Positions 1-64,000 of a stretch of 64,000 nucleotides of DNA are shown here, in pieces. Each line of letters begins with the position of its first letter. The stretch's first letter is position 1. Position numbers and translations under genes: made by a program. The notes below the pieces were generated by a model. That model was not told the DNA's origin and ran no database searches. It worked only from the letters and a program-made list of their open reading frames with translations. This DNA comes from Streptomyces sp. NBC_01317 (GTDB lineage: Bacteria; Actinomycetota; Actinomycetes; Streptomycetales; Streptomycetaceae), in contig NZ_CP108393.1 in assembly GCF_035961655.1 (NCBI RefSeq), positions 1,736,001-1,800,000 of the forward strand. The letters are read 5' to 3'.

Positions 1-2
1 TG

Positions 3-524
3 AACTCCGACCCCGGCGACGGCCTCCCGCTGGCCCTCTTCGCCCTGCCGCCCCTGATGATCGTGAGCGCCTTCGTGGGTCTGATCTGCGCGGGCCGGGC
101 CAGGAGCCGGCTGACCGGCGCGGGCCAGACCGCCCTCAAGGACTTCGCGCTCCGGGATCCCTCCTCCACGGACCCGGCCCGGCTGGTCGCCACCGGCGGA
201 CTGCGGGCCCTGCCGGACGAGGAGTTGCGGCAGCAGCTGGGGGCGGCCTCGCGGGTCAGGCCCGAGGACGCCCTCCTGCCGACCGCCATCGCGACCGCGA
301 CGGTCACGACCTGGTGCGCGGGCGCCACGCCGGGCGCCGGCTGCGGGGCGAGCACGGACCGCTCGTCGCACGGCGGGCACGGCGGGGGATGCGCCGCGAG
401 CGGCGGCTGCGGCGGAGGAGGCTCGGACGGCGGGGCCTCCAGTTGCGGCGGCGGTTCCAGCTGCGGAGGGTCCAGCTCCAGCTGTGGTGGGGGCGGCGGG
501 GGGTGCGGGGGCGGCGGCTCCTGA
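3..524 (+). CDS. TIGR04222-type membrane protein, C-terminal part (5' end outside window)
   Basis: The reading frame is open from the first bases of the window, so the true start lies upstream. The visible part starts with a hydrophobic stretch rich in Leu, Ala and Pro (positions 30-90) that looks like a transmembrane segment. A soluble stretch of about 90 residues follows, then a tail of about 50 residues made almost only of Gly, Ser and Cys. A membrane segment followed by a Gly/Cys-rich tail is typical of the actinobacterial TIGR04222 family, whose function is unknown. The family assignment is from pattern memory; the low-complexity tail is seen directly. Confidence 0.6.
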   Translation, partial: NSDPGDGLPLALFALPPLMIVSAFVGLICAGRARSRLTGAGQTALKDFALRDPSSTDPARLVATGGLRALPDEELRQQLGAASRVRPEDALLPTAIATATVTTWCAGATPGAGCGASTDRSSHGGHGGGCAASGGCGGGGSDGGASSCGGGSSCGGSSSSCGGGGGGCGGGGS

Positions 525-587
525 CCGGGGGGAAACGGGGGCAGGGGAACGGGGGCGGGGGGACGGGGGCGGGGGGACGGGGGCGGG
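525..587. repeat. G-rich tandem repeat
   Basis: Immediately after the stop at 524 the plus strand has repeated G runs (four to six G separated by C, A or AC) for about 60 bases. At least eight runs of four or more G occur in a row, so G-quadruplex formation on the plus strand or its RNA is possible. The tract leads directly into the hairpin at 588-623. Confidence 0.6.
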
Positions 588-623
588 AGCGCCCGGAGTG
601 CGTACACGCACACTCCGGGCGCT
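588..623 (+). terminator. Hairpin terminator after the first gene
   Basis: A perfect 13-bp inverted repeat, AGCGCCCGGAGTG and its complement, encloses a 10-base loop. It lies 64 bases after the first gene and 150 bases before the next start. There is no U tract, as is usual in Streptomyces. Confidence 0.7.
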
Positions 624-773
624 TCCGCACCCCGGGAGGTGCTCCGGAGTGACCCCACCGCGCATCGGAGTCATAGCCTCCGACACCGCCCGGCGGTCCT
701 TGTCCCGCCCCGCCCCTCCGCCGACCCTCGGTCGTGCGGCCGGCCCCTCGGCCGCACGCACGAAGGGAACGCG

Positions 774-2414
774 ATGCGAGCGGTAGTGAAGTACGGGGCT
801 CTGACCACCCTGGGCTCCCTGGTCCTGTCGGCCCTCGTCGCCGCCCCCGCGGACGGAGCGGACGGCGCCGACACCGGCGGCCCCCGGGCCACCACCCGCG
901 AGACCCTCACCGCCGAGACGCACGGAGTGATCCGCGCCGCCGAACGGGCCGCCGACGCCGGGATCGCCTTCGGCCGCTGCCCCAAGGCGGAGATGCTGCC
1001 CGCCCCGGTCACCTGCGGCACGGTCGAGGTCCCGCTCGACTACGCCGACCCCGAAGGGCCGGCCATCAAGCTCACCGTCAGCCGGGCCCTCGCAGGCGGC
1101 AAGGCAGCCGACCGGCAGGGCGCGCTGGTCTACAACCCGGGCGGCCCCGGCGCCTCCGGCATGTACTTCCCGATGGCCGCGACCCTGCCGAAGTGGAAGC
1201 GGATCGCCGAGGCGTACGACATCGTCGGCTACGCCCCGCGCGGCGTCGGCCGCTCCGCCCCGCTCTCCTGCCAGGACCCGGCGGACTTCGCCAAGGCGCC
1301 GTCCCCGTCCCCCACGCACCCCTCGGAGTCGTACAAGAGGGAGCGGATCGCCGAGGCGCAGGCGTACGCGCTGGGCTGCGCCCGCAGCGCGGGACCGGCC
1401 CTGCGGCACTACACCTCGCTGAACAACGCCCGTGACCTCGACGTGCTGCGCGCGGCGCTCGGCGAGAAGAAGCTCACCTTCATGGGCGCCTCGTACGGCA
1501 CGTACTTCGGCGCGCTGTACGCCTCGCTCTTCCCGTCGCACGTCCGGCGCATGGTCTTCGACTCGGCGGTCGACCCCGACCCCCGGCAGATCTGGTACGG
1601 CAACAACCTCGACCAGTCACGGGCGTTCGAGCGGCGCTGGGCCGACTTCCGTACCTGGGTGGCCAAGCACGACACGACGTACCACCTGGGCACCGACGCC
1701 GAGCAGGTGACGCGCAGTTACGAGCGGGTGCGCGCCAGGGTCGCGCACGAGCCGGCGGGCGGGACGGTCGGTCCCGCGCAGCTGCACGCGGCGATGCTCG
1801 GGGCCGGGTACTACGACGACTACTGGGTGATGCGCGCCACGGCGCTCTCCGAGTACCTGAAGGGCAACGAGAAGCCGCTGGTCGAGCAGGCGGCCCCGAG
1901 GGAGGGGGCCGCCGCGGAGGGCGAGAACGGCAACGCCGTCTACACGGCCGTCGAGTGCAACGACGCGCCCTGGCCCACGGAGTGGCGGGTCTGGGACCGC
2001 GACAACAGCCAACTCGCGGAAACCGCCCCCTTCGAGACGTGGGACAACGCGTGGATGAATCTCCCCTGCGCCTTCTGGTCCGCGCCCCGGCAGCAGCCGG
2101 TGGACGTCCGCACCTGGCCGGGTGAGCTGCCGCCGACGCTGATCCTGGCGGCGGAGCGCGACGCGGCGACCCCGTACGAGGGGGCGCTGGAGCTGGAGCG
2201 GCGGCTGGCGGGCTCGGTGCTGGTGACCGAGCGGGACGCCGGGACGCACGGCATCGCGGGCGGCGACAACGCCTGTGTCAACCGGTACCTGGAGGACTAC
2301 CTGCTGCGGGGGACGACGCCGGTGCGGCGCGCGGAGTGCGCGCCGCACGCGGAGCCGGACCCGGTGTCGGTGGACGAGCGGACGGCGGGCAGGAAGCTGC
2401 CGCCGGTCGTCTGA
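774..2414 (+). CDS. Secreted alpha/beta hydrolase, S33 tripeptidyl aminopeptidase-like
   Basis: This 546-residue protein is a likely secreted serine peptidase that removes short peptides from protein N-termini (S33/TAP family). The start at 774 follows a GAAGGGAAC ribosome-binding site and gives a signal peptide: MRAVVKY, a hydrophobic core, then an Ala-rich cleavage region near residue 30. The nucleophile elbow GASYG puts the catalytic Ser near residue 240. An N-terminal YNPGGPGASG oxyanion motif is near residue 125. The C-terminal TAP-like region holds the probable Asp (AAERDAATPY) and His (GTHGIAGG). An in-frame upstream start at 639 would put 45 Arg/Pro-rich residues before the signal peptide and is rejected. 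Substrate is unknown. Confidence 0.85.
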   Translation: MRAVVKYGALTTLGSLVLSALVAAPADGADGADTGGPRATTRETLTAETHGVIRAAERAADAGIAFGRCPKAEMLPAPVTCGTVEVPLDYADPEGPAIKLTVSRALAGGKAADRQGALVYNPGGPGASGMYFPMAATLPKWKRIAEAYDIVGYAPRGVGRSAPLSCQDPADFAKAPSPSPTHPSESYKRERIAEAQAYALGCARSAGPALRHYTSLNNARDLDVLRAALGEKKLTFMGASYGTYFGALYASLFPSHVRRMVFDSAVDPDPRQIWYGNNLDQSRAFERRWADFRTWVAKHDTTYHLGTDAEQVTRSYERVRARVAHEPAGGTVGPAQLHAAMLGAGYYDDYWVMRATALSEYLKGNEKPLVEQAAPREGAAAEGENGNAVYTAVECNDAPWPTEWRVWDRDNSQLAETAPFETWDNAWMNLPCAFWSAPRQQPVDVRTWPGELPPTLILAAERDAATPYEGALELERRLAGSVLVTERDAGTHGIAGGDNACVNRYLEDYLLRGTTPVRRAECAPHAEPDPVSVDERTAGRKLPPVV

Positions 2415-2427
2415 TCTTCCGGGCGGA

Positions 2428-2464
2428 GTGGCCGGGTCCGTTCGAAGAGAACGGACCCGGCCAC
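2428..2464. terminator. Bidirectional terminator between convergent genes
   Basis: A perfect 16-bp inverted repeat (GTGGCCGGGTCCGTTC) with loop GAAGA sits 14 bases after the hydrolase stop and 42 bases before the hemQ stop on the other strand, so it can serve both genes. Confidence 0.85.
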
Positions 2465-2505
2465 CGGGCTTTTCCGGGGCTTTTCGGGGCTCTTTCGGGG
2501 GGGCG

Positions 2506-3222
2506 CTACGCGAGCCCGGCGACCAGGTCCGCCACGGACCTGCGCCGCCCGGTGTAGAACGGCACCTCTTCACGGACGTACAGCCGGGCCTTGGAGGCGC
2601 GGAGGTGACGCATCAGGTCCACGATGCGGTACAGCTCGTCGGCCTCGAAGGCGAGAATCCACTCGTAGTCCCCGAGCGAGAACGACGCCACGGTGTTGGC
2701 GCGTACGTCCGGGAAGCCGCGGGCCATCTTGCCGTGGTCCGCGAGCATCTGCCGGCGCTCCTCGTCCGGCAGCAGGTACCAGTCGTACGAGCGAACGAAG
2801 GGGTAGACGCTCACGTAGTCGCGGGGCGTCTCGTCGGCGAGGAACGCCGGCACGTGCGACTTGTTGAACTCGGCGGGGCGGTGCAGTGCCATGTTCGACC
2901 AGACCGGCTCCAGCGCCCGGCCGAGCCGGGTGCGGCGGAAGCGGTTGTACGCGTCCTGGAGTTCGTCGGCGGTCTCGGCGTGCCACCAGATCATGACATC
3001 GGCGTCGGCGCGCAGCCCGGACACGTCGTACGTACCGCGTACCGTCACGTCCTTGGCGTCGAGCTGGTCGAACAGCTCCTGGACCTCCTCGGCGTACCCG
3101 CCCCGGTCCTCGGGCAGCGCCTCGCGCAGCTTGAAGACGGACCACAGGGTGTAGCGGATGACCTCGTTGAGGTCCTTCGCCTTCTTGCCGGCGTTCGGCG
3201 TCTTGTCTGGTGCAGCAGTCAT
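2506..3222 (-). CDS. hemQ: Coproheme decarboxylase HemQ/ChdC (chlorite-dismutase family)
   Basis: HemQ removes two propionates from coproheme III with peroxide to give heme b, the last step of the coproporphyrin-dependent heme route of Gram-positive bacteria. The 238-residue length fits the family. Visible motifs are the [10 protein letters not shown] segment carrying the family's conserved catalytic Tyr region, the DHGKMARGF segment that should contribute the proximal heme His, and the conserved SDYEW-like strand ([12 protein letters not shown]). The start at 3222 (MTAAPDK) is chosen because it lies 4 bases after the hemY stop, with GGGAGAA upstream; a longer frame to 3390 would run inside hemY. 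It is co-transcribed with hemY, whose product feeds the same pathway. Confidence 0.92.
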
Positions 3223-3226
3223 ACGG

Positions 3227-4669
3227 CTATTCTCCCGCGCCGCGTCCGGTGCCCCGCGCCAGGGTCGACGTGGCGATGATCTCGTCGGCGGCGCGCCGGG
3301 CGCTCGCGACGCAGGCGGGGATGCCGACGCCGTCGTACGCGGCGCCGCAGACCCGCAGGCCGGGGAGGGCGGCGACGGCGGCGCGGACACGCTCGACCCG
3401 GGCCTGGTGGCCGACGGGGTACTGGGGCAGGCCGCCGATCCACCGGGTGACCTCGCTCGCCACCGGTTTCGCGTCGAGCCCGGTCGCCTCGCCCAGGTCG
3501 CGCAGCGATACGTCGACCAGGTCGGCGTCCTCCTGGTGCAGGTGTTCCTCCTCGCCGTACCGGCCGATGGAGGTGCGCAGGAGGAAGAGATCGGGCGCGG
3601 CGTCGGCGACCCAGCCCCACTTGCGGGTGGAGAAGGTGGAGGCCTTGATGGTGAGTCCGTCGACGGGCGGTACGAGAAAACCGCTGCCGCTGGGCATCCC
3701 GGTGAGTTCGGACCGGCGGAAGGCCAGGGTGACCAGGGCCATGGAGGCGTACTCGACGGCGGCCAACTCGGCGGAGGCGGCGGGGGATTCGGCGGCGAGC
3801 AAGGTGGCGGCGGACCACGCGGGGGTCGCGAGGACCACCCCGTCGGCGGTCAGTTCCCCGGTGCCGGTACGGATCCGCCAGCCGTCGGGTGTCCTGGTGA
3901 GGCCGAGGACGGGGGTGTCGAGGAGGATCTCGCCGCCCCCGGCCCGTACGGCGTCGGCGACGGCTCCGGGCAGGGTCCCCACTCCCCCGGCGATGCCCGC
4001 GAAGACCGCGGCGGACCGCGGCCGTGCCCCGGCCTTCTCCTGGAGGTCGCGGACGCCGGCGAGCAGCGAGTCGTGGGTACGGACGGCGGCGAAGAGCTGC
4101 GGTACGGCGGCCTTCATGGAGATGCGGTACGCGTCGCCCGCGTAGACCCCGCCGAGGAGCGGCTCCACCAGCCGGTCGACCACCTCGCGGCCGAGCCGTT
4201 CGGCGACGTACTCCCCGACCGACACGTCGTCCCCGACCTCGGTGGGCGCGAGATCCGGCTCCTGGGCGATCCGGGCGAGCCCTTCGTCGGAGAGCAGACC
4301 GGCGAGGGCTCTCGCGTCGCCGGGCACGCCCATCACATGGCCCGTGGGCATCGGCCGCAGCGCGCCCCTGGTCCACACGGAGGCGCCGCCGGCGGTGGGC
4401 GGCTGGAGCAGGTCGCCGAGGCCCACGGCCTCCGCGAGGTCGACGGCCTCGGGCCGGCGCGCGAGCATGGACTCCGCGCCGAGGTCGACGGGCACCCCCT
4501 CGATCTCCCCCGTGAGGAGCTTCCCGCCGAGGCGTGCGGAGCCTTCGAGCACCGTCACCGCGACGCCCGCGCCCAGCAGCCGGTGTGCGGCGGCGAGTCC
4601 GGCGATCCCGCCGCCGATGACAACAACCCGGCCCGTGTGCGTGCTGACGTGCTGCGCGTTCGACTCCAT
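3227..4669 (-). CDS. hemY: Coproporphyrinogen III / protoporphyrinogen oxidase (HemY/CgoX)
   Basis: This 480-residue FAD enzyme oxidises the porphyrinogen to the porphyrin; in the Gram-positive pathway the substrate is coproporphyrinogen III. The N-terminal dinucleotide-binding motif [17 protein letters not shown] is at about residues 15-31, followed by the Glu of the ADP-ribose site. The C-terminal half keeps the FAD-binding segment [17 protein letters not shown] typical of HemY. hemQ follows after 4 bases, so the two are probably translationally coupled. The gene is divergent from the DUF4349 gene, with about 125 bases of shared promoter region between 4670 and 4795. Confidence 0.92.
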
Positions 4670-4795
4670 GGGCCCACTCTCTCAAACCCGTAACGAGTCC
4701 CGACCGTGACCTCTTCGGGACCGCGAAAGGGAAACCCGTCCGCCGGGGTCGCACGTCGAACCGGCATCACTCGTGAATGTCCCAGGGGGGGTCTC

Positions 4796-5764
4796 ATGCG
4801 GAAGATGTCCGCACTCGCGGCTGCGCTATTGACGGTGTCGCTCGCACTCGCCGGTTGCTCCGCGTCCGGCGACAGTGGCGCCGATTCGCAGGCCAAGGCC
4901 GCCGACGGGGCGGTGTCCGACCAGAAGGGCGCGGGGGCCGCCGCCGAAGGTCCGGCCGCGGCCGGGAGGGTCACGGGACAGGACCCGGGGGACAAGGTCC
5001 CGGCCGTGACCCATGTCATCAGGACCGCGCGGCTCGCCATCGAGGTCAGGAACGCCCAGAAGGCACTCGCCACGGCCCGGTCGGTGGCGCTGGGGGCCGG
5101 TGGTCTGGTCGAGAAGGAGAGTACGGAGCGGGTCGAGGACGACCACGTGTCGACCACGGTCGTGCTGCGGGTCCCGCAGGAGTCGTACGACCGTGTGCTG
5201 CGCGAACTGGCGGGCACCGGCAAGCTGTTGTCCCGTACGGCGAACGCCAAGGACGTCACCGACAAGGTGGTCGACGTGGACAGCCGGGTGGCCTCGCAGC
5301 GCGTGAGTGTGGCGCGGGTGCGGGAGTTGATGGACCAGGCGACCAAGCTGAGTGATGTGGTCACGCTGGAAGGGGAGTTGAGCCGCCGTCAGGCGGATCT
5401 GGAGTCACTGCTCGCCCAGCAGTCCTCGCTCAAGGACCGCACGACGCTGGCGACGGTCACGCTCGACCTCACCGAGACCCCGGTGGAGGAGAAGGACGGC
5501 TCGGACGACGATCCGACCTTCGTGGACGCGCTCGGCGGCGGGTGGGACGCGTTGGTCGCGACCCTGCGGTGGATCGCCGTCGCGATCGGGGCGGTGGCGC
5601 CGTTCGCCGCCGTGCTCGCCGTGCTCTACCTGCTGTGGCGGCTGGTCCGCGCCCAGCTGCGGCGGCGGACCGCACCGGCCGCCGTCCCCGCACCGGCCGC
5701 TGTCCCCGCTCAGACGACCGCCCCGGCCGCCGGTGGTCAGGAAGGGCCCCGCGAGCAGGACTGA
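4796..5764 (+). CDS. DUF4349 domain lipoprotein
   Basis: A 322-residue predicted lipoprotein. The start at 4796 follows a run of G that acts as ribosome-binding site. The signal peptide ends in the lipobox LAGC with lipidated Cys21; the upstream in-frame start at 4706 would bury this signal. A DUF4349 domain (about residues 75-230) follows, with a charged, probably coiled-coil part that has the heptad-like DLESLLAQQSSLKDRT. A single transmembrane helix (WIAVAIGAVAPFAAVLAVLY) lies near residues 265-290, with an Ala/Pro-rich tail. Function of DUF4349 is unknown. Having both a lipid anchor and a C-terminal helix suggests a double membrane anchor. Confidence 0.8.
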   Translation: MRKMSALAAALLTVSLALAGCSASGDSGADSQAKAADGAVSDQKGAGAAAEGPAAAGRVTGQDPGDKVPAVTHVIRTARLAIEVRNAQKALATARSVALGAGGLVEKESTERVEDDHVSTTVVLRVPQESYDRVLRELAGTGKLLSRTANAKDVTDKVVDVDSRVASQRVSVARVRELMDQATKLSDVVTLEGELSRRQADLESLLAQQSSLKDRTTLATVTLDLTETPVEEKDGSDDDPTFVDALGGGWDALVATLRWIAVAIGAVAPFAAVLAVLYLLWRLVRAQLRRRTAPAAVPAPAAVPAQTTAPAAGGQEGPREQD

Positions 5765-5818
5765 TGAACCGCGCCCGCGTAGCGTTCCGTAGCGGACGAC
5801 GGACCGGAAGGACGCGGA

Positions 5819-7198
5819 ATGGCAGCGGAGCGCATGGTGGTCATCGGCGGCGACGCGGCGGGCATGTCCGCCGCGTCGCAGGCCCGCAGGCTGAAGGGGC
5901 CCGACCGGCTGGAGATCGTCGCCTTCGAACGCGGCCACTTCACCTCGTACTCCGCGTGCGGGATCCCGTACTGGGTGAGCGGTGACGTGGCGGGTCCCGA
6001 CGCGCTGATCGCGCGCACACCCGAGGAGCACCGCGAGCGCGCGATCGACCTGCGGACCCGCACGGAAGTGGTCGCGATCGACGTGGCGGGCGGGCGGGTG
6101 CGGTCGCGTGATCTCGGCGACGGTACGGAGAGCTGGACCGGCTACGACCACCTGGTCATCGGCACGGGCGCGCACCCCGTCAGGCCGCCGCTGCCCGGCA
6201 TCGACGCGCCGGGGGTGTACGGCGTACAGACCCTCGACGACGGGCAGGCGCTGCTCGACGGCCTGGCGGGACACGACGGCGGGCGCGCGGTGGTCGTCGG
6301 CGCCGGGTACATCGGCGTCGAGATGGCCGAGGCGCTCCTCAAGCGCGGTTACGAGGTCACCGTCGTCCACCGCGACGAGCAGCCGATGGCCACGCTGGAC
6401 CCGGACATGGGCCGGCTGGTGGGCACGGCGATGGACGGCCTCGGCATCACGACCGTCGGCGGCGCCACCGTCACCGCGATCCTCACCGGCGAGGACGGCC
6501 GGGCACGGGCGGTGGCCACCGAGGACACCACGTACCCGGCCGATGTGATCGTCCTCGGCATGGGCGTCCGGCCGGAGACGGCCCTGGCCCGCGCGGCGGG
6601 ACTGCCGCTCGGCGCGCACGGCGGGCTGCTCACCGACCTGTCGATGCGGGTGCGCGGCCACGAGAACATCTGGGCGGGCGGCGACTGCGTCGAGGTGCTC
6701 GACCTGGTCTCGGGCGCGACCCGGCACCTCGCGCTCGGCACCCACGCCAACAAGCACGGCCAGATCATCGGCGCGAACGTGGGCGGCGGGTACGCCACGT
6801 TCCCCGGCGTGGTCGGTACGGCCGTCAGCAAGGTCTGCGACCTGGAGATCGCCAGGACGGGCCTGCGGGAGAAGGACGCGCGCGGGGCGGGGCTCCGGTT
6901 CGTCACCGCGACCGTCGAGTCCACCCACAGCGCCGGCTACTACCCCGGTGCCACCCTGATGACGGTGAAGATGCTCGCGGAGCGCCGTACGGGACGGCTC
7001 CTCGGCGTGCAGATCGTCGGGCGCGAGGGCGCGGCGAAGCGGGTGGACATCGCGGCGGTGGCGCTCACCGCGGGCATGACGGTGGAGCGGATGACCACCC
7101 TGGACCTCGGTTACGCGCCGCCGTTCTCACCGGTCTGGGACCCGGTCCTGGTGGCCGCCCGCAAGGCCGTGACGGCGGTGCGGGCGGCGGGGATGTGA
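5819..7198 (+). CDS. FAD-dependent pyridine nucleotide-disulfide oxidoreductase, CoA-disulfide-reductase-like
   Basis: A 459-residue flavoprotein of the NADH oxidase/CoA-disulfide reductase group. The FAD motif VVIGGDAAGMSAASQA opens the protein. The segment YSACGIPYWVSGD near residue 45 has the single redox-active Cys in the Cys-Gly-x-Pro-Tyr context known from CoA-disulfide reductases. The second Rossmann motif VVVGAGYIGVEMAEAL (near 160-175) binds NAD(P)H, and a second FAD motif (IWAGGDCVEV) is near 285. The C-terminal dimerisation domain is present. The start at 5819 has GGAAGGA six bases upstream. Likely role is thiol or disulfide redox balance; the true substrate cannot be read from sequence. 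Confidence 0.85.
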   Translation: MAAERMVVIGGDAAGMSAASQARRLKGPDRLEIVAFERGHFTSYSACGIPYWVSGDVAGPDALIARTPEEHRERAIDLRTRTEVVAIDVAGGRVRSRDLGDGTESWTGYDHLVIGTGAHPVRPPLPGIDAPGVYGVQTLDDGQALLDGLAGHDGGRAVVVGAGYIGVEMAEALLKRGYEVTVVHRDEQPMATLDPDMGRLVGTAMDGLGITTVGGATVTAILTGEDGRARAVATEDTTYPADVIVLGMGVRPETALARAAGLPLGAHGGLLTDLSMRVRGHENIWAGGDCVEVLDLVSGATRHLALGTHANKHGQIIGANVGGGYATFPGVVGTAVSKVCDLEIARTGLREKDARGAGLRFVTATVESTHSAGYYPGATLMTVKMLAERRTGRLLGVQIVGREGAAKRVDIAAVALTAGMTVERMTTLDLGYAPPFSPVWDPVLVAARKAVTAVRAAGM

Positions 7199-7219
7199 CC
7201 GGGACACCCGACCGCTGTC

Positions 7220-8284
7220 TCAGCGGGCGCTCTGCGTGTGCACGTAGTCGACCAGGCGCGTCAGGGAGTCCGGGTCGGTGCTCGGCATGACGCCGTGGCC
7301 CAGGTTGAAGACGTGTCCCTCCAGGCCCGCCGCCGCGTCCAGCACCTCGCGCGCCTTGGTCTCCACCACCTCGGTGGGGGCGAAGAGCACGGTCGGGTCG
7401 AGGTTGCCCTGGAGCGCCTTGCCGGGCCCGATCCGGCGGACCGCCTCGTCCAGCGGGACGCGCCAGTCGACACCGACGACGTCCGCGCCCGCCTCGCCCA
7501 TCAGCCCGAGCAGTTCGCCCGTACCGACGCCGAAGTGGAGGCGCGGGACCCCGTACGGGGCGACCGTCTCGAAGACCTTGGCCGAGGCCGGCATCACATA
7601 GCCGCGGTAGTCCTTGGGGGCGAGCGCCCCGGCCCAGGAGTCGAAGAGCTGGACGGCGCTCGCGCCCGCCTCGATCTGGACCTTGAGGAAGGCGCCCGTG
7701 ATGGCCGCGAGGCGGTCGAGGAGGTCGGACCAGAGGTCCGGGTCGCCGTACATCATGGCCTTCGTGCGCTCGTACGTCCGCGAGGGCCCGCCCTCGATGA
7801 GGTAGCTGGCGAGCGTGAAGGGGGCACCGGCGAAGCCGATCAGCGGGGTGGTCCCCAGCTCGGCCGTGAGCAGGCCGATCGCCTCCGTGACGTACGACAC
7901 GTCCTCAGGGGTGAGGTCGCGCAGGCGCGCCAGGTCGGCGCGGGTCCTGACGGGGTCCGCGACGACGGGGCCGACGCCCGGCTTGATGTCCAGGTCGAGG
8001 CCGATGGCCTTGAGGGGGACGACGATGTCGCTGTAGTAGATCGCGGCGTCGACCTTGTGGCGCCGTACCGGCTGGAGCGTGATCTCCGCCACCAACTCCG
8101 GGCGCGTGCAGGACTCCAGCATCGGAATGCCCTCGCGCGCCTTGAGGTACTCGGGCAGCGAGCGGCCCGCCTGGCGCATGAACCAGACCGGCGTGTGCGG
8201 CACCGGTTCACGTCTGCACGCCTTCATGAAGGCGGAGTCGTACGTTGTCGGCTGCTGGCCCGAGGGGCGTTCCATGGCGCTCAC
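7220..8284 (-). CDS. hemE: Uroporphyrinogen decarboxylase
   Basis: HemE decarboxylates the four acetate side chains of uroporphyrinogen III to give coproporphyrinogen III, the precursor used by HemY and HemQ encoded upstream. The protein is about 354 residues, the normal size. It has the N-terminal signature [15 protein letters not shown] with the conserved Arg residues, the conserved Asp in [11 protein letters not shown], and the C-terminal [15 protein letters not shown] with the conserved His. The GTG at 8284 (reading [11 protein letters not shown]) matches what I recall of Streptomyces HemE N-termini; an ATG at 8275 is the alternative, and neither has a strong ribosome-binding site. It is convergent with the flavoprotein gene and divergent from the DUF3000 gene. 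Confidence 0.95.
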
Positions 8285-8375
8285 GACCAGAATCTTCGCA
8301 TGTACGGGTAAGCCGCGGGCCCGGCCCGGGTGTCCCTCCCTGCGCGCGGCCCCCGTTCCGCCTACTCTTCCCCGC

Positions 8376-9065
8376 ATGGCTGCGGCTCAGGGACAGTTTT
8401 CCGATCATTCCAACGGCACCGAGGGAACGGAGGGCAGGGACGGGGACGCGGAGGGGGACGCCGTTCCACGGGCCTTCCGGCAGGCGGTCGAGGCCCTGCG
8501 GGCGGCACGGTTGCGTCCCGAGATCGAGATCGACCCGACCCCGCCGCCGAAGCGGCTGGCTCCGCACGCGTACGCCCTGGAGGCGGCGGTCGTCGACGGT
8601 GAGGACGACCTGGCGGACGGCAGGCTGGTCCTGCTCCACGACCCGGCGGGGCACGACGCCTGGCAGGGGACCTTCCGGCTGGTGACTCTCGTACGGGCGG
8701 AACTGGAACCGGAGATGGCGGCGGACCCGCTGCTCCCCGAGGTGTGCTGGTCGTGGCTGACCGGCGCGCTGGAGGCGCGGGGGCTGTCGTACGGGGAGGC
8801 GAGCGGCACCGTCACCCGTGCGGGGTCGCACTACTTCGGCGGGCTCGCGGAGCGCAGGCCCGCGACGCAGATCGAGATCCGGGCGTCGTGGACGCCCCGG
8901 GAGGGCCGGGGCGGGGTGCCGGACACGGCCGCGCACCTGGCGGCCTGGTGCGATCTGCTGTGCCAGCTGGCCGGGTTGCCCCCGGTAGGGCCTGGAACGG
9001 GCCACGGAGGGCCGGACGCGGGTGTGGTGTCCCTTCCCCAGCGGCGCGGCCCGCAGGTCTCCTGA
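8376..9065 (+). CDS. DUF3000 domain protein
   Basis: A 229-residue soluble protein matching the actinobacterial DUF3000 family in content and in position between hemE and whiI. It begins with a disordered acidic stretch rich in Gly, Glu and Asp. The conserved core starts at [23 protein letters not shown] (about residue 35) and contains the paired Trp in EVCWSWL and the segment [22 protein letters not shown]. The start at 8376 removes 107 implausible residues that would overlap hemE on the other strand. No enzymatic motif is visible and the function is unknown. Confidence 0.8.
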
Positions 9066-9107
9066 CGCCCCCTCAGCACGCCGCGCCGCGTGTGCACCAC
9101 ACGTTCC

Positions 9108-9142
9108 GAAGGCCTCTCCGGACCATCTCCGGGGAGGCCTTC
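9108..9142 (+). terminator. Terminator after the DUF3000 gene
   Basis: Inverted repeat GAAGGCCTCTCCGG / CCGGGGAGGCCTTC with one mismatch and a 7-base loop, 43 bases after the stop. It should separate the DUF3000 transcript from whiI. Confidence 0.7.
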
Positions 9143-9221
9143 CGTGACTGACCACTCGTAGGATGATCGATCACGCATCCGAATTGCCCGAATTGTTACT
9201 CACCAAATCGTGATCATTCTC

Positions 9222-9249
9222 TAAAGGCCGACGGGTTTGGTGCCGAAGA
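9222..9249 (+). promoter_or_regulatory. Candidate sigma-WhiG promoter of whiI
   Basis: TAAA at 9222-9225 and GCCGAAGA at 9242-9249 are 16 bases apart. The sigma-28/sigma-WhiG consensus is TAAA, 15-16 bases, GCCGATAA, so the -10 box matches at six of eight positions. whiI is a known sigma-WhiG target in Streptomyces coelicolor. Transcription would start near 9256, leaving a leader of about 80 bases. Confidence 0.55.
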
Positions 9250-9335
9250 GGTCAATGACCCTTCAAGCACGGTTCGCCCCGGCTTCATCCCCAGCGCCGG
9301 AGACGTCCCGCACGCACCTTCCCCCAGGAGGCCTG

Positions 9336-9995
9336 GTGTCCGTTCTCCTCGAGCAGCCCGCAAGCCTGGTCGCCTACCGCCCGAACAAGCCGACGGCCAT
9401 GGTCGTCGTGGCCGACCCGCGCGTCCGCTCCACCGTCACCCGCCACCTGTGGGCCCTTGGAGTCCGTGACGTCATCGAGGCGTCGTCCATCGCGGAGGCC
9501 CGTCCCCGCGTCGGCAACCCGCGCGACATCTGCGTGGCCGACGTCCACCTGCCCGACGGTTCCGGGCTGACCCTGCTGTCCGAGACCCGGGCCGCAGGCT
9601 GGCCCAACGGTCTGGCCCTCTCCGCCGCCGACGACATCGGCGCGGTGCGCAACGCCCTCGCGGGCGGCGTCAAGGGCTACGTCGTGACCGGCACGCGTAC
9701 GAACATCGGCCACCCGACCCGTCCCGGCGCCGCGCCCATCGGCGCGGGACCGCGGATGCACCGCCGCCCCCCGGGCGCCCCGAGCCACCCGGGCGGTTAC
9801 CGCGAGCTCTCCGGCCGTGAGGTCGAGGTGCTCAGACTCGTGGCCGAGGGCCAGTCCAACAAGGCCATCGGCGTCTCGATGGGCCTGTCGGCCCTGACCG
9901 TGAAGAGCCACCTCGCCCGTATCGCGCGCAAGCTCGGCACGGGTGACCGGGCGGGGATGGTCGCCGTGGCCCTCCGTACCGGAATCATCCACTGA
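9336..9995 (+). CDS. whiI: WhiI, atypical response regulator for sporulation
   Basis: A 219-residue orphan response regulator. The GTG start at 9336 follows a strong CAGGAGG site; the frame open from 9237 only adds leader sequence. The receiver domain (about 20-130) keeps Asp27 and the phosphoacceptor position Asp69 (VADVHLPDGSG), but the usual acidic pair is reduced to one Asp (VVVADPR) and no conserved Lys is seen in YVVTGTR, so normal phosphorylation is unlikely. A LuxR/FixJ helix-turn-helix fills the C-terminus (SGREVEVLRLVAEG, then LSALTVKSHLARI). In S. coelicolor, WhiI is needed for spore maturation and acts as a heterodimer with BldM. Identification rests on recalled near-identity and on the neighbours. 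Confidence 0.88.
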   Translation: MSVLLEQPASLVAYRPNKPTAMVVVADPRVRSTVTRHLWALGVRDVIEASSIAEARPRVGNPRDICVADVHLPDGSGLTLLSETRAAGWPNGLALSAADDIGAVRNALAGGVKGYVVTGTRTNIGHPTRPGAAPIGAGPRMHRRPPGAPSHPGGYRELSGREVEVLRLVAEGQSNKAIGVSMGLSALTVKSHLARIARKLGTGDRAGMVAVALRTGIIH

Positions 9996-10044
9996 CCCCC
10001 GCCACCCCCTCCACTCCCTGCCGCGTCCCCCACCCCTTTCCCCC

Positions 10045-10092
10045 ACGCACACCGCCCGCCGACGGAACGTTCCGTCGGCGGGCGGTGTGCGT
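10045..10092 (+). terminator. 48-bp perfect palindrome, whiI terminator
   Basis: Positions 10045-10068 are exactly complementary to 10069-10092, giving a 24-bp inverted repeat with no spacer (the hairpin would use a few central bases, around AACGTT, as loop). It begins 50 bases after the whiI stop. In RNA it is an exceptionally stable hairpin; in DNA it could extrude as a cruciform. Confidence 0.8.
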
Positions 10093-10208
10093 TCAGGCGT
10101 CTGTTCGGGGCGTCCCTGTGGGGCCTGTGAGAGGTGTTTTCGCAGGTCATCCGACTCTTGGACCGAAAGTGCAGGTCAGCGGTTCGCGCAGGCGGATACC
10201 CTTGACAG

Positions 10209-11477
10209 GTGACCGACGCCCAAGAGACCGCAGCAGACCCAGCACTGCGAACCACCGGGGGCGCACCCCCGGACGACGTCGAAACGGCGCCGATCCCTTT
10301 GTTGGAGCCCCGCGAGGGCATTCCCCCCGTGGTGGAGACCGATGACGCCCTCGCCCGGGTGATCGCCGCGTTCGCCGCGGGGACGGGGCCCGTGGCCGTC
10401 GACGCGGAACGCGCTTCCGGTTATAGATACGGTCAGCGCGCGTATTTGGTTCAGCTGCGCCGCGCCGGCGCGGGTACGGCGCTGATCGACCCGGTCGGCT
10501 GCCCCGACCTCTCCGGGCTCGGCGAGGCCCTCTCCGACACGGAGTGGATCCTGCACGCGGCCACCCAGGATCTTCCGTGCCTGCGGGAAATAGGCATGAC
10601 GCCCACCCGGCTGTTCGACACGGAGCTGGCGGGCCGGCTGGCGGGCTTCCCCCGGGTCGGGCTCGGCGCGATGGTCGAGAACGTGCTCGGTTTCGCCCTG
10701 GAGAAGGGCCACTCCGCGGTCGACTGGTCGACGCGGCCGCTGCCCGAGCCCTGGCTGCGGTACGCGGCGCTCGACGTGGAGCTGCTGGTGGACCTGCGGG
10801 ACGCGCTGGAGAAGGAACTGGACCGGCAGGGCAAGCTGGACTGGGCCCACCAGGAGTTCGACGCGATCGCCTCGGCGCCGCCGGCGCCGCCCCGCAAGGA
10901 TCCGTGGCGGCGTACGTCCGGGATGCACAAGGTGCGGCGTCGGCGCCAGATGGCGGCGGTACGGGAGCTGTGGAACACGCGCGACAGTGTGGCGCAGCGG
11001 CGTGACGTCTCTCCCGGCAAGGTGCTGAGCGACACGGCGATCGTCGAGGCGTCGCTGGCGCTGCCGGTGAACGTGCACGCGCTCACCGCGCTGCCCGGGT
11101 TCGGGCACCGGATGGGGCGGCGGCAGCTGGAGCAGTGGCAGGCGGCGGTCGACCGCGCGAAGGCGCTGCCGGACAGTGAGCTGCCCCAGCCGGGCCAGCC
11201 CGTCTCGGGCCCGCCTCCGCCCAGGTCCTGGGCGGACAAGGACCCGGAGGCGGCGGCGCGGCTGTCCGCTGCGCGGGCGGCGGTGTCTTCGCTGGCGGAG
11301 CGGCTGAACATGCCGCAGGAGAACCTGATCACGCCGGACACGGTCCGCCGCGTGTGCTGGGAGCCCCCGTCCGCTCCGACGCCGGAGGCGGTGGCGGAGG
11401 CGCTGACGTCGCATGGCGCCCGCGCGTGGCAGGTGACCCAGGTGGCCCCGGTCCTGTCGGAGGCCCTGTCGGACTGA
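10209..11477 (+). CDS. rnd: Ribonuclease D
   Basis: A 422-residue 3'-5' exoribonuclease, expected to trim tRNA and other stable RNA. The DEDDy exonuclease residues are visible: Exo I in VAVDAERASGYRYGQRAYL (Asp and Glu near residue 67), Exo II Asp in HAATQDLPCL (near 122), and the Tyr/Asp of Exo III in YAALDVELLVDL (near 190). An HRDC domain follows (LWNTRDSVAQRRDVSPGKVL, about 255-330), and the C-terminal 70 residues form an actinobacterial extension. GTG start at 10209, 213 bases after whiI and beyond the terminator, so it has its own promoter. Confidence 0.93.
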   Translation: MTDAQETAADPALRTTGGAPPDDVETAPIPLLEPREGIPPVVETDDALARVIAAFAAGTGPVAVDAERASGYRYGQRAYLVQLRRAGAGTALIDPVGCPDLSGLGEALSDTEWILHAATQDLPCLREIGMTPTRLFDTELAGRLAGFPRVGLGAMVENVLGFALEKGHSAVDWSTRPLPEPWLRYAALDVELLVDLRDALEKELDRQGKLDWAHQEFDAIASAPPAPPRKDPWRRTSGMHKVRRRRQMAAVRELWNTRDSVAQRRDVSPGKVLSDTAIVEASLALPVNVHALTALPGFGHRMGRRQLEQWQAAVDRAKALPDSELPQPGQPVSGPPPPRSWADKDPEAAARLSAARAAVSSLAERLNMPQENLITPDTVRRVCWEPPSAPTPEAVAEALTSHGARAWQVTQVAPVLSEALSD

Positions 11478-11486
11478 CCCGCTTCG

Positions 11487-11542
11487 ACCTCTGCCCGGTG
11501 TCCGGTGCGGCTTACTGATTGTCCTCAATCGCCGGACGGGCT
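11487..11542 (+). repeat. Repeat A, left arm
   Basis: A 56-base arm beginning ACCTCTGCCCGGTG and ending CTGATTGTCCTCAATCGCCG plus GACGGGCT. Its inverted copy is at 12195-12256 with only a short internal gap difference. Shorter forward copies of the core occur at 11772-11803, 11839-11857 (degenerate) and 11955-11980. Confidence 0.8.
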
Positions 11543-11593
11543 GGGTGTGCCGTGGTGACGGGGGCCGGGGCCTCCGGAGGTACGTATGTCCGG

Positions 11594-11675
11594 ACTGCAT
11601 GTTTTACGGCGCGTTCAGGGACTCCGGACATTCACGTTCGCCATGCGCCACAAAACACGCTTTACGTCCGGACAC
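11594..11675 (+). repeat. Repeat B, copy 1
   Basis: An 82-base unit starting ACTGCATGTTTTAC and ending TTTACGTCCGGACAC. It is bordered on both sides by GTCCGGAC. An inverted copy, about 90 percent identical by eye, lies at 12041-12124. Confidence 0.8.
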
Positions 11676-11780
11676 ACGCACCTCCTCCGACCCCACCCCC
11701 CTCACGCCGAGGGTGAGCCGAACGCCCCCGCCCGCCCGGGGAGCCTGGCCTCTGCCCGGCGGGCGAGCGCGGCTTACTGA

Positions 11781-11948
11781 TGTCCTCAATCGCCGGACGG
11801 GCTGGAGTGTGCCCCTGCGCGGTGCGCGGGCGCGGGTTAATCACCGGACGGCTTGAGTTGCGTCCAGGTGGTGCCATCAGTGCGGGTCAAGGATGTCCTC
11901 AAGCGCCGGACAGGCTGGAGTGTGCCCCTGCGCGGTGCGCGAGCGCGG
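11781..11948 (+). repeat. Two direct copies of a 55-base repeat
   Basis: Copies at about 11781-11835 and 11893-11948 both read TGTCCTCAA(T/G)CGCCGGAC, then GGCTGGAGTGTGCCCCTGCG, then CGGTGCGCG. They differ at a few bases and are separated by a degenerate partial copy. Confidence 0.75.
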
Positions 11949-12029
11949 CTTACCGATGTCCTCAAGCGCCGGACGGGCTTAAAGACCGGGGCGGGCCTGC
12001 TTGTTTTGGCGCGGGCCTGGAAGGGGGAC

Positions 12030-12143
12030 GGGCAGGGGTCGTGTCCGGAACGTAAAGCGTGTTTTGTGTCGCGTGGCTACCGTGAATGTCCGAAGTCCCC
12101 GAACGCGACGTAAAACATGCAGTGCAGGACACGACCCCTGCCC
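12030..12143 (-). repeat. Repeat B, copy 2, inside 17-bp perfect inverted arms
   Basis: The arms GGGCAGGGGTCGTGTCC (12030-12046) and its exact complement (12127-12143) enclose the inverted copy of the 80-base unit. The structure, an internal unit between perfect terminal inverted repeats without a gene, resembles a miniature inverted-repeat element or a stable RNA fold. Confidence 0.75.
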
Positions 12144-12194
12144 GGCCCCCGGCAACAACCCGCACCATGGCCACCGGCCCGCAGCGGCACAACC

Positions 12195-12284
12195 AAGCCC
12201 GTCCGGCGATTGAGGACAATCAGTAAGCCGCACCCGCCCGCACCGGGCAGAGGTACAACCAAGCCCGTCCGGCAATTGAGGACA
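12195..12284 (-). repeat. Repeat A, right arms (two inverted copies)
   Basis: 12195-12256 is the inverted partner of 11487-11542. A second, shorter inverted copy (AAGCCCGTCCGGCAATTGAG, then GACAAA) ends at 12284, 101 bases before the fadA start. Confidence 0.75.
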
Positions 12285-12384
12285 AAGTAGTGACCCGCAC
12301 CACCGCGCAGCGTCAAGGGTGGGCAGGCTGGTTACCCACAAGTAGCATGGGCGGCAGCAACCGCACCCCTGGAGGAGAGCCATC

Positions 12385-13605
12385 GTGCCTCGTACCGTCA
12401 GGGACGTCGTCTTCGTCGACGGCGTCCGCACCCCGTTCGGCAAGGCGGGCCCCAAGGGCATCTACCACGAGACCCGTGCCGATGATCTCGTCGTGAAGGC
12501 CATCCGGGAGCTGCTGCGCCGCAACCCGGACCTCGACCCCGCCGCCATCGACGAGGTCGCCATCGCCGCCACCACCCAGATCGGCGACCAGGGCCTCACC
12601 CTCGGCCGTACCGCCGGGATCCTCGCGGGGCTGCCGCAGTCCGTGCCCGGGTACTCCATCGACCGGATGTGCGCGGGCGCGCTCACCGCCGTGACGACCA
12701 CCGCCGGGTCGATCGCGTTCGGCGCCTACGACATCGTGATCGCGGGCGGTGTCGAGCACATGGGCCGCCACCCCATGGGCGAGGGCGTCGACCCGAACCC
12801 CCGCTTCGTCTCGGAGAGGCTCGTCGACGACTCCGCGCTCTTCATGGGCATGACGGCGGAGAACCTCCACGACCGCTTCCCGCACCTGACCAAGCAGCGG
12901 GCGGACGAGTACGCGGTGCGCTCGCAGGAGAAGGCCGCCAAGGCCTACGCCAACGGCAAGATCCAGCAGGACCTGGTGCCGGTCTCCGTACGCCGCACCG
13001 ACCCCGCCGCCGGCGAGACGGGCTGGGGCCTGGCCACCGCCGACGAGCCGATGCGTCCGGGCACGACGCTGGAGATGCTGGCCGGGTTGAAGACACCCTT
13101 CCGCCCGCACGGCCGCGTCACCGCCGGCAACGCCGCGGGGCTCAACGACGGCGCCACCGCCTCCCTCATCGCCGCCGAGGACTTCGCGCGCGAGCACGGC
13201 CTGCCGGTCAGGATGCGGCTGGTGTCGTACGCCTTCGCGGGCGTCGAGCCCGAGGTCATGGGGTACGGCCCGATCCCGGCGACGGAGAAGGCGCTCGCCA
13301 AGGCGGGCCTGTCGATCTCCGACATCGGCCTGTTCGAGGTCAACGAGGCCTTCGCCGTCCAGGTGCTCGCCCTGCTCGACCACTACGGCATCGCGGACGA
13401 CGACGAGCGCGTCAACCAGTACGGCGGCGCCATCGCGTACGGCCACCCGCTGGCCTCCTCCGGGGTACGGCTGATGACGCAGCTCGCCCGGCAGTTCGAG
13501 GAGCAGCCGCACGTCCGGTTCGGCCTGACCACCATGTGTGTCGGTTTCGGCATGGGCGCGACGGTCATCTGGGAGAACCCGCACTTCGACGGAGGCACCA
13601 AGTGA
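12385..13605 (+). CDS. fadA: Thiolase (acetyl-CoA C-acyltransferase), beta-oxidation
   Basis: A 406-residue thiolase that cleaves 3-ketoacyl-CoA with CoA in fatty-acid degradation. The acylated Cys lies in RMCAGAL (residue 96), the His in YGHPLASSG (about 354) and the second Cys in TMCVGFGMG (385), so the catalytic set is complete. GTG start at 12385 with GGAGGAG upstream. Its stop overlaps the start of the FadB-type gene by four bases (GTGA), giving a coupled two-gene operon for the last steps of the cycle. The reverse, condensing reaction cannot be excluded, but the partner gene favours degradation. Confidence 0.93.
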   Translation: MPRTVRDVVFVDGVRTPFGKAGPKGIYHETRADDLVVKAIRELLRRNPDLDPAAIDEVAIAATTQIGDQGLTLGRTAGILAGLPQSVPGYSIDRMCAGALTAVTTTAGSIAFGAYDIVIAGGVEHMGRHPMGEGVDPNPRFVSERLVDDSALFMGMTAENLHDRFPHLTKQRADEYAVRSQEKAAKAYANGKIQQDLVPVSVRRTDPAAGETGWGLATADEPMRPGTTLEMLAGLKTPFRPHGRVTAGNAAGLNDGATASLIAAEDFAREHGLPVRMRLVSYAFAGVEPEVMGYGPIPATEKALAKAGLSISDIGLFEVNEAFAVQVLALLDHYGIADDDERVNQYGGAIAYGHPLASSGVRLMTQLARQFEEQPHVRFGLTTMCVGFGMGATVIWENPHFDGGTK

Positions 13606-15728
13606 GCATCGCCGAACTCCTGAAGGGCGCGGCCGAGTTGTTCCCCGACGAGGTCGTCACCCAGGCGCACGTACGCCACCTGGACCTCCCCGGCGGGGTG
13701 GGGCGCTTCGCGCTCGTCACACTGGACAACGGCTTCGACCACACGAAGCCGACCACCTTCGGCCCCCGGTCCCTGGCGAACATCGACGCCGCGATGGACC
13801 AGGTCGAGAAGGAGGCGTCCGAGGGCACGATCGTCGGCGCCGGCGTCACCGGCAAGCCGTTCATCTTCGCCGTCGGCGCCGACCTCAAGGGCCTCGTCGG
13901 GGTCAAGCGCCTGGAGGACGGCCTCGCGTCCGGCCGGGCGGGGCACGACGTGTTCAAGCGCCTCGCGGGCCTGGCCGTCCCGACCTTCGCGTACTACAAC
14001 GGCGCGGCGATGGGTGGCGGGGTCGAGATCGGCCTCCACTGCACCTACCGCACGGTGTCCGCCGCGACGGCCGCCTTCTCGCTGCCCGAGGTCTTCCTCG
14101 GGCTCGTCCCCGGCTGGGGCGGCTGCACGCTGCTGCCGAACCTGATCGGCGCGGACCGCGCGGTCTCGGTGATCATCGAGAACTCGCTCAACCAGAACCG
14201 CCAGCTCAAGGGCGGCCAGGTGTACGACCTCGGCATCGCCGACGCGCTCTTCGAAGGCGCCGACTTCCTGGAGCAGTCGCTGCTCTGGACCGCCGCCGTA
14301 CTCAAGGGCGAACTGGCCGTCGCACGGCCCGACGTGGACCGGGGCGAGGCCTGGGACGCGGCCGTGGCGCGCGGCAGGGCGATCGCCGACGCGAAGGTGC
14401 ACGGCGCGGCACCGGCCGCGTACCGCGCGCTGGACATCATCGCCGCCGTCAAGGACGGGGACCTCCAGGCGGGCTTCGACGCCGAGGACCGCGCGCTCGC
14501 GGAACTGATCCTCAGCAGCGAACTCCGTTCGGGCAACTACGCGTTCAACCTCGTACAGAAGCGCGCGAAGCGGCCCGCGGGGGCGCCGGACAAGAGCCTG
14601 GCCCGCCCGGTGACCAAGGTCGGCGTGGTCGGCGCGGGTCTGATGGCCTCGCAGTTGGCGCTGCTCTTCGTACGGCGCCTGGAGGTGCCGGTCGTCCTCA
14701 CGGACATCGACCAGGAGCGCGTCGACAAGGGCGTGGCGTACGTCCACGGCGAGATCGACAAGCTGCTGCTCAAGTCCCGTATCAACCCCGACAAGTCCAA
14801 CCAGCTCAAGGCGCTGGTCACGGGCGTGCTGGACAAGGCGGAGGCGTTCTCGGACGCCGACTTCGTCATCGAGGCCGTGTTCGAGGAACTGGGCGTCAAG
14901 CAAAAGGTGTTCGCGGAGCTGGAGGCGGTCACCCCGGCGCACGCCATCTTCGCGACCAACACCTCGTCGCTGTCGGTCTCCGAGATGGCGTCGAAGCTGA
15001 ACCACCCGGAGCGGGTGGTCGGTTTCCACTTCTTCAACCCGGTCGCCGTGCTGCCGCTGCTGGAGATCGTGCGCGGCCAGCAGACCGACGAGGCCTCGCT
15101 GGCCACGGCGTTCGGCGTCGCGCGCAAGCTCAAGAAGACCGCCGTACTGGTGAAGGACGCTCCGGCGTTCGTGGTGAACCGCATCCTGACGCGCTTCATG
15201 GGCGAGATCCAGAACGTCATCGACGAGGGCACCCCCGTCGCGGTCGCCGAGCGCGCCGTGGAGCCGCTGGGTCTGCCGATGTCGCCGTTGGTGCTGCTGG
15301 AGCTGGTGGGCCCGGCGATCGGCCTGCACGTCTCCGAGACCCTGCACGGCGCGTTCCCGGACCGCTTCACGGTGTCGCCGAACCTGGCGGCGGTCGTGAA
15401 GGCCGGCAAGCGCGGCTTCTACACGTACGACTCCGGGAAGCCGGAGCTGGACCCGGAGGTCGCCGCCCTGCTCGACCAGGGGGACAGCGTCCTCACCGAG
15501 GAGCAGACCCGCGCACGCGTCCTGGACGCGGTGGCTCAGGAGATCGGGCTGATGCTGGCCGAAGGTGTCGTCGCCGAGCCCGAGGACATCGACCTGTGTC
15601 TGATCACGGGCGCGGGGTGGCCGTTCCATCTGGGCGGCATCACTCCGTACCTGGACCGTGAGGGTGTCGCGGAGCGGGTGAACGGCAAGCGGTTCCTGGC
15701 GCCGGGTGTGGCCAGCGTGCCGGTGTAG
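13602..15728 (+). CDS. fadB: FadB/FadJ-type multienzyme: enoyl-CoA hydratase / 3-hydroxyacyl-CoA dehydrogenase
   Basis: A 708-residue trifunctional-type protein. The N-terminal crotonase part (about 1-300) has the oxyanion segments FIFAVGADLKGL and YYNGAAMGGGVEIGLHC and the LPEVFLGLVPGWGG motif with its catalytic Glu. The NAD-binding domain starts at VTKVGVVGAGLMASQLALL (about 335), with the dehydrogenase His in VVGFHFFNPVAVLPLLEIV (about 475). The C-terminal 3HCDH domain ends with HLGGITPYLD. The GTG start at 13602 overlaps the thiolase stop; the frame open further upstream is the shadow of fadA. Together they form a complete hydration, oxidation and thiolysis unit. Confidence 0.93.
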   Translation: MSIAELLKGAAELFPDEVVTQAHVRHLDLPGGVGRFALVTLDNGFDHTKPTTFGPRSLANIDAAMDQVEKEASEGTIVGAGVTGKPFIFAVGADLKGLVGVKRLEDGLASGRAGHDVFKRLAGLAVPTFAYYNGAAMGGGVEIGLHCTYRTVSAATAAFSLPEVFLGLVPGWGGCTLLPNLIGADRAVSVIIENSLNQNRQLKGGQVYDLGIADALFEGADFLEQSLLWTAAVLKGELAVARPDVDRGEAWDAAVARGRAIADAKVHGAAPAAYRALDIIAAVKDGDLQAGFDAEDRALAELILSSELRSGNYAFNLVQKRAKRPAGAPDKSLARPVTKVGVVGAGLMASQLALLFVRRLEVPVVLTDIDQERVDKGVAYVHGEIDKLLLKSRINPDKSNQLKALVTGVLDKAEAFSDADFVIEAVFEELGVKQKVFAELEAVTPAHAIFATNTSSLSVSEMASKLNHPERVVGFHFFNPVAVLPLLEIVRGQQTDEASLATAFGVARKLKKTAVLVKDAPAFVVNRILTRFMGEIQNVIDEGTPVAVAERAVEPLGLPMSPLVLLELVGPAIGLHVSETLHGAFPDRFTVSPNLAAVVKAGKRGFYTYDSGKPELDPEVAALLDQGDSVLTEEQTRARVLDAVAQEIGLMLAEGVVAEPEDIDLCLITGAGWPFHLGGITPYLDREGVAERVNGKRFLAPGVASVPV

Positions 15729-15753
15729 GCGCCGACGCGAACAGGCAGGTGGG

Positions 15754-15784
15754 CGGGCCGGTACGGGACATCCGTACCGGCCCG
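15754..15784. terminator. Bidirectional terminator after fadB
   Basis: Perfect 13-bp stem CGGGCCGGTACGG with loop GACAT, midway between the fadB stop (15728) and the converging stop at 15833. Confidence 0.85.
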
Positions 15785-15832
15785 TCCTGCGTTTCCCGCT
15801 GGTCCCGTCCGGCGCGTTTCCCGCCCGGTCGC

Positions 15833-16873
15833 TCAGACCTGGGTCCAGGCCTCCAGCGCCAGGCCCGGCTCGTCCTTCTGCCGGGTCACCCGCAGCGAGC
15901 CGTCCTCGCCCAGGACCGCCAGGACCACCCGGCCCAGCCCGTCCAGGGCCAGGGCGGGGACGCCCGTGCACGGCTCGCCCGTCGACGTCCAGTTGAGGCC
16001 GGCGTCCTCGGTCTCCGTGGGGTACGCGGCGACCTGCGGGCGGCCGTCCTGGCCCCGCCCCGCCAGGATCGTGCAGTCGAGGCCGTCGACGGGGGTACGG
16101 AGCAGGGCCGGCAGTCCCGTGCCCGGGCCGCCGAGGTCCACCGGGTCCGTGCCGGGCCGCCAGGCGAGGACCGTGCCGGTGTCGGTGTCGCGCCAGAAGT
16201 GCGTCAGCCGGCCGGGTGCCGTGCACAGACCGGTGACCGCGTCCGCCGACGCCGCCGGCTCGGTGCCCTCCTCGGCCCGCTCGGGCTTCACGTCGAGTTT
16301 GGGCCTGCGCCAGTGCGTCATCAGACCGGGCCCCGCCGCCAGTATCTCGATCTGTCCGTCGTCGGTGACGGCCGCACCCGCCTCGCCCGTCAGCTTCTTG
16401 CCCGTCACCGGGGCGCCGCCCCAGCCGAGCCAGCGGCCGGTGGGCGACTGGTTGCGGTAGGAGAGGTTGCCGTTGCCGTTGCGTACGAACAGGTGCAGCG
16501 CGCCCCGCGCGTCGACGACCGCCGTGGGGCGGCCGATCCGGGCGGCGGCCTTCATGTCCTTCGTGTGCGGGGTGCCCAGGGACTGCCAGTCCCGCAACGC
16601 GCGGCCCGTCTGGAACTGCACCGCGTGCACGACGTCCCGGTTCTTGGGCCCTTCGGGGCGCGGGCGTTCCCGTACCCCCAGCAGGTGCACATAGCCCTCG
16701 GCGGTCTGGGCGAACGCCAGATGGGGCAACAGCCCCGGGAACGGCAGCAGTTCGGGTCCGGTCCAGCCGGGGCCGCCCGGCAGGGTCTCCGTCCACCGCA
16801 GGACACCGTCCGCCGTCGCGGCGTACGCCGTCAGCCTGTCGTCCTTGCCGCGCAGCAGCCAGCCGGTGGTCAT
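15833..16873 (-). CDS. Hypothetical protein, beta-propeller-like repeats
   Basis: 346 residues with no recognised catalytic motif. The sequence is a series of about 45-residue units, each with a Trp and a Gly-rich turn (for example LHLFVRNGNGNLSYRNQSPT, then GRWLGWGGAP, and LTHFWRDTDTGTVLAWRPGT). This pattern is seen in PLL/fucose-lectin-like beta propellers and in sialidase-like propellers. There is no signal peptide or membrane segment, so it is probably cytoplasmic. The ATG at 16873 is the only sensible start. Propeller folding is inferred from repeat spacing only. Confidence 0.7.
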   Translation of the reverse strand: MTTGWLLRGKDDRLTAYAATADGVLRWTETLPGGPGWTGPELLPFPGLLPHLAFAQTAEGYVHLLGVRERPRPEGPKNRDVVHAVQFQTGRALRDWQSLGTPHTKDMKAAARIGRPTAVVDARGALHLFVRNGNGNLSYRNQSPTGRWLGWGGAPVTGKKLTGEAGAAVTDDGQIEILAAGPGLMTHWRRPKLDVKPERAEEGTEPAASADAVTGLCTAPGRLTHFWRDTDTGTVLAWRPGTDPVDLGGPGTGLPALLRTPVDGLDCTILAGRGQDGRPQVAAYPTETEDAGLNWTSTGEPCTGVPALALDGLGRVVLAVLGEDGSLRVTRQKDEPGLALEAWTQV

Positions 16874-17046
16874 GCCCCGCAGCCGCCTTCCTGGACGCCG
16901 ATGACACAGATCGGAGCGTTCCGCGGTCGCGGAAAACTCAGTTGGCGACTTTACCCGCCGCCGTCCCCCGCCTGCCCCCTGGCCCGCGCTCGCCGACGGG
17001 TGGTCCGTGACCCCGTCCCGGCCCGCGCCTGTGCCAGGGTGGCCGG

Positions 17047-17481
17047 ATGAGGATTCTGCTGGTCGTCGACGCGGCCAACGTGGTCGGTTCCGTCCCGGAC
17101 GGGTGGTGGCGCGACCGGCGGGGGGCCAACGAGCGGCTGCGCGACGCCCTGGTGTCGTACGGCGAGCGGGGGGTGGCGGGGCATCCGGGGCCCGTGGAGA
17201 CCGTGCTCGTGGTCGAGGGCGCGGCCCGGGAGGTGGAGTCCGTGCCGGGGGTACGGGTCGAGGCGGCGCGGGGCGGCGGGGACGACCGGATCGTGGAGCT
17301 GGCGGCGGAGGCCGCGGCGGCGGGCCGTGCCTGTGTGGTCGCCACGGCCGACCGGGAGCTGCGCCGCCGGGTGTTGGCGTACGGGGCGTCGTGTGTGGGG
17401 CCTTCGGCGGTGCGTCAGCGGCCCGGTGACGGGGCGTCAGGATTCGATGACGGTACGTCAGAAGCCGGTGACGGTACGTAG
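17047..17481 (+). CDS. Small NYN-domain (PIN-like nuclease) protein
   Basis: 144 residues. The first strand ILLVVDAANVVGSVP carries the conserved Asp and the Asn expected in NYN domains. A second acidic site lies in GGGDDRIVELA and a third in VVATADRELRRRV, the usual set of acidic residues of PIN/NYN ribonucleases. The C-terminal 25 residues are Gly/Asp/Ser-rich and probably disordered. The last 67 bases overlap the 3' end of the opposing glycosyltransferase gene. RNA target unknown. Confidence 0.75.
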   Translation: MRILLVVDAANVVGSVPDGWWRDRRGANERLRDALVSYGERGVAGHPGPVETVLVVEGAAREVESVPGVRVEAARGGGDDRIVELAAEAAAAGRACVVATADRELRRRVLAYGASCVGPSAVRQRPGDGASGFDDGTSEAGDGT

Positions 17482-19013
17482 ATCACCGCGCCGTCGACCG
17501 TGTCCGGCAGCGGCTCGTAGTGACGGGCCAGGAAGCGGCGCAGGGTGGGCAGCCGTTCCGGCGCGAAGGGCTTGCCGCGCGAGTCGTCGACGATCAGGGC
17601 CGGCGGGTGGGCGCGGAGTTCGGCGGTGAGCGCGGGCCAGGCACCCGCGACCGCGTACGCCTCGCCGACCCGTGGTCCGTCGCGGCCCCCGCTGTAGTTG
17701 GTGAGCAGCCCGGCCGTCAGGTAGCGGCTGGCCGGGGCGCGGTCGGCGAACCAGTACGTCTCGGGGTGTATCCCCCACACCAGTACCCGGTCGGTGGGCG
17801 CCGTGCGGTCCCGTACGACGTCCGCGAGGCGCTGGGCGTGGGCCAGTTCGGGACGTGGGGCGAGGACGCCCCAGGCGAGGAACAGCGCGCAGGTGCAGGC
17901 GGCGGTGGTCAGCGTGGCGGTGAGGCGGTCGCGGGGCGGGAGGTGGAGGCCTTCGGTCGCCAGCAGCACCAGGGGCGGCAGGAGTTGGAGGAAGTAGTGG
18001 CCGAAGAAGTGGAAGCCGGTGAGGACGGCGACGGCCGAGGAGGCGAGCCACAGCCACAGGTCGCCGTCGGTTCGCGGGGCCGTCCTGCGCGCGAGGCGCA
18101 GCAGGGGCGGGAGCAGTCCGAGGCAGCCGAGGGCGAGGAGGGCGGTGTTGGCCACCGCCCGCAGGAGGACGTGGAGTTCGGAGCCGGTGGGGGTGGCGTA
18201 CGAGCCTGATCCGGTGACCGTCCAGAAGACGAGCCCTGACGGGGTGGTGAGCAGGGCGGCGGCCAGGAGGGGCAGGGCGAGTCCGGCCGCGAGGCGGGGC
18301 AGCCCGGTGCGGGCGCGCGGGGTGCGGCCGAGCAGCCACAGGACGGGCAGGAGAACGGCTCCGCCGGTCTGTTTCATCAGCAGCGCGCCGGCGACCGCGA
18401 GCCCGGCCGCGCCCCAACGGGCCTTTCCCGCGCACCACATGGCGGCGGCGGTGAACGGCAGTATGAAGACCTCGAAGGTGGCGGCCTGGGTGTCCTCGGG
18501 GTTGAGGCCGACGGAGACGAGCAGGTACAGCACTCCGGCGGTGCGGCCGGCCCGGTCGCCCCGGCGGTCGCGCGCGGTGGCGGCGAGCAGGGCGGCGGTG
18601 AGCAGGTGGGCGAGGACGGCGAGGGCGCGCACGCCGGTCAGGGTGGAGTCGCCGAGGACGGCGAAGGTGGCTTCGTACAGCCAGGGCAGCAGGGGTGGTT
18701 TCCGGTCGACGACGGTGTCGTACAGCACTCCCCCGCCGGCCAGCATCCGGGCCTGGACGGCGAGATAGCCCTCGTCGGGGCTCCACAGCGGGTGGCGGAA
18801 GGAGGGCAGCCGGGTGACGAGCGCCAGGAGGGCGAGGAGGGGGAGCAGACGCCGCCAGTAGCCCGTGACCCGGTCGGCGGGATGGTCGGCGCGGGCGCGC
18901 GGGCGGGGGACGTTGGGGGTGGCGTCCGGGTCCTGGCCGGTGCGGGGCGGCGGGGGTACGGGGGCGGCGGGCCCCGGGGCTTCCAGGGCGGCGGGCGTCG
19001 GCTCGGCGAGCAT
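17415..19013 (-). CDS. GT39-type membrane glycosyltransferase
   Basis: About 532 residues with roughly ten hydrophobic segments, the layout of the GT-C/PMT superfamily that uses polyprenyl-phosphate sugars. The first lumenal loop has the family-typical acidic site in HPLWSPDEGYLAVQARML (about residue 75), and a KPPLLPW motif follows. The C-terminal part is a soluble outer-face domain. I start the gene at 19013, 18 bases after the permease stop; a longer frame from 19121 would overlap the permease gene by 90 bases. Neither start has a clear ribosome-binding site. Acceptor is unknown; cell-wall glycopolymer or protein O-mannosylation are both possible. Confidence 0.75.
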   Translation of the reverse strand: MLAEPTPAALEAPGPAAPVPPPPRTGQDPDATPNVPRPRARADHPADRVTGYWRRLLPLLALLALVTRLPSFRHPLWSPDEGYLAVQARMLAGGGVLYDTVVDRKPPLLPWLYEATFAVLGDSTLTGVRALAVLAHLLTAALLAATARDRRGDRAGRTAGVLYLLVSVGLNPEDTQAATFEVFILPFTAAAMWCAGKARWGAAGLAVAGALLMKQTGGAVLLPVLWLLGRTPRARTGLPRLAAGLALPLLAAALLTTPSGLVFWTVTGSGSYATPTGSELHVLLRAVANTALLALGCLGLLPPLLRLARRTAPRTDGDLWLWLASSAVAVLTGFHFFGHYFLQLLPPLVLLATEGLHLPPRDRLTATLTTAACTCALFLAWGVLAPRPELAHAQRLADVVRDRTAPTDRVLVWGIHPETYWFADRAPASRYLTAGLLTNYSGGRDGPRVGEAYAVAGAWPALTAELRAHPPALIVDDSRGKPFAPERLPTLRRFLARHYEPLPDTVDGAVIYVPSPASDVPSSNPDAPSPGR

Positions 19014-19030
19014 GCGGGGGCGTACCGCCG

Positions 19031-20551
19031 TCAGCGCGACCGGCCGAGGCGGCTGTGCCCTCGTCCGTACACCAGGTAGACCGCGAAGCCGACCAGCATC
19101 CAGATCCCGAACCGTACCCACGTCTCGGCGGGCAGGTTGAGCATCAGCCAGAGCGAGGCGAGCACGGACGCGATCGGGACGTACGGCACCAGAGGGGTAC
19201 GGAACGAGCGGGGCAGGTCGGGCCGTTGGCGGCGCAGCAGGACCACGCCGATCGCGACGACGATGAACGCGAAGAGCGTGCCGATGTTCACCAGGGAGGC
19301 CAGTTCGTCGATGGAGGTGAAGCCGGCGACGGCCGCGACGATCGACCCGAGGAGGAGGGTCGACCGGTAGGGCGTGCCGAACCGGGGGTGGACGCGGGAG
19401 AACGTCCTCGGGAGCAGTCCGTCGCGGCTCATGGCGAAGAACACCCGGGTCTGGCCGAGCAGCAGGATCATGCAGACGGAGGTGAGTCCGACGGCGGCGC
19501 CGAAGCTGATCAGACCGGCCCAGAAGGGGTGTCCGACGGCTTTGAAGGCGTCGGCGAGGGGCGCGTCGACCGACAGCTCGGTGTACTTCTGCATTCCGGT
19601 GACGACGAGCGAGACGGCCACGTACAGCACGGTGCAGATGACGAGGGAGCCGAGGATGCCGCGCGGGACGTCCCGCTGCGGGTTGCGGGTCTCCTCGGCG
19701 GCGGTCGCGACGATGTCGAAGCCGATGAAGGCGAAGAAGACGACGGCCGCGGCGGTGAAGACGCCGAGGACGCCGAAGTCGGTGGGGGTGTAGCCGAAGA
19801 TCAGCTGGACGAGGGGGGCCTGGAGGCCGCCGGCGCCGCCGGTGCTCTCGGCCGGCGGGACGAACGGCTGGTAGTTGGCGCCCTTGATCAGGAACGCGCC
19901 CACGACGATCACGATCAGGACGACGGTGACCTTGACGGCGACGATCACGTTCGTGATGAGCGAGGAGAGCTTCATCCCGGCGACGAGGATGCCCGTCAGG
20001 GCGAGCACCAGCAGACAGGCGAGCAGATCGAAGCCGAACGTCCCGTCGTGGGTGCCGGACAGGGATGCCGGAAGCTGGAATCCGGCGGTGTCGAGCAGGG
20101 AGCGCAGATAGCCGGACCAGCCGACGGCCACGACCGCGGAGCCCAGGGCCAGTTCGAGGACGAGGTCCCAGCCGATGATCCAGGCGGGCAGTTCGCCGAG
20201 GGAGGCGTAGGAGAAGGTGTACGCGGATCCGGCGACCGGCACGGTCGAGGCGAACTCGGCGTAGCAGAGGGCGGCGAGCGCGCAGACGACTCCGGCGGTG
20301 ACGAACGCGAGGGCGGTGGCGGGTCCCGCGGTGTCCCTGGCGACCTTGCCGGTGAGGACGAAGATGCCCGTACCGATGATCACACCGACGCCGAAGACCG
20401 TGAGGTCCAGGGCGGAGAGGGACTTCTTGAGCGCGAACTCGGGGTCCTCGGTGTCACGGAGGGACTGCTCGACCGATTTGGTACGGAACATGCCGGTGCC
20501 GCCGGTCGGCAGATCCTTGTCGGCCTGCTCCAGATCCTGCTGCGTCCTCAT
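19031..20551 (-). CDS. APC-family amino acid permease
   Basis: 506 residues with about twelve to thirteen transmembrane helices. It opens with a soluble stretch (FRTKSVEQSLRDTEDPEFAL) typical of cationic amino acid transporter (CAT)-like members. The first helix has the APC substrate motif VFGVGVIIGTGIFVLTG near residue 55, and the helix-6 region reads FFAFIGFDIVATAAEETRNP, close to the conserved segment of CAT transporters. Expected role is uptake or exchange of an amino acid with protons; specificity cannot be read. The glycosyltransferase gene follows closely and may be co-transcribed. Confidence 0.88.
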   Translation of the reverse strand: MRTQQDLEQADKDLPTGGTGMFRTKSVEQSLRDTEDPEFALKKSLSALDLTVFGVGVIIGTGIFVLTGKVARDTAGPATALAFVTAGVVCALAALCYAEFASTVPVAGSAYTFSYASLGELPAWIIGWDLVLELALGSAVVAVGWSGYLRSLLDTAGFQLPASLSGTHDGTFGFDLLACLLVLALTGILVAGMKLSSLITNVIVAVKVTVVLIVIVVGAFLIKGANYQPFVPPAESTGGAGGLQAPLVQLIFGYTPTDFGVLGVFTAAAVVFFAFIGFDIVATAAEETRNPQRDVPRGILGSLVICTVLYVAVSLVVTGMQKYTELSVDAPLADAFKAVGHPFWAGLISFGAAVGLTSVCMILLLGQTRVFFAMSRDGLLPRTFSRVHPRFGTPYRSTLLLGSIVAAVAGFTSIDELASLVNIGTLFAFIVVAIGVVLLRRQRPDLPRSFRTPLVPYVPIASVLASLWLMLNLPAETWVRFGIWMLVGFAVYLVYGRGHSRLGRSR

Positions 20552-20628
20552 CGGCGTACCTCCGTGCGCGCGTCGTCCCCGGACATGATCGACCCCGGAC
20601 AGCCCGTAACGGCGTATTTCACACGGAC

Positions 20629-20669
20629 GGGCCGGTCGGACCGCCTCGATGAGGCGGTCCGACCGGCCC
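20629..20669 (-). terminator. Terminator after dxs
   Basis: A perfect 19-bp inverted repeat (GGGCCGGTCGGACCGCCTC) with a 3-base loop, 85 bases downstream of the dxs stop and 78 bases before the permease start on the same strand. It isolates the two transcripts. Confidence 0.85.
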
Positions 20670-20753
20670 GGGGGGGGCGTCGGATCCGGCGCGCGTCCGG
20701 CCTGTCGGGCCGGGTCCGGCCGCTCGGGCCGCCGGTCGCGGCTCGGTCGCGGC

Positions 20754-22667
20754 TCAGTCGCGGGCGACCTCGGTGGGCGAGTCCACCAGCCGGCCGTCCA
20801 GCTTCGCGACCAGGCCGGTGACCTGGCGGGCGATGTCCGGGGCGGTCAGCCCGATCTCGGCGAGGACCTCCTTGCGGGACGCGTGGTCCAGGAAGCGCGG
20901 CGGGATGCCGAAGTCCCGCAGCGGTACGTCGACCCCGGCGTCGCGCAGTGCCTGGGCGATCGCCGAACCGACGCCGCCGACACGGCTGTTGTCCTCGACC
21001 GTGACCACCACGCGGTGCTGCTCGGCGAGCGGGACGAGCGCCTCGTCGACGGGCTTGACCCAGCGCGGGTCGACCACCGTCGTCGTGATGCCCTGCTTGT
21101 CGAGGAGATCGGCGATCTCCAGGCACATCGGGGCGAGCGCGCCGACGGAGACCAGCAGCACGTCGGCCGTGCCCTCGTCGGTCTTCCGCAGGACGTCGAT
21201 CCCGCCGACCCGGGCGACGGCGGCCACCGCCGGGCCGACCGCGCCCTTGGAGAAGCGGACCACGGTCGGCGCGTCGTCCACGGCGACGGCCTCACGCAGC
21301 TGGGAGCGGACCTGGTCGGCGTCGCGGGGCGCGGCGATGCGCAGGCCGGGGACGCACTGGAGGATGGACATGTCCCACATGCCGTTGTGCGAGGCGCCGT
21401 CGGTGCCGGTGATGCCCGCGCGGTCCAGGACGAAGGTCACCCCGCAGCGGTGCAGCGCCACATCCATCAGCACCTGGTCGAAGGCGCGGTTGAGGAACGT
21501 CGCGTACACGGCGAAGACGGGGTGCAGCCCGCCGGTGGCCAGGCCCGCCGCGGAGGTCGCCCCGTGCTGCTCGGCGATGCCGACGTCGTACACCCGGTCG
21601 GGGAACGTCTTGGCGAACGCGGCGAGGCCGACCGGCTGGAGCATCGCGGCGGTGATGGCGACGATGTCCGGGCGTTCCGTGCCGAGTTTGACCATCTCCT
21701 CGCCGAACACCGAGGTCCAGTCCATCCCGGCGGCGGCGATGGGCAGGCCGGTGTCGGGGTGGATGGGGCCGATGCCGTGGAACCGGTCGGCCTCGTCCTG
21801 CTCGGCCGGCTTGTAGCCGCGGCCCTTCTCGGTCAGGCAGTGCACGATGACGGGGCCGCCGAAACGCTTCGCCCGCAGGAGCGCGGACTCCAGCGCCTCG
21901 ATGTCGTGTCCGTCGATCGGGCCGACGTACTTGAGGCCGAGGTCCTCGAACATGCCCTGGGGGGCGATGAAGTCCTTGAGGCCCTTCTTCGCGCCGTGCA
22001 GGGTCTCGTAGAGCGGTCGGCCGACGACCGGGGTGCGCTCCAGGAGGTCCTTGCCGCGGGCCAGGAACCGCTCGTAGCCGTCGGTGGTCCGCAGGGTCGC
22101 GAGGTGGTTCGCGAGGCCGCCGATGGTCGGCGCGTACGAGCGCTCGTTGTCGTTGACCACGATGACGAGCGGGCGGTCCTTGGCCGCGGCGATGTTGTTC
22201 AGCGCCTCCCAGGCCATTCCGCCGGTGAGCGCGCCGTCACCGATGACGGCGACGACGTGGTCGTCCTTCCTCAGCACCTGGTTGGCCTTGGCGAGTCCGT
22301 CCGCCCAGCCCAGCACGGTGGAGGCGTGCGAGTTCTCGATGACGTCGTGGTCGGACTCCGCGCGGGAGGGGTAGCCGGAGAGCCCGCCCTTGCTCTTGAG
22401 CCGGGAGAAGTCCTGGCGCCCTGTGAGCAGCTTGTGCACGTAGGACTGGTGGCCCGTGTCGAAGAGGACACGGTCCTTCGGGGACTCGAACACGCGGTGC
22501 AGGGCGATGGTCAGCTCGACCACACCGAGGTTGGGTCCGAGGTGGCCACCGGTCTTGGAGACCGCGTCCACGAGAAAGGACCGGATCTCTCCGGCCAACT
22601 GCTCCAGCTGCTCCGGGCCGAGCCGGTCCAGATCGCGCGGTCCCCTGATGTGGGTCAGCAACGCCAC
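20754..22667 (-). CDS. dxs: 1-deoxy-D-xylulose-5-phosphate synthase
   Basis: DXS condenses pyruvate with glyceraldehyde 3-phosphate, the first step of the MEP isoprenoid pathway. 637 residues, normal length. The thiamine-diphosphate motif is [16 protein letters not shown] (about residues 145-160), the conserved His is in [12 protein letters not shown], and the catalytic Glu is in [16 protein letters not shown] (about 370). The GTG start at 22667 has AAGGAGG five bases upstream. It is a single-gene transcript ending at the 20629-20669 hairpin. Confidence 0.95.
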
Positions 22668-22810
22668 CCGTGCCTCCTTGGGTTTGAGCTGGTCGAGCTT
22701 GCCGATCCGCCGAGTCTAATGTTCCGCTCGCGCACTCCGTGGGCGGGCTGTGCGTTGTATGTCACCCGATCGGCTGTATGTACGTCATATCTGCGGCACC
22801 CGGAACACGG

Positions 22811-22847
22811 CTGTGCCCGGCACCCAGGGTTCGGGTGCCGGGCACAG
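22811..22847 (-). terminator. Terminator of the xylFGH operon
   Basis: Perfect 15-bp stem CTGTGCCCGGCACCC with a 7-base loop, starting 18 bases after the xylH stop. The 143 bases between it and the dxs start should contain the dxs promoter. Confidence 0.85.
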
Positions 22848-22864
22848 GCCCGCGGGAACCGCGG

Positions 22865-24178
22865 TCAGGCGCGACCCGCCGTCTTCTGCGTCTTCCGGGT
22901 GACCGAGTCGATGACGACCGTGAGCAGAAGCACGCCACCCGTGATCATGTACACCACGGGCGTGGCGATGCCTTCGAGGGCCAGGCCGTACTGGATCGAC
23001 GTGATGACCATGACACCGAGAAGCGCGTTCCAGGTGCGTCCCCGGCCGCCGAAGAGGCTGGTGCCACCGATGACGGCCGCCGCGATGGCGTTCATCAGCA
23101 GGTCACCGGTACCGGCGCCCTGGTTGGCGGCGGCGACCTTGGAGGCCAGGAACAGACCGCCGATGGCGGCGAAGCCACCGGCGATCGAGTAGACCGAGAT
23201 CCGGACCATGGTGACGTTGATACCGGCGCGGCGGGAGGCCTCGACGCTGCCACCGAGCGCGAAGATCTTCCGGCCGTAGACGGTACGGCGGAGCACGAAG
23301 TCCGTCACGACGAGGACGATGAGGAAGATGAGCAGGGCGAGGGGAAGGCCCTTGGACTGGTTGAACATGAACGCGGCGCCGAAGGCCACGATCGCCAGCA
23401 CGACGGTACGGGCCACGGTCTCGTTGAGCGGACGCGACGGCACGCCGGCCGCCTCACGGCGCCGGTTCTCGAAGAACGACGTCGCGAAGAAGACGACCAC
23501 CGCGACGATCGCGACACCGTAGGCGACCGCGATGTCCGAGAAGTAGTACGAGGTCAGCTTGCCGACCACGCCGTCGCGGTCGATGTTGATGGTGCCGTTG
23601 TCGCCGAGCAGCTGGAGCATGAAGCCCAGCCAGAAGAGCAGACCGGCCAGGGTGACGGCGAACGCCGGGGCCCCGATGCGGGCGAAGAAGAAGCCGTGGA
23701 TCGCGCCGATCACCGCGCCGCTGACGATCGCGGTCAGGACGGCCAGCCACTCGTTGACGCCGTGGGTGACGCTCATCACCGCGACGATCGCGCCCGCCAC
23801 ACCACTCACCGAGCCGACCGACAGGTCGATCTCGCCGAGCAGCAGGACGAAGACGATACCGACCGCGATCATGCCCGTGCCGACCATGGCCACGGATATG
23901 TCGGTGAGGTTGCCGGCGGAGAGGAACGCCGAGTTCAGGCTCTGGAAGACCACACAGATGATGACCAGTCCGACGATGACCGGCAGGGAGCCCAGGTCAC
24001 CGGCGCGGATCTTGCGCTTGAACTCCGAGATGTACCCGCCGAAGCCCTGTTCCCGTACGAGCAGCCGCGGGTCCACCGCCGCGACCGCGCCGGCCGCCGC
24101 TCCCGGTGTCCCGACCGCGGTCTGCCCGGCGGGACTCGTGCCGCCCGAGGCCGTGGTGGAGGCCTTGTCGATAGTCAC
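22865..24178 (-). CDS. xylH: Sugar ABC transporter permease XylH
   Basis: 437 residues with about twelve hydrophobic segments, matching the CUT2 (ribose/xylose) permease family. Conserved segments are GEIDLSVGSVSGVAGAIVAV near residue 120 and IGGTSLFGGRGRTWNALLGV near 375. The first 65 residues are an Ala/Gly/Thr-rich cytoplasmic extension. The GTG start at 24178 overlaps the xylG stop (GTGA). In S. coelicolor the homologous set next to rok7B7 imports xylose; the assignment here rests on family and neighbours. Confidence 0.87.
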   Translation of the reverse strand: MTIDKASTTASGGTSPAGQTAVGTPGAAAGAVAAVDPRLLVREQGFGGYISEFKRKIRAGDLGSLPVIVGLVIICVVFQSLNSAFLSAGNLTDISVAMVGTGMIAVGIVFVLLLGEIDLSVGSVSGVAGAIVAVMSVTHGVNEWLAVLTAIVSGAVIGAIHGFFFARIGAPAFAVTLAGLLFWLGFMLQLLGDNGTINIDRDGVVGKLTSYYFSDIAVAYGVAIVAVVVFFATSFFENRRREAAGVPSRPLNETVARTVVLAIVAFGAAFMFNQSKGLPLALLIFLIVLVVTDFVLRRTVYGRKIFALGGSVEASRRAGINVTMVRISVYSIAGGFAAIGGLFLASKVAAANQGAGTGDLLMNAIAAAVIGGTSLFGGRGRTWNALLGVMVITSIQYGLALEGIATPVVYMITGGVLLLTVVIDSVTRKTQKTAGRA

Positions 24179-24954
24179 TTCTGAACCTCCACATTGCGCG
24201 ACGCCCGCCGGGTCACGGCGTTGTCCGTGGCACCGGTGATGGCGGCGATGATCTCTTCCTGCGACGTGGTCTTGACGTCGAAGACACCGTTGTTGGTGCC
24301 CAGCCGGAGCACGGCCACCTTGTCGGCGACGGCCTTGACGTCCGCCATGTTGTGGCTGATGAGGAGCACGGCGAGGCCGCGGTCCCGCAGCCGCTCGACC
24401 AGGTCGAGCACCTGGGCCGTCTGCTCGACGCCCAGGGCGGCGGTCGGCTCGTCGAGGATCACGAGCTTGGGCTCGCCGAGCATGGAGCGGGCGATCGCCA
24501 CGGTCTGGCGCTGCCCGCCGGAGAGGGAGGCGATGGGGATACGGACGCTGGGTATCCGGATCGACAGGGTGTCGAGCAGCTCGCGCGAGCGGCGCTCCAT
24601 CTCGACCTCGTCGAGCACGCCCCAGCGACGGAGCTCACGGCCGAGGAAGAGGTTCCCGACGACGTCGATGTTGTCGGCCAGCGAGAGATCCTGGTAGACG
24701 GTCGCGACGCCGAGACGCTGCGCGTCGTGGGGGCGCCCGATCGAGACGGGATTGCCTTCCCACTCGATGACACCGTCATCGATGGGGTGGACACCGGCGA
24801 TGGTCTTCACCAGCGTCGATTTACCGGCTCCGTTGTCGCCCACCAGGGCGAGCACTTCACCGGCGTGGACCTCAAGCTCAACATCGGTGAGCGCCTGGAC
24901 GGCACCGAATCGCTTGGAGACCCCTCGCAACGCCAACACGGGCGTAGCGGTCAC
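24175..24954 (-). CDS. xylG: Sugar ABC transporter ATP-binding protein XylG
   Basis: 259 residues with one complete nucleotide-binding domain: Walker A GDNGAGKSTL (about 37-46), Q-loop in ATVYQDLSLADN, ABC signature SLSGGQRQT, Walker B LVILDEPTAAL and the switch His in LLISHNM. Most CUT2 ATPases are duplicated and twice as long; this one is single-domain. The GTG at 24954 is chosen because AAGGAG stands nine bases before it, whereas the ATG at 24963 directly abuts that site. The frame further upstream has no support. Confidence 0.88.
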   Translation of the reverse strand: MTATPVLALRGVSKRFGAVQALTDVELEVHAGEVLALVGDNGAGKSTLVKTIAGVHPIDDGVIEWEGNPVSIGRPHDAQRLGVATVYQDLSLADNIDVVGNLFLGRELRRWGVLDEVEMERRSRELLDTLSIRIPSVRIPIASLSGGQRQTVAIARSMLGEPKLVILDEPTAALGVEQTAQVLDLVERLRDRGLAVLLISHNMADVKAVADKVAVLRLGTNNGVFDVKTTSQEEIIAAITGATDNAVTRRASRNVEVQK

Positions 24955-25076
24955 GTGAACCATCTCCTTCGCCGCCTGACCGGCGGGGATGCCGCGCCTG
25001 GGGGGAGGCGCGGTGGTCGAGCAGAAGAGAACAGACAAAAAGCGCCGCGAAGCCGGCGGCCCGGGTGAAGCGTTCC

Positions 25077-25128
25077 GTCCGGCACCTCGCCCCGCCTGCG
25101 GGGCTGAATGAAGAGCGAGGTGCCGGAC
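25077..25128 (-). terminator. Hairpin between xylF and xylG
   Basis: A perfect 14-bp stem (GTCCGGCACCTCGC) surrounds a smaller hairpin (CCCCGCCTGCGGGG). It lies 45 bases after the xylF stop inside the operon. Such a structure could stabilise the upstream message or partly terminate, giving more binding protein than ATPase. Confidence 0.6.
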
Positions 25129-25172
25129 AGGCTTTCACCGGAAGCAGGTCACCGGGCGGACCCGGTGAGGAC

Positions 25173-26285
25173 CTACTTCACGCCGGCGGCGTCACAGGCG
25201 GCCTTGAACTGCGCGGTGCAGATCTCCTGGACCGAGTAGAGGCCGTCCTTGACGACGGTGTCGTTGATGTTGGCCTTGGTCAGCGAGACGACCGGGACCA
25301 GCACCGACGGCACGCCCTTGGTGGTGGGGCTGTCGACCGTGGTCTTGGTGATCGAGTCGAGCTTCTCGCCCTTGGCCAGCGCGACCGCCATCTGCGCGGC
25401 GATGTCCGCTTCCTGGCCGTACGGCTTGTAGACGCTCATGAACTGCGTGCCCGAGACGATGCGCTGCACGCCCGCGAGCTCGGCGTCCTGGCCGGTGACC
25501 GGGGGGAGCTTCTTGAAGTTGGCACTCTGGAGGGCGGTGATGATACCGCCGGCCATGCCGTCGTTGGCCGAGTAGACGCCGACGATCTTGTCCTTGCCGA
25601 GGGCCGAGATCGCCGCCTCCATGTTGGCGTTGGCGTTCTCCGGCTTCCACTCCTTGGTGTCGTACTCCTTGCCGATCTTCACCTTGCCGTCGAGCACCGA
25701 GTGGGCGCCCTTCTTGAACAGGGCGGCGTTCGGGTCGGTGATGGCACCGTTCATCATGACGATGTCGCCCTTGGACGCGTTGGCGCCCAGCTCGTCCAGG
25801 AGCGCCTTGCCCTGGACCTTGCCGACCTCTTCGTTGTCGAAGGAGGTGTAGGCGTCGATCGGGCCCTCGGCCAGACGGTCGTAGGCGACGACGGGGATGC
25901 CGGCGTCCTTGGCCTTCTGCACCGAGCCGGCTATGGCCTTGGAGTCCACCGAGTCCACGATCAGCACGTTCACCTTGTTGGTGATCATCGTGTCGACCTG
26001 CTGGTTCTGCAGCGAGGCATCCTGCTTGGCGTTGGCGTAGACGATCTTGCCCTTGCCGTTGGTCAGCTCCGAGATCTTCTTCTCGATCAGCGGGCGGTCG
26101 AGCTTCTCGTACCGCGCGGTCTGGTTCTCCGGAAGGAGCAGCCCGACCTTGATCGCGTCTGTCTTGACAGTCTTGGGGGCGTCCGCCTTGTCGCCGGACT
26201 CCTTGGCACTACCACAGGCGGCGAGAGATACAGCCATCGCGGTGGCTGCGGCAGCCACGGCGGCACGACGCATGTTCGCGTTCAC
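25173..26285 (-). CDS. xylF: Sugar-binding lipoprotein XylF
   Basis: 370-residue periplasmic-binding-type lipoprotein of the ribose/xylose class. The signal peptide ends in LAAC with lipidated Cys24. The mature part begins AIKVGLLLPENQTARYEKLD, typical of xylose-binding proteins, and has the hinge-region segments VDSVDSKAIAGSV, PVVAYDRLAEG and YSANDGMAGGIITAL. GTG start at 26285 with GGGAGGT upstream. First gene of xylFGH, separated from rok7B7 by 121 bases that hold the promoter and a candidate operator. Confidence 0.88.
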   Translation of the reverse strand: MNANMRRAAVAAAATAMAVSLAACGSAKESGDKADAPKTVKTDAIKVGLLLPENQTARYEKLDRPLIEKKISELTNGKGKIVYANAKQDASLQNQQVDTMITNKVNVLIVDSVDSKAIAGSVQKAKDAGIPVVAYDRLAEGPIDAYTSFDNEEVGKVQGKALLDELGANASKGDIVMMNGAITDPNAALFKKGAHSVLDGKVKIGKEYDTKEWKPENANANMEAAISALGKDKIVGVYSANDGMAGGIITALQSANFKKLPPVTGQDAELAGVQRIVSGTQFMSVYKPYGQEADIAAQMAVALAKGEKLDSITKTTVDSPTTKGVPSVLVPVVSLTKANINDTVVKDGLYSVQEICTAQFKAACDAAGVK

Positions 26286-26382
26286 TTCAGAAACCTCCCT
26301 GACGAGGCCGCGTCGTTGCGGCCGAGGTGGCTGGAAGTCAACTCGCCCCTGGGGCCGACGTCAAGGAGTAAATCCTTAACGA

Positions 26383-26407
26383 GATGACAACGGTGCCATT
26401 TGTTATC
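26383..26407. promoter_or_regulatory. Candidate ROK operator upstream of xylF
   Basis: GATGACAA (26383-26390) and TTGTTATC (26400-26407) form an inverted repeat with one mismatch and a 9-base spacer. It lies about 100 bases upstream of the xylF start and touches the rok7B7 stop codon. Rok7B7 represses xylFGH in S. coelicolor; that this is its binding site is inference. Confidence 0.4.
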
Positions 26408-27606
26408 TAAGTGAAGGCAGGCGCAGCGACGGGCTGAGCGTTCTCAATAAGGGACGAATCGCCCATTTCGCTCAGGACCAGGGCCAGTGCCCCCAGCACT
26501 TCCGCCCGGCTGCCGAGCGCCCCGGGGAGCACCGAGAGCTGTCGCGCCGCGCTCGGGATCGCGTACCGGGAGACCGACTCCCTTATCGGCCCGAGCACCA
26601 GTTCCCCAGCCTCCGCCAGATCACCGCCGAGCACCACCCGGCTCGGGTTCAGGAGGTTGCACAGATTGGCCACCCCGCTGCCGATGTGACGGCCCACGTC
26701 GCCCACCACCCGGCGGCAGCCCGGATCGCCGTCCCTGGCGAGCTGGACCACCCGCTCCATGGTGAGGTCGGGGCCATGGCTCGACTGGAGGAGGGGCAGG
26801 ACGTAGCGGGCCGCCGTGAAGGTCTCCAGACAGCCCCGGTTGCCGCAGCGGCAGACGGGCCCCGACTCGTCCAGCGTGATGTGCCCGATCTCCCCCGCCG
26901 TACCGCCGGGCCCCCGGTAGATCTGGCCGTCTATGACCAGTCCCGCGCCGACCCCGCTGGCGACCTTGATGTACGCCAGGTCCCTGACCCCGCGTCCGCT
27001 CCCCCACACCAGCTCGCCCAGCGCGCCGAGATTGGCGTCGTTGTCGACGTACACCGGCACCCCCAGGCGCGCGGCCAGTTCCTCGCTGGGGTTGATCCCG
27101 GTCCAGCCCGGCAGGATCGAGGTGGAGCCGAGCGTGCCCGACTCGACGTCGATGGGTCCTGGCACGCCGAGGCCCACGCCGATCACCTTCTGGCGGTTGA
27201 CGCCGGTGGTCACGATCAGCCGCTCGACCAGTTCCTCGGCCCGGCCGAAACCCTGCGCCGAGGAGGCGTCCACATCCAGCGGCTCGGACTCCTCCGCGAG
27301 CACCTGGTGCGCCAGATTCCCCACGGCGACCCGGAGATGGGTGTGTCCGAAGTCCACTCCGATGACAATGCCGGCGTCCCCGCTGAGCGAGACGCTGCGG
27401 GCCCGGCGGCCGCCCGCGGAGGTGGGCGTCACCTCGACGGTGCCGCCGTCCTTCAGCTCCCGGACGATGTTGGAGACGGTCGCCGCCGACAGGCCTGTGC
27501 TCCTGGCGATCTCCGCCTGGGTGAGCGCGCCCGCCATGCGTACCGCACGTACGACCCTTTCGAGGTTGGCCCGGTGCAGCGACGACTGCGACCCTGGAGT
27601 CTCCAC
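26407..27606 (-). CDS. rok7B7: ROK-family transcriptional regulator Rok7B7
   Basis: 399 residues. An N-terminal winged helix-turn-helix (about 10-65; LTQAEIARSTGLSAATVSNI) is followed by a ROK sugar-kinase-like domain: the ATP-site-like DFGHTHLRVAVGN, the ROK signature region VGLGVPGPIDVESG, the sugar-site DNDANLGALGE and the zinc-binding Cys cluster CRCGNRGC. In S. coelicolor the protein in this position, Rok7B7, controls xylose transport, carbon catabolite control and antibiotic production. GTG start at 27606. It is encoded directly upstream of xylFGH on the same strand and should respond to a pentose or related signal. Confidence 0.88.
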   Translation of the reverse strand: METPGSQSSLHRANLERVVRAVRMAGALTQAEIARSTGLSAATVSNIVRELKDGGTVEVTPTSAGGRRARSVSLSGDAGIVIGVDFGHTHLRVAVGNLAHQVLAEESEPLDVDASSAQGFGRAEELVERLIVTTGVNRQKVIGVGLGVPGPIDVESGTLGSTSILPGWTGINPSEELAARLGVPVYVDNDANLGALGELVWGSGRGVRDLAYIKVASGVGAGLVIDGQIYRGPGGTAGEIGHITLDESGPVCRCGNRGCLETFTAARYVLPLLQSSHGPDLTMERVVQLARDGDPGCRRVVGDVGRHIGSGVANLCNLLNPSRVVLGGDLAEAGELVLGPIRESVSRYAIPSAARQLSVLPGALGSRAEVLGALALVLSEMGDSSLIENAQPVAAPAFT

Positions 27607-28094
27607 GACTCATCCACTCCCGCCCTTGGCGGACGGCACGACGACCGTCCCCCGGCCGGGGCCGCGCCAATGAGACCCCGACGTATCTCCAACTTGTGAA
27701 GCCTAAGCTCAGCCTTTCGGGCGGTCCCCCGTCAAGACCTTGAACGGAGCGGGACCATGGCCGAGTTCACGGAGTGACCGGGTCCGACCACCTCTGATCC
27801 GCCGTCGGATCATGGGGCGCCTGGGCCGCGCGGCCTCGGGACCCGGCCCGCCGGGGAGCGGTCCCCCTTGGTGTTTCCCGGCCCGGTGGCCGGTTCCAGC
27901 GGCGATATTCGGACACCGAGGGAGACATATCCCTCACGCGGGACGCACCCGTACGGGGACAGCGGGAAGGGCCCCGGCGTCTGCCGGGGCCCTTCCACCG
28001 CGTCACGGGTACGGGTGCTGTACGGATGCGGAACCGTTATCTCCGCGCGATCTCCGCTATCTCCGCCCGCGGAACCGTTACTTGAGCGTGACCC
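27607..28094. other. 488-bp gene-free region upstream of rok7B7
   Basis: No supported gene. It should contain the rok7B7 promoter in the part next to 27607. A short inverted repeat, GAGGGA / TCCCTC with a 6-base spacer, is at 27918-27935. The hairpin at 27965-27996 ends the ngc transcript. The short open frames lack ribosome-binding sites and family features. Confidence 0.6.
27965..27996 (-). terminator. Terminator of the ngcEFG operon
   Basis: Perfect 14-bp stem GGAAGGGCCCCGGC with loop GTCT, about 100 bases after the ngcG stop. Confidence 0.8.
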
Positions 28095-29012
28095 CTACTT
28101 GAGCGCGCCCGCGGTCAGCCCGGCCACCACCTGGCGCTGGAAGATGATGTACGCCCCCAGCACCGGGAGCATCGCCATCACGAGGCCGGCGAAGAGACCG
28201 GACCAGTCCCCCTTGTAGCCCTGGCTGCTCGCGAGCTGTACGAGCCCCTGGGTGAGGACCTTCTTGTCCGGGTCGGTGTTGAGCACCGTCGGCAGGAGGT
28301 ACTGGTTCCACTGCCCGAGGAAGTTGAAGATGCCGACGCTGATCAGGCCGGGCTTGGCCATCGGCAGCATCACCTGGAAGAACGTCCGCGTGTGCGAGGC
28401 CCCGTCGATGATGGCCGCCTCCGCGACCGACGTGGGCAGCGTCTTGAAGAACGACGTCAGGAAGAACACCGTGAACGGCAGCGAGTAGGCGATGTACACC
28501 AGGATCAGGCCGTGGATGGTGTTCAGCAGGCCCAGGTTGTTCATGACGTAGAACAGCGGCACGAGCGCCAGGATGACCGGGAAGCTCATCCCGCCCACGA
28601 ACAGGAAGTAGATGAAGCGGTTGCCCGGGAACTCGAAACGCGCCAGGACGTACGCGGCCATCGAGCCGAGCAGCAGCGTGCCGACGAGCGAACCGGCCAC
28701 CACCAGGATGGTGTTGAGGAAGTAGTCGCTCATGTGCGCCTGGGTCCAGGCACGCGACCAGTTCTCGAAGTGCAGCTTGTCCGGCAGCGCCCACGGCGAG
28801 GTCAGGATCGACTTGTCGTCCTTGAAGGACGTCATCACCGCCCAGAGCAGCGGCAGCACGACCAGGACGGACCAGATGACCAGGACGCCGTGCGAGAAGA
28901 CGTTGAGGACGCCGCCGCTGCGGTCCTTGCCGGCGGGCGCCGCCTGCTTCTTGACGACCGGCCGCGCCTCGACGGTCTCGGCGGGAGGAGGAGGGGTGTC
29001 AGTGGTCTTCAT
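28095..29012 (-). CDS. ngcG: N-acetylglucosamine/chitobiose ABC transporter permease NgcG
   Basis: 305-residue MalG-type permease with six transmembrane helices after a 35-residue Pro/Ala/Lys-rich cytoplasmic start. The ATPase-contact EAA loop reads VAEAAIIDGASHTRTFFQVM, then LPMAKPGL (about residues 205-230). Its start overlaps the ngcF stop by one base (TGATG), so translation is coupled. It is the last gene of the operon. Membrane partner of NgcF and NgcE. Confidence 0.85.
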   Translation of the reverse strand: MKTTDTPPPPAETVEARPVVKKQAAPAGKDRSGGVLNVFSHGVLVIWSVLVVLPLLWAVMTSFKDDKSILTSPWALPDKLHFENWSRAWTQAHMSDYFLNTILVVAGSLVGTLLLGSMAAYVLARFEFPGNRFIYFLFVGGMSFPVILALVPLFYVMNNLGLLNTIHGLILVYIAYSLPFTVFFLTSFFKTLPTSVAEAAIIDGASHTRTFFQVMLPMAKPGLISVGIFNFLGQWNQYLLPTVLNTDPDKKVLTQGLVQLASSQGYKGDWSGLFAGLVMAMLPVLGAYIIFQRQVVAGLTAGALK

Positions 29013-29935
29013 CAGAACTCCAGCCGCTCACGCCGACCCAGCCGCATCACGACGGCGGAGAAGATCAGTGTGACGATGAGAAGGGCGACGCCGATCGTGG
29101 TCGCGTATCCGGCCTGACCGTCACGGAACGCCTTCTGGTAGACGAGCAACGTCAGCACACTGGTGGAACCGTCCGGCCCGCCGGGGCCGACGGTGATGAT
29201 CTGGACGACGGCGAACGACTCCGCGCCCAGGGCGAGGATGCCCATGTAGACCCAGCCCGACTGCACGGTGTCCCACAGCAGCGGCAGGGTGATGCGGAAG
29301 AAGGTGGTGATCCGGCTGGCGCCGTCCAGCAGCGCCGCCTCGTAGAAGTCCTTGGGGATGGAGGCCATGCCCGCGGAGAACAGGACGACGAAGAAGCCGA
29401 CCTGGCTCCAGACCAGCACGGCCATCACGCACCACAGCGCGAGGTCCGGGTCGCCCAGCCATTCCGGCTGGACACTGCCCAGGCCCACCCCGCTGAGGGC
29501 GGAGTTGATCAGACCGCTGTTCGGGTTGTACGCGAACTGGAAGAGCAGCGCGACGATCGCGATCGAGAGCACCTGGGGGAAGAAGTAGACGATCTTGTAG
29601 AAGCCCGAGCCCTGGACCCCGGCGATCGCCGCTCCCTTTTTACGGCGTCCTCCCACGTTCAGCATGAACGAGAAGAACAGCGCGAGACCCAGTACGACGA
29701 CGGGCAGCAGCAGCGCCAGGAGAACGCTGTGCTGCAACGACTTCCAGAAGGTGTCGTCGTCCAGCAGACGGGAATAGTTCCCGAAGCCGACCATCTTGAA
29801 GTCGGGGCTCAGACCGGTCCAGTCCGTGAACGAATAGTAGATGGACTGAATGAATGGCCAAATGACGAAAATGGTGTACATCGCCAAGGGGACCACCAAA
29901 AATCCCACGATGAACCGGTACTTGCCGTGTTGCAT
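29012..29935 (-). CDS. ngcF: N-acetylglucosamine/chitobiose ABC transporter permease NgcF
   Basis: 307-residue MalF-type permease, six helices, beginning YRFIVGFLVVPLAMYTIFVI. The EAA loop is YEAALLDGASRITTFFRITL (about 205-224). It lies 87 bases downstream of ngcE across a hairpin (29985-30011), and one base overlaps ngcG. No ATPase gene is in the operon; related Streptomyces systems use the shared ATPase MsiK. Confidence 0.85.
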   Translation of the reverse strand: MQHGKYRFIVGFLVVPLAMYTIFVIWPFIQSIYYSFTDWTGLSPDFKMVGFGNYSRLLDDDTFWKSLQHSVLLALLLPVVVLGLALFFSFMLNVGGRRKKGAAIAGVQGSGFYKIVYFFPQVLSIAIVALLFQFAYNPNSGLINSALSGVGLGSVQPEWLGDPDLALWCVMAVLVWSQVGFFVVLFSAGMASIPKDFYEAALLDGASRITTFFRITLPLLWDTVQSGWVYMGILALGAESFAVVQIITVGPGGPDGSTSVLTLLVYQKAFRDGQAGYATTIGVALLIVTLIFSAVVMRLGRRERLEF

Positions 29936-29984
29936 GTCTCCCGACCCCGAATCCTCGGCGGGTGCCGCCGTACTGCCTTGGGGA

Positions 29985-30011
29985 ACCGGAAGCCCCGGTG
30001 GGGCTTCCGGT
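29985..30011 (-). terminator. Intra-operon hairpin between ngcE and ngcF
   Basis: Perfect 12-bp stem ACCGGAAGCCCC with loop GGT, 11 bases after the ngcE stop. Position matches the hairpin after xylF; probably partial termination or 3'-end protection that favours the binding protein. Confidence 0.6.
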
Positions 30012-30022
30012 CACGTCCGCTC

Positions 30023-31471
30023 CTACTGGTGCTTGTAGTGCTTGATCGAGGTGTCCTTGGCGGCTTCGTCGGCGAAGCCCTGGGCCTTCTTGACGGCCTC
30101 GGCCGGCGTGATGCGGCCGGCCATCAGCTCACCGAGGACACCGGTACCGATCTTCTCCTTCTGGAGAGCCACGTACCAGTCCTGGAGCCGCGGGTTGAGC
30201 ACGTTGTCACCCGCGAGCTTCAGCGCGTCGACACCCGCCTGCATCGCGGTCGAGAGGGTCAGCCCGTCCGTGCCGCCGTTGTACGCGCTCAGGGACTTCA
30301 CCTTCGTGGTGAAGTTCTTCGACGCGGCCTCGCTCAGCATGACGCGCAGCTGCTCCATGCCGCCCTGCGGGTTCGCGGCCTTCGCCGGTACGATGAACGG
30401 CTCACCGCCGCCCGCCCAGAGGGTGCCGAACGGCAGCTTGTCCGAGCTGTCCAGGCTGGACGGCGCGGCCACCTTCATCTGGAAGTCCTTCGGCGTGGTC
30501 TTCGCCGCCTCGTTCTCGACCCAGGAGCCGTTCGGGATGAACAGCGCCTTGCCCTCGGTCCACGCGGTCTGCGACTGGATGTGGTCGATACCGGGGGTGC
30601 CCTTGAGGATGTAGCCCTTCTTGAACAGCTCGTAGTACGCCTCGAAGGCGGCCTTCACGGCCGGGTTCTTCCAGGCGTTGGGCTCAAGGTTGTCGATCGC
30701 GTCGAGGACCTCGCGGCCACCGATCTTGCCGATGAACGGGTACAGCGAGAACGGGATGTAGTACGGGTACTTGCCCGCGTACGTCCAGCCCGCGATGCCC
30801 TTCTTCTTGGCCTTCGCACACAGGGCCAGCATCGCGTCCCAGTCCTGGGGGTACTCCGCGTCGAGGTTGTCGAGCGCGGTCTGCGAGTACCACACGCCGT
30901 ACACGGTGTAGGCGTAGTTCATGATCCAGACGGGCTCGCCGTCGTACTGGCCCATCTCGACGATGCCGGGCCGCAGGGTGTCGCGGACCTTCTTCGCCGG
31001 GTCGTCGATCGACGGCGCGTCGAGCAGCGGCGTGAGGTCGGTCAGCTGCTTCTTGCCGACCAGGACGCCCATGTCCATCTGCTCGGCGCCCGAGTTGTCG
31101 ATCAGGTCCGGCGGGGTACCGCCGTTGAACCGGGGCGACAGCTCGGACTGGATCTTCTGCGTCGAAGAGAACTTGACCTTCGCCTTCGGGTACGCCTTCT
31201 CGAACAGCGCGACCGAGTCCTTCGCGTACTCCGTACCGAACCCTCCGTCGAACAGGACGAAGTCGAGCGGCGCCGTCTCGTTCACCCCGAGCGGGTTCTG
31301 CGCGGACGTCTTGCCCTTCTCGACCTTCTTGTCGGTCCCGCTGTCGCTGCTCGCGCACGAAGCCAGGAAGCCCATCGTCGGGACCGTGATCAGGCCGATC
31401 GCTGCGGATCGCTTGATCACGTCTCGACGGCCGAGGCCCTCGTTGGTGTGCTGAGCGGAGGTGGATCCCAT
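30023..31471 (-). CDS. ngcE: N-acetylglucosamine/chitobiose-binding lipoprotein NgcE
   Basis: 482-residue solute-binding lipoprotein of the CUT1 class. The signal sequence has a twin-arginine-like GRRDVIKRSAA segment and the lipobox LASC with Cys39, so Tat export of a lipoprotein is possible. The mature domain starts near PLDFVLFDGGFGTEYAKD and runs to the C-terminus. Streptomyces NgcE proteins bind GlcNAc and/or N,N'-diacetylchitobiose from chitin. I chose 31471 as start (GAGGAC eight bases upstream); the frame is open to 32395, but that part overlaps the divergent GH92 gene. A DasR-like site lies in the promoter region. Confidence 0.87.
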   Translation of the reverse strand: MGSTSAQHTNEGLGRRDVIKRSAAIGLITVPTMGFLASCASSDSGTDKKVEKGKTSAQNPLGVNETAPLDFVLFDGGFGTEYAKDSVALFEKAYPKAKVKFSSTQKIQSELSPRFNGGTPPDLIDNSGAEQMDMGVLVGKKQLTDLTPLLDAPSIDDPAKKVRDTLRPGIVEMGQYDGEPVWIMNYAYTVYGVWYSQTALDNLDAEYPQDWDAMLALCAKAKKKGIAGWTYAGKYPYYIPFSLYPFIGKIGGREVLDAIDNLEPNAWKNPAVKAAFEAYYELFKKGYILKGTPGIDHIQSQTAWTEGKALFIPNGSWVENEAAKTTPKDFQMKVAAPSSLDSSDKLPFGTLWAGGGEPFIVPAKAANPQGGMEQLRVMLSEAASKNFTTKVKSLSAYNGGTDGLTLSTAMQAGVDALKLAGDNVLNPRLQDWYVALQKEKIGTGVLGELMAGRITPAEAVKKAQGFADEAAKDTSIKHYKHQ

Positions 31472-31705
31472 GCTCAAGTCCTCGCCTTCTCCAGGACTCA
31501 GGCGGTGTACCGGTCGCCCGTCCTTCTCGTTTGAGGCGAAGGGCCCCGCCACCGCGGTCAAATGAAGCTGGGTCGTGCAGGATTGTGGTGCTCGAATACA
31601 GAGAGAACGGCCTGAATGGCCGGTCGGATGCGGGCAGAGCCCTCCCCGCCGTCCCCGGTTCCCCCTGATCCGCCCGCCGCTTGAAACCTCGCGGGCCGGT
31701 GTTCG

Positions 31706-31721
31706 ACAGGTATAGTCCACT
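31706..31721. promoter_or_regulatory. DasR-responsive-element-like site
   Basis: ACAGGTATAGTCCACT matches the dre consensus ACTGGTCTAGACCAGT at 12 of 16 positions, and the mismatches are symmetric. It lies 235 bases upstream of the ngcE start. DasR is the GntR-type GlcNAc regulator of Streptomyces, so a site near GlcNAc/chitobiose uptake genes makes sense. Confidence 0.5.
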
Positions 31722-31932
31722 TGCCGCCGGGGGAGCAAGATCGAAAGCAGGTTTGGACGGCAGTCTTTCCCTAGTTGAGACCTCGCGGATATGTGAGCCG
31801 GTGGTGTCCTCATTCGACCACGACGGCCACTTCGAAATGACCGAGTCTCAGCCACTCCCGTCACCGACACACCTTCAACACCCTTGACACCACCCCGGAG
31901 TTGCCTCCTACTGGACCGCGCGCGTCTTGTTT

Positions 31933-31944
31933 GACAACGTTGTC
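31933..31944. promoter_or_regulatory. Palindrome GACAACGTTGTC upstream of the GH92 gene
   Basis: A perfect 12-bp palindrome, with flanking TT and CG, 29 bases before the GH92 start. Its size, centre (CG) and position are typical of LacI-family operators in actinobacteria, so it is a likely repressor site for the mannosidase gene. Confidence 0.5.
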
Positions 31945-31973
31945 CGGCTTGGTTTCGCAGGAGGAAACTCGGT

Positions 31974-34900
31974 ATGCAGGAGAGATCCGCCCCCCGGCGC
32001 AGACAATGGCATGCGGCCGCCCTCGTGGCGACCGCGTCGCTGCTCGTCATGACGGCCCCGTCCGCCGCCACCGCCCAGACCGCCCGGCCGACTCCGGCGG
32101 AAAGGGAATTCACCTCCTCTTTCGAGGCGGACGAATCCCAGCCGGACTGGCGCAACACCGTAGAAGTCGGACCTGGCGGCGAGAAACGGGCATCGGGGGT
32201 CGACGGCGGCTTCAACGCCGGTATCCCCGGAAATGTCACGGACCAGGTGACCGAGGTCCGCGCCAGCGCCGAGAACACGGGCGGGGGCGAGACCAAGGAG
32301 AACCTCGTCGACGTCACTCCCGGCACGAAGTGGCTCGCCTTTGAATCGACCGCCTGGCTCGAATTCGACCTGGCCGAGCCGGTCAAGGTCGTCACCTACG
32401 CCCTGACGTCGGCGAACGACCACGCGGAGCGCGATCCCGCGGACTGGACGCTCCAGGGTTCCGCCGACGGCAAGGAGTGGAAGGACCTCGACTCCCGCAC
32501 CGGCGAGACCTTCGCGGAACGCTTCCAGACCAAATCATATGAATTCGACAATCCCACCGCGTACGCGCACTACCGGCTGAACATCGCCGCGAACGACGGC
32601 GGTTCCGACATCACCCAGCTGGCGGACGTCCAGTTCTCCGACGGGGACACCACCCCGCCGGCGCCCGCCGAGATGCGTACCCAGGTCGACCGCGGCCCGT
32701 CCGGCTCCCCGACCGCCAAGTCCGGCGCCGGGTTCACCGGCACCCGGGCGCTGAAGTACGCCGGTACGCACCAGCCCGAGGGGCGCGCGTACTCGTACAA
32801 CAAGGTCTTCGACGTCAACACGGCGGTACGGCGCGACACCGCGCTCTCGTACCGGATCTACCCGTCCCTCCCGGAGACGGATCTCAACTACCCGGCGACC
32901 AACGTCGCGGTGGACCTGGCCTTCACGGACGGCACGTACCTCAGCGACCTCAAGGCGCTCGACTCGCACGGCGGGCTGCTGACCCCGCAGGGCCAGGGCG
33001 CCGCCAAGCGCCTGTACGTCAACCAGTGGAACCAGGTCGACGCCCGGATCGGCTCGGTCGCCGCCGGCAAGACCGTGGACCGCGTCCTGGTGGCGTACGA
33101 CGCCCCCAAGGGCCCCGGGAAGTTCCAGGGCTGGATCGACGACATCACCCTGGCGCCCAAGGCGCCGGAGAAGCGGCTCGCGCACCTGTCGGACTACGCG
33201 TCCACGGTCCGCGGGACCAACTCCAGCGGGTCGTTCTCGCGCGGCAACACCTTCCCGGCGACCGCCGTGCCCAACGGCTTCAACTTCTGGACGCCGGTGA
33301 CCAACGCCGGTTCGGACAGCTGGCTGTACGAATACGCCCGCGCGAACAACGCCGACAACCTGCCCACGCTCCAGGCGTTCAGCGCCAGCCACGAGCCGAG
33401 CCCGTGGATGGGCGACCGGCAGACCTTCCAGCTGATGCCGTCCGTGGCGGCCGGCGTCCCGGACCCGGACCGCGCCGAGCGGGCGCTGCCCTTCCGGCAC
33501 GAGAACGAGACCGCGAAGCCGCACTACTACGGCGTCACGTTCGAGAACGGCCTGAAGGCCGAGATGACCCCGACCGACCACGCGGCGATGATGCGCTTCA
33601 CCTATCCCGGTGACGACGCCAGCATCGTGTTCGACAACATCTCGAACGCGGGTGGGCTGACCCTCGATCCGGCGACCGACTCCTTCACCGGCTTCTCGGA
33701 CGTCAAGAGCGGTCTGTCGACCGGCGCCACCCGGCTTTTCGTATACGGCGTCTTCGACGCACCCGTCACGGCGAGCGGCAAGCTCACCGGCGGCGGGCGT
33801 GACGACGTCACCGGCTACCTGCGCTTCGACGCGGGAGCGGACCGTACCGTCGGACTGCGCCTCGCGACATCGCTGATCAGCGTCGACCAGGCGAAGAAGA
33901 ACCTCGCCGACGAGATCCCCGCCGGCACCCGCTTCGAGAAGGTCGAGAGCGGCGCACAGAGGGCGTGGGACTCCCTGCTGGGCCGGATCGAGGTGGAGGG
34001 CGCGGACCACGACCAGCTGACGTCCCTGTACTCCAGCCTCTACCGGCTCTACCTCTATCCGAACTCCGGCTTCGAGAACACCGGCACGAAGTCCCGGCCG
34101 AAGCAGCAGTACGCCAGCCCCTTCTCGCCGCAGACCGGGCCCGACACGCCGACGCAGACCGGCGCGAAGATCGTCGACGGCGAGGTGTACGTCAACAACG
34201 GCTTCTGGGACACGTACCGGACGACCTGGCCCGCGTACTCCTTCCTCACCCCGAAGAAGGCCGGGAAGCTCGTCGACGGGTTCGTGCAGCAGTACAAGGA
34301 CGGTGGCTGGATCTCGCGCTGGTCCTCGCCCGGGTACGCCGACCTGATGACCGGCACCAGCTCGGACGTGGCCTTCGCCGACGCGTACGTCAAGGGCGTC
34401 GACTTCGACGCGGAGACGGCGTACGAGGCGGCGCTCAAGAACGCGACCGTCGCGCCCCCCATGTCGGGCGTGGGCCGCAAGGGCATGGAGACGTCGCCGT
34501 TCCTCGGCTACGCCTCCACGGAGACCCATGAGGGCCTCTCCTGGTCGCTGGAGGGCTACCTCAACGACTACGGCCTGGCGGAGATGGGCCAGGCGCTCTA
34601 CAAGAAGACGAAGAAGCCGCGCTACAAGGAGGAGTCCGCGTACTTCCTCAACCGCGCCCAGAACTACGTCTCGCTCTTCGACACCCAGGCCGGCTTCTTC
34701 CAGGGCCGCAACCTCAAGGGCGACTGGCGGGTGCCGTCGGCCAGCTACGACCCGCGGATCTGGGGGTACGACTACACCGAGACGAACGGCTGGGGTTACG
34801 CCTTCACCGCGCCGCAGGACAGCCGCGGTCTGGCCAACCTGTACGGCGGCCGCGCCGGGCTCGGCGAGAAGCTCGACACGTACTTCTCGACGCCGGAGAC

Positions 34901-35813
34901 GGCCGGGGCCGAGTTCGTCGGCTCGTACGGCGGGGTCATCCACGAGATGACGGAGGCACGCGACGTCCGGATGGGCATGTACGGCCACTCCAACCAGGTC
35001 GCCCACCACGTCACGTACATGTACAACGCGGCCTCGCAGCCGTGGAAGACGCAGGAGAAGGTCCGCGAGGTCCTCTCCCGCCTCTACACCGGCAGCGAGA
35101 TCGGCCAGGGTTACCACGGCGACGAGGACAACGGCGAGCAGTCGGCGTGGTACCTCTTCTCCTCCCTGGGCTTCTACCCGCTGGTGATGGGCAGTGGGGA
35201 GTACGCGATCGGCTCGCCGCTCTTCACGAAGACGACGGTCCACCTGGACAACGGCCGCGACCTGGTCGTCAAGGCGCCGAAGAACAGCGCGAAGAACATC
35301 TACGTCCAGGGTCTGAAGGTCAACGGCAAGACGTGGAACTCCACGTCCCTGCCGCACGACGTGCTGGAGAAGGGCGGCGTGCTGGAGTTCGCCATGGGCT
35401 CCAAGCCCTCCACGTGGGGGACGGGCGCGAACGCGGCCCCGGTCTCGATCACGAAGGACGACAAGGTGCCGGCGCCGCGCACGGACGCGCTGACCGCGTC
35501 GGGCCCGCTCTTCGACAACTCCTCCCGCACGGAGGCCCCTGTCGGGTCGGTGGACCTGCCGGTGGCCGCGTCCACCCGGGCGGTGCAGTACACGCTGACG
35601 TCGGCGAAGGCCGGGACGGCGCCGACCGGCTGGCGGCTGGAGGGCTCGGCCGACGGCACGACGTGGAGGACGCTGGACACGCGGGCGGGTGAGACCTTCG
35701 CGTGGGACAAGCAGACGCGGGCGTTCACGGTGCCGCGTCCGGGGTCGTACGCGCACTACCGGCTGGTGACGGACGGTCAGGCGGCGCTGGCGGAGGTGGA
35801 GCTGCTGCGCTGA
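31974..35813 (+). CDS. Secreted GH92 alpha-mannosidase with flanking F5/8-type modules
   Basis: 1279 residues. An N-terminal signal peptide (ending near AATAQT, residue 35) sends it out of the cell. The central GH92 part has the conserved GYHGDEDNGEQSAWYLFSSL (about 1045-1064), which carries the proposed general-acid Glu; GH92 enzymes are calcium-dependent inverting exo-mannosidases, usually alpha-1,2. On each side is a galactose-binding/discoidin-like module: residues about 90-225 and 1160-1279 share the pattern TLTSA...GSADG..W..LD.R.GETF followed by YAHYRL, so they look like duplicated domains. GAGGAAA precedes the ATG. Likely role: trimming mannose from fungal or plant N-glycans outside the cell, with products taken up elsewhere. 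Confidence 0.88.
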   Translation: MQERSAPRRRQWHAAALVATASLLVMTAPSAATAQTARPTPAEREFTSSFEADESQPDWRNTVEVGPGGEKRASGVDGGFNAGIPGNVTDQVTEVRASAENTGGGETKENLVDVTPGTKWLAFESTAWLEFDLAEPVKVVTYALTSANDHAERDPADWTLQGSADGKEWKDLDSRTGETFAERFQTKSYEFDNPTAYAHYRLNIAANDGGSDITQLADVQFSDGDTTPPAPAEMRTQVDRGPSGSPTAKSGAGFTGTRALKYAGTHQPEGRAYSYNKVFDVNTAVRRDTALSYRIYPSLPETDLNYPATNVAVDLAFTDGTYLSDLKALDSHGGLLTPQGQGAAKRLYVNQWNQVDARIGSVAAGKTVDRVLVAYDAPKGPGKFQGWIDDITLAPKAPEKRLAHLSDYASTVRGTNSSGSFSRGNTFPATAVPNGFNFWTPVTNAGSDSWLYEYARANNADNLPTLQAFSASHEPSPWMGDRQTFQLMPSVAAGVPDPDRAERALPFRHENETAKPHYYGVTFENGLKAEMTPTDHAAMMRFTYPGDDASIVFDNISNAGGLTLDPATDSFTGFSDVKSGLSTGATRLFVYGVFDAPVTASGKLTGGGRDDVTGYLRFDAGADRTVGLRLATSLISVDQAKKNLADEIPAGTRFEKVESGAQRAWDSLLGRIEVEGADHDQLTSLYSSLYRLYLYPNSGFENTGTKSRPKQQYASPFSPQTGPDTPTQTGAKIVDGEVYVNNGFWDTYRTTWPAYSFLTPKKAGKLVDGFVQQYKDGGWISRWSSPGYADLMTGTSSDVAFADAYVKGVDFDAETAYEAALKNATVAPPMSGVGRKGMETSPFLGYASTETHEGLSWSLEGYLNDYGLAEMGQALYKKTKKPRYKEESAYFLNRAQNYVSLFDTQAGFFQGRNLKGDWRVPSASYDPRIWGYDYTETNGWGYAFTAPQDSRGLANLYGGRAGLGEKLDTYFSTPETAGAEFVGSYGGVIHEMTEARDVRMGMYGHSNQVAHHVTYMYNAASQPWKTQEKVREVLSRLYTGSEIGQGYHGDEDNGEQSAWYLFSSLGFYPLVMGSGEYAIGSPLFTKTTVHLDNGRDLVVKAPKNSAKNIYVQGLKVNGKTWNSTSLPHDVLEKGGVLEFAMGSKPSTWGTGANAAPVSITKDDKVPAPRTDALTASGPLFDNSSRTEAPVGSVDLPVAASTRAVQYTLTSAKAGTAPTGWRLEGSADGTTWRTLDTRAGETFAWDKQTRAFTVPRPGSYAHYRLVTDGQAALAEVELLR

Positions 35814-35841
35814 CGCACCGGAGGACGGAGCCCTCGGGCGA

Positions 35842-35875
35842 GGACGGGTCATCGGCGTACGCCGGTGGCCCGTCC
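35842..35875 (+). terminator. Hairpin after the GH92 gene
   Basis: GGACGGG at 35842-35848 pairs with CCCGTCC at 35869-35875, with an inner CGGCG/CGCCG stem. It starts 28 bases after the stop. Confidence 0.6.
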
Positions 35876-35978
35876 GGCGTTCCGGGGCGTCTCTTCGTGC
35901 GGCCGGCGTTCGGGTGGCGGGCGGCTCCCGTCCGGCGCAGAGTGGATGTGGTGTGCTTCCACGCAGAGGGGACTCGCG

Positions 35979-37025
35979 ATGGCCCTCACCGGTCGTGATG
36001 TGAACCGTGTGGTGCTCGTGTCGGAGCCGGGCGGCCCGTTCAGCGTCACCGAGACCGCCGTACCCGAGCCCGGCCCCGGCGAGGTCCGGGTCGCCGTGGA
36101 GGCGTGCGGGATCTGCCATTCGGATGTGTCGATCATCGAGGGGTGGCTGCCGGGCACGGCCTTCCCCCTCACACCGGGCCACGAGATCGCCGGGCGGATC
36201 GAGGCGGTGGGTGACGGAGTCACCGGTGTACGGAAGGGGCAGCGCGTCGCGTGCGGCTACATCGCGGGCACCTGTGGGCACTGCGAGGCGTGCCGGTCGG
36301 GGGACACGGTGAACTGTGTGGAGGCGAAGACCCCGGGCCTCTCGTACCCCGGCGGTTTCGCCGACACGGTGGTGCTCCCGGTGAGCGCCCTCTCCGTGAT
36401 CCCTGAGGGGCTGGCGTCGGCCGACGCGGCTGCGCTGGCGTGCGCGGGCCTGAGCGCCTTCAACGCGCTGCGCAACAGCGTGGCCAGGCCGGGGGATCTG
36501 GTCGCGGTGCAGGGGCTCGGCGGGGTGGGACACCTGGCGGTGCGGATCGCGGCCCGGATGGGCTTCGAGACGGTGGCGGTCGCGCGGGGCAGGGAGAAGG
36601 CCCGGCTCGCGGTGGATCTGGGCGCCGACCACTACATCGACAGTACGGAACAGGACGTCGCGCAGACGCTGACGGAGTACGGCGGCGGGTACGGCGGCGC
36701 CAAGGTCGTCGTCTCGACGGTCACCGACTCGGCGGCCACGACGTCGGCCCTGGGCGGGCTGGGCCGCCGGGGCGAGCTGGTCCTCGTCGGGATCTCCGCG
36801 GATGATCTGCGGATCAGCGGCTGGGAGCTGATCGGCGGTACGAAGAAGATCTACGGTCTGATCTCGGGGACGACGCTGGACCGCGAGGAGATGTTCCGCT
36901 TCGCGGTCAGGACGGGGATCAGGCCGTGGACGGAGCAGCTGCCTCTGGAAGAGGTGAGCACGGCGTACGCGCGGATGCTGGCGGGCGAGGCCCGCTTCCG
37001 CATGGTGCTGACCACCGCGGCCTGA
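35979..37025 (+). CDS. Zinc-dependent alcohol dehydrogenase (MDR family)
   Basis: 348 residues. Catalytic zinc ligands are visible in EACGICHSDVS (Cys, about residue 43) and TPGHEIAG (His and Glu, about 67). Structural zinc cysteines are in CGHCEACRSGDTVNC (about 97-111). The NAD(P) motif is VQGLGGVGHLAVRIAARMG (about 175-193). The start at 35979 has a GAGGGG site; the frame open from 35865 adds only leader residues. The set of ligands resembles AdhP/propanol-preferring enzymes. The physiological alcohol is unknown, and the gene stands alone between terminators. Confidence 0.87.
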   Translation: MALTGRDVNRVVLVSEPGGPFSVTETAVPEPGPGEVRVAVEACGICHSDVSIIEGWLPGTAFPLTPGHEIAGRIEAVGDGVTGVRKGQRVACGYIAGTCGHCEACRSGDTVNCVEAKTPGLSYPGGFADTVVLPVSALSVIPEGLASADAAALACAGLSAFNALRNSVARPGDLVAVQGLGGVGHLAVRIAARMGFETVAVARGREKARLAVDLGADHYIDSTEQDVAQTLTEYGGGYGGAKVVVSTVTDSAATTSALGGLGRRGELVLVGISADDLRISGWELIGGTKKIYGLISGTTLDREEMFRFAVRTGIRPWTEQLPLEEVSTAYARMLAGEARFRMVLTTAA

Positions 37026-37034
37026 CGGCGTCGG

Positions 37035-37058
37035 CCCCCACCTGCGAGCAGGTGGGGG
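37035..37058. terminator. Bidirectional terminator between adh and acnA
   Basis: Perfect 11-bp stem CCCCCACCTGC with a 2-base loop (a 4-base loop in practice), 9 bases after the dehydrogenase stop and 23 bases before the acnA stop. Confidence 0.8.
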
Positions 37059-37080
37059 ACGACGCGGGGTGCCGCCGGTC

Positions 37081-39888
<2,808 letters not shown>

Positions 39889-39889
39889 C

Positions 39890-39920
39890 TAAGGTAAGAC
39901 TTACTAAGGTAACCCTCACC
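39890..39920. promoter_or_regulatory. Overlapping iron-box-like sites upstream of acnA
   Basis: TAAGGTAAGACTTACTAAG (39890-39908) matches the DmdR1/IdeR iron box TTAGGTTAGGCTCACCTAA at 12 of 19 positions. A second, overlapping match, TAAGGTAACCCTCACC (39905-39920), agrees at 12 of 16. The two share a TAAGGTAA repeat 15 bases apart. They lie about 95-125 bases upstream of acnA, which encodes an iron-sulfur enzyme. Confidence 0.5.
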
Positions 39921-39951
39921 GATCGAGCGACTCCGGTACGCCTTCGGCATA

Positions 39952-39969
39952 TATCTCGATGTCGAGATA
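39952..39969. promoter_or_regulatory. Perfect palindrome TATCTCGA-TG-TCGAGATA
   Basis: Eight-base perfect arms around TG, about 160 bases upstream of acnA. Such arms are typical of MarR- or TetR-type operators. No regulator gene is adjacent, and the gene on the other side ends here, so acnA is the only candidate target. Confidence 0.5.
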
Positions 39970-40054
39970 ACTCTAGTACATGAGCGCGCCAGGGTCATGC
40001 CCGGACCCGCTGCGCCGCCCCGCCGATCGCGGGCGGGACCGCGCCGGGAAGCGG

Positions 40055-40696
40055 TCAGGTCGGGACGTTGTACGAGATCAGGGACGTCTGGTCGGCCGTT
40101 ACGCGGAGTTCGGTGACGGCGCAGTTGCGCAGGCCCGGGAGGGTCCGGCGGTAGTCGCTCTTCGGGATGGACAGCAGGTGGCAGAGGACCAGGCGGAAGA
40201 GCGTGTTGTGGGCCACCACCAGGATCCGGCCGCCCGGGTGGGTGGTCGCGAGGCGGAGGAGTGCTGTCGCGCCTCGGGTGGCGGCGGCCTCGGGGTCCTC
40301 TCCGCCCGGTAGCGGGTGCGCGGCCGGGTCGCGGCGGAAGGCCTCGACCTCGCGGGGGTGGACGGCTTCCAGTTCGGTGAGCGTCCGGCCCTCCGCGATT
40401 CCGAAGTCGAGTTCCAGCAGGTCCGGTTCGGCTACGGGGCGTAGTCCGGTCGTGCGGGCCGCCGGGGCCGCCGTGCGGCGGGCGCGGGACAGGGGGGACG
40501 TGACGATCGCGTCCAGGGCCGCGTCGGCGGCCCATCTGCCCAGTGCCTCTGCCTGCTCGGCCCCCAGAGGGGTCAGGTCGATGTCGCTGATCCCGGCGTA
40601 GCGGTTCTCCGCGTGCCAGACCGTCTCCCCGTGGCGGGACAGGAAGAGCGTGGTGGGGGTGGGGGTCGAGGTGAGGGTCGGCTCGCGGGTGGTCAT
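40055..40696 (-). CDS. Histidine phosphatase family protein (phosphoglycerate-mutase-like)
   Basis: 213 residues. The catalytic RHG motif is LFLSRHGETVWHAENRYAG (about residues 17-35, with the His that becomes phosphorylated), and the second His is in ILVVAHNTLFRLVL (about 160). The acidic residue region LLELDFGIAEGRTL is also conserved. This class dephosphorylates small sugar phosphates or similar metabolites. The start ATG at 40696 overlaps the stop of the upstream FGGY kinase (ATGA), so kinase and phosphatase are translated together. The likely substrate is a phosphorylated intermediate of the same sugar pathway. Confidence 0.85.
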   Translation of the reverse strand: MTTREPTLTSTPTPTTLFLSRHGETVWHAENRYAGISDIDLTPLGAEQAEALGRWAADAALDAIVTSPLSRARRTAAPAARTTGLRPVAEPDLLELDFGIAEGRTLTELEAVHPREVEAFRRDPAAHPLPGGEDPEAAATRGATALLRLATTHPGGRILVVAHNTLFRLVLCHLLSIPKSDYRRTLPGLRNCAVTELRVTADQTSLISYNVPT

Positions 40697-42201
40697 CCTT
40701 CTGTCCTCGCGTACGTCGCCGTTTCCCTCGGGAGCCAGCCTCGGCGTTCCAGTTCGTCCACCAGCGTCACGAACGGGCCCGTGAAGCGGTCGTGGTGGTC
40801 CTGGCGTGGCTCCAGTGTCGTGCGGATACGGACCATGCCCCGGGCGACCCGGCCGCCGCCCCGTACGCCGTACGCCGCCAGCACCGCCATGCCGAGCGCC
40901 GGGTCGGTGTGTTCGGGGATCGCGGCGGGGCGGCCGAGGACGTCCGCGCGCAGCTGGTTCCAGTAGGCGCTGCGGGTCGCGCCGCCGGTGAAGGTCACCG
41001 GGCCCTCGACCGACGCGCCGAGCATCCGTACGTAGGCGAGGCAGAGCCGTTCGGCCAGGGCGACGCCCTGGAGCAGCGCCGCGTGGTGGTCGGCCTCGTC
41101 GGCCGGGCTGCCGAGCACGAACGCCTCGGCGTCGGAGGCCAGGAAGGGGAAGCGTTCGCCACGGGAGACCAGGGGGTACGCGACCACGCTCGCCGGCTCC
41201 CGCGCGGCGGCGCCCAGGTCGAGCTGCCCGAGGTCGGCGCCGGGGAACGTCCGGGTCAGGACGCCGGCCCCGACGCTGGAGGCGCCGCCGGGCAGCCAGT
41301 TCCCGTCCGGGGAGCGGTGGTTGTAGACGACTCCGGCGGGGTCGTGGAGAGGGGAGGCGGTGACGCCCTTGAGGACGAGGGTGGTGCCGAGGACGGAGTT
41401 CCACTGCCCGACCTCCCAGGCCCCGGAGCCCAGTTGGGCCGCGCAGCCGTCCGTCATCCCGGCGAGGACCGGCGTGCCCTCGGCGAGGCCCGTCGCCTCG
41501 GCGGCCTCGCGGCCCACCGTACCGAGCGGGGTGCCGGGCGCCACCACGGCGGGGAAGTCGAGGCCGGAGAGCCCGAGCCGGTCGTGGGCGGCGGTCGGCC
41601 ACGTACGGGAGTACAGGTCGTACCCGGTCTTGAGGGCGTGGCTGGAGTCGGTGGCCACGCGGTGGCCGACGAGCCGGCCGGTGACGAAGTCGGCCTGATG
41701 GCAGACGCGGGCGCCCCGTAGTCGGGTGGGGGCGGCGGATTCCGCGCCGGGCGCGCCGTCGTGGTGCGCCCCCGTGAGCCAGAGGAGTTTGGCGAGGGCC
41801 CAGCTCGGCTGGATACGGATCCCCAGCTCCCGCCACACGTCGGCGCAGGTCTCCTGGGCGTACCGCGCCTCCGCCGCCGCCCGGCTGTCGTCGTACATGA
41901 GGGCGGGGGTGAGGGGGGTGCCGTGGGCGTCGGTGAGCAGGACGGTACCCGACGTGCCGCACACGGCGATCCCCCGCACCCGGGCGGCGGGGACCTCGCG
42001 GAGGGTCCGGCGGAGGGCGGCGGTCGCGGCCGTCCACCAGTCGGCGGGGAGTTGTTCGTGCCGGTCGCCGTCGCGGTGGCCGGTGAGGGGGGCCGAGCCC
42101 CGGCCCCGTACCCGCCCGTCGTCGGTGACGGCCAGGGCGCGGACGCCCTGCGTCCCGAGGTCGAGCCCGAGCCACACGTCCTCGTGGTGTGCGTCCGTCA
42201 C
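40693..42201 (-). CDS. FGGY-family carbohydrate kinase, xylulokinase-like
   Basis: 502 residues. The N-terminal phosphate-binding motif is VWLGLDLGTQGVRALAVTDD (about 8-27). The middle has the FGGY catalytic segment AGMTDGCAAQLGSGAWEVGQ (about 255-274), and the C-terminal adenosine motif is VTFTGGATRSAYWNQLRADV, then LGRP (about 420). The GTG at 42201 (VTDAHHEDVW) with AGGCAGGG upstream is chosen over 42276. It is divergent from the DeoR gene across a 154-bp promoter region and coupled to the phosphatase gene. Family members phosphorylate ketopentoses, polyols or related sugars; the exact substrate is unknown. Confidence 0.85.
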   Translation of the reverse strand: MTDAHHEDVWLGLDLGTQGVRALAVTDDGRVRGRGSAPLTGHRDGDRHEQLPADWWTAATAALRRTLREVPAARVRGIAVCGTSGTVLLTDAHGTPLTPALMYDDSRAAAEARYAQETCADVWRELGIRIQPSWALAKLLWLTGAHHDGAPGAESAAPTRLRGARVCHQADFVTGRLVGHRVATDSSHALKTGYDLYSRTWPTAAHDRLGLSGLDFPAVVAPGTPLGTVGREAAEATGLAEGTPVLAGMTDGCAAQLGSGAWEVGQWNSVLGTTLVLKGVTASPLHDPAGVVYNHRSPDGNWLPGGASSVGAGVLTRTFPGADLGQLDLGAAAREPASVVAYPLVSRGERFPFLASDAEAFVLGSPADEADHHAALLQGVALAERLCLAYVRMLGASVEGPVTFTGGATRSAYWNQLRADVLGRPAAIPEHTDPALGMAVLAAYGVRGGGRVARGMVRIRTTLEPRQDHHDRFTGPFVTLVDELERRGWLPRETATYARTEG

Positions 42202-42305
42202 CCCTGCCTGCCTTCCTGTCTGTTCCGGTCTCCGGCGTGCGGTGTCTGTGTGCTGTGTCCTCACGACGCTTTTCACACCGCGACCACGGCGGACCTCAAC
42301 AATCT

Positions 42306-42333
42306 ATGTTATATCCTCAGAGCTTCATGTTAT
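42306..42333. promoter_or_regulatory. Direct repeat ATGTTAT spaced two helical turns, candidate DeoR operator
   Basis: ATGTTAT occurs at 42306-42312 and 42327-42333, exactly 21 bases apart, in the AT-rich gap between the divergent kinase and DeoR genes and just before the DeoR start. Direct repeats at helical spacing suit DeoR-family regulators. Confidence 0.5.
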
Positions 42334-42355
42334 TGGTGAGGAACAGGACCGGGGA

Positions 42356-43141
42356 ATGTCACAGGACAAGAGCCAGCTCGGCCCCGCACAGCGCCGCCGC
42401 GAGATCTCCGATCACGTACTGACCGAGGGATCGGCGTCCGCGGCGGACCTGGCGGAGCGGTTCGGCGTGAGTCCGATGACCATCTACCGCGACATCGACG
42501 AGCTGGAACGCGAAGGGGTCCTGCGCAAGTTCCGCGGCGGTGTCACCGCCCAGCCCTCGGGGGTGTTCGAGAGCAACGTGGCGTACCGCAAGAAGTCCAT
42601 GCGGCCGGAGAAGGAGGCCCTCGCCGCGAAGGCCGCCACCCTGGTCGAGCCCGGCATGTCGGTGATGATCGACGACTCGACCACCGCGCTGGAGCTGGCG
42701 AAGCTCCTCCCCCGGTTCGAACCGCTCACCGTCGTCACCAACTTCCTGGAGGCGCTGAACCTCCTCTCCGGGGAACGCGGTGTGCATCTGATGGCCCTGG
42801 GCGGCGACTACGACCCGCTGCACGACTCCTTCCTCGGCGTGCCGTGTGTCGAGGCGGTCGAGGCGCTGCGCGTCGACCTGTGTTTTGTGTCGACGTCGTC
42901 GGTGTTCGGCGACCACGCCTTCCATCAGGAACAGCGCATAGTCGCCGTCAAACGCGCGATGCTCGCGGCCTCCGGCCGTAAGGTGCTGATGATCGACCAT
43001 TCCAAGATCGGCAGGACCGCGCTGTACCGGCTGGCGCCGCTCTCCGCGTTCGACCTCGTCCTGATCGACGACCGCACCCCGCCGGACGTCCTGCGCTCGC
43101 TGGACGAGAGCGGTGTCCGCTACGAGATCGCCCCCACCTGA
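42356..43141 (+). CDS. DeoR-family transcriptional regulator
   Basis: 261 residues. The N-terminal DeoR helix-turn-helix is RRREISDHVLTEGSASAADL, then AERFGVSPMTIYRDIDELER (about 13-52). The DeoRC sensor domain includes VIDDSTTALELAKLLPR-like phosphosugar-isomerase-type segments (VMIDDSTTALELAKLL) and VLMIDHSKIGRTALYRLAPL. The start at 42356 is the first Met of the conserved domain; the frame is open much further upstream through the opposite gene. It probably represses both divergent transcripts and is relieved by a phosphorylated sugar made by the kinases. Confidence 0.87.
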   Translation: MSQDKSQLGPAQRRREISDHVLTEGSASAADLAERFGVSPMTIYRDIDELEREGVLRKFRGGVTAQPSGVFESNVAYRKKSMRPEKEALAAKAATLVEPGMSVMIDDSTTALELAKLLPRFEPLTVVTNFLEALNLLSGERGVHLMALGGDYDPLHDSFLGVPCVEAVEALRVDLCFVSTSSVFGDHAFHQEQRIVAVKRAMLAASGRKVLMIDHSKIGRTALYRLAPLSAFDLVLIDDRTPPDVLRSLDESGVRYEIAPT

Positions 43142-43205
43142 GACGGCCCATGCCGGCGGGACCGGCCCGTCCTTACGGGACCGCCACGACCAGGGAGAGT
43201 CCACG

Positions 43206-44222
43206 ATGAAGATCCTCGCCGCCGGCGACCATTTTGTCGCCCCCGACCTGTTCGCCCGGGAACTGACCGCCGAGATCGGTGACAGTCATACGATCGGCGA
43301 ACTGCTCCTCCCCTGGCCCCTGACCCCGTTCGGCCCGGTCTCCGAGGTGGTCGAGGCGTCGGGCGACGAGGCCACGCTCCTGGCCGCGCTCGACGACGTA
43401 CGGATCTGCGTCACCCAGATGGCCCCGGTGACCAGGAAGGTCCTCGAAGGCGCCCCCGAACTGCGGCTGGTGGTCGTCGGCCGGGGCGGCCCCGTGAACG
43501 TCAACCTCGACGCCGCGAAGGAACGCGGGGTCCAGGTCTGCAACACCCCGGGACGCAACGCGGCCGCCACCGCCGAGTACACGGTCGGCCTGCTGCTGGC
43601 CACGATGCGCCGTATCCCGGAGACGTCCGCCACGCTCGCCGCCGGCCGGTGGGCGGGTGAGTTCTACACGTACGACAACTGCGGTCCCGGTCTGGACGGC
43701 GCGCGGGTCGGGCTCATCGGCTGCGGCGCGGTCGGCAGCCGGGTGGCGCGGGCGCTGGGCGCGTTCGGCGCGCACGTCCAGGTGTACGACCCGTACGCGG
43801 ACCCGGAGTCGCTGCGCGAGGTGGGCACGCCCGTCGCCGACCTGGACGAGCTGCTGCGTACCTCCGACGTGGTGTCGCTGCACGCCCGGCTCACCCCGGA
43901 GACCCGGGGGCTGCTCGGCGCCCGCGAGCTGGCGCTGCTGCCCGAGGGCGCGGTGGTGGTGAACTGCGCGCGGGGCGCGCTGCTGGACGAGGACGCGCTG
44001 TGCGACGCGCTGGAGTCGGGGCGGCTGGCGGCGGCCGGGCTCGACGTGTTCGCGGTGGAGCCGCCGCCGGCCGGCTCGCGGCTGCGGTCGGCGCCGCGGC
44101 TGGTGATGACCCCTCACCTGGCGGGCGCGAACACGGCGGTCGCGCACAACGCGGCGAGGACGGCCGCCGCCGAAGTGGGCCGGTTCCTGCGCGGCGAGCC
44201 TCTCGCCCACCGTGTCGTCTGA
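43206..44222 (+). CDS. D-isomer 2-hydroxyacid dehydrogenase (SerA-like)
   Basis: 338 residues. NAD-binding motif VGLIGCGAVGSRVARALGAF (about 165-184). The catalytic triad of the family is visible: Arg in VVNCARGALLDEDAL (about 255), Glu in LDVFAVEPP (about 285) and His in MTPHLAGAN (about 305). ATG at 43206 after AGGGAGA; the upstream extension from 43113 has no support. Located 64 bases after the DeoR gene on the same strand and followed by a second FGGY kinase. It should oxidise or reduce a 2-hydroxyacid such as a sugar-acid phosphate; the substrate is not evident. Confidence 0.85.
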   Translation: MKILAAGDHFVAPDLFARELTAEIGDSHTIGELLLPWPLTPFGPVSEVVEASGDEATLLAALDDVRICVTQMAPVTRKVLEGAPELRLVVVGRGGPVNVNLDAAKERGVQVCNTPGRNAAATAEYTVGLLLATMRRIPETSATLAAGRWAGEFYTYDNCGPGLDGARVGLIGCGAVGSRVARALGAFGAHVQVYDPYADPESLREVGTPVADLDELLRTSDVVSLHARLTPETRGLLGARELALLPEGAVVVNCARGALLDEDALCDALESGRLAAAGLDVFAVEPPPAGSRLRSAPRLVMTPHLAGANTAVAHNAARTAAAEVGRFLRGEPLAHRVV

Positions 44223-44314
44223 GGCTTGACTGGTCGTCAGGGGACCAGGTCGTCCCGGGACCGGGCGTCTCCGGACGGGCCTTGAGTTCCGCGGGTCACG
44301 ACAGAGGAGGCACG

Positions 44315-45772
44315 GTGTTCGTCGGACTGGACATGGGAACCTCGGTCGCCAAGGCGGCGGCCTTCGCGGAGGACGGCACCGCGCTGCGGGTCGAGTCCAC
44401 ACCGATCTCGCTCGGCGGCCGGGGCGAGCGGGTCGAGCAGGATCTCGAAGAGGTGGTACGGGCCGCCGCCCACGTCCTCGCGGCGGTGACCGACGGCAAA
44501 TCGCCGGAGCTGGTCGCCATGACCGGCCAGGGCGACGGGCTGTGGCTGGTGGACGCCGGGGGACGGGCCGTACGCCCCGCGATGTCGTGGATGGACGGCC
44601 GGGCCGGGGACCTGGTGGCGGGGTGGATGGAGGACGGTACGGCGGAGCGTGTGTACCGGCGGACGGGGAACGTCCTGTTCCCCGGCTCCCCCGGGCCGCT
44701 CCTGGCCTGGCTGGACCGTAACGAACCGGAGTCCTTGGAGACGGCCACGACCGCCGCGTGCTGCAAGGACGTCCTCCATCTGCGGCTGACGGGCGAGCGC
44801 GGGACCGATCTCTCGGACGCGTCGGTCCCTTTCCTCGACCCGCGCACCCGCGCATACTCCCCCGAGGCGCTCGCGGCCCTGGGGGTGGCGGGTCGGGCGG
44901 ACCTGCTGCCGCCGATCGCGGCGACCCTGCCGTACGGGAAGGCGGACGGCCGTACGCCGGGGCTGCCCGCGGGCACGCCGGTCACGTCAGGACCGTACGA
45001 CCTGCCCGCGACGGCGATCGGCGCGGGGGTGACGGAGCCGGGTGACGGTCTGCTGATCGTCGGTACGACGCTGGCGTGCCAGGTGGTCGTGGAGAGCGTC
45101 GCGTTCGACGCGGAGCCGGTGGGGTTCCATCTCGCCACGGCCAGGCCCGACCGCCATATGAGGGCCCTGCCCGCGATGACCGGCACGGTCGCGCTGGACT
45201 GGGTGCTGGGGCTGGTGGGCGCCACGCACGACCAGGTGTCGGGGATGCTGGACGAGTCGCCGCGCGGCGCGAACGGCGTGGCCGCGCTGCCGTACCTCTC
45301 GCCGTCCGGTGAGCGCGCCCCGTTCGTGGACCCCACCGCACGCGCGGAGTTCACCGGTCTGGACCTGCGGGCGTCCCGCGCGGATCTGGTACGGGGCATG
45401 TGCGAGGCGATCGCTCTCGCGGCGCGGCACTGTCTGGACGCGGCGGGGCTCACCGGCGAACTGGCCATCGCCGGCGGCGGCACCCGCAGCCTGGCGTGGC
45501 TGCGGCTGTTCGCCGACGTGCTGGGCCGCCCGCTGCGGGTGGCCCGGGGACCGGAGCCGGGCGCGCGGGGCGCCGTCCTGTCCGGAGTCGCGGCGCGGGG
45601 AGGGGAATTGGGCCACGACCTCGACGTGGCGGCGTGGACGGCACCGGAGGTGGTGGTGGACCCGGACCCGGCGGCTGTCGCGTTCTACGACAGCGCGTAT
45701 GTGGACTACCTGTTCCGGGTCGCGAACGCGCGGGAACGCTGGCGGGGGCCGGCCGAGGGCCGGCGGGGGTGA
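44315..45772 (+). CDS. Second FGGY-family carbohydrate kinase
   Basis: 485 residues. The protein starts at once with the ATP-binding motif VFVGLDMGTSVAKAAAFAED (1-20) and has the catalytic middle segment SGPYDLPATAIGAGVTEPGD and the C-terminal motif LAIAGGGTRSLAWLRLFADV, then LGRP (about 385-408). GTG start at 44315 with AGAGGAGG upstream. It is only distantly similar to the first kinase of the cluster, so it is not a recent duplicate. The motif MDGRAGDLVAGWM resembles erythritol/xylitol-type FGGY kinases, but that is a weak hint. Same direction as the DeoR and dehydrogenase genes. Confidence 0.82.
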   Translation: MFVGLDMGTSVAKAAAFAEDGTALRVESTPISLGGRGERVEQDLEEVVRAAAHVLAAVTDGKSPELVAMTGQGDGLWLVDAGGRAVRPAMSWMDGRAGDLVAGWMEDGTAERVYRRTGNVLFPGSPGPLLAWLDRNEPESLETATTAACCKDVLHLRLTGERGTDLSDASVPFLDPRTRAYSPEALAALGVAGRADLLPPIAATLPYGKADGRTPGLPAGTPVTSGPYDLPATAIGAGVTEPGDGLLIVGTTLACQVVVESVAFDAEPVGFHLATARPDRHMRALPAMTGTVALDWVLGLVGATHDQVSGMLDESPRGANGVAALPYLSPSGERAPFVDPTARAEFTGLDLRASRADLVRGMCEAIALAARHCLDAAGLTGELAIAGGGTRSLAWLRLFADVLGRPLRVARGPEPGARGAVLSGVAARGGELGHDLDVAAWTAPEVVVDPDPAAVAFYDSAYVDYLFRVANARERWRGPAEGRRG

Positions 45773-45800
45773 GTTCCGGCGTCGGATCGAGAGGGCTGGA

Positions 45801-45836
45801 CCTCGTCACCTCGTCACCTCGTCACCTCGTCACCTC
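45801..45836. repeat. Tandem 8-bp repeat CCTCGTCA
   Basis: Four perfect copies plus a partial copy of CCTCGTCA. On the minus strand (TGACGAGG) each copy can offer a TGA stop. The repeat spans the stop of the small minus-strand gene at 45822. Confidence 0.8.
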
Positions 45837-46100
45837 ATCGAAGAAGTCGAGGGCCTCGGCGGGGTCCGGGCTCACGAGGCGTTCCGGACCGGCCGTTGTC
45901 ATCTTCGCCCACCCGCCGGCCCGTACCCACATCGGTTCCTCGAAGGCTCGGACGGTCTTGTCCGCGTCCGCCGGACTCACCCGACCGTCGGCGTGACGGT
46001 CGGCCACGTCGCGGACACGCCCTGACGCGTGTTCGTCGTCGGCGAAGGGCCGGGACGTCCCTGGGGGGTGTGTGCCAGGGTCCTGGCATGACTTCGACAC
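45822..46100 (-). CDS. Small hypothetical protein (start uncertain)
   Basis: About 92 residues if the GTG at 46100 is used. GC3 is high over the conserved-looking part [20 protein letters not shown], which continues to [20 protein letters not shown] and ends [15 protein letters not shown]. This looks like genuine coding sequence and not a frame shadow, because the plus strand here has no gene. The long starts (46100, 46121) would overlap the first bases of the divergent DinB gene; a GTG at 46007 gives a 61-residue protein. No family is recognised. Real gene likely, boundaries not certain. Confidence 0.5.
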
Positions 46101-46615
46101 CGGACGGACGCCTGGTCCCACCCGTGCGCGCCGGCGAGCGCGCCATGCTGGAAGCGTGGCTCGACTTCCACCGTGCGACTCTCGCCCTGAAGTGCTCGGG
46201 CCTGGAGGACGATCAATTACGGCTGGCCTCGGCCCCGCCGTCGCCGATGACCCTGCTGGGCCTCCTCCAGCACATGGCCGAGGTGGAACGTAACTGGTTC
46301 CAGCGTATGTTCGCCGGCCGGGACGTGCCCCCGGTCTTCGGTAAGAGCAACGTCGACGGCTTCGCGTTGGAGGACGGCCGAGGGCTCGACGAGGTGGTGG
46401 CGGTCTGGCGGACGGAGATCCGTCGGGGGCGTGAACTCGTCGCCGCCGCCTCGCTGGACGACTCCGGCCGTCTGTCCGAGGAGGAAGCCGGCCACGTGGG
46501 CGGCGAAGAGGTCTCGCTGCGCTGGATCATGGTCCACATGATCGAGGAGTACGCACGTCACAACGGCCATGCCGACCTGATCCGGGAGCGCGTCGACGGT
46601 GTCGCCGGGCTGTGA
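46088..46615 (+). CDS. DinB-family (DUF664) protein
   Basis: 175 residues, a four-helix-bundle DinB/YfiT-like protein. The putative metal-site His residues are in [20 protein letters not shown] (His, about residue 62) and [20 protein letters not shown] (His residues near 150-160). Family members are often thiol-dependent transferases using mycothiol or bacillithiol; Streptomyces makes mycothiol. The start at 46088 is the first Met of the conserved region. Divergent from the small hypothetical gene. Confidence 0.8.
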
Positions 46616-46694
46616 GACGCGGTGGGCGGCGCATGTCCGGCCGGCTCTCGTGCCCTCCTGCTCCCCCTGACCAGTTGTGTCGTGGTGCGGCCCG

Positions 46695-49600
46695 TCACGC
46701 GTCGCCGGGTTCCGGTCTGTTGAGGAGTCGGACCGGGCCCAGCAGGCCGGTGACGCGTTGGCCGGGGAAGACGAAGTGGGTGGGGCTGGTGGCGTCCAGG
46801 TGGGGGGCCAGGGTGCCGTAGACCGTGATCTCGATCGTGTGGGGGCCGGGGGCGGTCAGGTCCGGCACGTCGAACTCGTACGGGGAGCAGATCCGTACAC
46901 CCGCCGGCGTGCCGTCGATCCGTACCTCGGCCGTGCCCCGGACCCGTCCGAGGTCGAGGATCATCCGTCCCGTCGTCGCGCTGTCGGCGGGCAGGGTCAC
47001 CTCTCGGGTGTAGCGCACCCCGCCGCTGTACTCGGCGAGGCCCCGCGTCTCCCAGTCGCCGGTACGGATCAGGCCTGGGCCGACCACGCAGCGTACGGGG
47101 CCGGCCAGCGCGGCGCCGCCCCGGTGGCCCGGGTGGGTTTCCAGGCGCAGAGCGAGGGTCCTGGGGCCGGATGATGGGGCGGGGGGAAATTGCTGGGTCA
47201 GGTCGACGGTCAGGGTGCGTACGCCGTCTGCGGCGGGTTCCCCTTCTGCCGCTGGGCACTCCCGGCCGTCGACAAAAGCCCTTGTCCCAGTGGTGTGCAC
47301 GTCTACGGTCAACTTCATTGCGGCTGACGGGAGTTCGCACCACAGCCACTCCACCGCCGCCCGCTCGCCCGGGACCGCGAACCGGAGGGGGACGACCGTG
47401 CCGTCGTCGGCCTCCGGGTCCAGCCAGGCCGCGCCGGGCAGGGGGTGCGGGCGGCGGCGCAGGCACAGTGCGGCCGGGTCGCCCGACTGCTCACGCCGCA
47501 CCACCACCGGGACGCGCGCACCCGCCGCACGCTCGGACCACCAACTGGCGTCGCTGTGCAGGCCGGTGATCCGGCCGTCACCGTGGTCGAGGATCGCGTC
47601 CACCAGTACGGGGGAAGCGGCAGCGGTGGATTCCACCACGATGGTGTTGTCGCCGACGCGTAGGGTCGGGGCGATGTCGTGCCGCCGCACCCTCGGGACG
47701 GTATGGGCCGTGTACGGGTCGAATCCGCCCTGTCGGCCCACCACTTGGCCGTTGACGCGCAGGACGCAGGAGCCGTGGGAGGCGATCTGGATCGTCGCCC
47801 GGGTGGGAACGGCGGTGAGGGTGATGGTGGTTCCCACCCCGTTCCGGTCCGTGTCCGCGCCGATCCACTCGGGGCGGCGGTAGCGGCTCGGATCGCGGAT
47901 CAGCGCGATGTGCGCCCGGAGGTCGGTTTCTTGATCGGGCGTCAGCGTGAGTTCCAGGAGGTGTGGGCCCGGCTGTACGCGAACCCGTCCCACGGCGAGG
48001 TGGCCCTCGTCGTCCAGAGCGACCGTCCGGCCGTCCAGGCGGGCGGACTTGGCCGCCGCTGCTCCCACCGCCAGGTGGCCGTCGAAGGCGCTGTCCAGGC
48101 GGAGTTCGGCCTCGACACGGACCGTGGTGCCCGCCGCCGTCGGTCCGAGGTGCAGGAACTCCTCCGGGACATGGCCCTTGGGGCCGAGCTCAGCACGGTG
48201 GATCGGGTCCTTGTGGATGCCCAGGGTGTCGGACCAGACCAGCGGTGTACGGTCGCCGTCCGCGCCGACCAGGACGGCACGGGGCCCGAAGGTGGCGTGT
48301 GCGGTCGCCTCCGCCCCGCTGTCCGCGTCCTCACGCCGCGACCGGGCCCATCCGTCCCGTACGCCGTCCTCGCCCGGCCCTTCGACGCGGTGGCGGAAGG
48401 TGCGGTACGTCGTGACGTGAGGGGGAGAAGGGGTGGTGGCCGGGCGGGCGAAGTCGCCCCAGGTGTTGTCGAGGGTCGGGACGAGCGTCATGTGCCACGT
48501 CGCGTCGGGCGGGATCTCCACCGACATGGCGGCGTGGTCCGCCTCGTCGGCCAACCCCCGGGGCGGGCCGGCCGTCCCGGCGGTCGTCGCCGGACCCGCC
48601 GGGAAGACGAGCAGCGCCGCCGGTCCCGTATCAAAGGGCACTTCGACCTCCACACACCGGACGTCGTCCTCAACCGCCCGGACCGGCAGGGTGCGGGGCG
48701 GGCCGCCGAACGGGTCGAGCAGGATGGCCGGGCCCGCCACGTCCCGTACCCGCACCCGGGCCGTGCGGGCATAGCGGGCCGGGTCGAAGTCGTACCGGGC
48801 GTCGAGCCAGCCCAGAGCCGCCCCGCGCTCGTCGGGCGCGGCGACGGCCGCCTGTGTCGCGCGGGGCGCCCCGGCGGTCAGGAACACCACGGTGGCCCCG
48901 TCCACGCGCCGCCCGAGCACGGGGACGGTGGCCCGTACGGCGGGTACGAAGTCCTCGGGCCCGGCCGGTACGGGCTGTTCCGCCTGTTCCCGCGGTTCAC
49001 GGTGTTCGGTGAACGTCGAGGGCAACTCCGGCAGCAGGCCCGTGAGTTCGGTGCGCAGATCGTCCGTCGCCGGCAGGAACGTCGCCCGGCCGTCCTTGAA
49101 GCACGCCCGCATCTCCTCCAGCGCCGCCGCTCCCTCCGGGCCGAGGATCAGCTCCGGGACGGCCCCCAGCGCGATCAACCGCCCTCCCGCCGTGGCGAAT
49201 TCGATCAGCCGGCGTGCTGTCTCCTCCTCCAGGACCGTGCACGCGGGCAGGACCACCGCCGCATATGCCTCGTCCGCCATGTGGAGGCGGGCCACCGTGG
49301 TGGCGGGGACCGGCCGCCGGACCTGGGCGCCCGCCAGCGAGGCGTCGTCGATGACGTCCGCGTCCAGGCCGAGCCGGTCCATGAGGCCGGGGCGGGTCCT
49401 GAACCAGGACATGTCGCCGACCAGTTCGAGGTACGTCGACTGCGCGCGTACCGCTTCCGCCGAGACCCCGTCCAGCGCGGAACCGGCCTGGGCGGTGGTC
49501 GTCGGCAGCAGGATCGCCACGTCGCAGAGATGGCTGCCGAGGCTCAGGATCGCGCACAGCCGGGTCACGGCGTCGGCGAAGACGCGGTGGTGGTGCCAGT

Positions 49601-50921
49601 AGGGCTGACGCCAGTCGGTGCCGGGAGGCGCCCACTCCCACCAGCCGCCCTTGGTCGTGTAGTAGACGGCGTGCGGGTTGTAGAGGGTCGCGCCCGCGCG
49701 GAGCCAGGGCAGGAGCCAGTCGTACGTCTCCTCCAGCGTCCCGCCCCAGCCGGTGGAGTGGAAGGCCTCGATCCAGGTGCGCGCTCTGCCGTAGAGGTGG
49801 GCGAGGGACGAGTGGATACGGGCGTCGCCGTGGTGGTCGGAGCCGGGGGCGGAGAACCAGCGGTGGGTACGGGCGTAGTCGGCGTACAACTCGACGCCGG
49901 CGAGCGGGTGTCCGGCGCGGGCGGGGTCCTGCTGGTCGCAGCCGACGAGCAGGCCGTGGCGCTCGTGCCAGGCGGCGAGGGGCCGGAAGAAGGCCTCCTC
50001 CGCGAGTTCGGCGCGGGTGAGGTGGTAGTCGCGGCGGGTACGCAGGACGCCGGGGTCCGAGGTGCCGCCGCCCTCGTCGTCGTACAGCACGTCCAGGTGG
50101 GTGGTCAGGTCGTAGCCGCGCCGCCGCAGGAACGCGTCCGCGAAGTCGGCGGACCAGGTGGGCAGGGCCGGGAGTTCGTCCTGGAACGAGCCGACCACGA
50201 CCGTGCCCAGCCGCTCGCCCAGGCGTCGTTCGAAGGCGCCGTGCACCGCGTCCAGGAGCACGGCGCACGCGTCCGCGCCGAGGTAGTCGAATCCCTGCGA
50301 GGCGTGGTGATGGACCGTCAGGAGCCAGCGGCCGGGGCCGTCGGGGGCCCGCACGACCACCCCGTCGCCGGATGCGGGGCCGGAGCCGAGGACGGGCAGA
50401 GTGATCGGCGGGCCCACGGCCCGGTCCTCCTCGTCGACGGGTCGCGCGGAAGCCGCGAGCGGTTCTCCCCGTGGCGGGAGGCGCAGCTCTCCCCCGCCGT
50501 CGACCACGGCCCGCGCGCGGGCGAGGCGGCGGCCGGCGAACGCGGGCCGTTCGTCCACGAGACGGGCCTGGAGATCGGCCCCGGAGAAGCCCAGTTGGTC
50601 GTAGAACCAGAGGCTGACCCCGAGCGCGCGGGCGTCGTCGCAGACCCCTTCGAGCAGGGTCCACCAGGCGTCGGAGAGGAACGGCGGGTCGTCGGCGTCG
50701 GAGCCGAACAGTGGTCCTGACGGGGCCAGGTTGAGCAGGACGAGCTGGAACACCCCGCCCTCCGCGAACCGTTCGAGCTGCGCCCGCAGCCGCGCCCGGT
50801 CGAGCGGTTCGCCGCTCCACCACCAGATGGCGGTGGGCGAGAAGGCGCGCGGCGGGTCGGCGAGGATCTCCGCGACCCGCGCCGGGAGCGGGTCGGCCGC
50901 CCCCTCAGCCCTTGAGGCCAC
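46695..50921 (-). CDS. GH106-like alpha-L-rhamnosidase, cytoplasmic
   Basis: 1408 residues. The N-terminal segment AIWWWSGEPLDRARLRAQLE, then RFAEGGVFQLVLL, and the FLSDAWWTLLEGVCDDARAL plus LWFYDQLGFSGADLQ region match the GH106 barrel start (prolines aside), where a W-W-sugar site and a YDE/YDQ strand are conserved. The C-terminal 450 residues form beta-rich galactose-binding-like domains ending GLLGPVRLLNRPEPGDA. There is no signal peptide. The GTG start at 50921 lies inside the end of the permease gene (17-base overlap) with AAGGGG upstream. It is the last gene of the rhamnoside operon. Rhamnosidase activity is inferred from family likeness plus the GH78 partner. Confidence 0.72.
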   Translation of the reverse strand: MASRAEGAADPLPARVAEILADPPRAFSPTAIWWWSGEPLDRARLRAQLERFAEGGVFQLVLLNLAPSGPLFGSDADDPPFLSDAWWTLLEGVCDDARALGVSLWFYDQLGFSGADLQARLVDERPAFAGRRLARARAVVDGGGELRLPPRGEPLAASARPVDEEDRAVGPPITLPVLGSGPASGDGVVVRAPDGPGRWLLTVHHHASQGFDYLGADACAVLLDAVHGAFERRLGERLGTVVVGSFQDELPALPTWSADFADAFLRRRGYDLTTHLDVLYDDEGGGTSDPGVLRTRRDYHLTRAELAEEAFFRPLAAWHERHGLLVGCDQQDPARAGHPLAGVELYADYARTHRWFSAPGSDHHGDARIHSSLAHLYGRARTWIEAFHSTGWGGTLEETYDWLLPWLRAGATLYNPHAVYYTTKGGWWEWAPPGTDWRQPYWHHHRVFADAVTRLCAILSLGSHLCDVAILLPTTTAQAGSALDGVSAEAVRAQSTYLELVGDMSWFRTRPGLMDRLGLDADVIDDASLAGAQVRRPVPATTVARLHMADEAYAAVVLPACTVLEEETARRLIEFATAGGRLIALGAVPELILGPEGAAALEEMRACFKDGRATFLPATDDLRTELTGLLPELPSTFTEHREPREQAEQPVPAGPEDFVPAVRATVPVLGRRVDGATVVFLTAGAPRATQAAVAAPDERGAALGWLDARYDFDPARYARTARVRVRDVAGPAILLDPFGGPPRTLPVRAVEDDVRCVEVEVPFDTGPAALLVFPAGPATTAGTAGPPRGLADEADHAAMSVEIPPDATWHMTLVPTLDNTWGDFARPATTPSPPHVTTYRTFRHRVEGPGEDGVRDGWARSRREDADSGAEATAHATFGPRAVLVGADGDRTPLVWSDTLGIHKDPIHRAELGPKGHVPEEFLHLGPTAAGTTVRVEAELRLDSAFDGHLAVGAAAAKSARLDGRTVALDDEGHLAVGRVRVQPGPHLLELTLTPDQETDLRAHIALIRDPSRYRRPEWIGADTDRNGVGTTITLTAVPTRATIQIASHGSCVLRVNGQVVGRQGGFDPYTAHTVPRVRRHDIAPTLRVGDNTIVVESTAAASPVLVDAILDHGDGRITGLHSDASWWSERAAGARVPVVVRREQSGDPAALCLRRRPHPLPGAAWLDPEADDGTVVPLRFAVPGERAAVEWLWCELPSAAMKLTVDVHTTGTRAFVDGRECPAAEGEPAADGVRTLTVDLTQQFPPAPSSGPRTLALRLETHPGHRGGAALAGPVRCVVGPGLIRTGDWETRGLAEYSGGVRYTREVTLPADSATTGRMILDLGRVRGTAEVRIDGTPAGVRICSPYEFDVPDLTAPGPHTIEITVYGTLAPHLDATSPTHFVFPGQRVTGLLGPVRLLNRPEPGDA

Positions 50922-51783
50922 CCGCGAACCCCTTGATCACAAAGCGCTGGAGGACGAGGAAGACCAGCAGGATCGGCAGCGCCGCCAGGACGAGGCCGGC
51001 GAAGACGAGCCCATAGTCGGAGACGTACTGGCCCACGAAGGAGAAGACACCCACCGGCACGGTCTCCTTCCCCGAGCCGCCCAGGTAGAGCAGCGGGGTG
51101 AAGAAGTCGTTCCAGACGAAGACCGCGTTCAGGATGATCACGGTCCCGGTGATGGGCCGCAGCAGCGGGAAGACGATCCGGGTGAACGCCTGCCGGTGAT
51201 CGCAGCCGTCGATGAGCGCCGCCTGCGCGTAGTCCGCGGGCAGCGCGCGGATGAACCCGGTGTAGAGGAAGATCGTGAACGGCAGCTGGATGCCGGTGTA
51301 GAAGAGGACCATGCCGTGGTACGTCCCCAGCCAGCCCAGGTTGTCGACCAGCTTGTACAGCGGGATCATCCCGAGCTGGAAGGGCAGGACGATCCCCAGC
51401 AGGAACAGGACGTACAGCCCGTAGCCGAGCCCCTTCGCCGTCCGGGCGAGGTAGTAGGCGCCCGTGGAGCCGAGGACGACGAGCAACAGCAGGCTGAACC
51501 CGGTGATGACCGCGCTGTTCACCAGGGCGGAGGCGAGGGACGCGGACGTCCAGGCGTCGCCGAAGTTGCCCAGGGTGGGTGGGGCGGGCAGGGACAGCGG
51601 CGAATCGGCGATCTGCTGGGGATCCTTGAGGGCCAGGGTCAGCAGCGCGTACACCGGGAAGAGGAAGACGACCGCGGCGGCGGCCATGCCCAGTTCGAGG
51701 GCGTAACTCCCGTATCGGGGACGGCGTTTGCGCTTGTCCTCCGCCCGTCGTTCGGGCTTTCCCGCGAGCGTGGTGGCGCTCAC
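50905..51783 (-). CDS. Carbohydrate ABC transporter permease (MalG-type)
   Basis: 292 residues, six helices after a short charged start (KPERRAEDKRKRRPRYGS). The EAA loop is DYAQAALIDGCDHRQAFTRI, then VFPLLRP (about 190-215). The GTG start at 51783 overlaps the stop of the MalF-type gene (GTGA), and its end overlaps the GH106 gene. Forms a heterodimeric channel with the upstream permease. No ATPase is encoded in the operon. Confidence 0.88.
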   Translation of the reverse strand: MSATTLAGKPERRAEDKRKRRPRYGSYALELGMAAAAVVFLFPVYALLTLALKDPQQIADSPLSLPAPPTLGNFGDAWTSASLASALVNSAVITGFSLLLLVVLGSTGAYYLARTAKGLGYGLYVLFLLGIVLPFQLGMIPLYKLVDNLGWLGTYHGMVLFYTGIQLPFTIFLYTGFIRALPADYAQAALIDGCDHRQAFTRIVFPLLRPITGTVIILNAVFVWNDFFTPLLYLGGSGKETVPVGVFSFVGQYVSDYGLVFAGLVLAALPILLVFLVLQRFVIKGFAGGLKG

Positions 51784-52769
51784 GCGGTCACCTCCCGGGC
51801 GCGTAGATAACGGAGTTGGACCAGGGAGACGGCGGCGACGAACAGCGCGAGGACCAGGGCGACGGCGGTGCTGTAGCCGAACTTCCCGAACACGAAGGCT
51901 TCCTTGTACAGGACGGTCGACAGGGTCTCGCTCGACGTGCCGGGGCCGCCGTTGGTGGCGGCGTACACCTGGTCGAAGAGTTTCAGTCCGCCGATGGTCG
52001 ACAGCATCAGGTTGATGGTCAGCGCCGGGGCGAGCAGCGGCCACGTGACGTACCGGAAGCGCTGCCAGGTCCCCGCGCCGTCGATCCGGGCCGCTTCGTG
52101 GAGTTCCACGGGCACACCCTGGAGCCCGGCGAGGAAGACGACCATCGAGTAGCCCGCGTACTGCCAGATCACCATCGCGGCGACGGACCACAGCGCGAGG
52201 GACGGGTTGCCGAGCCAGTCCTGGCGCAGGCCGCCGAGGCCGATCGCGCCGAGGACCCCGTTGAGTCCCGCGCCGTTGTCCGGGTTGTAGACGTACTTCC
52301 AGAGGAACGCGACCATCACGGGGCTGACGACGGCGGGGGCGAAGAAGATGACCCGCAGCAGCGACCGGGAGTGGATGTTCGTGTTCACACCGAGCGCGAG
52401 GAGCAGGCCGACGGCGTTCTGGACCACCACCACCGCGACGGTGAGCATCAGTGTGTTGCCGACGGACTCCAGCGCCCGGTCGTCGTCCAGCAGGGTGCGG
52501 AAGTTGTCCAGGCCGATGAAGGAGAAGCCGCCGATGCCCGACCAGTCGGTGAAGGCGTACACGACCCCCGCGAGGCTGGGGTAGAGGACCACGACGGCGT
52601 ACACGACGAGGGCCGGGACGACAAAGGCCCACGGGGGTACGGTCTGGTCGCGGCGGACCCGTTTGCGGCGGACCGGGTCCGGGGTGCCGGGCCGGGCGGT
52701 GGTGCCGGCGGCGGCCGGGTCCTGCGGTCTGTTCCCGTCCGAAGTGGTCGTCCCGGGAAGGGAGTTCAC
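51780..52769 (-). CDS. Carbohydrate ABC transporter permease (MalF-type)
   Basis: 329 residues with a 40-residue Pro/Thr/Arg-rich cytoplasmic start, then VPPWAFVVPALVVYAVVVLY and five more helices. The EAA loop is ELHEAARIDGAGTWQRFRYV, then TWPLLAP (about 230-256). GTG start at 52769 overlaps the binding-protein stop (GTGA). CUT1 family, which usually takes up di- and oligosaccharides. Confidence 0.88.
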   Translation of the reverse strand: MNSLPGTTTSDGNRPQDPAAAGTTARPGTPDPVRRKRVRRDQTVPPWAFVVPALVVYAVVVLYPSLAGVVYAFTDWSGIGGFSFIGLDNFRTLLDDDRALESVGNTLMLTVAVVVVQNAVGLLLALGVNTNIHSRSLLRVIFFAPAVVSPVMVAFLWKYVYNPDNGAGLNGVLGAIGLGGLRQDWLGNPSLALWSVAAMVIWQYAGYSMVVFLAGLQGVPVELHEAARIDGAGTWQRFRYVTWPLLAPALTINLMLSTIGGLKLFDQVYAATNGGPGTSSETLSTVLYKEAFVFGKFGYSTAVALVLALFVAAVSLVQLRYLRAREVTA

Positions 52770-54064
52770 GAGTCCATCCTGTAGGCCTTGTCCATCTGGC
52801 CGAGCGCTCCTTTGACGTCGGTCTCCCCCGCGAGCAGGTCCTGTACGGCCGCGAAGTGGGCGGGCTGTACCTCGGCGTTGGGCCAGCGCTGGTCCATGAA
52901 GGGGACGGCGCGCTCGGCGTCGACGATGGGCAGGAAGTCGGCCAGTATGGGGTCGATCCTCGTGGTGGCGTCCCGGGTGAGGGGGATCGCCGAGACGGCG
53001 GCGGCCCAGCGGTTGAGGTTCGCCTGCTGTCCGAGGAACGCGATCAACGCCTTCGCCTTCTCCTTGTTGTCGGCCCGCGCGGCGACGCCGAGGCCGACGA
53101 CGATCCCGGCGGGGATCCAGGCCTTCGCCGGGTCCTCGCCGCCGGGGAAGGGGAACATGCCGAGATCCTGGGGCGTCCGGGTGGCCTCGCGGTACATGGC
53201 CAGCACGGCGGAGACCTGGACGGCCATGGCGGCCTTCCCGGCGGCGACCATCGCGGTCTGCTGCTCGAAGGTGGTGCCGTTGGGGTTGTCGTTGAAGAAG
53301 CCGCGGCGCTGGAGTTCCTGGTACTTGCCCATCGCGTCGGCCCAGCCCGAGTCCGCGAAGGTCGTCCGCCCGGCGGCCATGTCGTCGTCGAAGCGCGGGT
53401 TGTCGGCGTAGACGGCGTCGGGCACCAGCGCGTAGGTGATCAGCTGGGTGACCCAGGGGGTCTGGGCGCCGAGTGCCAGGGGGACGATGCCTTTCGCCTT
53501 CAACTTGCCGCAGACGGTGAGCAGTTCGCTCCAGGTACGGGGCGGGGAGACCCCGGCCTTCGCGAAGGCCTTCTTGTTGTAGACGGCGCCGATGACGCTG
53601 CTGCCCGCCGAGTACAGGTAGGTCTTGCCGTCGTCGCGGTACGCGGCGTCGAAGCTCTCCGGGATGCCCTTCGTCCACGCCTGGTCGGAGAGGTCGGTGA
53701 GGAGTCCGCCCTTCGCCAGCTCGACCATCGACATCGCGCTGCCGCTGCCGGGGAACAGGACGTGGACGTCGGGGGCGTTGCCGCCGGCGAGTTGGGTCCG
53801 TACGACGGTCTGCACCTGGTCGGTGGGGGCGTAGGAGGTGGAGAACTCCGTGTCCGGGTGGCTCTTGAGGTAGACGGGGAGGAGTTCGTCGAGGGGCTTC
53901 TGCTGGTCGGTGACCCCGACGATCCGTACGCGTCCGGAGCCGGAGCCCGAGCAGGCCGCGAGGCCGGGGAGTGCGGTGGCGGCGGCGGCCCCGCCGCCGA
54001 TGCGGAGGAATCCCCGGCGGCTGACCGTACGCCGGGCGGGACGGGCGCGGGAGCCGGTGCTCAT
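52766..54064 (-). CDS. Carbohydrate ABC transporter substrate-binding lipoprotein (Tat-type)
   Basis: 432 residues. The signal sequence contains SRRGFLRIG, a good twin-arginine motif (Arg16-Arg17), and the lipobox LAAC with Cys38, so it should be a Tat-exported lipoprotein. The mature part is a CUT1 binding protein (VRIVGVTDQQKPLDELLPVY onward). ATG at 54064 has GAGGAGG ten bases upstream and overlaps the GH78 stop. Lying between two rhamnosidase genes, it probably binds rhamnose-containing glycosides. Confidence 0.88.
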   Translation of the reverse strand: MSTGSRARPARRTVSRRGFLRIGGGAAAATALPGLAACSGSGSGRVRIVGVTDQQKPLDELLPVYLKSHPDTEFSTSYAPTDQVQTVVRTQLAGGNAPDVHVLFPGSGSAMSMVELAKGGLLTDLSDQAWTKGIPESFDAAYRDDGKTYLYSAGSSVIGAVYNKKAFAKAGVSPPRTWSELLTVCGKLKAKGIVPLALGAQTPWVTQLITYALVPDAVYADNPRFDDDMAAGRTTFADSGWADAMGKYQELQRRGFFNDNPNGTTFEQQTAMVAAGKAAMAVQVSAVLAMYREATRTPQDLGMFPFPGGEDPAKAWIPAGIVVGLGVAARADNKEKAKALIAFLGQQANLNRWAAAVSAIPLTRDATTRIDPILADFLPIVDAERAVPFMDQRWPNAEVQPAHFAAVQDLLAGETDVKGALGQMDKAYRMDS

Positions 54065-56988
54065 GGTGTGTCCTCCTCGTGGGTGCCGGCGAACGAGGCC
54101 GCCGCCGGGCTCGGTCGGCGCCGGTCCTGGCGGAGCGCGTGCGGGAGCCGGGCCGTCGGGGACGTGTCGGCGTACACACTGGTGAAGCGGTACGCGCCGG
54201 AGCCGACCCGGTACAGGACGTGGTCGCGGCCGGTGCTGAGCGGTGTGACGTGCGGGGCGTCCTCGACGCGCGTGTCCGACTCGCGGACCGACGCAGGGTC
54301 GGTGGTGGGGACGCGGACGTCGGCGGTGGCGCCCGGCGGCACCTCGACCCGCAGCTCGAAGCGGTCGCCGTCCCGGGTCCAGCGGATCTCGATCGCGCCG
54401 CGTACCGATTCGTGCCGGGCGCCGGCGTGGGTGAGCCCGCCGGGGTGGGGCCGGACGCTCAGGTGGCGGTAGCCGGTGGAGTCCGGGCGCTGGCCGAGTC
54501 CGGCGACCCCGCGGTAGAGCCATTCGCCGACCGAGCCGAGCGCGTAGTGGTTGAAGGAGTTCATGGACGCCGCCTGGAAGCCGCCCTCGGGGGTCCAGCC
54601 GTCCCAGCGCTCCCACACGGTGGTGGCGCCGTGGCGCAGGGGGAAGAGCCAGGAGGGGTGGTCCGTACGGCGCAGCAGCGCGTGTACGAGGTCGGCCCTG
54701 CCGTGCGCGTCCAGGACGGGGGCGGCGAGGGCGACGCCGAGGAAGCCGGTGGTGAGGGCGGGTCCGGCCTGTTCGACCAGTTCGGCGAGGCGGCGGGCGG
54801 CGGGGGGCGCGAGGTCGGCGGGGAGGAGTGCGAAGGCGAGTGCGACGAGGTAGCCGGTCTGGGTGTCGCCTTCGATCCGTACGGAGGTCACGTCGGCGGT
54901 GACGTCGGAGGTCTCGTCGGTGGTGACCTCGGCGGTCACCTCAGCGGTGACTCCGACCGTGACGAACTGTTCGGCGAACACGGCACTGATGGCGTCGGCC
55001 AGTTCCCCGTACCGCCGCGCGGTCTCCCGCTCCCCCAGGACGTCCGCGGCCAGGGAGGTGATCCTGGCACTGTGGGCGAAGTACGCGGTGGCGATGACGT
55101 CGCGCGGGGTGGGGGTGCCGGGCGCGAGCCAGTCGGCGAAGTGCGGTCCCACCCTCTTCCGCCATACTAGGTCCGGGTTGTGACGGTGGATCAGGTCGAC
55201 CCAGGCGCGCATGCCGTCGAGGGCGCGGGCGAGGAAGCGCGGGTCGTCGTACGTACGGTAGAGGTGCCACGGGATGATCACCCCGGCGTCGCCCCACCCG
55301 GGCGCCCCCTCGTCGTCCACGCCCGCGAGGCGGGGGGCGACGTTGGTGAATCCGCCGTCGGGGGTGCGCGCGTCGTCCACGTCCCGCAGCCACTTGGTGA
55401 AGAACGCGGCGACGTCTGCGTTGAGGGCGGCGGTGGGGAGGAACACCTGGGCGTCGGCGAGCCAGCCGAGGCGTTCGTCGCGCTGCGGGCAGTCCGTCGG
55501 GACGCTGACGAAGTTGGACCGCTGCCCCCAGGAGACACAGTCGTGCAGGCGGCGGATGCCGGGGTCCGAGCAGTCGAACGCGCCGGCCCACGGGGTGTCG
55601 CTGTGCAGGACGACGGCGACGACGTCCGACGGGTCGACGTCGGGGAGTCCGCTGATCTCGGCGTAGCGGAAGCCGTGGTAGGTGAAGCGGGGTTCGAACA
55701 TGACGTTCTCGCGCCCGTCGCCGACGAGAACGTCGGTCGCGGCGGCCGTCCTCAGGTTGGCGGTGTACAACTGCTCGGCCCCGTCGAGGACTTCGGCGTG
55801 CCGGACGACCACCCGGCCTCCCGCCGGGAGGGCGGGGACGCGGAGCCGTACGCGCCCGGCGAGGTTCTGGCCGAAGTCGACCAGGTGCGTCTCGGGCGCG
55901 ACGCGGGTGATCGTACGGGGCAGCAAAGTGGTGATGGCCCGGACCGGTTCGTCGGGCGAGGCCACCAGCAGCCGGTGGCCGGTGTCCGTGACGACGGCGG
56001 GCGACCAGCCGGAGTCGTCGAACCCGGGCAGGTCCCAGCCGTCGGCCGCGTACCGCAGGTCGTGGCACTCGCCCATGAGCAGGTCGGCGTGGCGGGTCGC
56101 GCCGGTGGCGGTGCGCCATGCGGGGTCGGTGACGACCTTGGTCGTACGGCCGTCGGCGGCGGTGAGGTGGAGTTCGGCGATCAGCTGCGGGAACGTGCCG
56201 TAGTGGGCGCCGGCCCTGCGCGGCTCGAAGCCGACGAACCCGCTCCACCAGCCGTCGGCGAGGGTCGCGGCGAGGACGTTCTCGCCGGCCCGGACGAGGC
56301 CGGTGACGTCGTACGCCTGGTACTGGACGCGGTGGTGGTAGTCGGTCCAGCCGGGGGCGAGTTCGGCGTCGCCGACGCGGGCGCCGTTGATCCTGACCTC
56401 GTACAGGCCCCGCGCGCTGACGTAGAGGCGGGCGCGGGCCAGGCGCTCCGCGGAGAAGGCCCGGCGCAGGGTGGGGCAGGGGGCGAGTCCGTGGTGGTCG
56501 AGGGCGACGACGCCTTCGGTGGGGGCGTCCACGACGTCCACGGGCCGGGGGTCGTGGGCGATCCAGGAGGCGCTCCACGCGTCGGTGTCCATCATCGCGG
56601 TCTCGAACCACGACGTGGCCTCGGCGGGGCGCAGGGGCGAGGGTCCCGCGGGCCAGACGGTGACACGCCAGTGGTAGCGCGTACGGGCCGTCAGGGCGGG
56701 TCCGCCGTAGACCACTCCGACGGCGTCCGGGTCCGCGACCCGCCCGGTGTCCCAGAGCGGCCGTCCCCCGCCGGCCAGGTCCCGGGGATCCTCGGCGACC
56801 CTGACCCGGTAGGCGACGGGGTCGTCGCCGCGCCGGTCGGACGCCAGCCGCCAGGAGAGGAGGGGCGCGGGCTCGTCCGTACCGAGGGGGGTGGTGCGGT
56901 GGTCGCACCGCAGCGCGTAGGGCCGCAGGCCGGACGGTGGGGCGGAGGGGCTCGGGGTCCGTGCGTCCGCTGCCGGGGAACCGGACAC
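54061..56988 (-). CDS. GH78 alpha-L-rhamnosidase, cytoplasmic
   Basis: 975 residues, no signal peptide. Domain order follows GH78: an N-terminal fibronectin-like part (LRCDHRTTPLGTDEPAPLLS at about 25), the Bac_rhamnosid_N jelly roll (LYVSARGLYEVRINGARVGD), the conserved domain with VDFGQNLAGRVRLRV, the (alpha/alpha)6 barrel and a C-terminal beta domain. The general acid is the Glu in DCPQRDERLGW (about 498-508), and the second conserved Glu is in TTVWERWDGWTPEGG. The GTG at 56988 follows GGAAGG by eight bases. An unusual Val-Thr-Ala-Glu-rich stretch sits at about 677-701. It leads the operon with the transporter and the GH106 gene. Confidence 0.9.
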   Translation of the reverse strand: MSGSPAADARTPSPSAPPSGLRPYALRCDHRTTPLGTDEPAPLLSWRLASDRRGDDPVAYRVRVAEDPRDLAGGGRPLWDTGRVADPDAVGVVYGGPALTARTRYHWRVTVWPAGPSPLRPAEATSWFETAMMDTDAWSASWIAHDPRPVDVVDAPTEGVVALDHHGLAPCPTLRRAFSAERLARARLYVSARGLYEVRINGARVGDAELAPGWTDYHHRVQYQAYDVTGLVRAGENVLAATLADGWWSGFVGFEPRRAGAHYGTFPQLIAELHLTAADGRTTKVVTDPAWRTATGATRHADLLMGECHDLRYAADGWDLPGFDDSGWSPAVVTDTGHRLLVASPDEPVRAITTLLPRTITRVAPETHLVDFGQNLAGRVRLRVPALPAGGRVVVRHAEVLDGAEQLYTANLRTAAATDVLVGDGRENVMFEPRFTYHGFRYAEISGLPDVDPSDVVAVVLHSDTPWAGAFDCSDPGIRRLHDCVSWGQRSNFVSVPTDCPQRDERLGWLADAQVFLPTAALNADVAAFFTKWLRDVDDARTPDGGFTNVAPRLAGVDDEGAPGWGDAGVIIPWHLYRTYDDPRFLARALDGMRAWVDLIHRHNPDLVWRKRVGPHFADWLAPGTPTPRDVIATAYFAHSARITSLAADVLGERETARRYGELADAISAVFAEQFVTVGVTAEVTAEVTTDETSDVTADVTSVRIEGDTQTGYLVALAFALLPADLAPPAARRLAELVEQAGPALTTGFLGVALAAPVLDAHGRADLVHALLRRTDHPSWLFPLRHGATTVWERWDGWTPEGGFQAASMNSFNHYALGSVGEWLYRGVAGLGQRPDSTGYRHLSVRPHPGGLTHAGARHESVRGAIEIRWTRDGDRFELRVEVPPGATADVRVPTTDPASVRESDTRVEDAPHVTPLSTGRDHVLYRVGSGAYRFTSVYADTSPTARLPHALRQDRRRPSPAAASFAGTHEEDTP

Positions 56989-57351
56989 GAGCACGTCCTT
57001 CCTTGGCGCCGCGACAGCGCACACGACCACGTCGAATGTGAAATCTGACGTGAATCTAACGTGAATTCCGTGGCGTGGAGACTATGAGCCGCCCACAGGG
57101 GTGTCAAGAGTGCCGACCACGTGTCAACTCGGCGGCACATAAAGGGCCCTAACGCCTCATATGGACACACGCGCCAGGGCGTGGCGCGCCGCCTCACGGG
57201 ATATGCGGTGTGATTACCACATGATAGAGCGTTAAAATGATGGACGACAGGTGACGCGAAGTCACCCTCCTTGCGGCCGGAACGCATTGGGTGGCATGGA
57301 TCGGCGCGGACGGGACACCCGTACGCCAGACAGAGACAGAGGAGGCGCACG
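56989..57351. other. 363-bp divergent region, rhamnoside operon / DUF4236 gene
   Basis: No gene is supported. The side next to 56989 carries three spaced ACGTGAAT-type repeats (listed separately). The middle part (57120-57240) is less GC-rich and holds AT-rich stretches such as TAGAGCGTTAAAATG that may be the promoter of the plus-strand gene. Confidence 0.55.
57036..57066. promoter_or_regulatory. Direct repeats ATGTGAAA / ACGTGAAT / ACGTGAAT
   Basis: Three copies start at 57036, 57048 and 57059, spaced 12 and 11 bases, 48-78 bases upstream of the GH78 start. Helical phasing on one DNA face suggests binding of several regulator subunits. The regulator is unknown and is not encoded next to the operon. 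Confidence 0.5.
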
Positions 57352-57552
57352 ATGCCGATCACGTTCCGCAAGAGTTTCCGGATCCTGCCTGGGGTGCGGC
57401 TCAACATCAACCGCCGCTCCTGGTCCGTCACGACGGGCGGCGGCAAGCACGGGCCGCGCCACACGTCGAGCAGTACGGGGCGCAGGACGACGTCGATGGA
57501 CCTGCCGGGCCCGTTCGGCTGGCGCAAGACCACGAGGACCAAGAAGAGCTGA
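57352..57552 (+). CDS. Small DUF4236 protein
   Basis: 66 residues. The start MPITFRKSFRILPGVRLNIN matches the DUF4236 pattern (short F-R-K-S, then P-G-V-R-x-N), followed by a basic Ser/Thr/Gly/Arg-rich tail. ATG at 57352 follows AGAGGAGG. The upstream in-frame start at 57271 adds unrelated Arg-rich residues. Function unknown; the pI is very basic. It lies between the rhamnoside operon and murA2. Confidence 0.75.
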   Translation: MPITFRKSFRILPGVRLNINRRSWSVTTGGGKHGPRHTSSSTGRRTTSMDLPGPFGWRKTTRTKKS

Positions 57553-57674
57553 CACGCGGCGCGGGCGCGGAGACACACCCGTACGGCGGACCCCGGTGGC
57601 GGGGCGGGGCCGGGGCGGCGACCATCGGACATGCACCTGGTGCATCACTCCAACGGCCCACCCTGGCCCCTTTC

Positions 57675-57694
57675 CTATCTCACAGCTGATATAG
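57675..57694. promoter_or_regulatory. Promoter and inverted repeat of murA2
   Basis: CTATnTCA and TGAnATAG form an inverted repeat with a 4-base centre, overlapping a -10-like TATAGC (57690-57695). The ATG is at 57704, eight bases after the hexamer, and no ribosome-binding site is between them, so the mRNA is probably leaderless. A second palindrome, ATGCACC-T-GGTGCAT, is at 57631-57645. Confidence 0.55.
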
Positions 57695-57703
57695 CCTGCC
57701 CCT

Positions 57704-59233
57704 ATGGCAGACGACTACCTCGCACGCATCGGCAAGCTCATCCGCGTCGCCCGGCAGCACAGGGGCTGGACCCAGACCCAGCTCGCCGAGGCACTGGCCA
57801 CCAGCCAGAGCGCCGTGAACCGCATCGAGCGTGGCAACCAGAACATCAGCCTTGAGATGATCGCGCGCATCGGTGAGGCGCTCGACAGCGAGATCGTGTC
57901 GCTCGGGTACGCCGGACCGATGCATCTGCGGGTCGTCGGCGGGCGCCGGCTGTCCGGCGCCATCGACGTCAAGACGAGCAAGAACGCCTGTGTGGCGCTG
58001 CTCTGCGGTTCGCTGCTCAACAAGGGCCGTACGGTCCTGCGCCGCGTGGCCAGGATCGAGGAGGTCTTCCGGCTGCTGGAGGTGCTGAACTCCATCGGGG
58101 TGCGCACCCGCTGGATCAACGACGGCGTGGACCTGGAGATCGTGCCCGCCGCCGAGCTGGACATGGAGGCGATCGACGCCGACGCGGCCCGCCGTACCCG
58201 CTCCATCATCATGTTCCTCGGCCCGCTGCTGCACCGCCTGGACACCTTCCGGCTGCCGTACGCCGGCGGCTGCGACCTCGGTACGCGCACGATCGAGCCG
58301 CACATGATCGCGCTGCGCCGCTTCGGCCTCGACATCGCCGCGACCGAGGGGCTCTACCACGCGCAGGTGGACCGTACGGTGGCGCCGGACCGCCCGATCG
58401 TCCTGACCGAGCGCGGTGACACGGTGACCGAGAACGCGCTGCTGGCCGCCGCCCGCCACGACGGCACGACCGTCATCCGCAACGCCTCCTCCAACTACAT
58501 GGTCCAGGACCTGTGCTTCTTCCTGGAGGCGCTGGGGGTACGGGTCGACGGCATCGGTACGACGACCCTCACCGTGCACGGCACGCCGAACATCGACGTG
58601 GACGTCGACTACTCCCCCTCCGAGGACCCGGTCGAGGCGATGAGCCTGATCGCGGCGGCGGTGGTCACCGAGTCCCGGCTGACGATCCGCCGGGTGCCGA
58701 TCGAGTTCCTGGAGATCGAGCTCGCGGTGCTGGAGGAGATGGGGCTCGACCACGACCGTACGGCGGAGTACGCGGCCGACAACGGCCGTACCCGCCTGGT
58801 CGACCTGACCGTACGGCCCTCCAAGCTGGAGGCGCCGATCGACAAGATCCACCCGATGCCGTTCCCCGGCCTGAACATCGACAACGTGCCGTTCTTCGCG
58901 GCCATCGCGGCGGTGGCCCAGGGCAAGACGCTGATCCACGACTGGGTGTACGACAACCGCGCGATCTACCTCACGGACCTCAACCGCCTGGGCGGCCGGC
59001 TCCAACTCCTCGACCCGCACCGGGTCCTGGTCGAGGGCCCCACCCGCTGGCGCGCCGCCGAGATGATGTGCCCGCCGGCACTGCGGCCCGCGGTGGTGGT
59101 CCTGCTGGCGATGATGGCGGCGGAGGGGACGTCCGTCCTGCGCAACGTCTACGTCATCAACCGGGGTTACGAGGACCTTGCGGAGCGCCTCAACTCGGTG
59201 GGCGCGCAGATCGAGATCTTCCGCGACATCTGA
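57704..59233 (+). CDS. murA2: MurA paralogue fused to an XRE helix-turn-helix
   Basis: 509 residues in two parts. Residues 1-68 form an XRE/Cro helix-turn-helix (LIRVARQHRGWTQTQLAEAL, then ATSQSAVNRIERG). Residues about 72-509 are a full EPSP-synthase-fold UDP-GlcNAc 1-carboxyvinyltransferase, the enzyme that adds enolpyruvate to UDP-GlcNAc at the start of peptidoglycan synthesis. The Lys-Asn of MurA (VKTSKNACVALL) and the catalytic Cys loop (AGGCDLGTRTIEPH, with Cys near residue 190) are present. The conserved Asp region reads PFPGLNIDNVPFFA where standard MurA has PTDxQ. S. coelicolor has a second murA of this type beside acnA (memory). Normal MurA is about 420-450 residues. The enzyme may be active, regulatory, or both. 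Confidence 0.88.
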   Translation: MADDYLARIGKLIRVARQHRGWTQTQLAEALATSQSAVNRIERGNQNISLEMIARIGEALDSEIVSLGYAGPMHLRVVGGRRLSGAIDVKTSKNACVALLCGSLLNKGRTVLRRVARIEEVFRLLEVLNSIGVRTRWINDGVDLEIVPAAELDMEAIDADAARRTRSIIMFLGPLLHRLDTFRLPYAGGCDLGTRTIEPHMIALRRFGLDIAATEGLYHAQVDRTVAPDRPIVLTERGDTVTENALLAAARHDGTTVIRNASSNYMVQDLCFFLEALGVRVDGIGTTTLTVHGTPNIDVDVDYSPSEDPVEAMSLIAAAVVTESRLTIRRVPIEFLEIELAVLEEMGLDHDRTAEYAADNGRTRLVDLTVRPSKLEAPIDKIHPMPFPGLNIDNVPFFAAIAAVAQGKTLIHDWVYDNRAIYLTDLNRLGGRLQLLDPHRVLVEGPTRWRAAEMMCPPALRPAVVVLLAMMAAEGTSVLRNVYVINRGYEDLAERLNSVGAQIEIFRDI

Positions 59234-59238
59234 ACAAC

Positions 59239-59278
59239 GGGGTGTCGTGCCCCTTGGCAGCAAGGAGCACGACACCCC
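59239..59278 (+). terminator. Terminator of murA2
   Basis: Outer 12-bp stem GGGGTGTCGTGC and inner stem CCTTG/CAAGG with loop GCAG, separated by one unpaired base on each side. It starts five bases after the stop codon. Confidence 0.85.
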
Positions 59279-59528
59279 TAAACGCCTGACGAACTGCGGC
59301 TATACCCTTTCTCGACCTTCCATTGTTCACCGCTGTTTTTCATCACCTTGTGCAACGCATGTGTAAGATGATCTTGAATAGGTAACGGTGCATCAGTGCC
59401 ACCTGACCGCCCGTCGGCCTTTACGGAGAGTGCTCACCAGAGGGGCCGTGCAATGCCAGCGCCAACGCCGCCACTGGCGTTCGTTGAATACGGACCTCAG
59501 TCCTCTCCGCGCACGCGCATCAAGCGCA
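59279..59528. other. Low-GC boundary after murA2
   Basis: 250 bases without a supported gene. Composition drops in GC compared with everything to the left (for example TTCACCGCTGTTTTTCATCA), marking the start of the acquired-looking segment. No tRNA, direct repeat pair or integrase gene that would define an attachment site was seen. Confidence 0.5.
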
Positions 59529-61694
59529 CTACACCGCTGCGGCTAGTTCGGTCCCGGACCTCCACAGGCACCGACGCTCCTTCGGCCATCCGGCTGCCCC
59601 CACGTCCAGGTCGGTGGTTTGCCGCGGCACGAACCCTTCGCCGAGCCGCACCCATGAGCCCGCCAGGTCCAGCAGTGGAACCACCGCAGCCGGGACGCTG
59701 CTCAGGTCATCCTGTCCTTCGGTATCTGCGAGAACGGGCACAACCTGGTCCCACAAGGAGATGAGTCGCGCCAGGTTTTCGGCGCTTTCGACACCCTGGG
59801 CGAGGGTGAGCGTGTTCAGATCACCCGGGTCAGGCCAGTTCCCTGATGTTTCAACGGCGAAGACACTCGCCAGCACCTCGGTGGCCACGGCCCAGTGCGA
59901 CGGGGCGCGGTGAGTACGCAGCCACTCCAGCACTGGTCGCAGCAAGAGCCCTCGGATCTCGAACGCGGTTCCAAAGTCCGGGTCTATGGCGTTGGCCACA
60001 TCGCTGAGCACGCGTAGCGGGTGCTGAGGGGTGGAGTGGTGTGGACGGTTGTCTCCCACTGCGAGGTCGAGCAGGCCCGTCACCGCCTCGGGCAGCAGAT
60101 ACTGAGCAGCCGACTGCGCAAGTTGACGAGCAGCGGCGTCACCCTGCGGATCGACTGTGATCCCGTACGTCTGCTCGGCCTCGCGTGGGCTGGCGAGGAC
60201 CGTTCGGGCCTGGGCGACAGCGAACTGAGCGGCCCCCCGGTCCAGCCGGGCGTATTCGGACACTACAGCGAAGGTTCTGGTGCCCCACTCGGTTGGCGTG
60301 GGCAGCGTTCGGACCCAGGTATGGGCGGTCATCCGAGCGTCAGAGGAGCCCGAGACCCGGGCGGCGGACATCACAGCGGAGGCGAGGTCACGGTCCCGGT
60401 CTGGGAAGGCGTCGCAGAGGGTGGACCACGGCCTGCCTGCCGGCTGTGTGAAGAACCACCGGGCAATCAGCGGTGCGCGCAGCGCAGGTTGCAGGTGCCA
60501 GACACCGTTGACAGTCCCAACGAGGCCATTGCGCGCGAGGCGCTCCATGAGGCCGGACATGCTGGCTGGCGGCTCGCGGACAAGAGGCGCGAGCGCGTAC
60601 AGCGTCTCGCCGGAAGCCCCTCCCAGTGCCGCTACACAGGCCAGAGCATCGACGGCCGACTCGGACTCGGTGATACGGCGGAGATGTCGTTCTACGTTCG
60701 CCAGGTGCGCTGCGCCGCTGGCCACCTGGCTGCCCTCGCCCTTGGCGAACATCTCACACAAGGTGAGGGCCCAACCCGGCCGTCCGGCCGCTTGGTCGAG
60801 GACCACCATCCGGGCCCGGTGACCGGTGACGCCCAGCGAGGTAACCAGTGTGTTCATGTCGGATCGCTCCAACAGATCAACGTCGATGCGGAGACCTCTG
60901 GGAGGGGCCGCTGTTACCTCGTCTGCCCTGTCAGGCCAGGTAGTCGCGACGATGGCGAAGGCATGCTTCGCCCCGTGACGCGCCCGCCGCAGCACACGCA
61001 TCTCATTGAGGCGAATATGGGCGTCGTCCACGACAACGGCAGCGGGCCGGGTTTCCAGCAGCCCATCCAGAATGCGGTCCGCTTGCGCCTGCTCAAGATA
61101 AGCGACCTGGCCTTCCAATTCGGTGGTGAGCCGCGTCTTACCCACACCAGGCACGCCCACCGGCACGACGTCCTGGCCATGGGCGACAGCGTCGGTAAGC
61201 GTGGCGAGAGTAGCTTCCCGTCCGAGGAGGTCGGTTCGGTCAGCCAGGTCCTTCGGCAGGTCCAGCGGCCGATCAAGCAGAGCACCGAGCTCTCCTCTGA
61301 TACCGAGGAGGCTGAACCGCCACACCGGCTCGGTGACGAGGCTGGTGACAAACCAGTCCTGGGCGTAGATGTGTGGTGCTGGGAGGTCGCGTTCGGTACA
61401 CAGCCGATCCATGGTCGCGCGCTTTGTTGCGTCAACCGGTTGTGAACAGGCCATCACGATCAGGTCGGCCTGCACATCCTCTTCGTGCATTCTGCGAAGG
61501 CCCGTGCGCAGATTCGCCACCGGATCACCGGTGGTGACCAGCAGACGCCCACGAGCGTCCACGTCCTCGGAGCCCCACGGAAAGTAGATATCGGCGTCGC
61601 GGCCGAAGTCATGCCCGTCTTCAACCGCGGCTAGAGCGTGTCTCTTTGAATGGTTGGTCAGTTGATCTGATGTGGCCGTCCGATTAGTGATCAC
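59529..61694 (-). pseudogene. STAND-type NTPase gene, 5' end cut off by an IS
   Basis: The open frame gives 721 residues, but the first 20 (from 61694) are encoded by the end of the inserted IS. The host part begins at the CTAG at 61631-61634 with LAAVEDGHDFGRDADIYFPW. This N-terminal domain has a GxDxGRDADI motif like Mrr-type nuclease or related effector domains, without a visible catalytic Lys. A P-loop NTPase follows: Walker A VGVPGVGKTR (about 179-188 of the open frame) and Walker B AAVVVDDAH (about 218-226). The C-terminal 450 residues are helical, without recognised motifs. The missing first part lies beyond the IS at 63427-63541 in the same frame. Function before disruption unknown; conflict or defence systems use such architectures. 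Confidence 0.7.
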
Positions 61695-62531
61695 TGATGT
61701 GATGTGGGACCGGATCGAGTCGCTGATGCCGGCCGATCCGGTCCGCGGTCGACGATGGGCCGATCACCGCCGCACCTTGGAAGCCATCGCGTGGAAGTAC
61801 AGAACAGGCTCACCCTGGCGGGACCTGCCCGACGAGCTCGGCTCGTTCCAGACCGCCCATAAACGGCTGATCAGGTGGGCCGTCGACGGAACCTGGGAAC
61901 GCATCCTTGGCGCGATGTTGGCAGCAGCCGAGAGGGCAGACGACATCGGCTGGACTGTGTCGGTGGACTCCACCGTGTGCAGGGCTCACCAGCATTCCGC
62001 CGGAGCCAGGAAAAGGGGGCTCCAGGCCCGGCCGAACCCGACGACCACGCACTCGGACGCTCCCGCGGCGGCCTGAGCACAAAGGTCCACCTCGCCAGCG
62101 ACAGCCGTGCACGGCCCCTGGCCCTCCGCGTCACCGCAGGCCAGGCAGGCGACGCCCCAGCTTTCGAGACCGTCATGGCCGCCATCCGTGTTCCGCGAAG
62201 CGGACCCGGGAGACCGAGGACCCGGCCTGATGCCGTCCTCGCGGACCGCGCGTACTCGTCCCGCGCGATCCGCAGTCACCTCCGCCAACGCGGCATCCAC
62301 GCCGTCATCCCCCAGCCGTCCGACCAGATCGGCCACCGTCTGCGGCGAGGCAGTGCCGGCGGCCGACCGCCGTCCTTCGACGCGGAGGCGTACAAGCAGC
62401 GCAACTCGGTCGAGCGATGCATCGCCCGGCTCAAGCAGTGGCGCGGCCTGGCCATGCGAACGGACAAGCTCGCCATCGCCTACCAGGCCGCACTCCACCT
62501 CGCCGCAATCCTCATCTGGGCCCGGCGATAA
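61672..62531 (+). CDS. IS5-family transposase, two overlapping frames
   Basis: orfA (61672-62076) encodes the N-terminal part with RTLEAIAWKYRTGSPWRDLP and the first DDE Asp in VSVDSTVCRAHQH. orfB, in the -1 frame and open from 61875 to 62531, encodes the second Asp in AVLADRAYSSRAI and the Glu in NSVERCIARLKQWRG. The frames are probably joined by slippage at the AAAAGGGGG run at 62011-62019, as in other IS427-group elements. All three catalytic acids are present, so the enzyme may be active. Confidence 0.85.
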
Positions 62532-62630
62532 ACGGCCGTCAGCGACCGAGCTTCCTGCCGGATGGAATTTCCGGTGAGTCTGCCCTAAGGCCGACGCACC
62601 CGTCCCGGCGGGAACAAATAGTTCATCATC

Positions 62631-62678
62631 GATCAGAGCCGCCCCAGACCGGTGAAACAGTCCGGGGCGGCTCTGATC
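62631..62678. terminator. Bidirectional terminator inside the IS
   Basis: Perfect 15-bp inverted repeat GATCAGAGCCGCCCC with an 18-base loop, between the transposase stop (62531) and the stop of the passenger gene (62751). Confidence 0.8.
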
Positions 62679-62750
62679 CGCGTCACGATTCAGGACAGGA
62701 TGCCCGCAATAAAGAAAGGGCCTGCCGCCCTCTCGCAGTGAACGATCGGA

Positions 62751-63197
62751 CTACTCCCCAACCCGCTCGAAATGCCACCGCTGCGGCGCCTCGCCTTCTG
62801 GGAGTACAACCACTTGAGGCCCTGAGCCGCCCCTAAGAAGTTGAATGCCCACTGGCCGCCGCAGGACGGGTTGCGCGAGGAAACTGAACCAGTAGATCGT
62901 CCACCCCTGCTCGGAGTCTCCCTCGATCATGAAGTTGGTACCGAGGCCGCCTGCGATGACCGGAACCGCGGACTGGTTCTCCTCGACAAGCTCCACCAGC
63001 GCCCTGTCCTCCAGGAGGGGCCCAACCCCGAGAATATAGGCAGCGTTTCCCACCGGGGGCGGGTGCGGCGCGGACCTCAGCACTGTGAACACCATCGGGG
63101 GGATCAGATTGTCCACGACGTAGCGCTCATTATCGATACGGAGGGTCTGCTCCCCGAGCCTGATCACGTATTCCCCGCCAGGGAGTCCATCTTCCAT
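62751..63197 (-). CDS. Hypothetical passenger gene of the IS element
   Basis: 148 residues if the ATG at 63197 is used (GGTGAG four bases upstream); an ATG at 63233 gives 160. The sequence is strand-rich and hydrophobic, starting MEDGLPGGEYVIRLGEQTLR and ending APQRWHFERVGE. The outline, a short protein starting with L-P-G-G-x-Y-x-I and ending with a W-x-F strand, recalls beta-trefoil protease inhibitors of the I66 type, but this is weak. No transposition or resistance motif is seen. It is in opposite orientation to the transposase and lies within the terminal repeats. Confidence 0.6.
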   Translation of the reverse strand: MEDGLPGGEYVIRLGEQTLRIDNERYVVDNLIPPMVFTVLRSAPHPPPVGNAAYILGVGPLLEDRALVELVEENQSAVPVIAGGLGTNFMIEGDSEQGWTIYWFSFLAQPVLRRPVGIQLLRGGSGPQVVVLPEGEAPQRWHFERVGE

Positions 63198-63426
63198 ACT
63201 TCTCACCGATTCAAGTCCGTTGAAATAGAGCATGGCCCGCTGTGCACCAATGATCTTCGGGCGCAGAGCAAGACTAGCGCAGCAACCGTGCAGCTATGAG
63301 CGAATCCGATAGAGGTCAACCCGTGCCAGCAAAGCGAAAATCATATGGGCTGCATATCTCATATTCGAAGTACCGCGCGTCACAGGGGGCGCTGGCCAGC
63401 CGATCGACTCATCAAAGAGACAGGCC

Positions 63427-63541
63427 CTAGACCCGGGTACTGCGATTGCAGGAGTGCACAGGCACAGCGTTCGAACTCCGTTTAGTGGATAGCCTGTTCA
63501 CCCAATGCCCGGCGTACGCGTGCCACGAGATCCATGACCAT
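63427..63541 (-). pseudogene. Detached 5' fragment of the STAND NTPase gene
   Basis: Read on the minus strand from ATG 63541 (or 63535) the frame gives MVMDLVARVRRALGEQAIH, a TAA stop, then TEFERCACALLQSQYPG and enters the CTAG. After CTAG the frame continues at 61634 with LAAVEDGHDFGRDADI. The joined sequence TEFERCACALLQSQYPG-LAAVEDGHDFGRD reads as one domain, so this is the displaced N-terminus. The internal TAA is a possible second inactivating mutation, or the true start is elsewhere. Confidence 0.6.
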
Positions 63542-63664
63542 TAATGTTACGCGCATTTTATGCCGTACTGATACCGTTTGCCGCTCGTCGTCCGGCTCCA
63601 TGACAGGCCGCGCACCCTGGGATCCAGGGATGACGAGAGCACCGAAAGGCTCAGGGGCCTGTCC

Positions 63665-64000
63665 CTAGTCGTGAACGGCGGCGCCGCTGAACCATTCGCG
63701 TGCCACTGCTTCACTACGAGGGCTAAGCGGAGTCACGAAGACGACGGCGAGGCGCCTGATGGCCCGGGAACAGCAGACGTAGAAGAGGTTGCGGGAGCGA
63801 GTGGCCCGTTCCTTGCGGTGGTCGTCTCCGGTGAGCATGCGGTCAACGTTGAACTGGTTCCATGCGCTGTCGTCGATCATGACCACGACGTTCTCGAACT
63901 CGTCGCCCTTGACGCCGTGCTGGGTGGAGAAGGGGGTGAGCTCGTTGCGGTACTGGGTGAGACGGACGACCTCCTGGTATTTGATGGCGCGCAGGCCAGC
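63665..64000 (-). CDS. UvrD/Rep-type helicase, C-terminal end (5' part outside window)
   Basis: The frame is open to the window edge and gives about 111 residues. It contains helicase motif V/Va-like TPFSTQHGVKGDEFENVVVM and motif VI-like NLFYVCCSRAIRRLAVVFV, both typical of superfamily-1 UvrD helicases, then a short tail ending FSGAAVHD. An internal ATG at 63886 is not the start because coding sequence continues upstream. Such helicases occur in repair and in defence systems (for example GajB of Gabija). Which one cannot be told from the part seen. Confidence 0.75.
   Translation of the reverse strand, partial: AGLRAIKYQEVVRLTQYRNELTPFSTQHGVKGDEFENVVVMIDDSAWNQFNVDRMLTGDDHRKERATRSRNLFYVCCSRAIRRLAVVFVTPLSPRSEAVAREWFSGAAVHD

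Follow-up and report, generated by a model that had tools for sequence, protein, structure and literature searches.

The murA2 gene of Streptomyces and related actinomycetes encodes an XRE-MurA fusion and carries a putative operator on its own leaderless-type promoter

The window, meaning the whole 64,000-nucleotide stretch of Streptomyces DNA analyzed here, carries at 57704-59233 (forward strand) a gene for a 509-amino-acid fusion of an XRE helix-turn-helix (HTH) with MurA. Its ATG at 57704 is the earliest possible start downstream of the previous stop when the open reading frame (ORF) is read. We take this to be the Streptomyces MurA2 gene, the orthologue of SCO5998, on the strength of the neighboring acnA, which was found in the window. 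The available text of PMC12161575 names that neighbor, and the gene is called murA2 in S. coelicolor and S. venezuelae (SCO5998; sven5810/vnz_28735) in the available parts of PMC12161575, PMC4125116, and PMC11005364. A Pfam profile search placed HTH_3 at residues 13-64 (57740-57895, forward strand; 47.2 bits against a cut-off of 23), which assigns the domain to the XRE/HTH_3 family, and EPSP_synthase (PF00275) at residues 79-496 (140.3 bits); both scores lie above their cut-offs and bear out the XRE-MurA fusion of the original prediction. The MurA (enolpyruvyl transferase) domain as a whole spans residues 72-509 (57917-59230, forward strand) and belongs to the subfamily of model NF006873 (314 bits, cut-off 297). 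The murA equivalog model TIGR01072 gave 300.3 bits, below its cut-off of 392.7, so we regard the protein as a divergent MurA and not as an equivalog; the HipB-type (Y4mF) antitoxin model TIGR03070 also stayed below its cut-off (48.8 against 71.65 bits). We used an AlphaFold2 model built from an alignment (pLDDT 89.1) and discarded a single-sequence model (pLDDT 38.9). The recognition helix is modeled at residues 35-42, QSAVNRIE (57806-57829, forward strand), and the linker at residues 63-70 is of low confidence. Residues 70-509 of the model matched the MurA fold in a structure search; the matches shown cover the MurA part alone, with MurA and EPSP-synthase-type chains among them. Many relatives are titled "helix-turn-helix domain-containing protein" in their source records, so the fusion has already been annotated. 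Right after the stop codon, at 59239-59278, lies a 12-bp perfect inverted repeat lacking a T-run; it is probably a terminator and was not picked up by a terminator scan based on T-runs.

MurA2 is a spare copy of MurA, the enzyme with which cell-wall synthesis begins. Compared with E. coli MurA (UDP-GlcNAc enolpyruvyl transferase, EC 2.5.1.7), the fusion adds an N-terminal XRE domain and a putative operator of its own. In alignment, E. coli K22, N23, R91, C115, R120, D305, R371, and R397 were all retained in the window protein, including the Lys-Asn pair and the catalytic Cys (K22, N23, and C115) that had been recognized at first reading; NID in place of PTD had been read correctly as well, with Asp305 itself kept. 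These residues and R331 were invariant in 11 fusions from 7 family codes, a comparison that omitted the paralogue rows L001-L003 (wrong-frame ORFs), and in 31 aligned fusions. Here and below, G denotes a genome, L a locus, f a family code, and g a genus code. Differences from the E. coli enzyme were equally uniform, with K48E, K160E, R232P, and T304I found identically in 11/11 fusions and D369 lost in the same 11/11 (P or A by alignment). These changes, along with the TIGR01072 score below cut-off, would suit a MurA domain that has become a pure ligand-binding sensor and is no longer an enzyme, or that makes another enolpyruvyl product. We consider this unlikely because the retention of the catalytic residues across both sets of fusions would be unusual in a dead enzyme, and enzyme activity of MurA2 is predicted from those residues. 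The altered positions 48, 160, 232, 304, and 369 may signal changed kinetics, ligand, or fosfomycin response.

Further from murA2, the window encodes at 25176-32395 a xylF-like binding protein (below the equivalog cut-off), a ROK/NagC-like regulator, two sugar permeases, and NgcE (TIGR03851, 619.9 bits against a cut-off of 399.65). The original prediction had placed murA2 near the uptake genes ngcEFG; ngcE and two permeases are indeed in the window, but about 25 kb away, past acnA and a rhamnosidase block, and this proximity gives little support to a regulatory idea. The acnA gene lies at 37081-39852 on the minus strand. Between acnA and murA2, the block at 46695-57030 contains one strong and one weak rhamnosidase match and a sugar-binding protein. 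At 17/29 other same-genus loci the acnA start falls inside the flank of approximately 1.5 kb around murA2, which suggests that the rhamnosidase block was inserted in this species.

Immediately upstream of murA2, an inverted repeat, CTATCTCA-CAGC-TGATATAG, was found at 57675-57694. Its 18-bp core at 57676-57693, TATCTCA-CAGC-TGATATA, is a putative operator dyad by comparison with orthologues (consensus TATCTCA-N4-TGAGATA). The dyad fills the spacer between the -35 and -10 positions and overlaps the -10 box, and the repeat had rightly been seen to lie on the gene's own -10. That box had been given as TATAGC; it is better read as TAGCCT at 57692-57697 (forward strand), which conforms to TANNNT and ends 6 nt before the ATG. 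TANNNT was present in 119/119 same-genus promoters, with the start codon 6-7 nt after it, and in 265/301 distinct promoters overall. A Shine-Dalgarno-like 4-mer between -16 and -4 was found in 0/119 same-genus orthologues, the window gene included, in agreement with the earlier reading that a ribosome-binding site is absent. Given a -10 set some 6-7 nt ahead of the start codon and the lack of a Shine-Dalgarno sequence, the murA2 promoter is predicted to have the geometry of a leaderless transcript. In 46 Aeromicrobium-type (g26) promoters, TTG stands just 5' of the dyad where a -35 would be expected, which would put the dyad in the promoter spacer, a position typical of a repressor site.

Several regulators of murA2 have been published. 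The available parts of the respective papers describe a BldM-WhiI footprint on the S. venezuelae murA2 promoter (PMC4125116), a SigB-dependent promoter, SCO5998p, with the -10 GGGTAT (PMC8346170), and a predicted DmdR1 site (PMC12161575); according to the part of PMC11005364 at hand, murA2 overexpression did not mimic the effect of whiI on exploration. We took the BldM-WhiI motif TGnnCCGnnCGGGTGA, with 12 specified bases, from the available text of PMC4125116 and found a Group II site-like sequence at 57645-57660 on the minus strand, an imperfect match with 2 of 12 mismatches, roughly 50 bp ahead of the predicted start. Among same-genus upstream regions, 84/119 had the motif with 3 or fewer mismatches, 74 of these starting at -60 to -56, compared to 15/119 for the reversed motif and 15/119 for a shuffled one, as would be expected of a BldM-WhiI Group II target. 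A count of 60/229 at the same threshold was set aside, as it came from a mixed set that included other Streptomyces loci. A SigB-type promoter like that described for SCO5998 in the available text of PMC8346170 was located in 0/410 loci. Just upstream of the BldM-WhiI-like site, at 57631-57645, is a perfect 15-bp palindrome, ATGCACC-T-GGTGCAT (ATGCACCTGGTGCAT), which was not found in the 75 nt upstream of 29 other same-genus genes.

Given these regulators, the dyad could be the operator of a separate, dedicated factor, with the HTH of MurA2 vestigial or otherwise employed. The BldM-WhiI motif, however, differs from the dyad in sequence and sits further upstream, and a separate factor would leave unexplained both the near-single site per genome in three genome sets and the disappearance of the site where the HTH is lost or rewritten in cis, which are described below. 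We therefore judge a separate factor to be very unlikely.

The murA2 gene was present in 120/121 same-genus genomes, with identities of 84-97% when the window's own copy is excluded. The remaining genome, G050 (82% complete), gave a weak match alone (E 2.2e-33); in G028 the gene was in two pieces, and in G017 it began at residue 6 at a contig end. Class-wide, at E <= 1e-100, murA2 was found in 114/394 genomes and 25/137 genera, and a smaller class draw had it in 39/158 genomes. A draw from the phylum yielded 11/246, all 11 inside the class, and Dermatophilaceae-type genomes (f33) carried it in 112/119. Carriers include Arthrobacter, Pseudarthrobacter, Sinomonas, Nocardioides, Aeromicrobium, and Brachybacterium, as well as Janibacter, Intrasporangium, Actinopolymorpha, Allokutzneria, and Hamadaea. 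One record titled Sporosarcina beigongshangi (L166, NZ_JADHDY010000012.1) has an Arthrobacter-type murA2 and may be contaminated or misnamed. In G041, two murA2-like fragments on opposite strands (C224:286572-287081; 71% and 92% identity) precede the intact gene, possibly a broken duplicate.

Conservation of the repeat in orthologues, which the original prediction had named as a check, held both within and beyond the genus. The dyad was present with 2 or fewer of 14 mismatches in 119/120 same-genus promoters, at 10 nt from the ATG in 56 genomes and at 11 nt in 63; the sole miss (L382, in G017) is interrupted by Ns. In other genera, our script found it with 3 or fewer mismatches in 106/109 loci, and correction of the start of L290 recovered one more by hand, giving 107/109; the two misses were G197 and G653. 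These 109 loci represent 107 genomes, two of which were drawn twice, and cover 73/74 non-genus genomes of the class draw (partial G593 left out) and, overlapping with these, 46/47 carriers of a second set (partial G526 left out). All 12 family codes with murA2 in the class draw are represented among the dyad loci. Further f33 loci had the dyad in 27/29 (L419-L447; those lacking it were G861 and G835) and in 19/19 (L449-L467; one with 4 mismatches).

Both the helix and the promoter were readable at 354 loci, corresponding to 305 distinct sequences and to 301 distinct promoters whose helix was intact. The best site in these 301 promoters had 0, 1, 2, 3, 4, or 5 mismatches in 67, 155, 39, 18, 12, and 10 cases, respectively. 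Sites with 3 or fewer mismatches thus occurred in 279/301 promoters, compared to 1/300 control windows 100 positions upstream and 0/301 with the reversed pattern. The 22 promoters with only 4-5 mismatches were of Arthrobacter/Sinomonas type in 21 cases and of Dermatophilaceae type in one; 37/300 control windows also contained a site at that level, and on this comparison the site has drifted in these 22 promoters, with single cases indistinguishable from chance. Outside the dyad and TANNNT, the same-genus, f26, and g26 sets showed little information content. Flanks were conserved too in the f19 set, which consists of 19 closely related genomes.

A repeat with a 7-bp stem and a 4-nt loop so near the start codon could also fold in RNA, and some of its changes occur in both arms; it might then be a hairpin acting on translation or termination from a 5' untranslated region, with the promoter further upstream. 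The arms do not behave accordingly. Among 86 unique sites, the two arms failed to match in 39 at position 1, in 39 at position 3, and in 28 at position 4; wobble pairs at these three positions numbered 0, and an A.A or T.T mismatch is kept in many related genomes. In addition, the TANNNT -10 overlaps the right arm at fixed spacing, and the ribosome-binding site is absent throughout the 119 same-genus orthologues. We rejected the hairpin because the arms are so often mismatched without wobble pairing, and we give this reading almost no credence.

The dyad is close to unique in each genome. In the window genome, no site other than that at murA2 came within one mismatch of TATCTCA-N4-TGAGATA; the closest others, three sites, had two. 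The exact core ATCTCA-N4-TGAGAT was found in 112/121 same-genus genomes, 91 of them with a single copy and 21 with two, whereas a reversed-pattern control was found in 1/121. It was at murA2 in 111 of these genomes, and the single copy in G040 was elsewhere, so 90 genomes have the core at murA2 alone. There were 22 further exact sites, namely the 21 second copies and the one in G040. Eleven of them were inspected; 6 lay in coding sequence and 5 were intergenic by MarR-type genes, adjoining MarR-, MFS-, or nitroreductase-like ORFs (named by eye). None of these 11 resembles a secondary MurA2 target. In G072 and G053 (L102 and L104), an exact ATCTCACCGGTGAGAT lies within a ROK-regulator-like ORF (by eye) 5-12 kb from murA2, and these copies are probably chance occurrences in coding sequence. 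Likewise, TAACTCA-N4-TGAGATA was found in 18/22 f19 genomes, once in 17 of them and then at murA2 by coordinates, and TATCTCA-N4-TGAGATA in 54/81 f26 genomes, always once and in agreement with murA2 wherever its coordinates were at hand; the control was 0 in both families.

We also weighed a related palindrome at acnA, TATCTCG-N4-CGAGATA, as a possible second target of MurA2. It is conserved at 39952-39969 (for the most part TAGAGTTATCTCGACATCGAGATA), lies between 120 and 175 nt ahead of the aconitase start, and was found in 18/30 stretches, the other 12 lacking a recognized acnA start. Its center was identical in all 18 copies, and in S. coelicolor the aconitase is repressed by TamR, a MarR-family protein, according to the available text of PMC5487221. 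Taken together, these points make TamR the likelier binder, and the acnA palindrome is possibly a TamR site.

The site also follows the HTH through evolution. In four Arsenicicoccus-type genomes (G197, G653, G861, and G835), the recognition helix was rewritten, for example to MTGTDIEQIE in place of TSQSAVNRIE, and the dyad was absent; a TACGAT -10 at leaderless spacing was still readable in G653, G197, and G861. The genus name was deduced from P0122 and P0123, which share 92% and 90% identity with G653, and the losses count as one event on the tree. G878, which shares genus code g55 with this set and is 79% identical, kept both helix and dyad. In G821, where the match begins at query residue 59, the protein lacks the HTH and a search of 1.3 kb found no dyad (best, 6 mismatches); G241, with the same genus code, has both HTH and dyad. 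In Aeromicrobium Root495 (L188; L215 is the same protein, 100% identical), TTQSVV stands in the helix for TSQSAV and the site is TATCGCA-N4-TGCGATA, with the same change in both arms. A helix change to SQNVVS in L225 left the dyad unchanged.

Smaller changes in the helix were compared with arm position 3 of the site. SQG helices (10/10 loci) and SAVT/SAIG helices (3/3, one from f19) went with A at this position, while SAVA/SAVV/SAIA helices of Dermatophilaceae-type genomes went with T; the g330 pair G837 and G801 differ both in the helix (S/G) and in the site (T/A). A 2x2 table of helix against operator read 39/0/1/8 over 48 rows, with the SQG/T/G helix class defined after the operators had been seen, so that part of this covariation evidence is post hoc. 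The exception is L094, where an N helix accompanies the operator AACTCA/TGAGTT. When changes were placed on a tree of the MurA domain, built with the HTH left out, there were 7 in operator type and 6 in helix type. Well-supported branches supplied only 3 independent pairs (2 concordant, 0 opposite, and 1 without change), on which the sign test was not significant (p = 0.5). A code linking the X residue of SQSAVX to base 3 fails as a general rule, since the T3A arm change of f19 (AACTCA) accompanies helices H and N alike.

Because the site tracks the HTH through loss, rewriting, and both-arm changes, it is very probable that the HTH of MurA2 itself uses the palindrome as its operator. The proposal that the protein may bind its own promoter found strong support in the comparison, from the conserved position of the site in 12 family codes, from its near-single occurrence per genome, and from these parallel losses and changes. 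Our main reading, to which we assign a probability of roughly 0.85, is that MurA2 is a bifunctional enzyme-regulator whose XRE domain would bind the dyad on its own leaderless promoter and repress its own transcription; we infer both the binding itself and the sign of the regulation from the genome comparisons. The XRE domain would bind TATCTCA-N4-TGAGATA, probably as a dimer, and since the bound dyad would fill the promoter spacer and overlap the -10, autorepression is predicted. In Streptomyces, the BldM-WhiI activator site just upstream would provide developmental switch-on, with self-limitation to follow. Whether substrate binding alters DNA binding, and UDP-GlcNAc or PEP exerts control, is a guess, and the link to UDP-GlcNAc level and the sensor role in the original prediction are conjectural. 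MurA2 could be a precursor-responsive repressor across a large part of the Actinomycetes, in which binding of UDP-GlcNAc, either alone or together with PEP, would close the MurA domain and alter DNA binding; we put this forward tentatively and would sooner bet against it than for it.

Enzymes that repress their own genes are a familiar class. PutA, BirA, and NadR are autogenous enzyme-repressors ("trigger enzymes") with a DNA-binding domain, and their ligand control is proven. Like them, MurA2 joins an enzyme and a DNA-binding domain in one polypeptide, with own or pathway genes as targets, and it has a specific putative operator on its own promoter that is evolutionarily coupled to the fused HTH. 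Unlike them, it belongs to other folds and pathways, its ligand control is conjecture, and its target set looks like one gene. A palindromic operator on the own promoter is a habit of the XRE family, as described in the available text of PMC12565409. An HTH_3 domain with an own-promoter palindrome is therefore common among XRE-family autoregulators, whereas the effector part of MurA2 is a cell-wall enzyme. In the available portions of the Streptomyces literature, MurA2 figures as an enzyme and as a target of BldM-WhiI, SigB, or DmdR1, with no mention of its HTH or of self-regulation, and among the open-access matches listed there was no report of the MurA2 HTH binding its own promoter; PMC4255298 and PMC9239103, in their available parts, deal with subjects other than murA2. 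The gene, its HTH annotation, and its developmental control by BldM-WhiI are already known. Judging from its sequence, MurA2 would fall into this known general class of enzyme-repressors; its enzyme family, and its leaderless design with close to a single target, are features that we have not seen described there.

If the main reading is true, the supply of wall precursors in Streptomyces, Nocardioides, Arthrobacter, and their relatives would be under a control built into the enzyme itself. This may account for the retention of a second murA and for the way in which that gene is held in check once BldM-WhiI has switched it on in sporulation. With one protein, one 18-bp site, and natural variants in the form of both-arm changes and HTH losses, murA2 would also offer a simple test bed for the coupling of an enzyme to a promoter. 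If MurA2 were in addition precursor-responsive, a single protein would read the wall-precursor pool, make the next precursor, and set its own amount.
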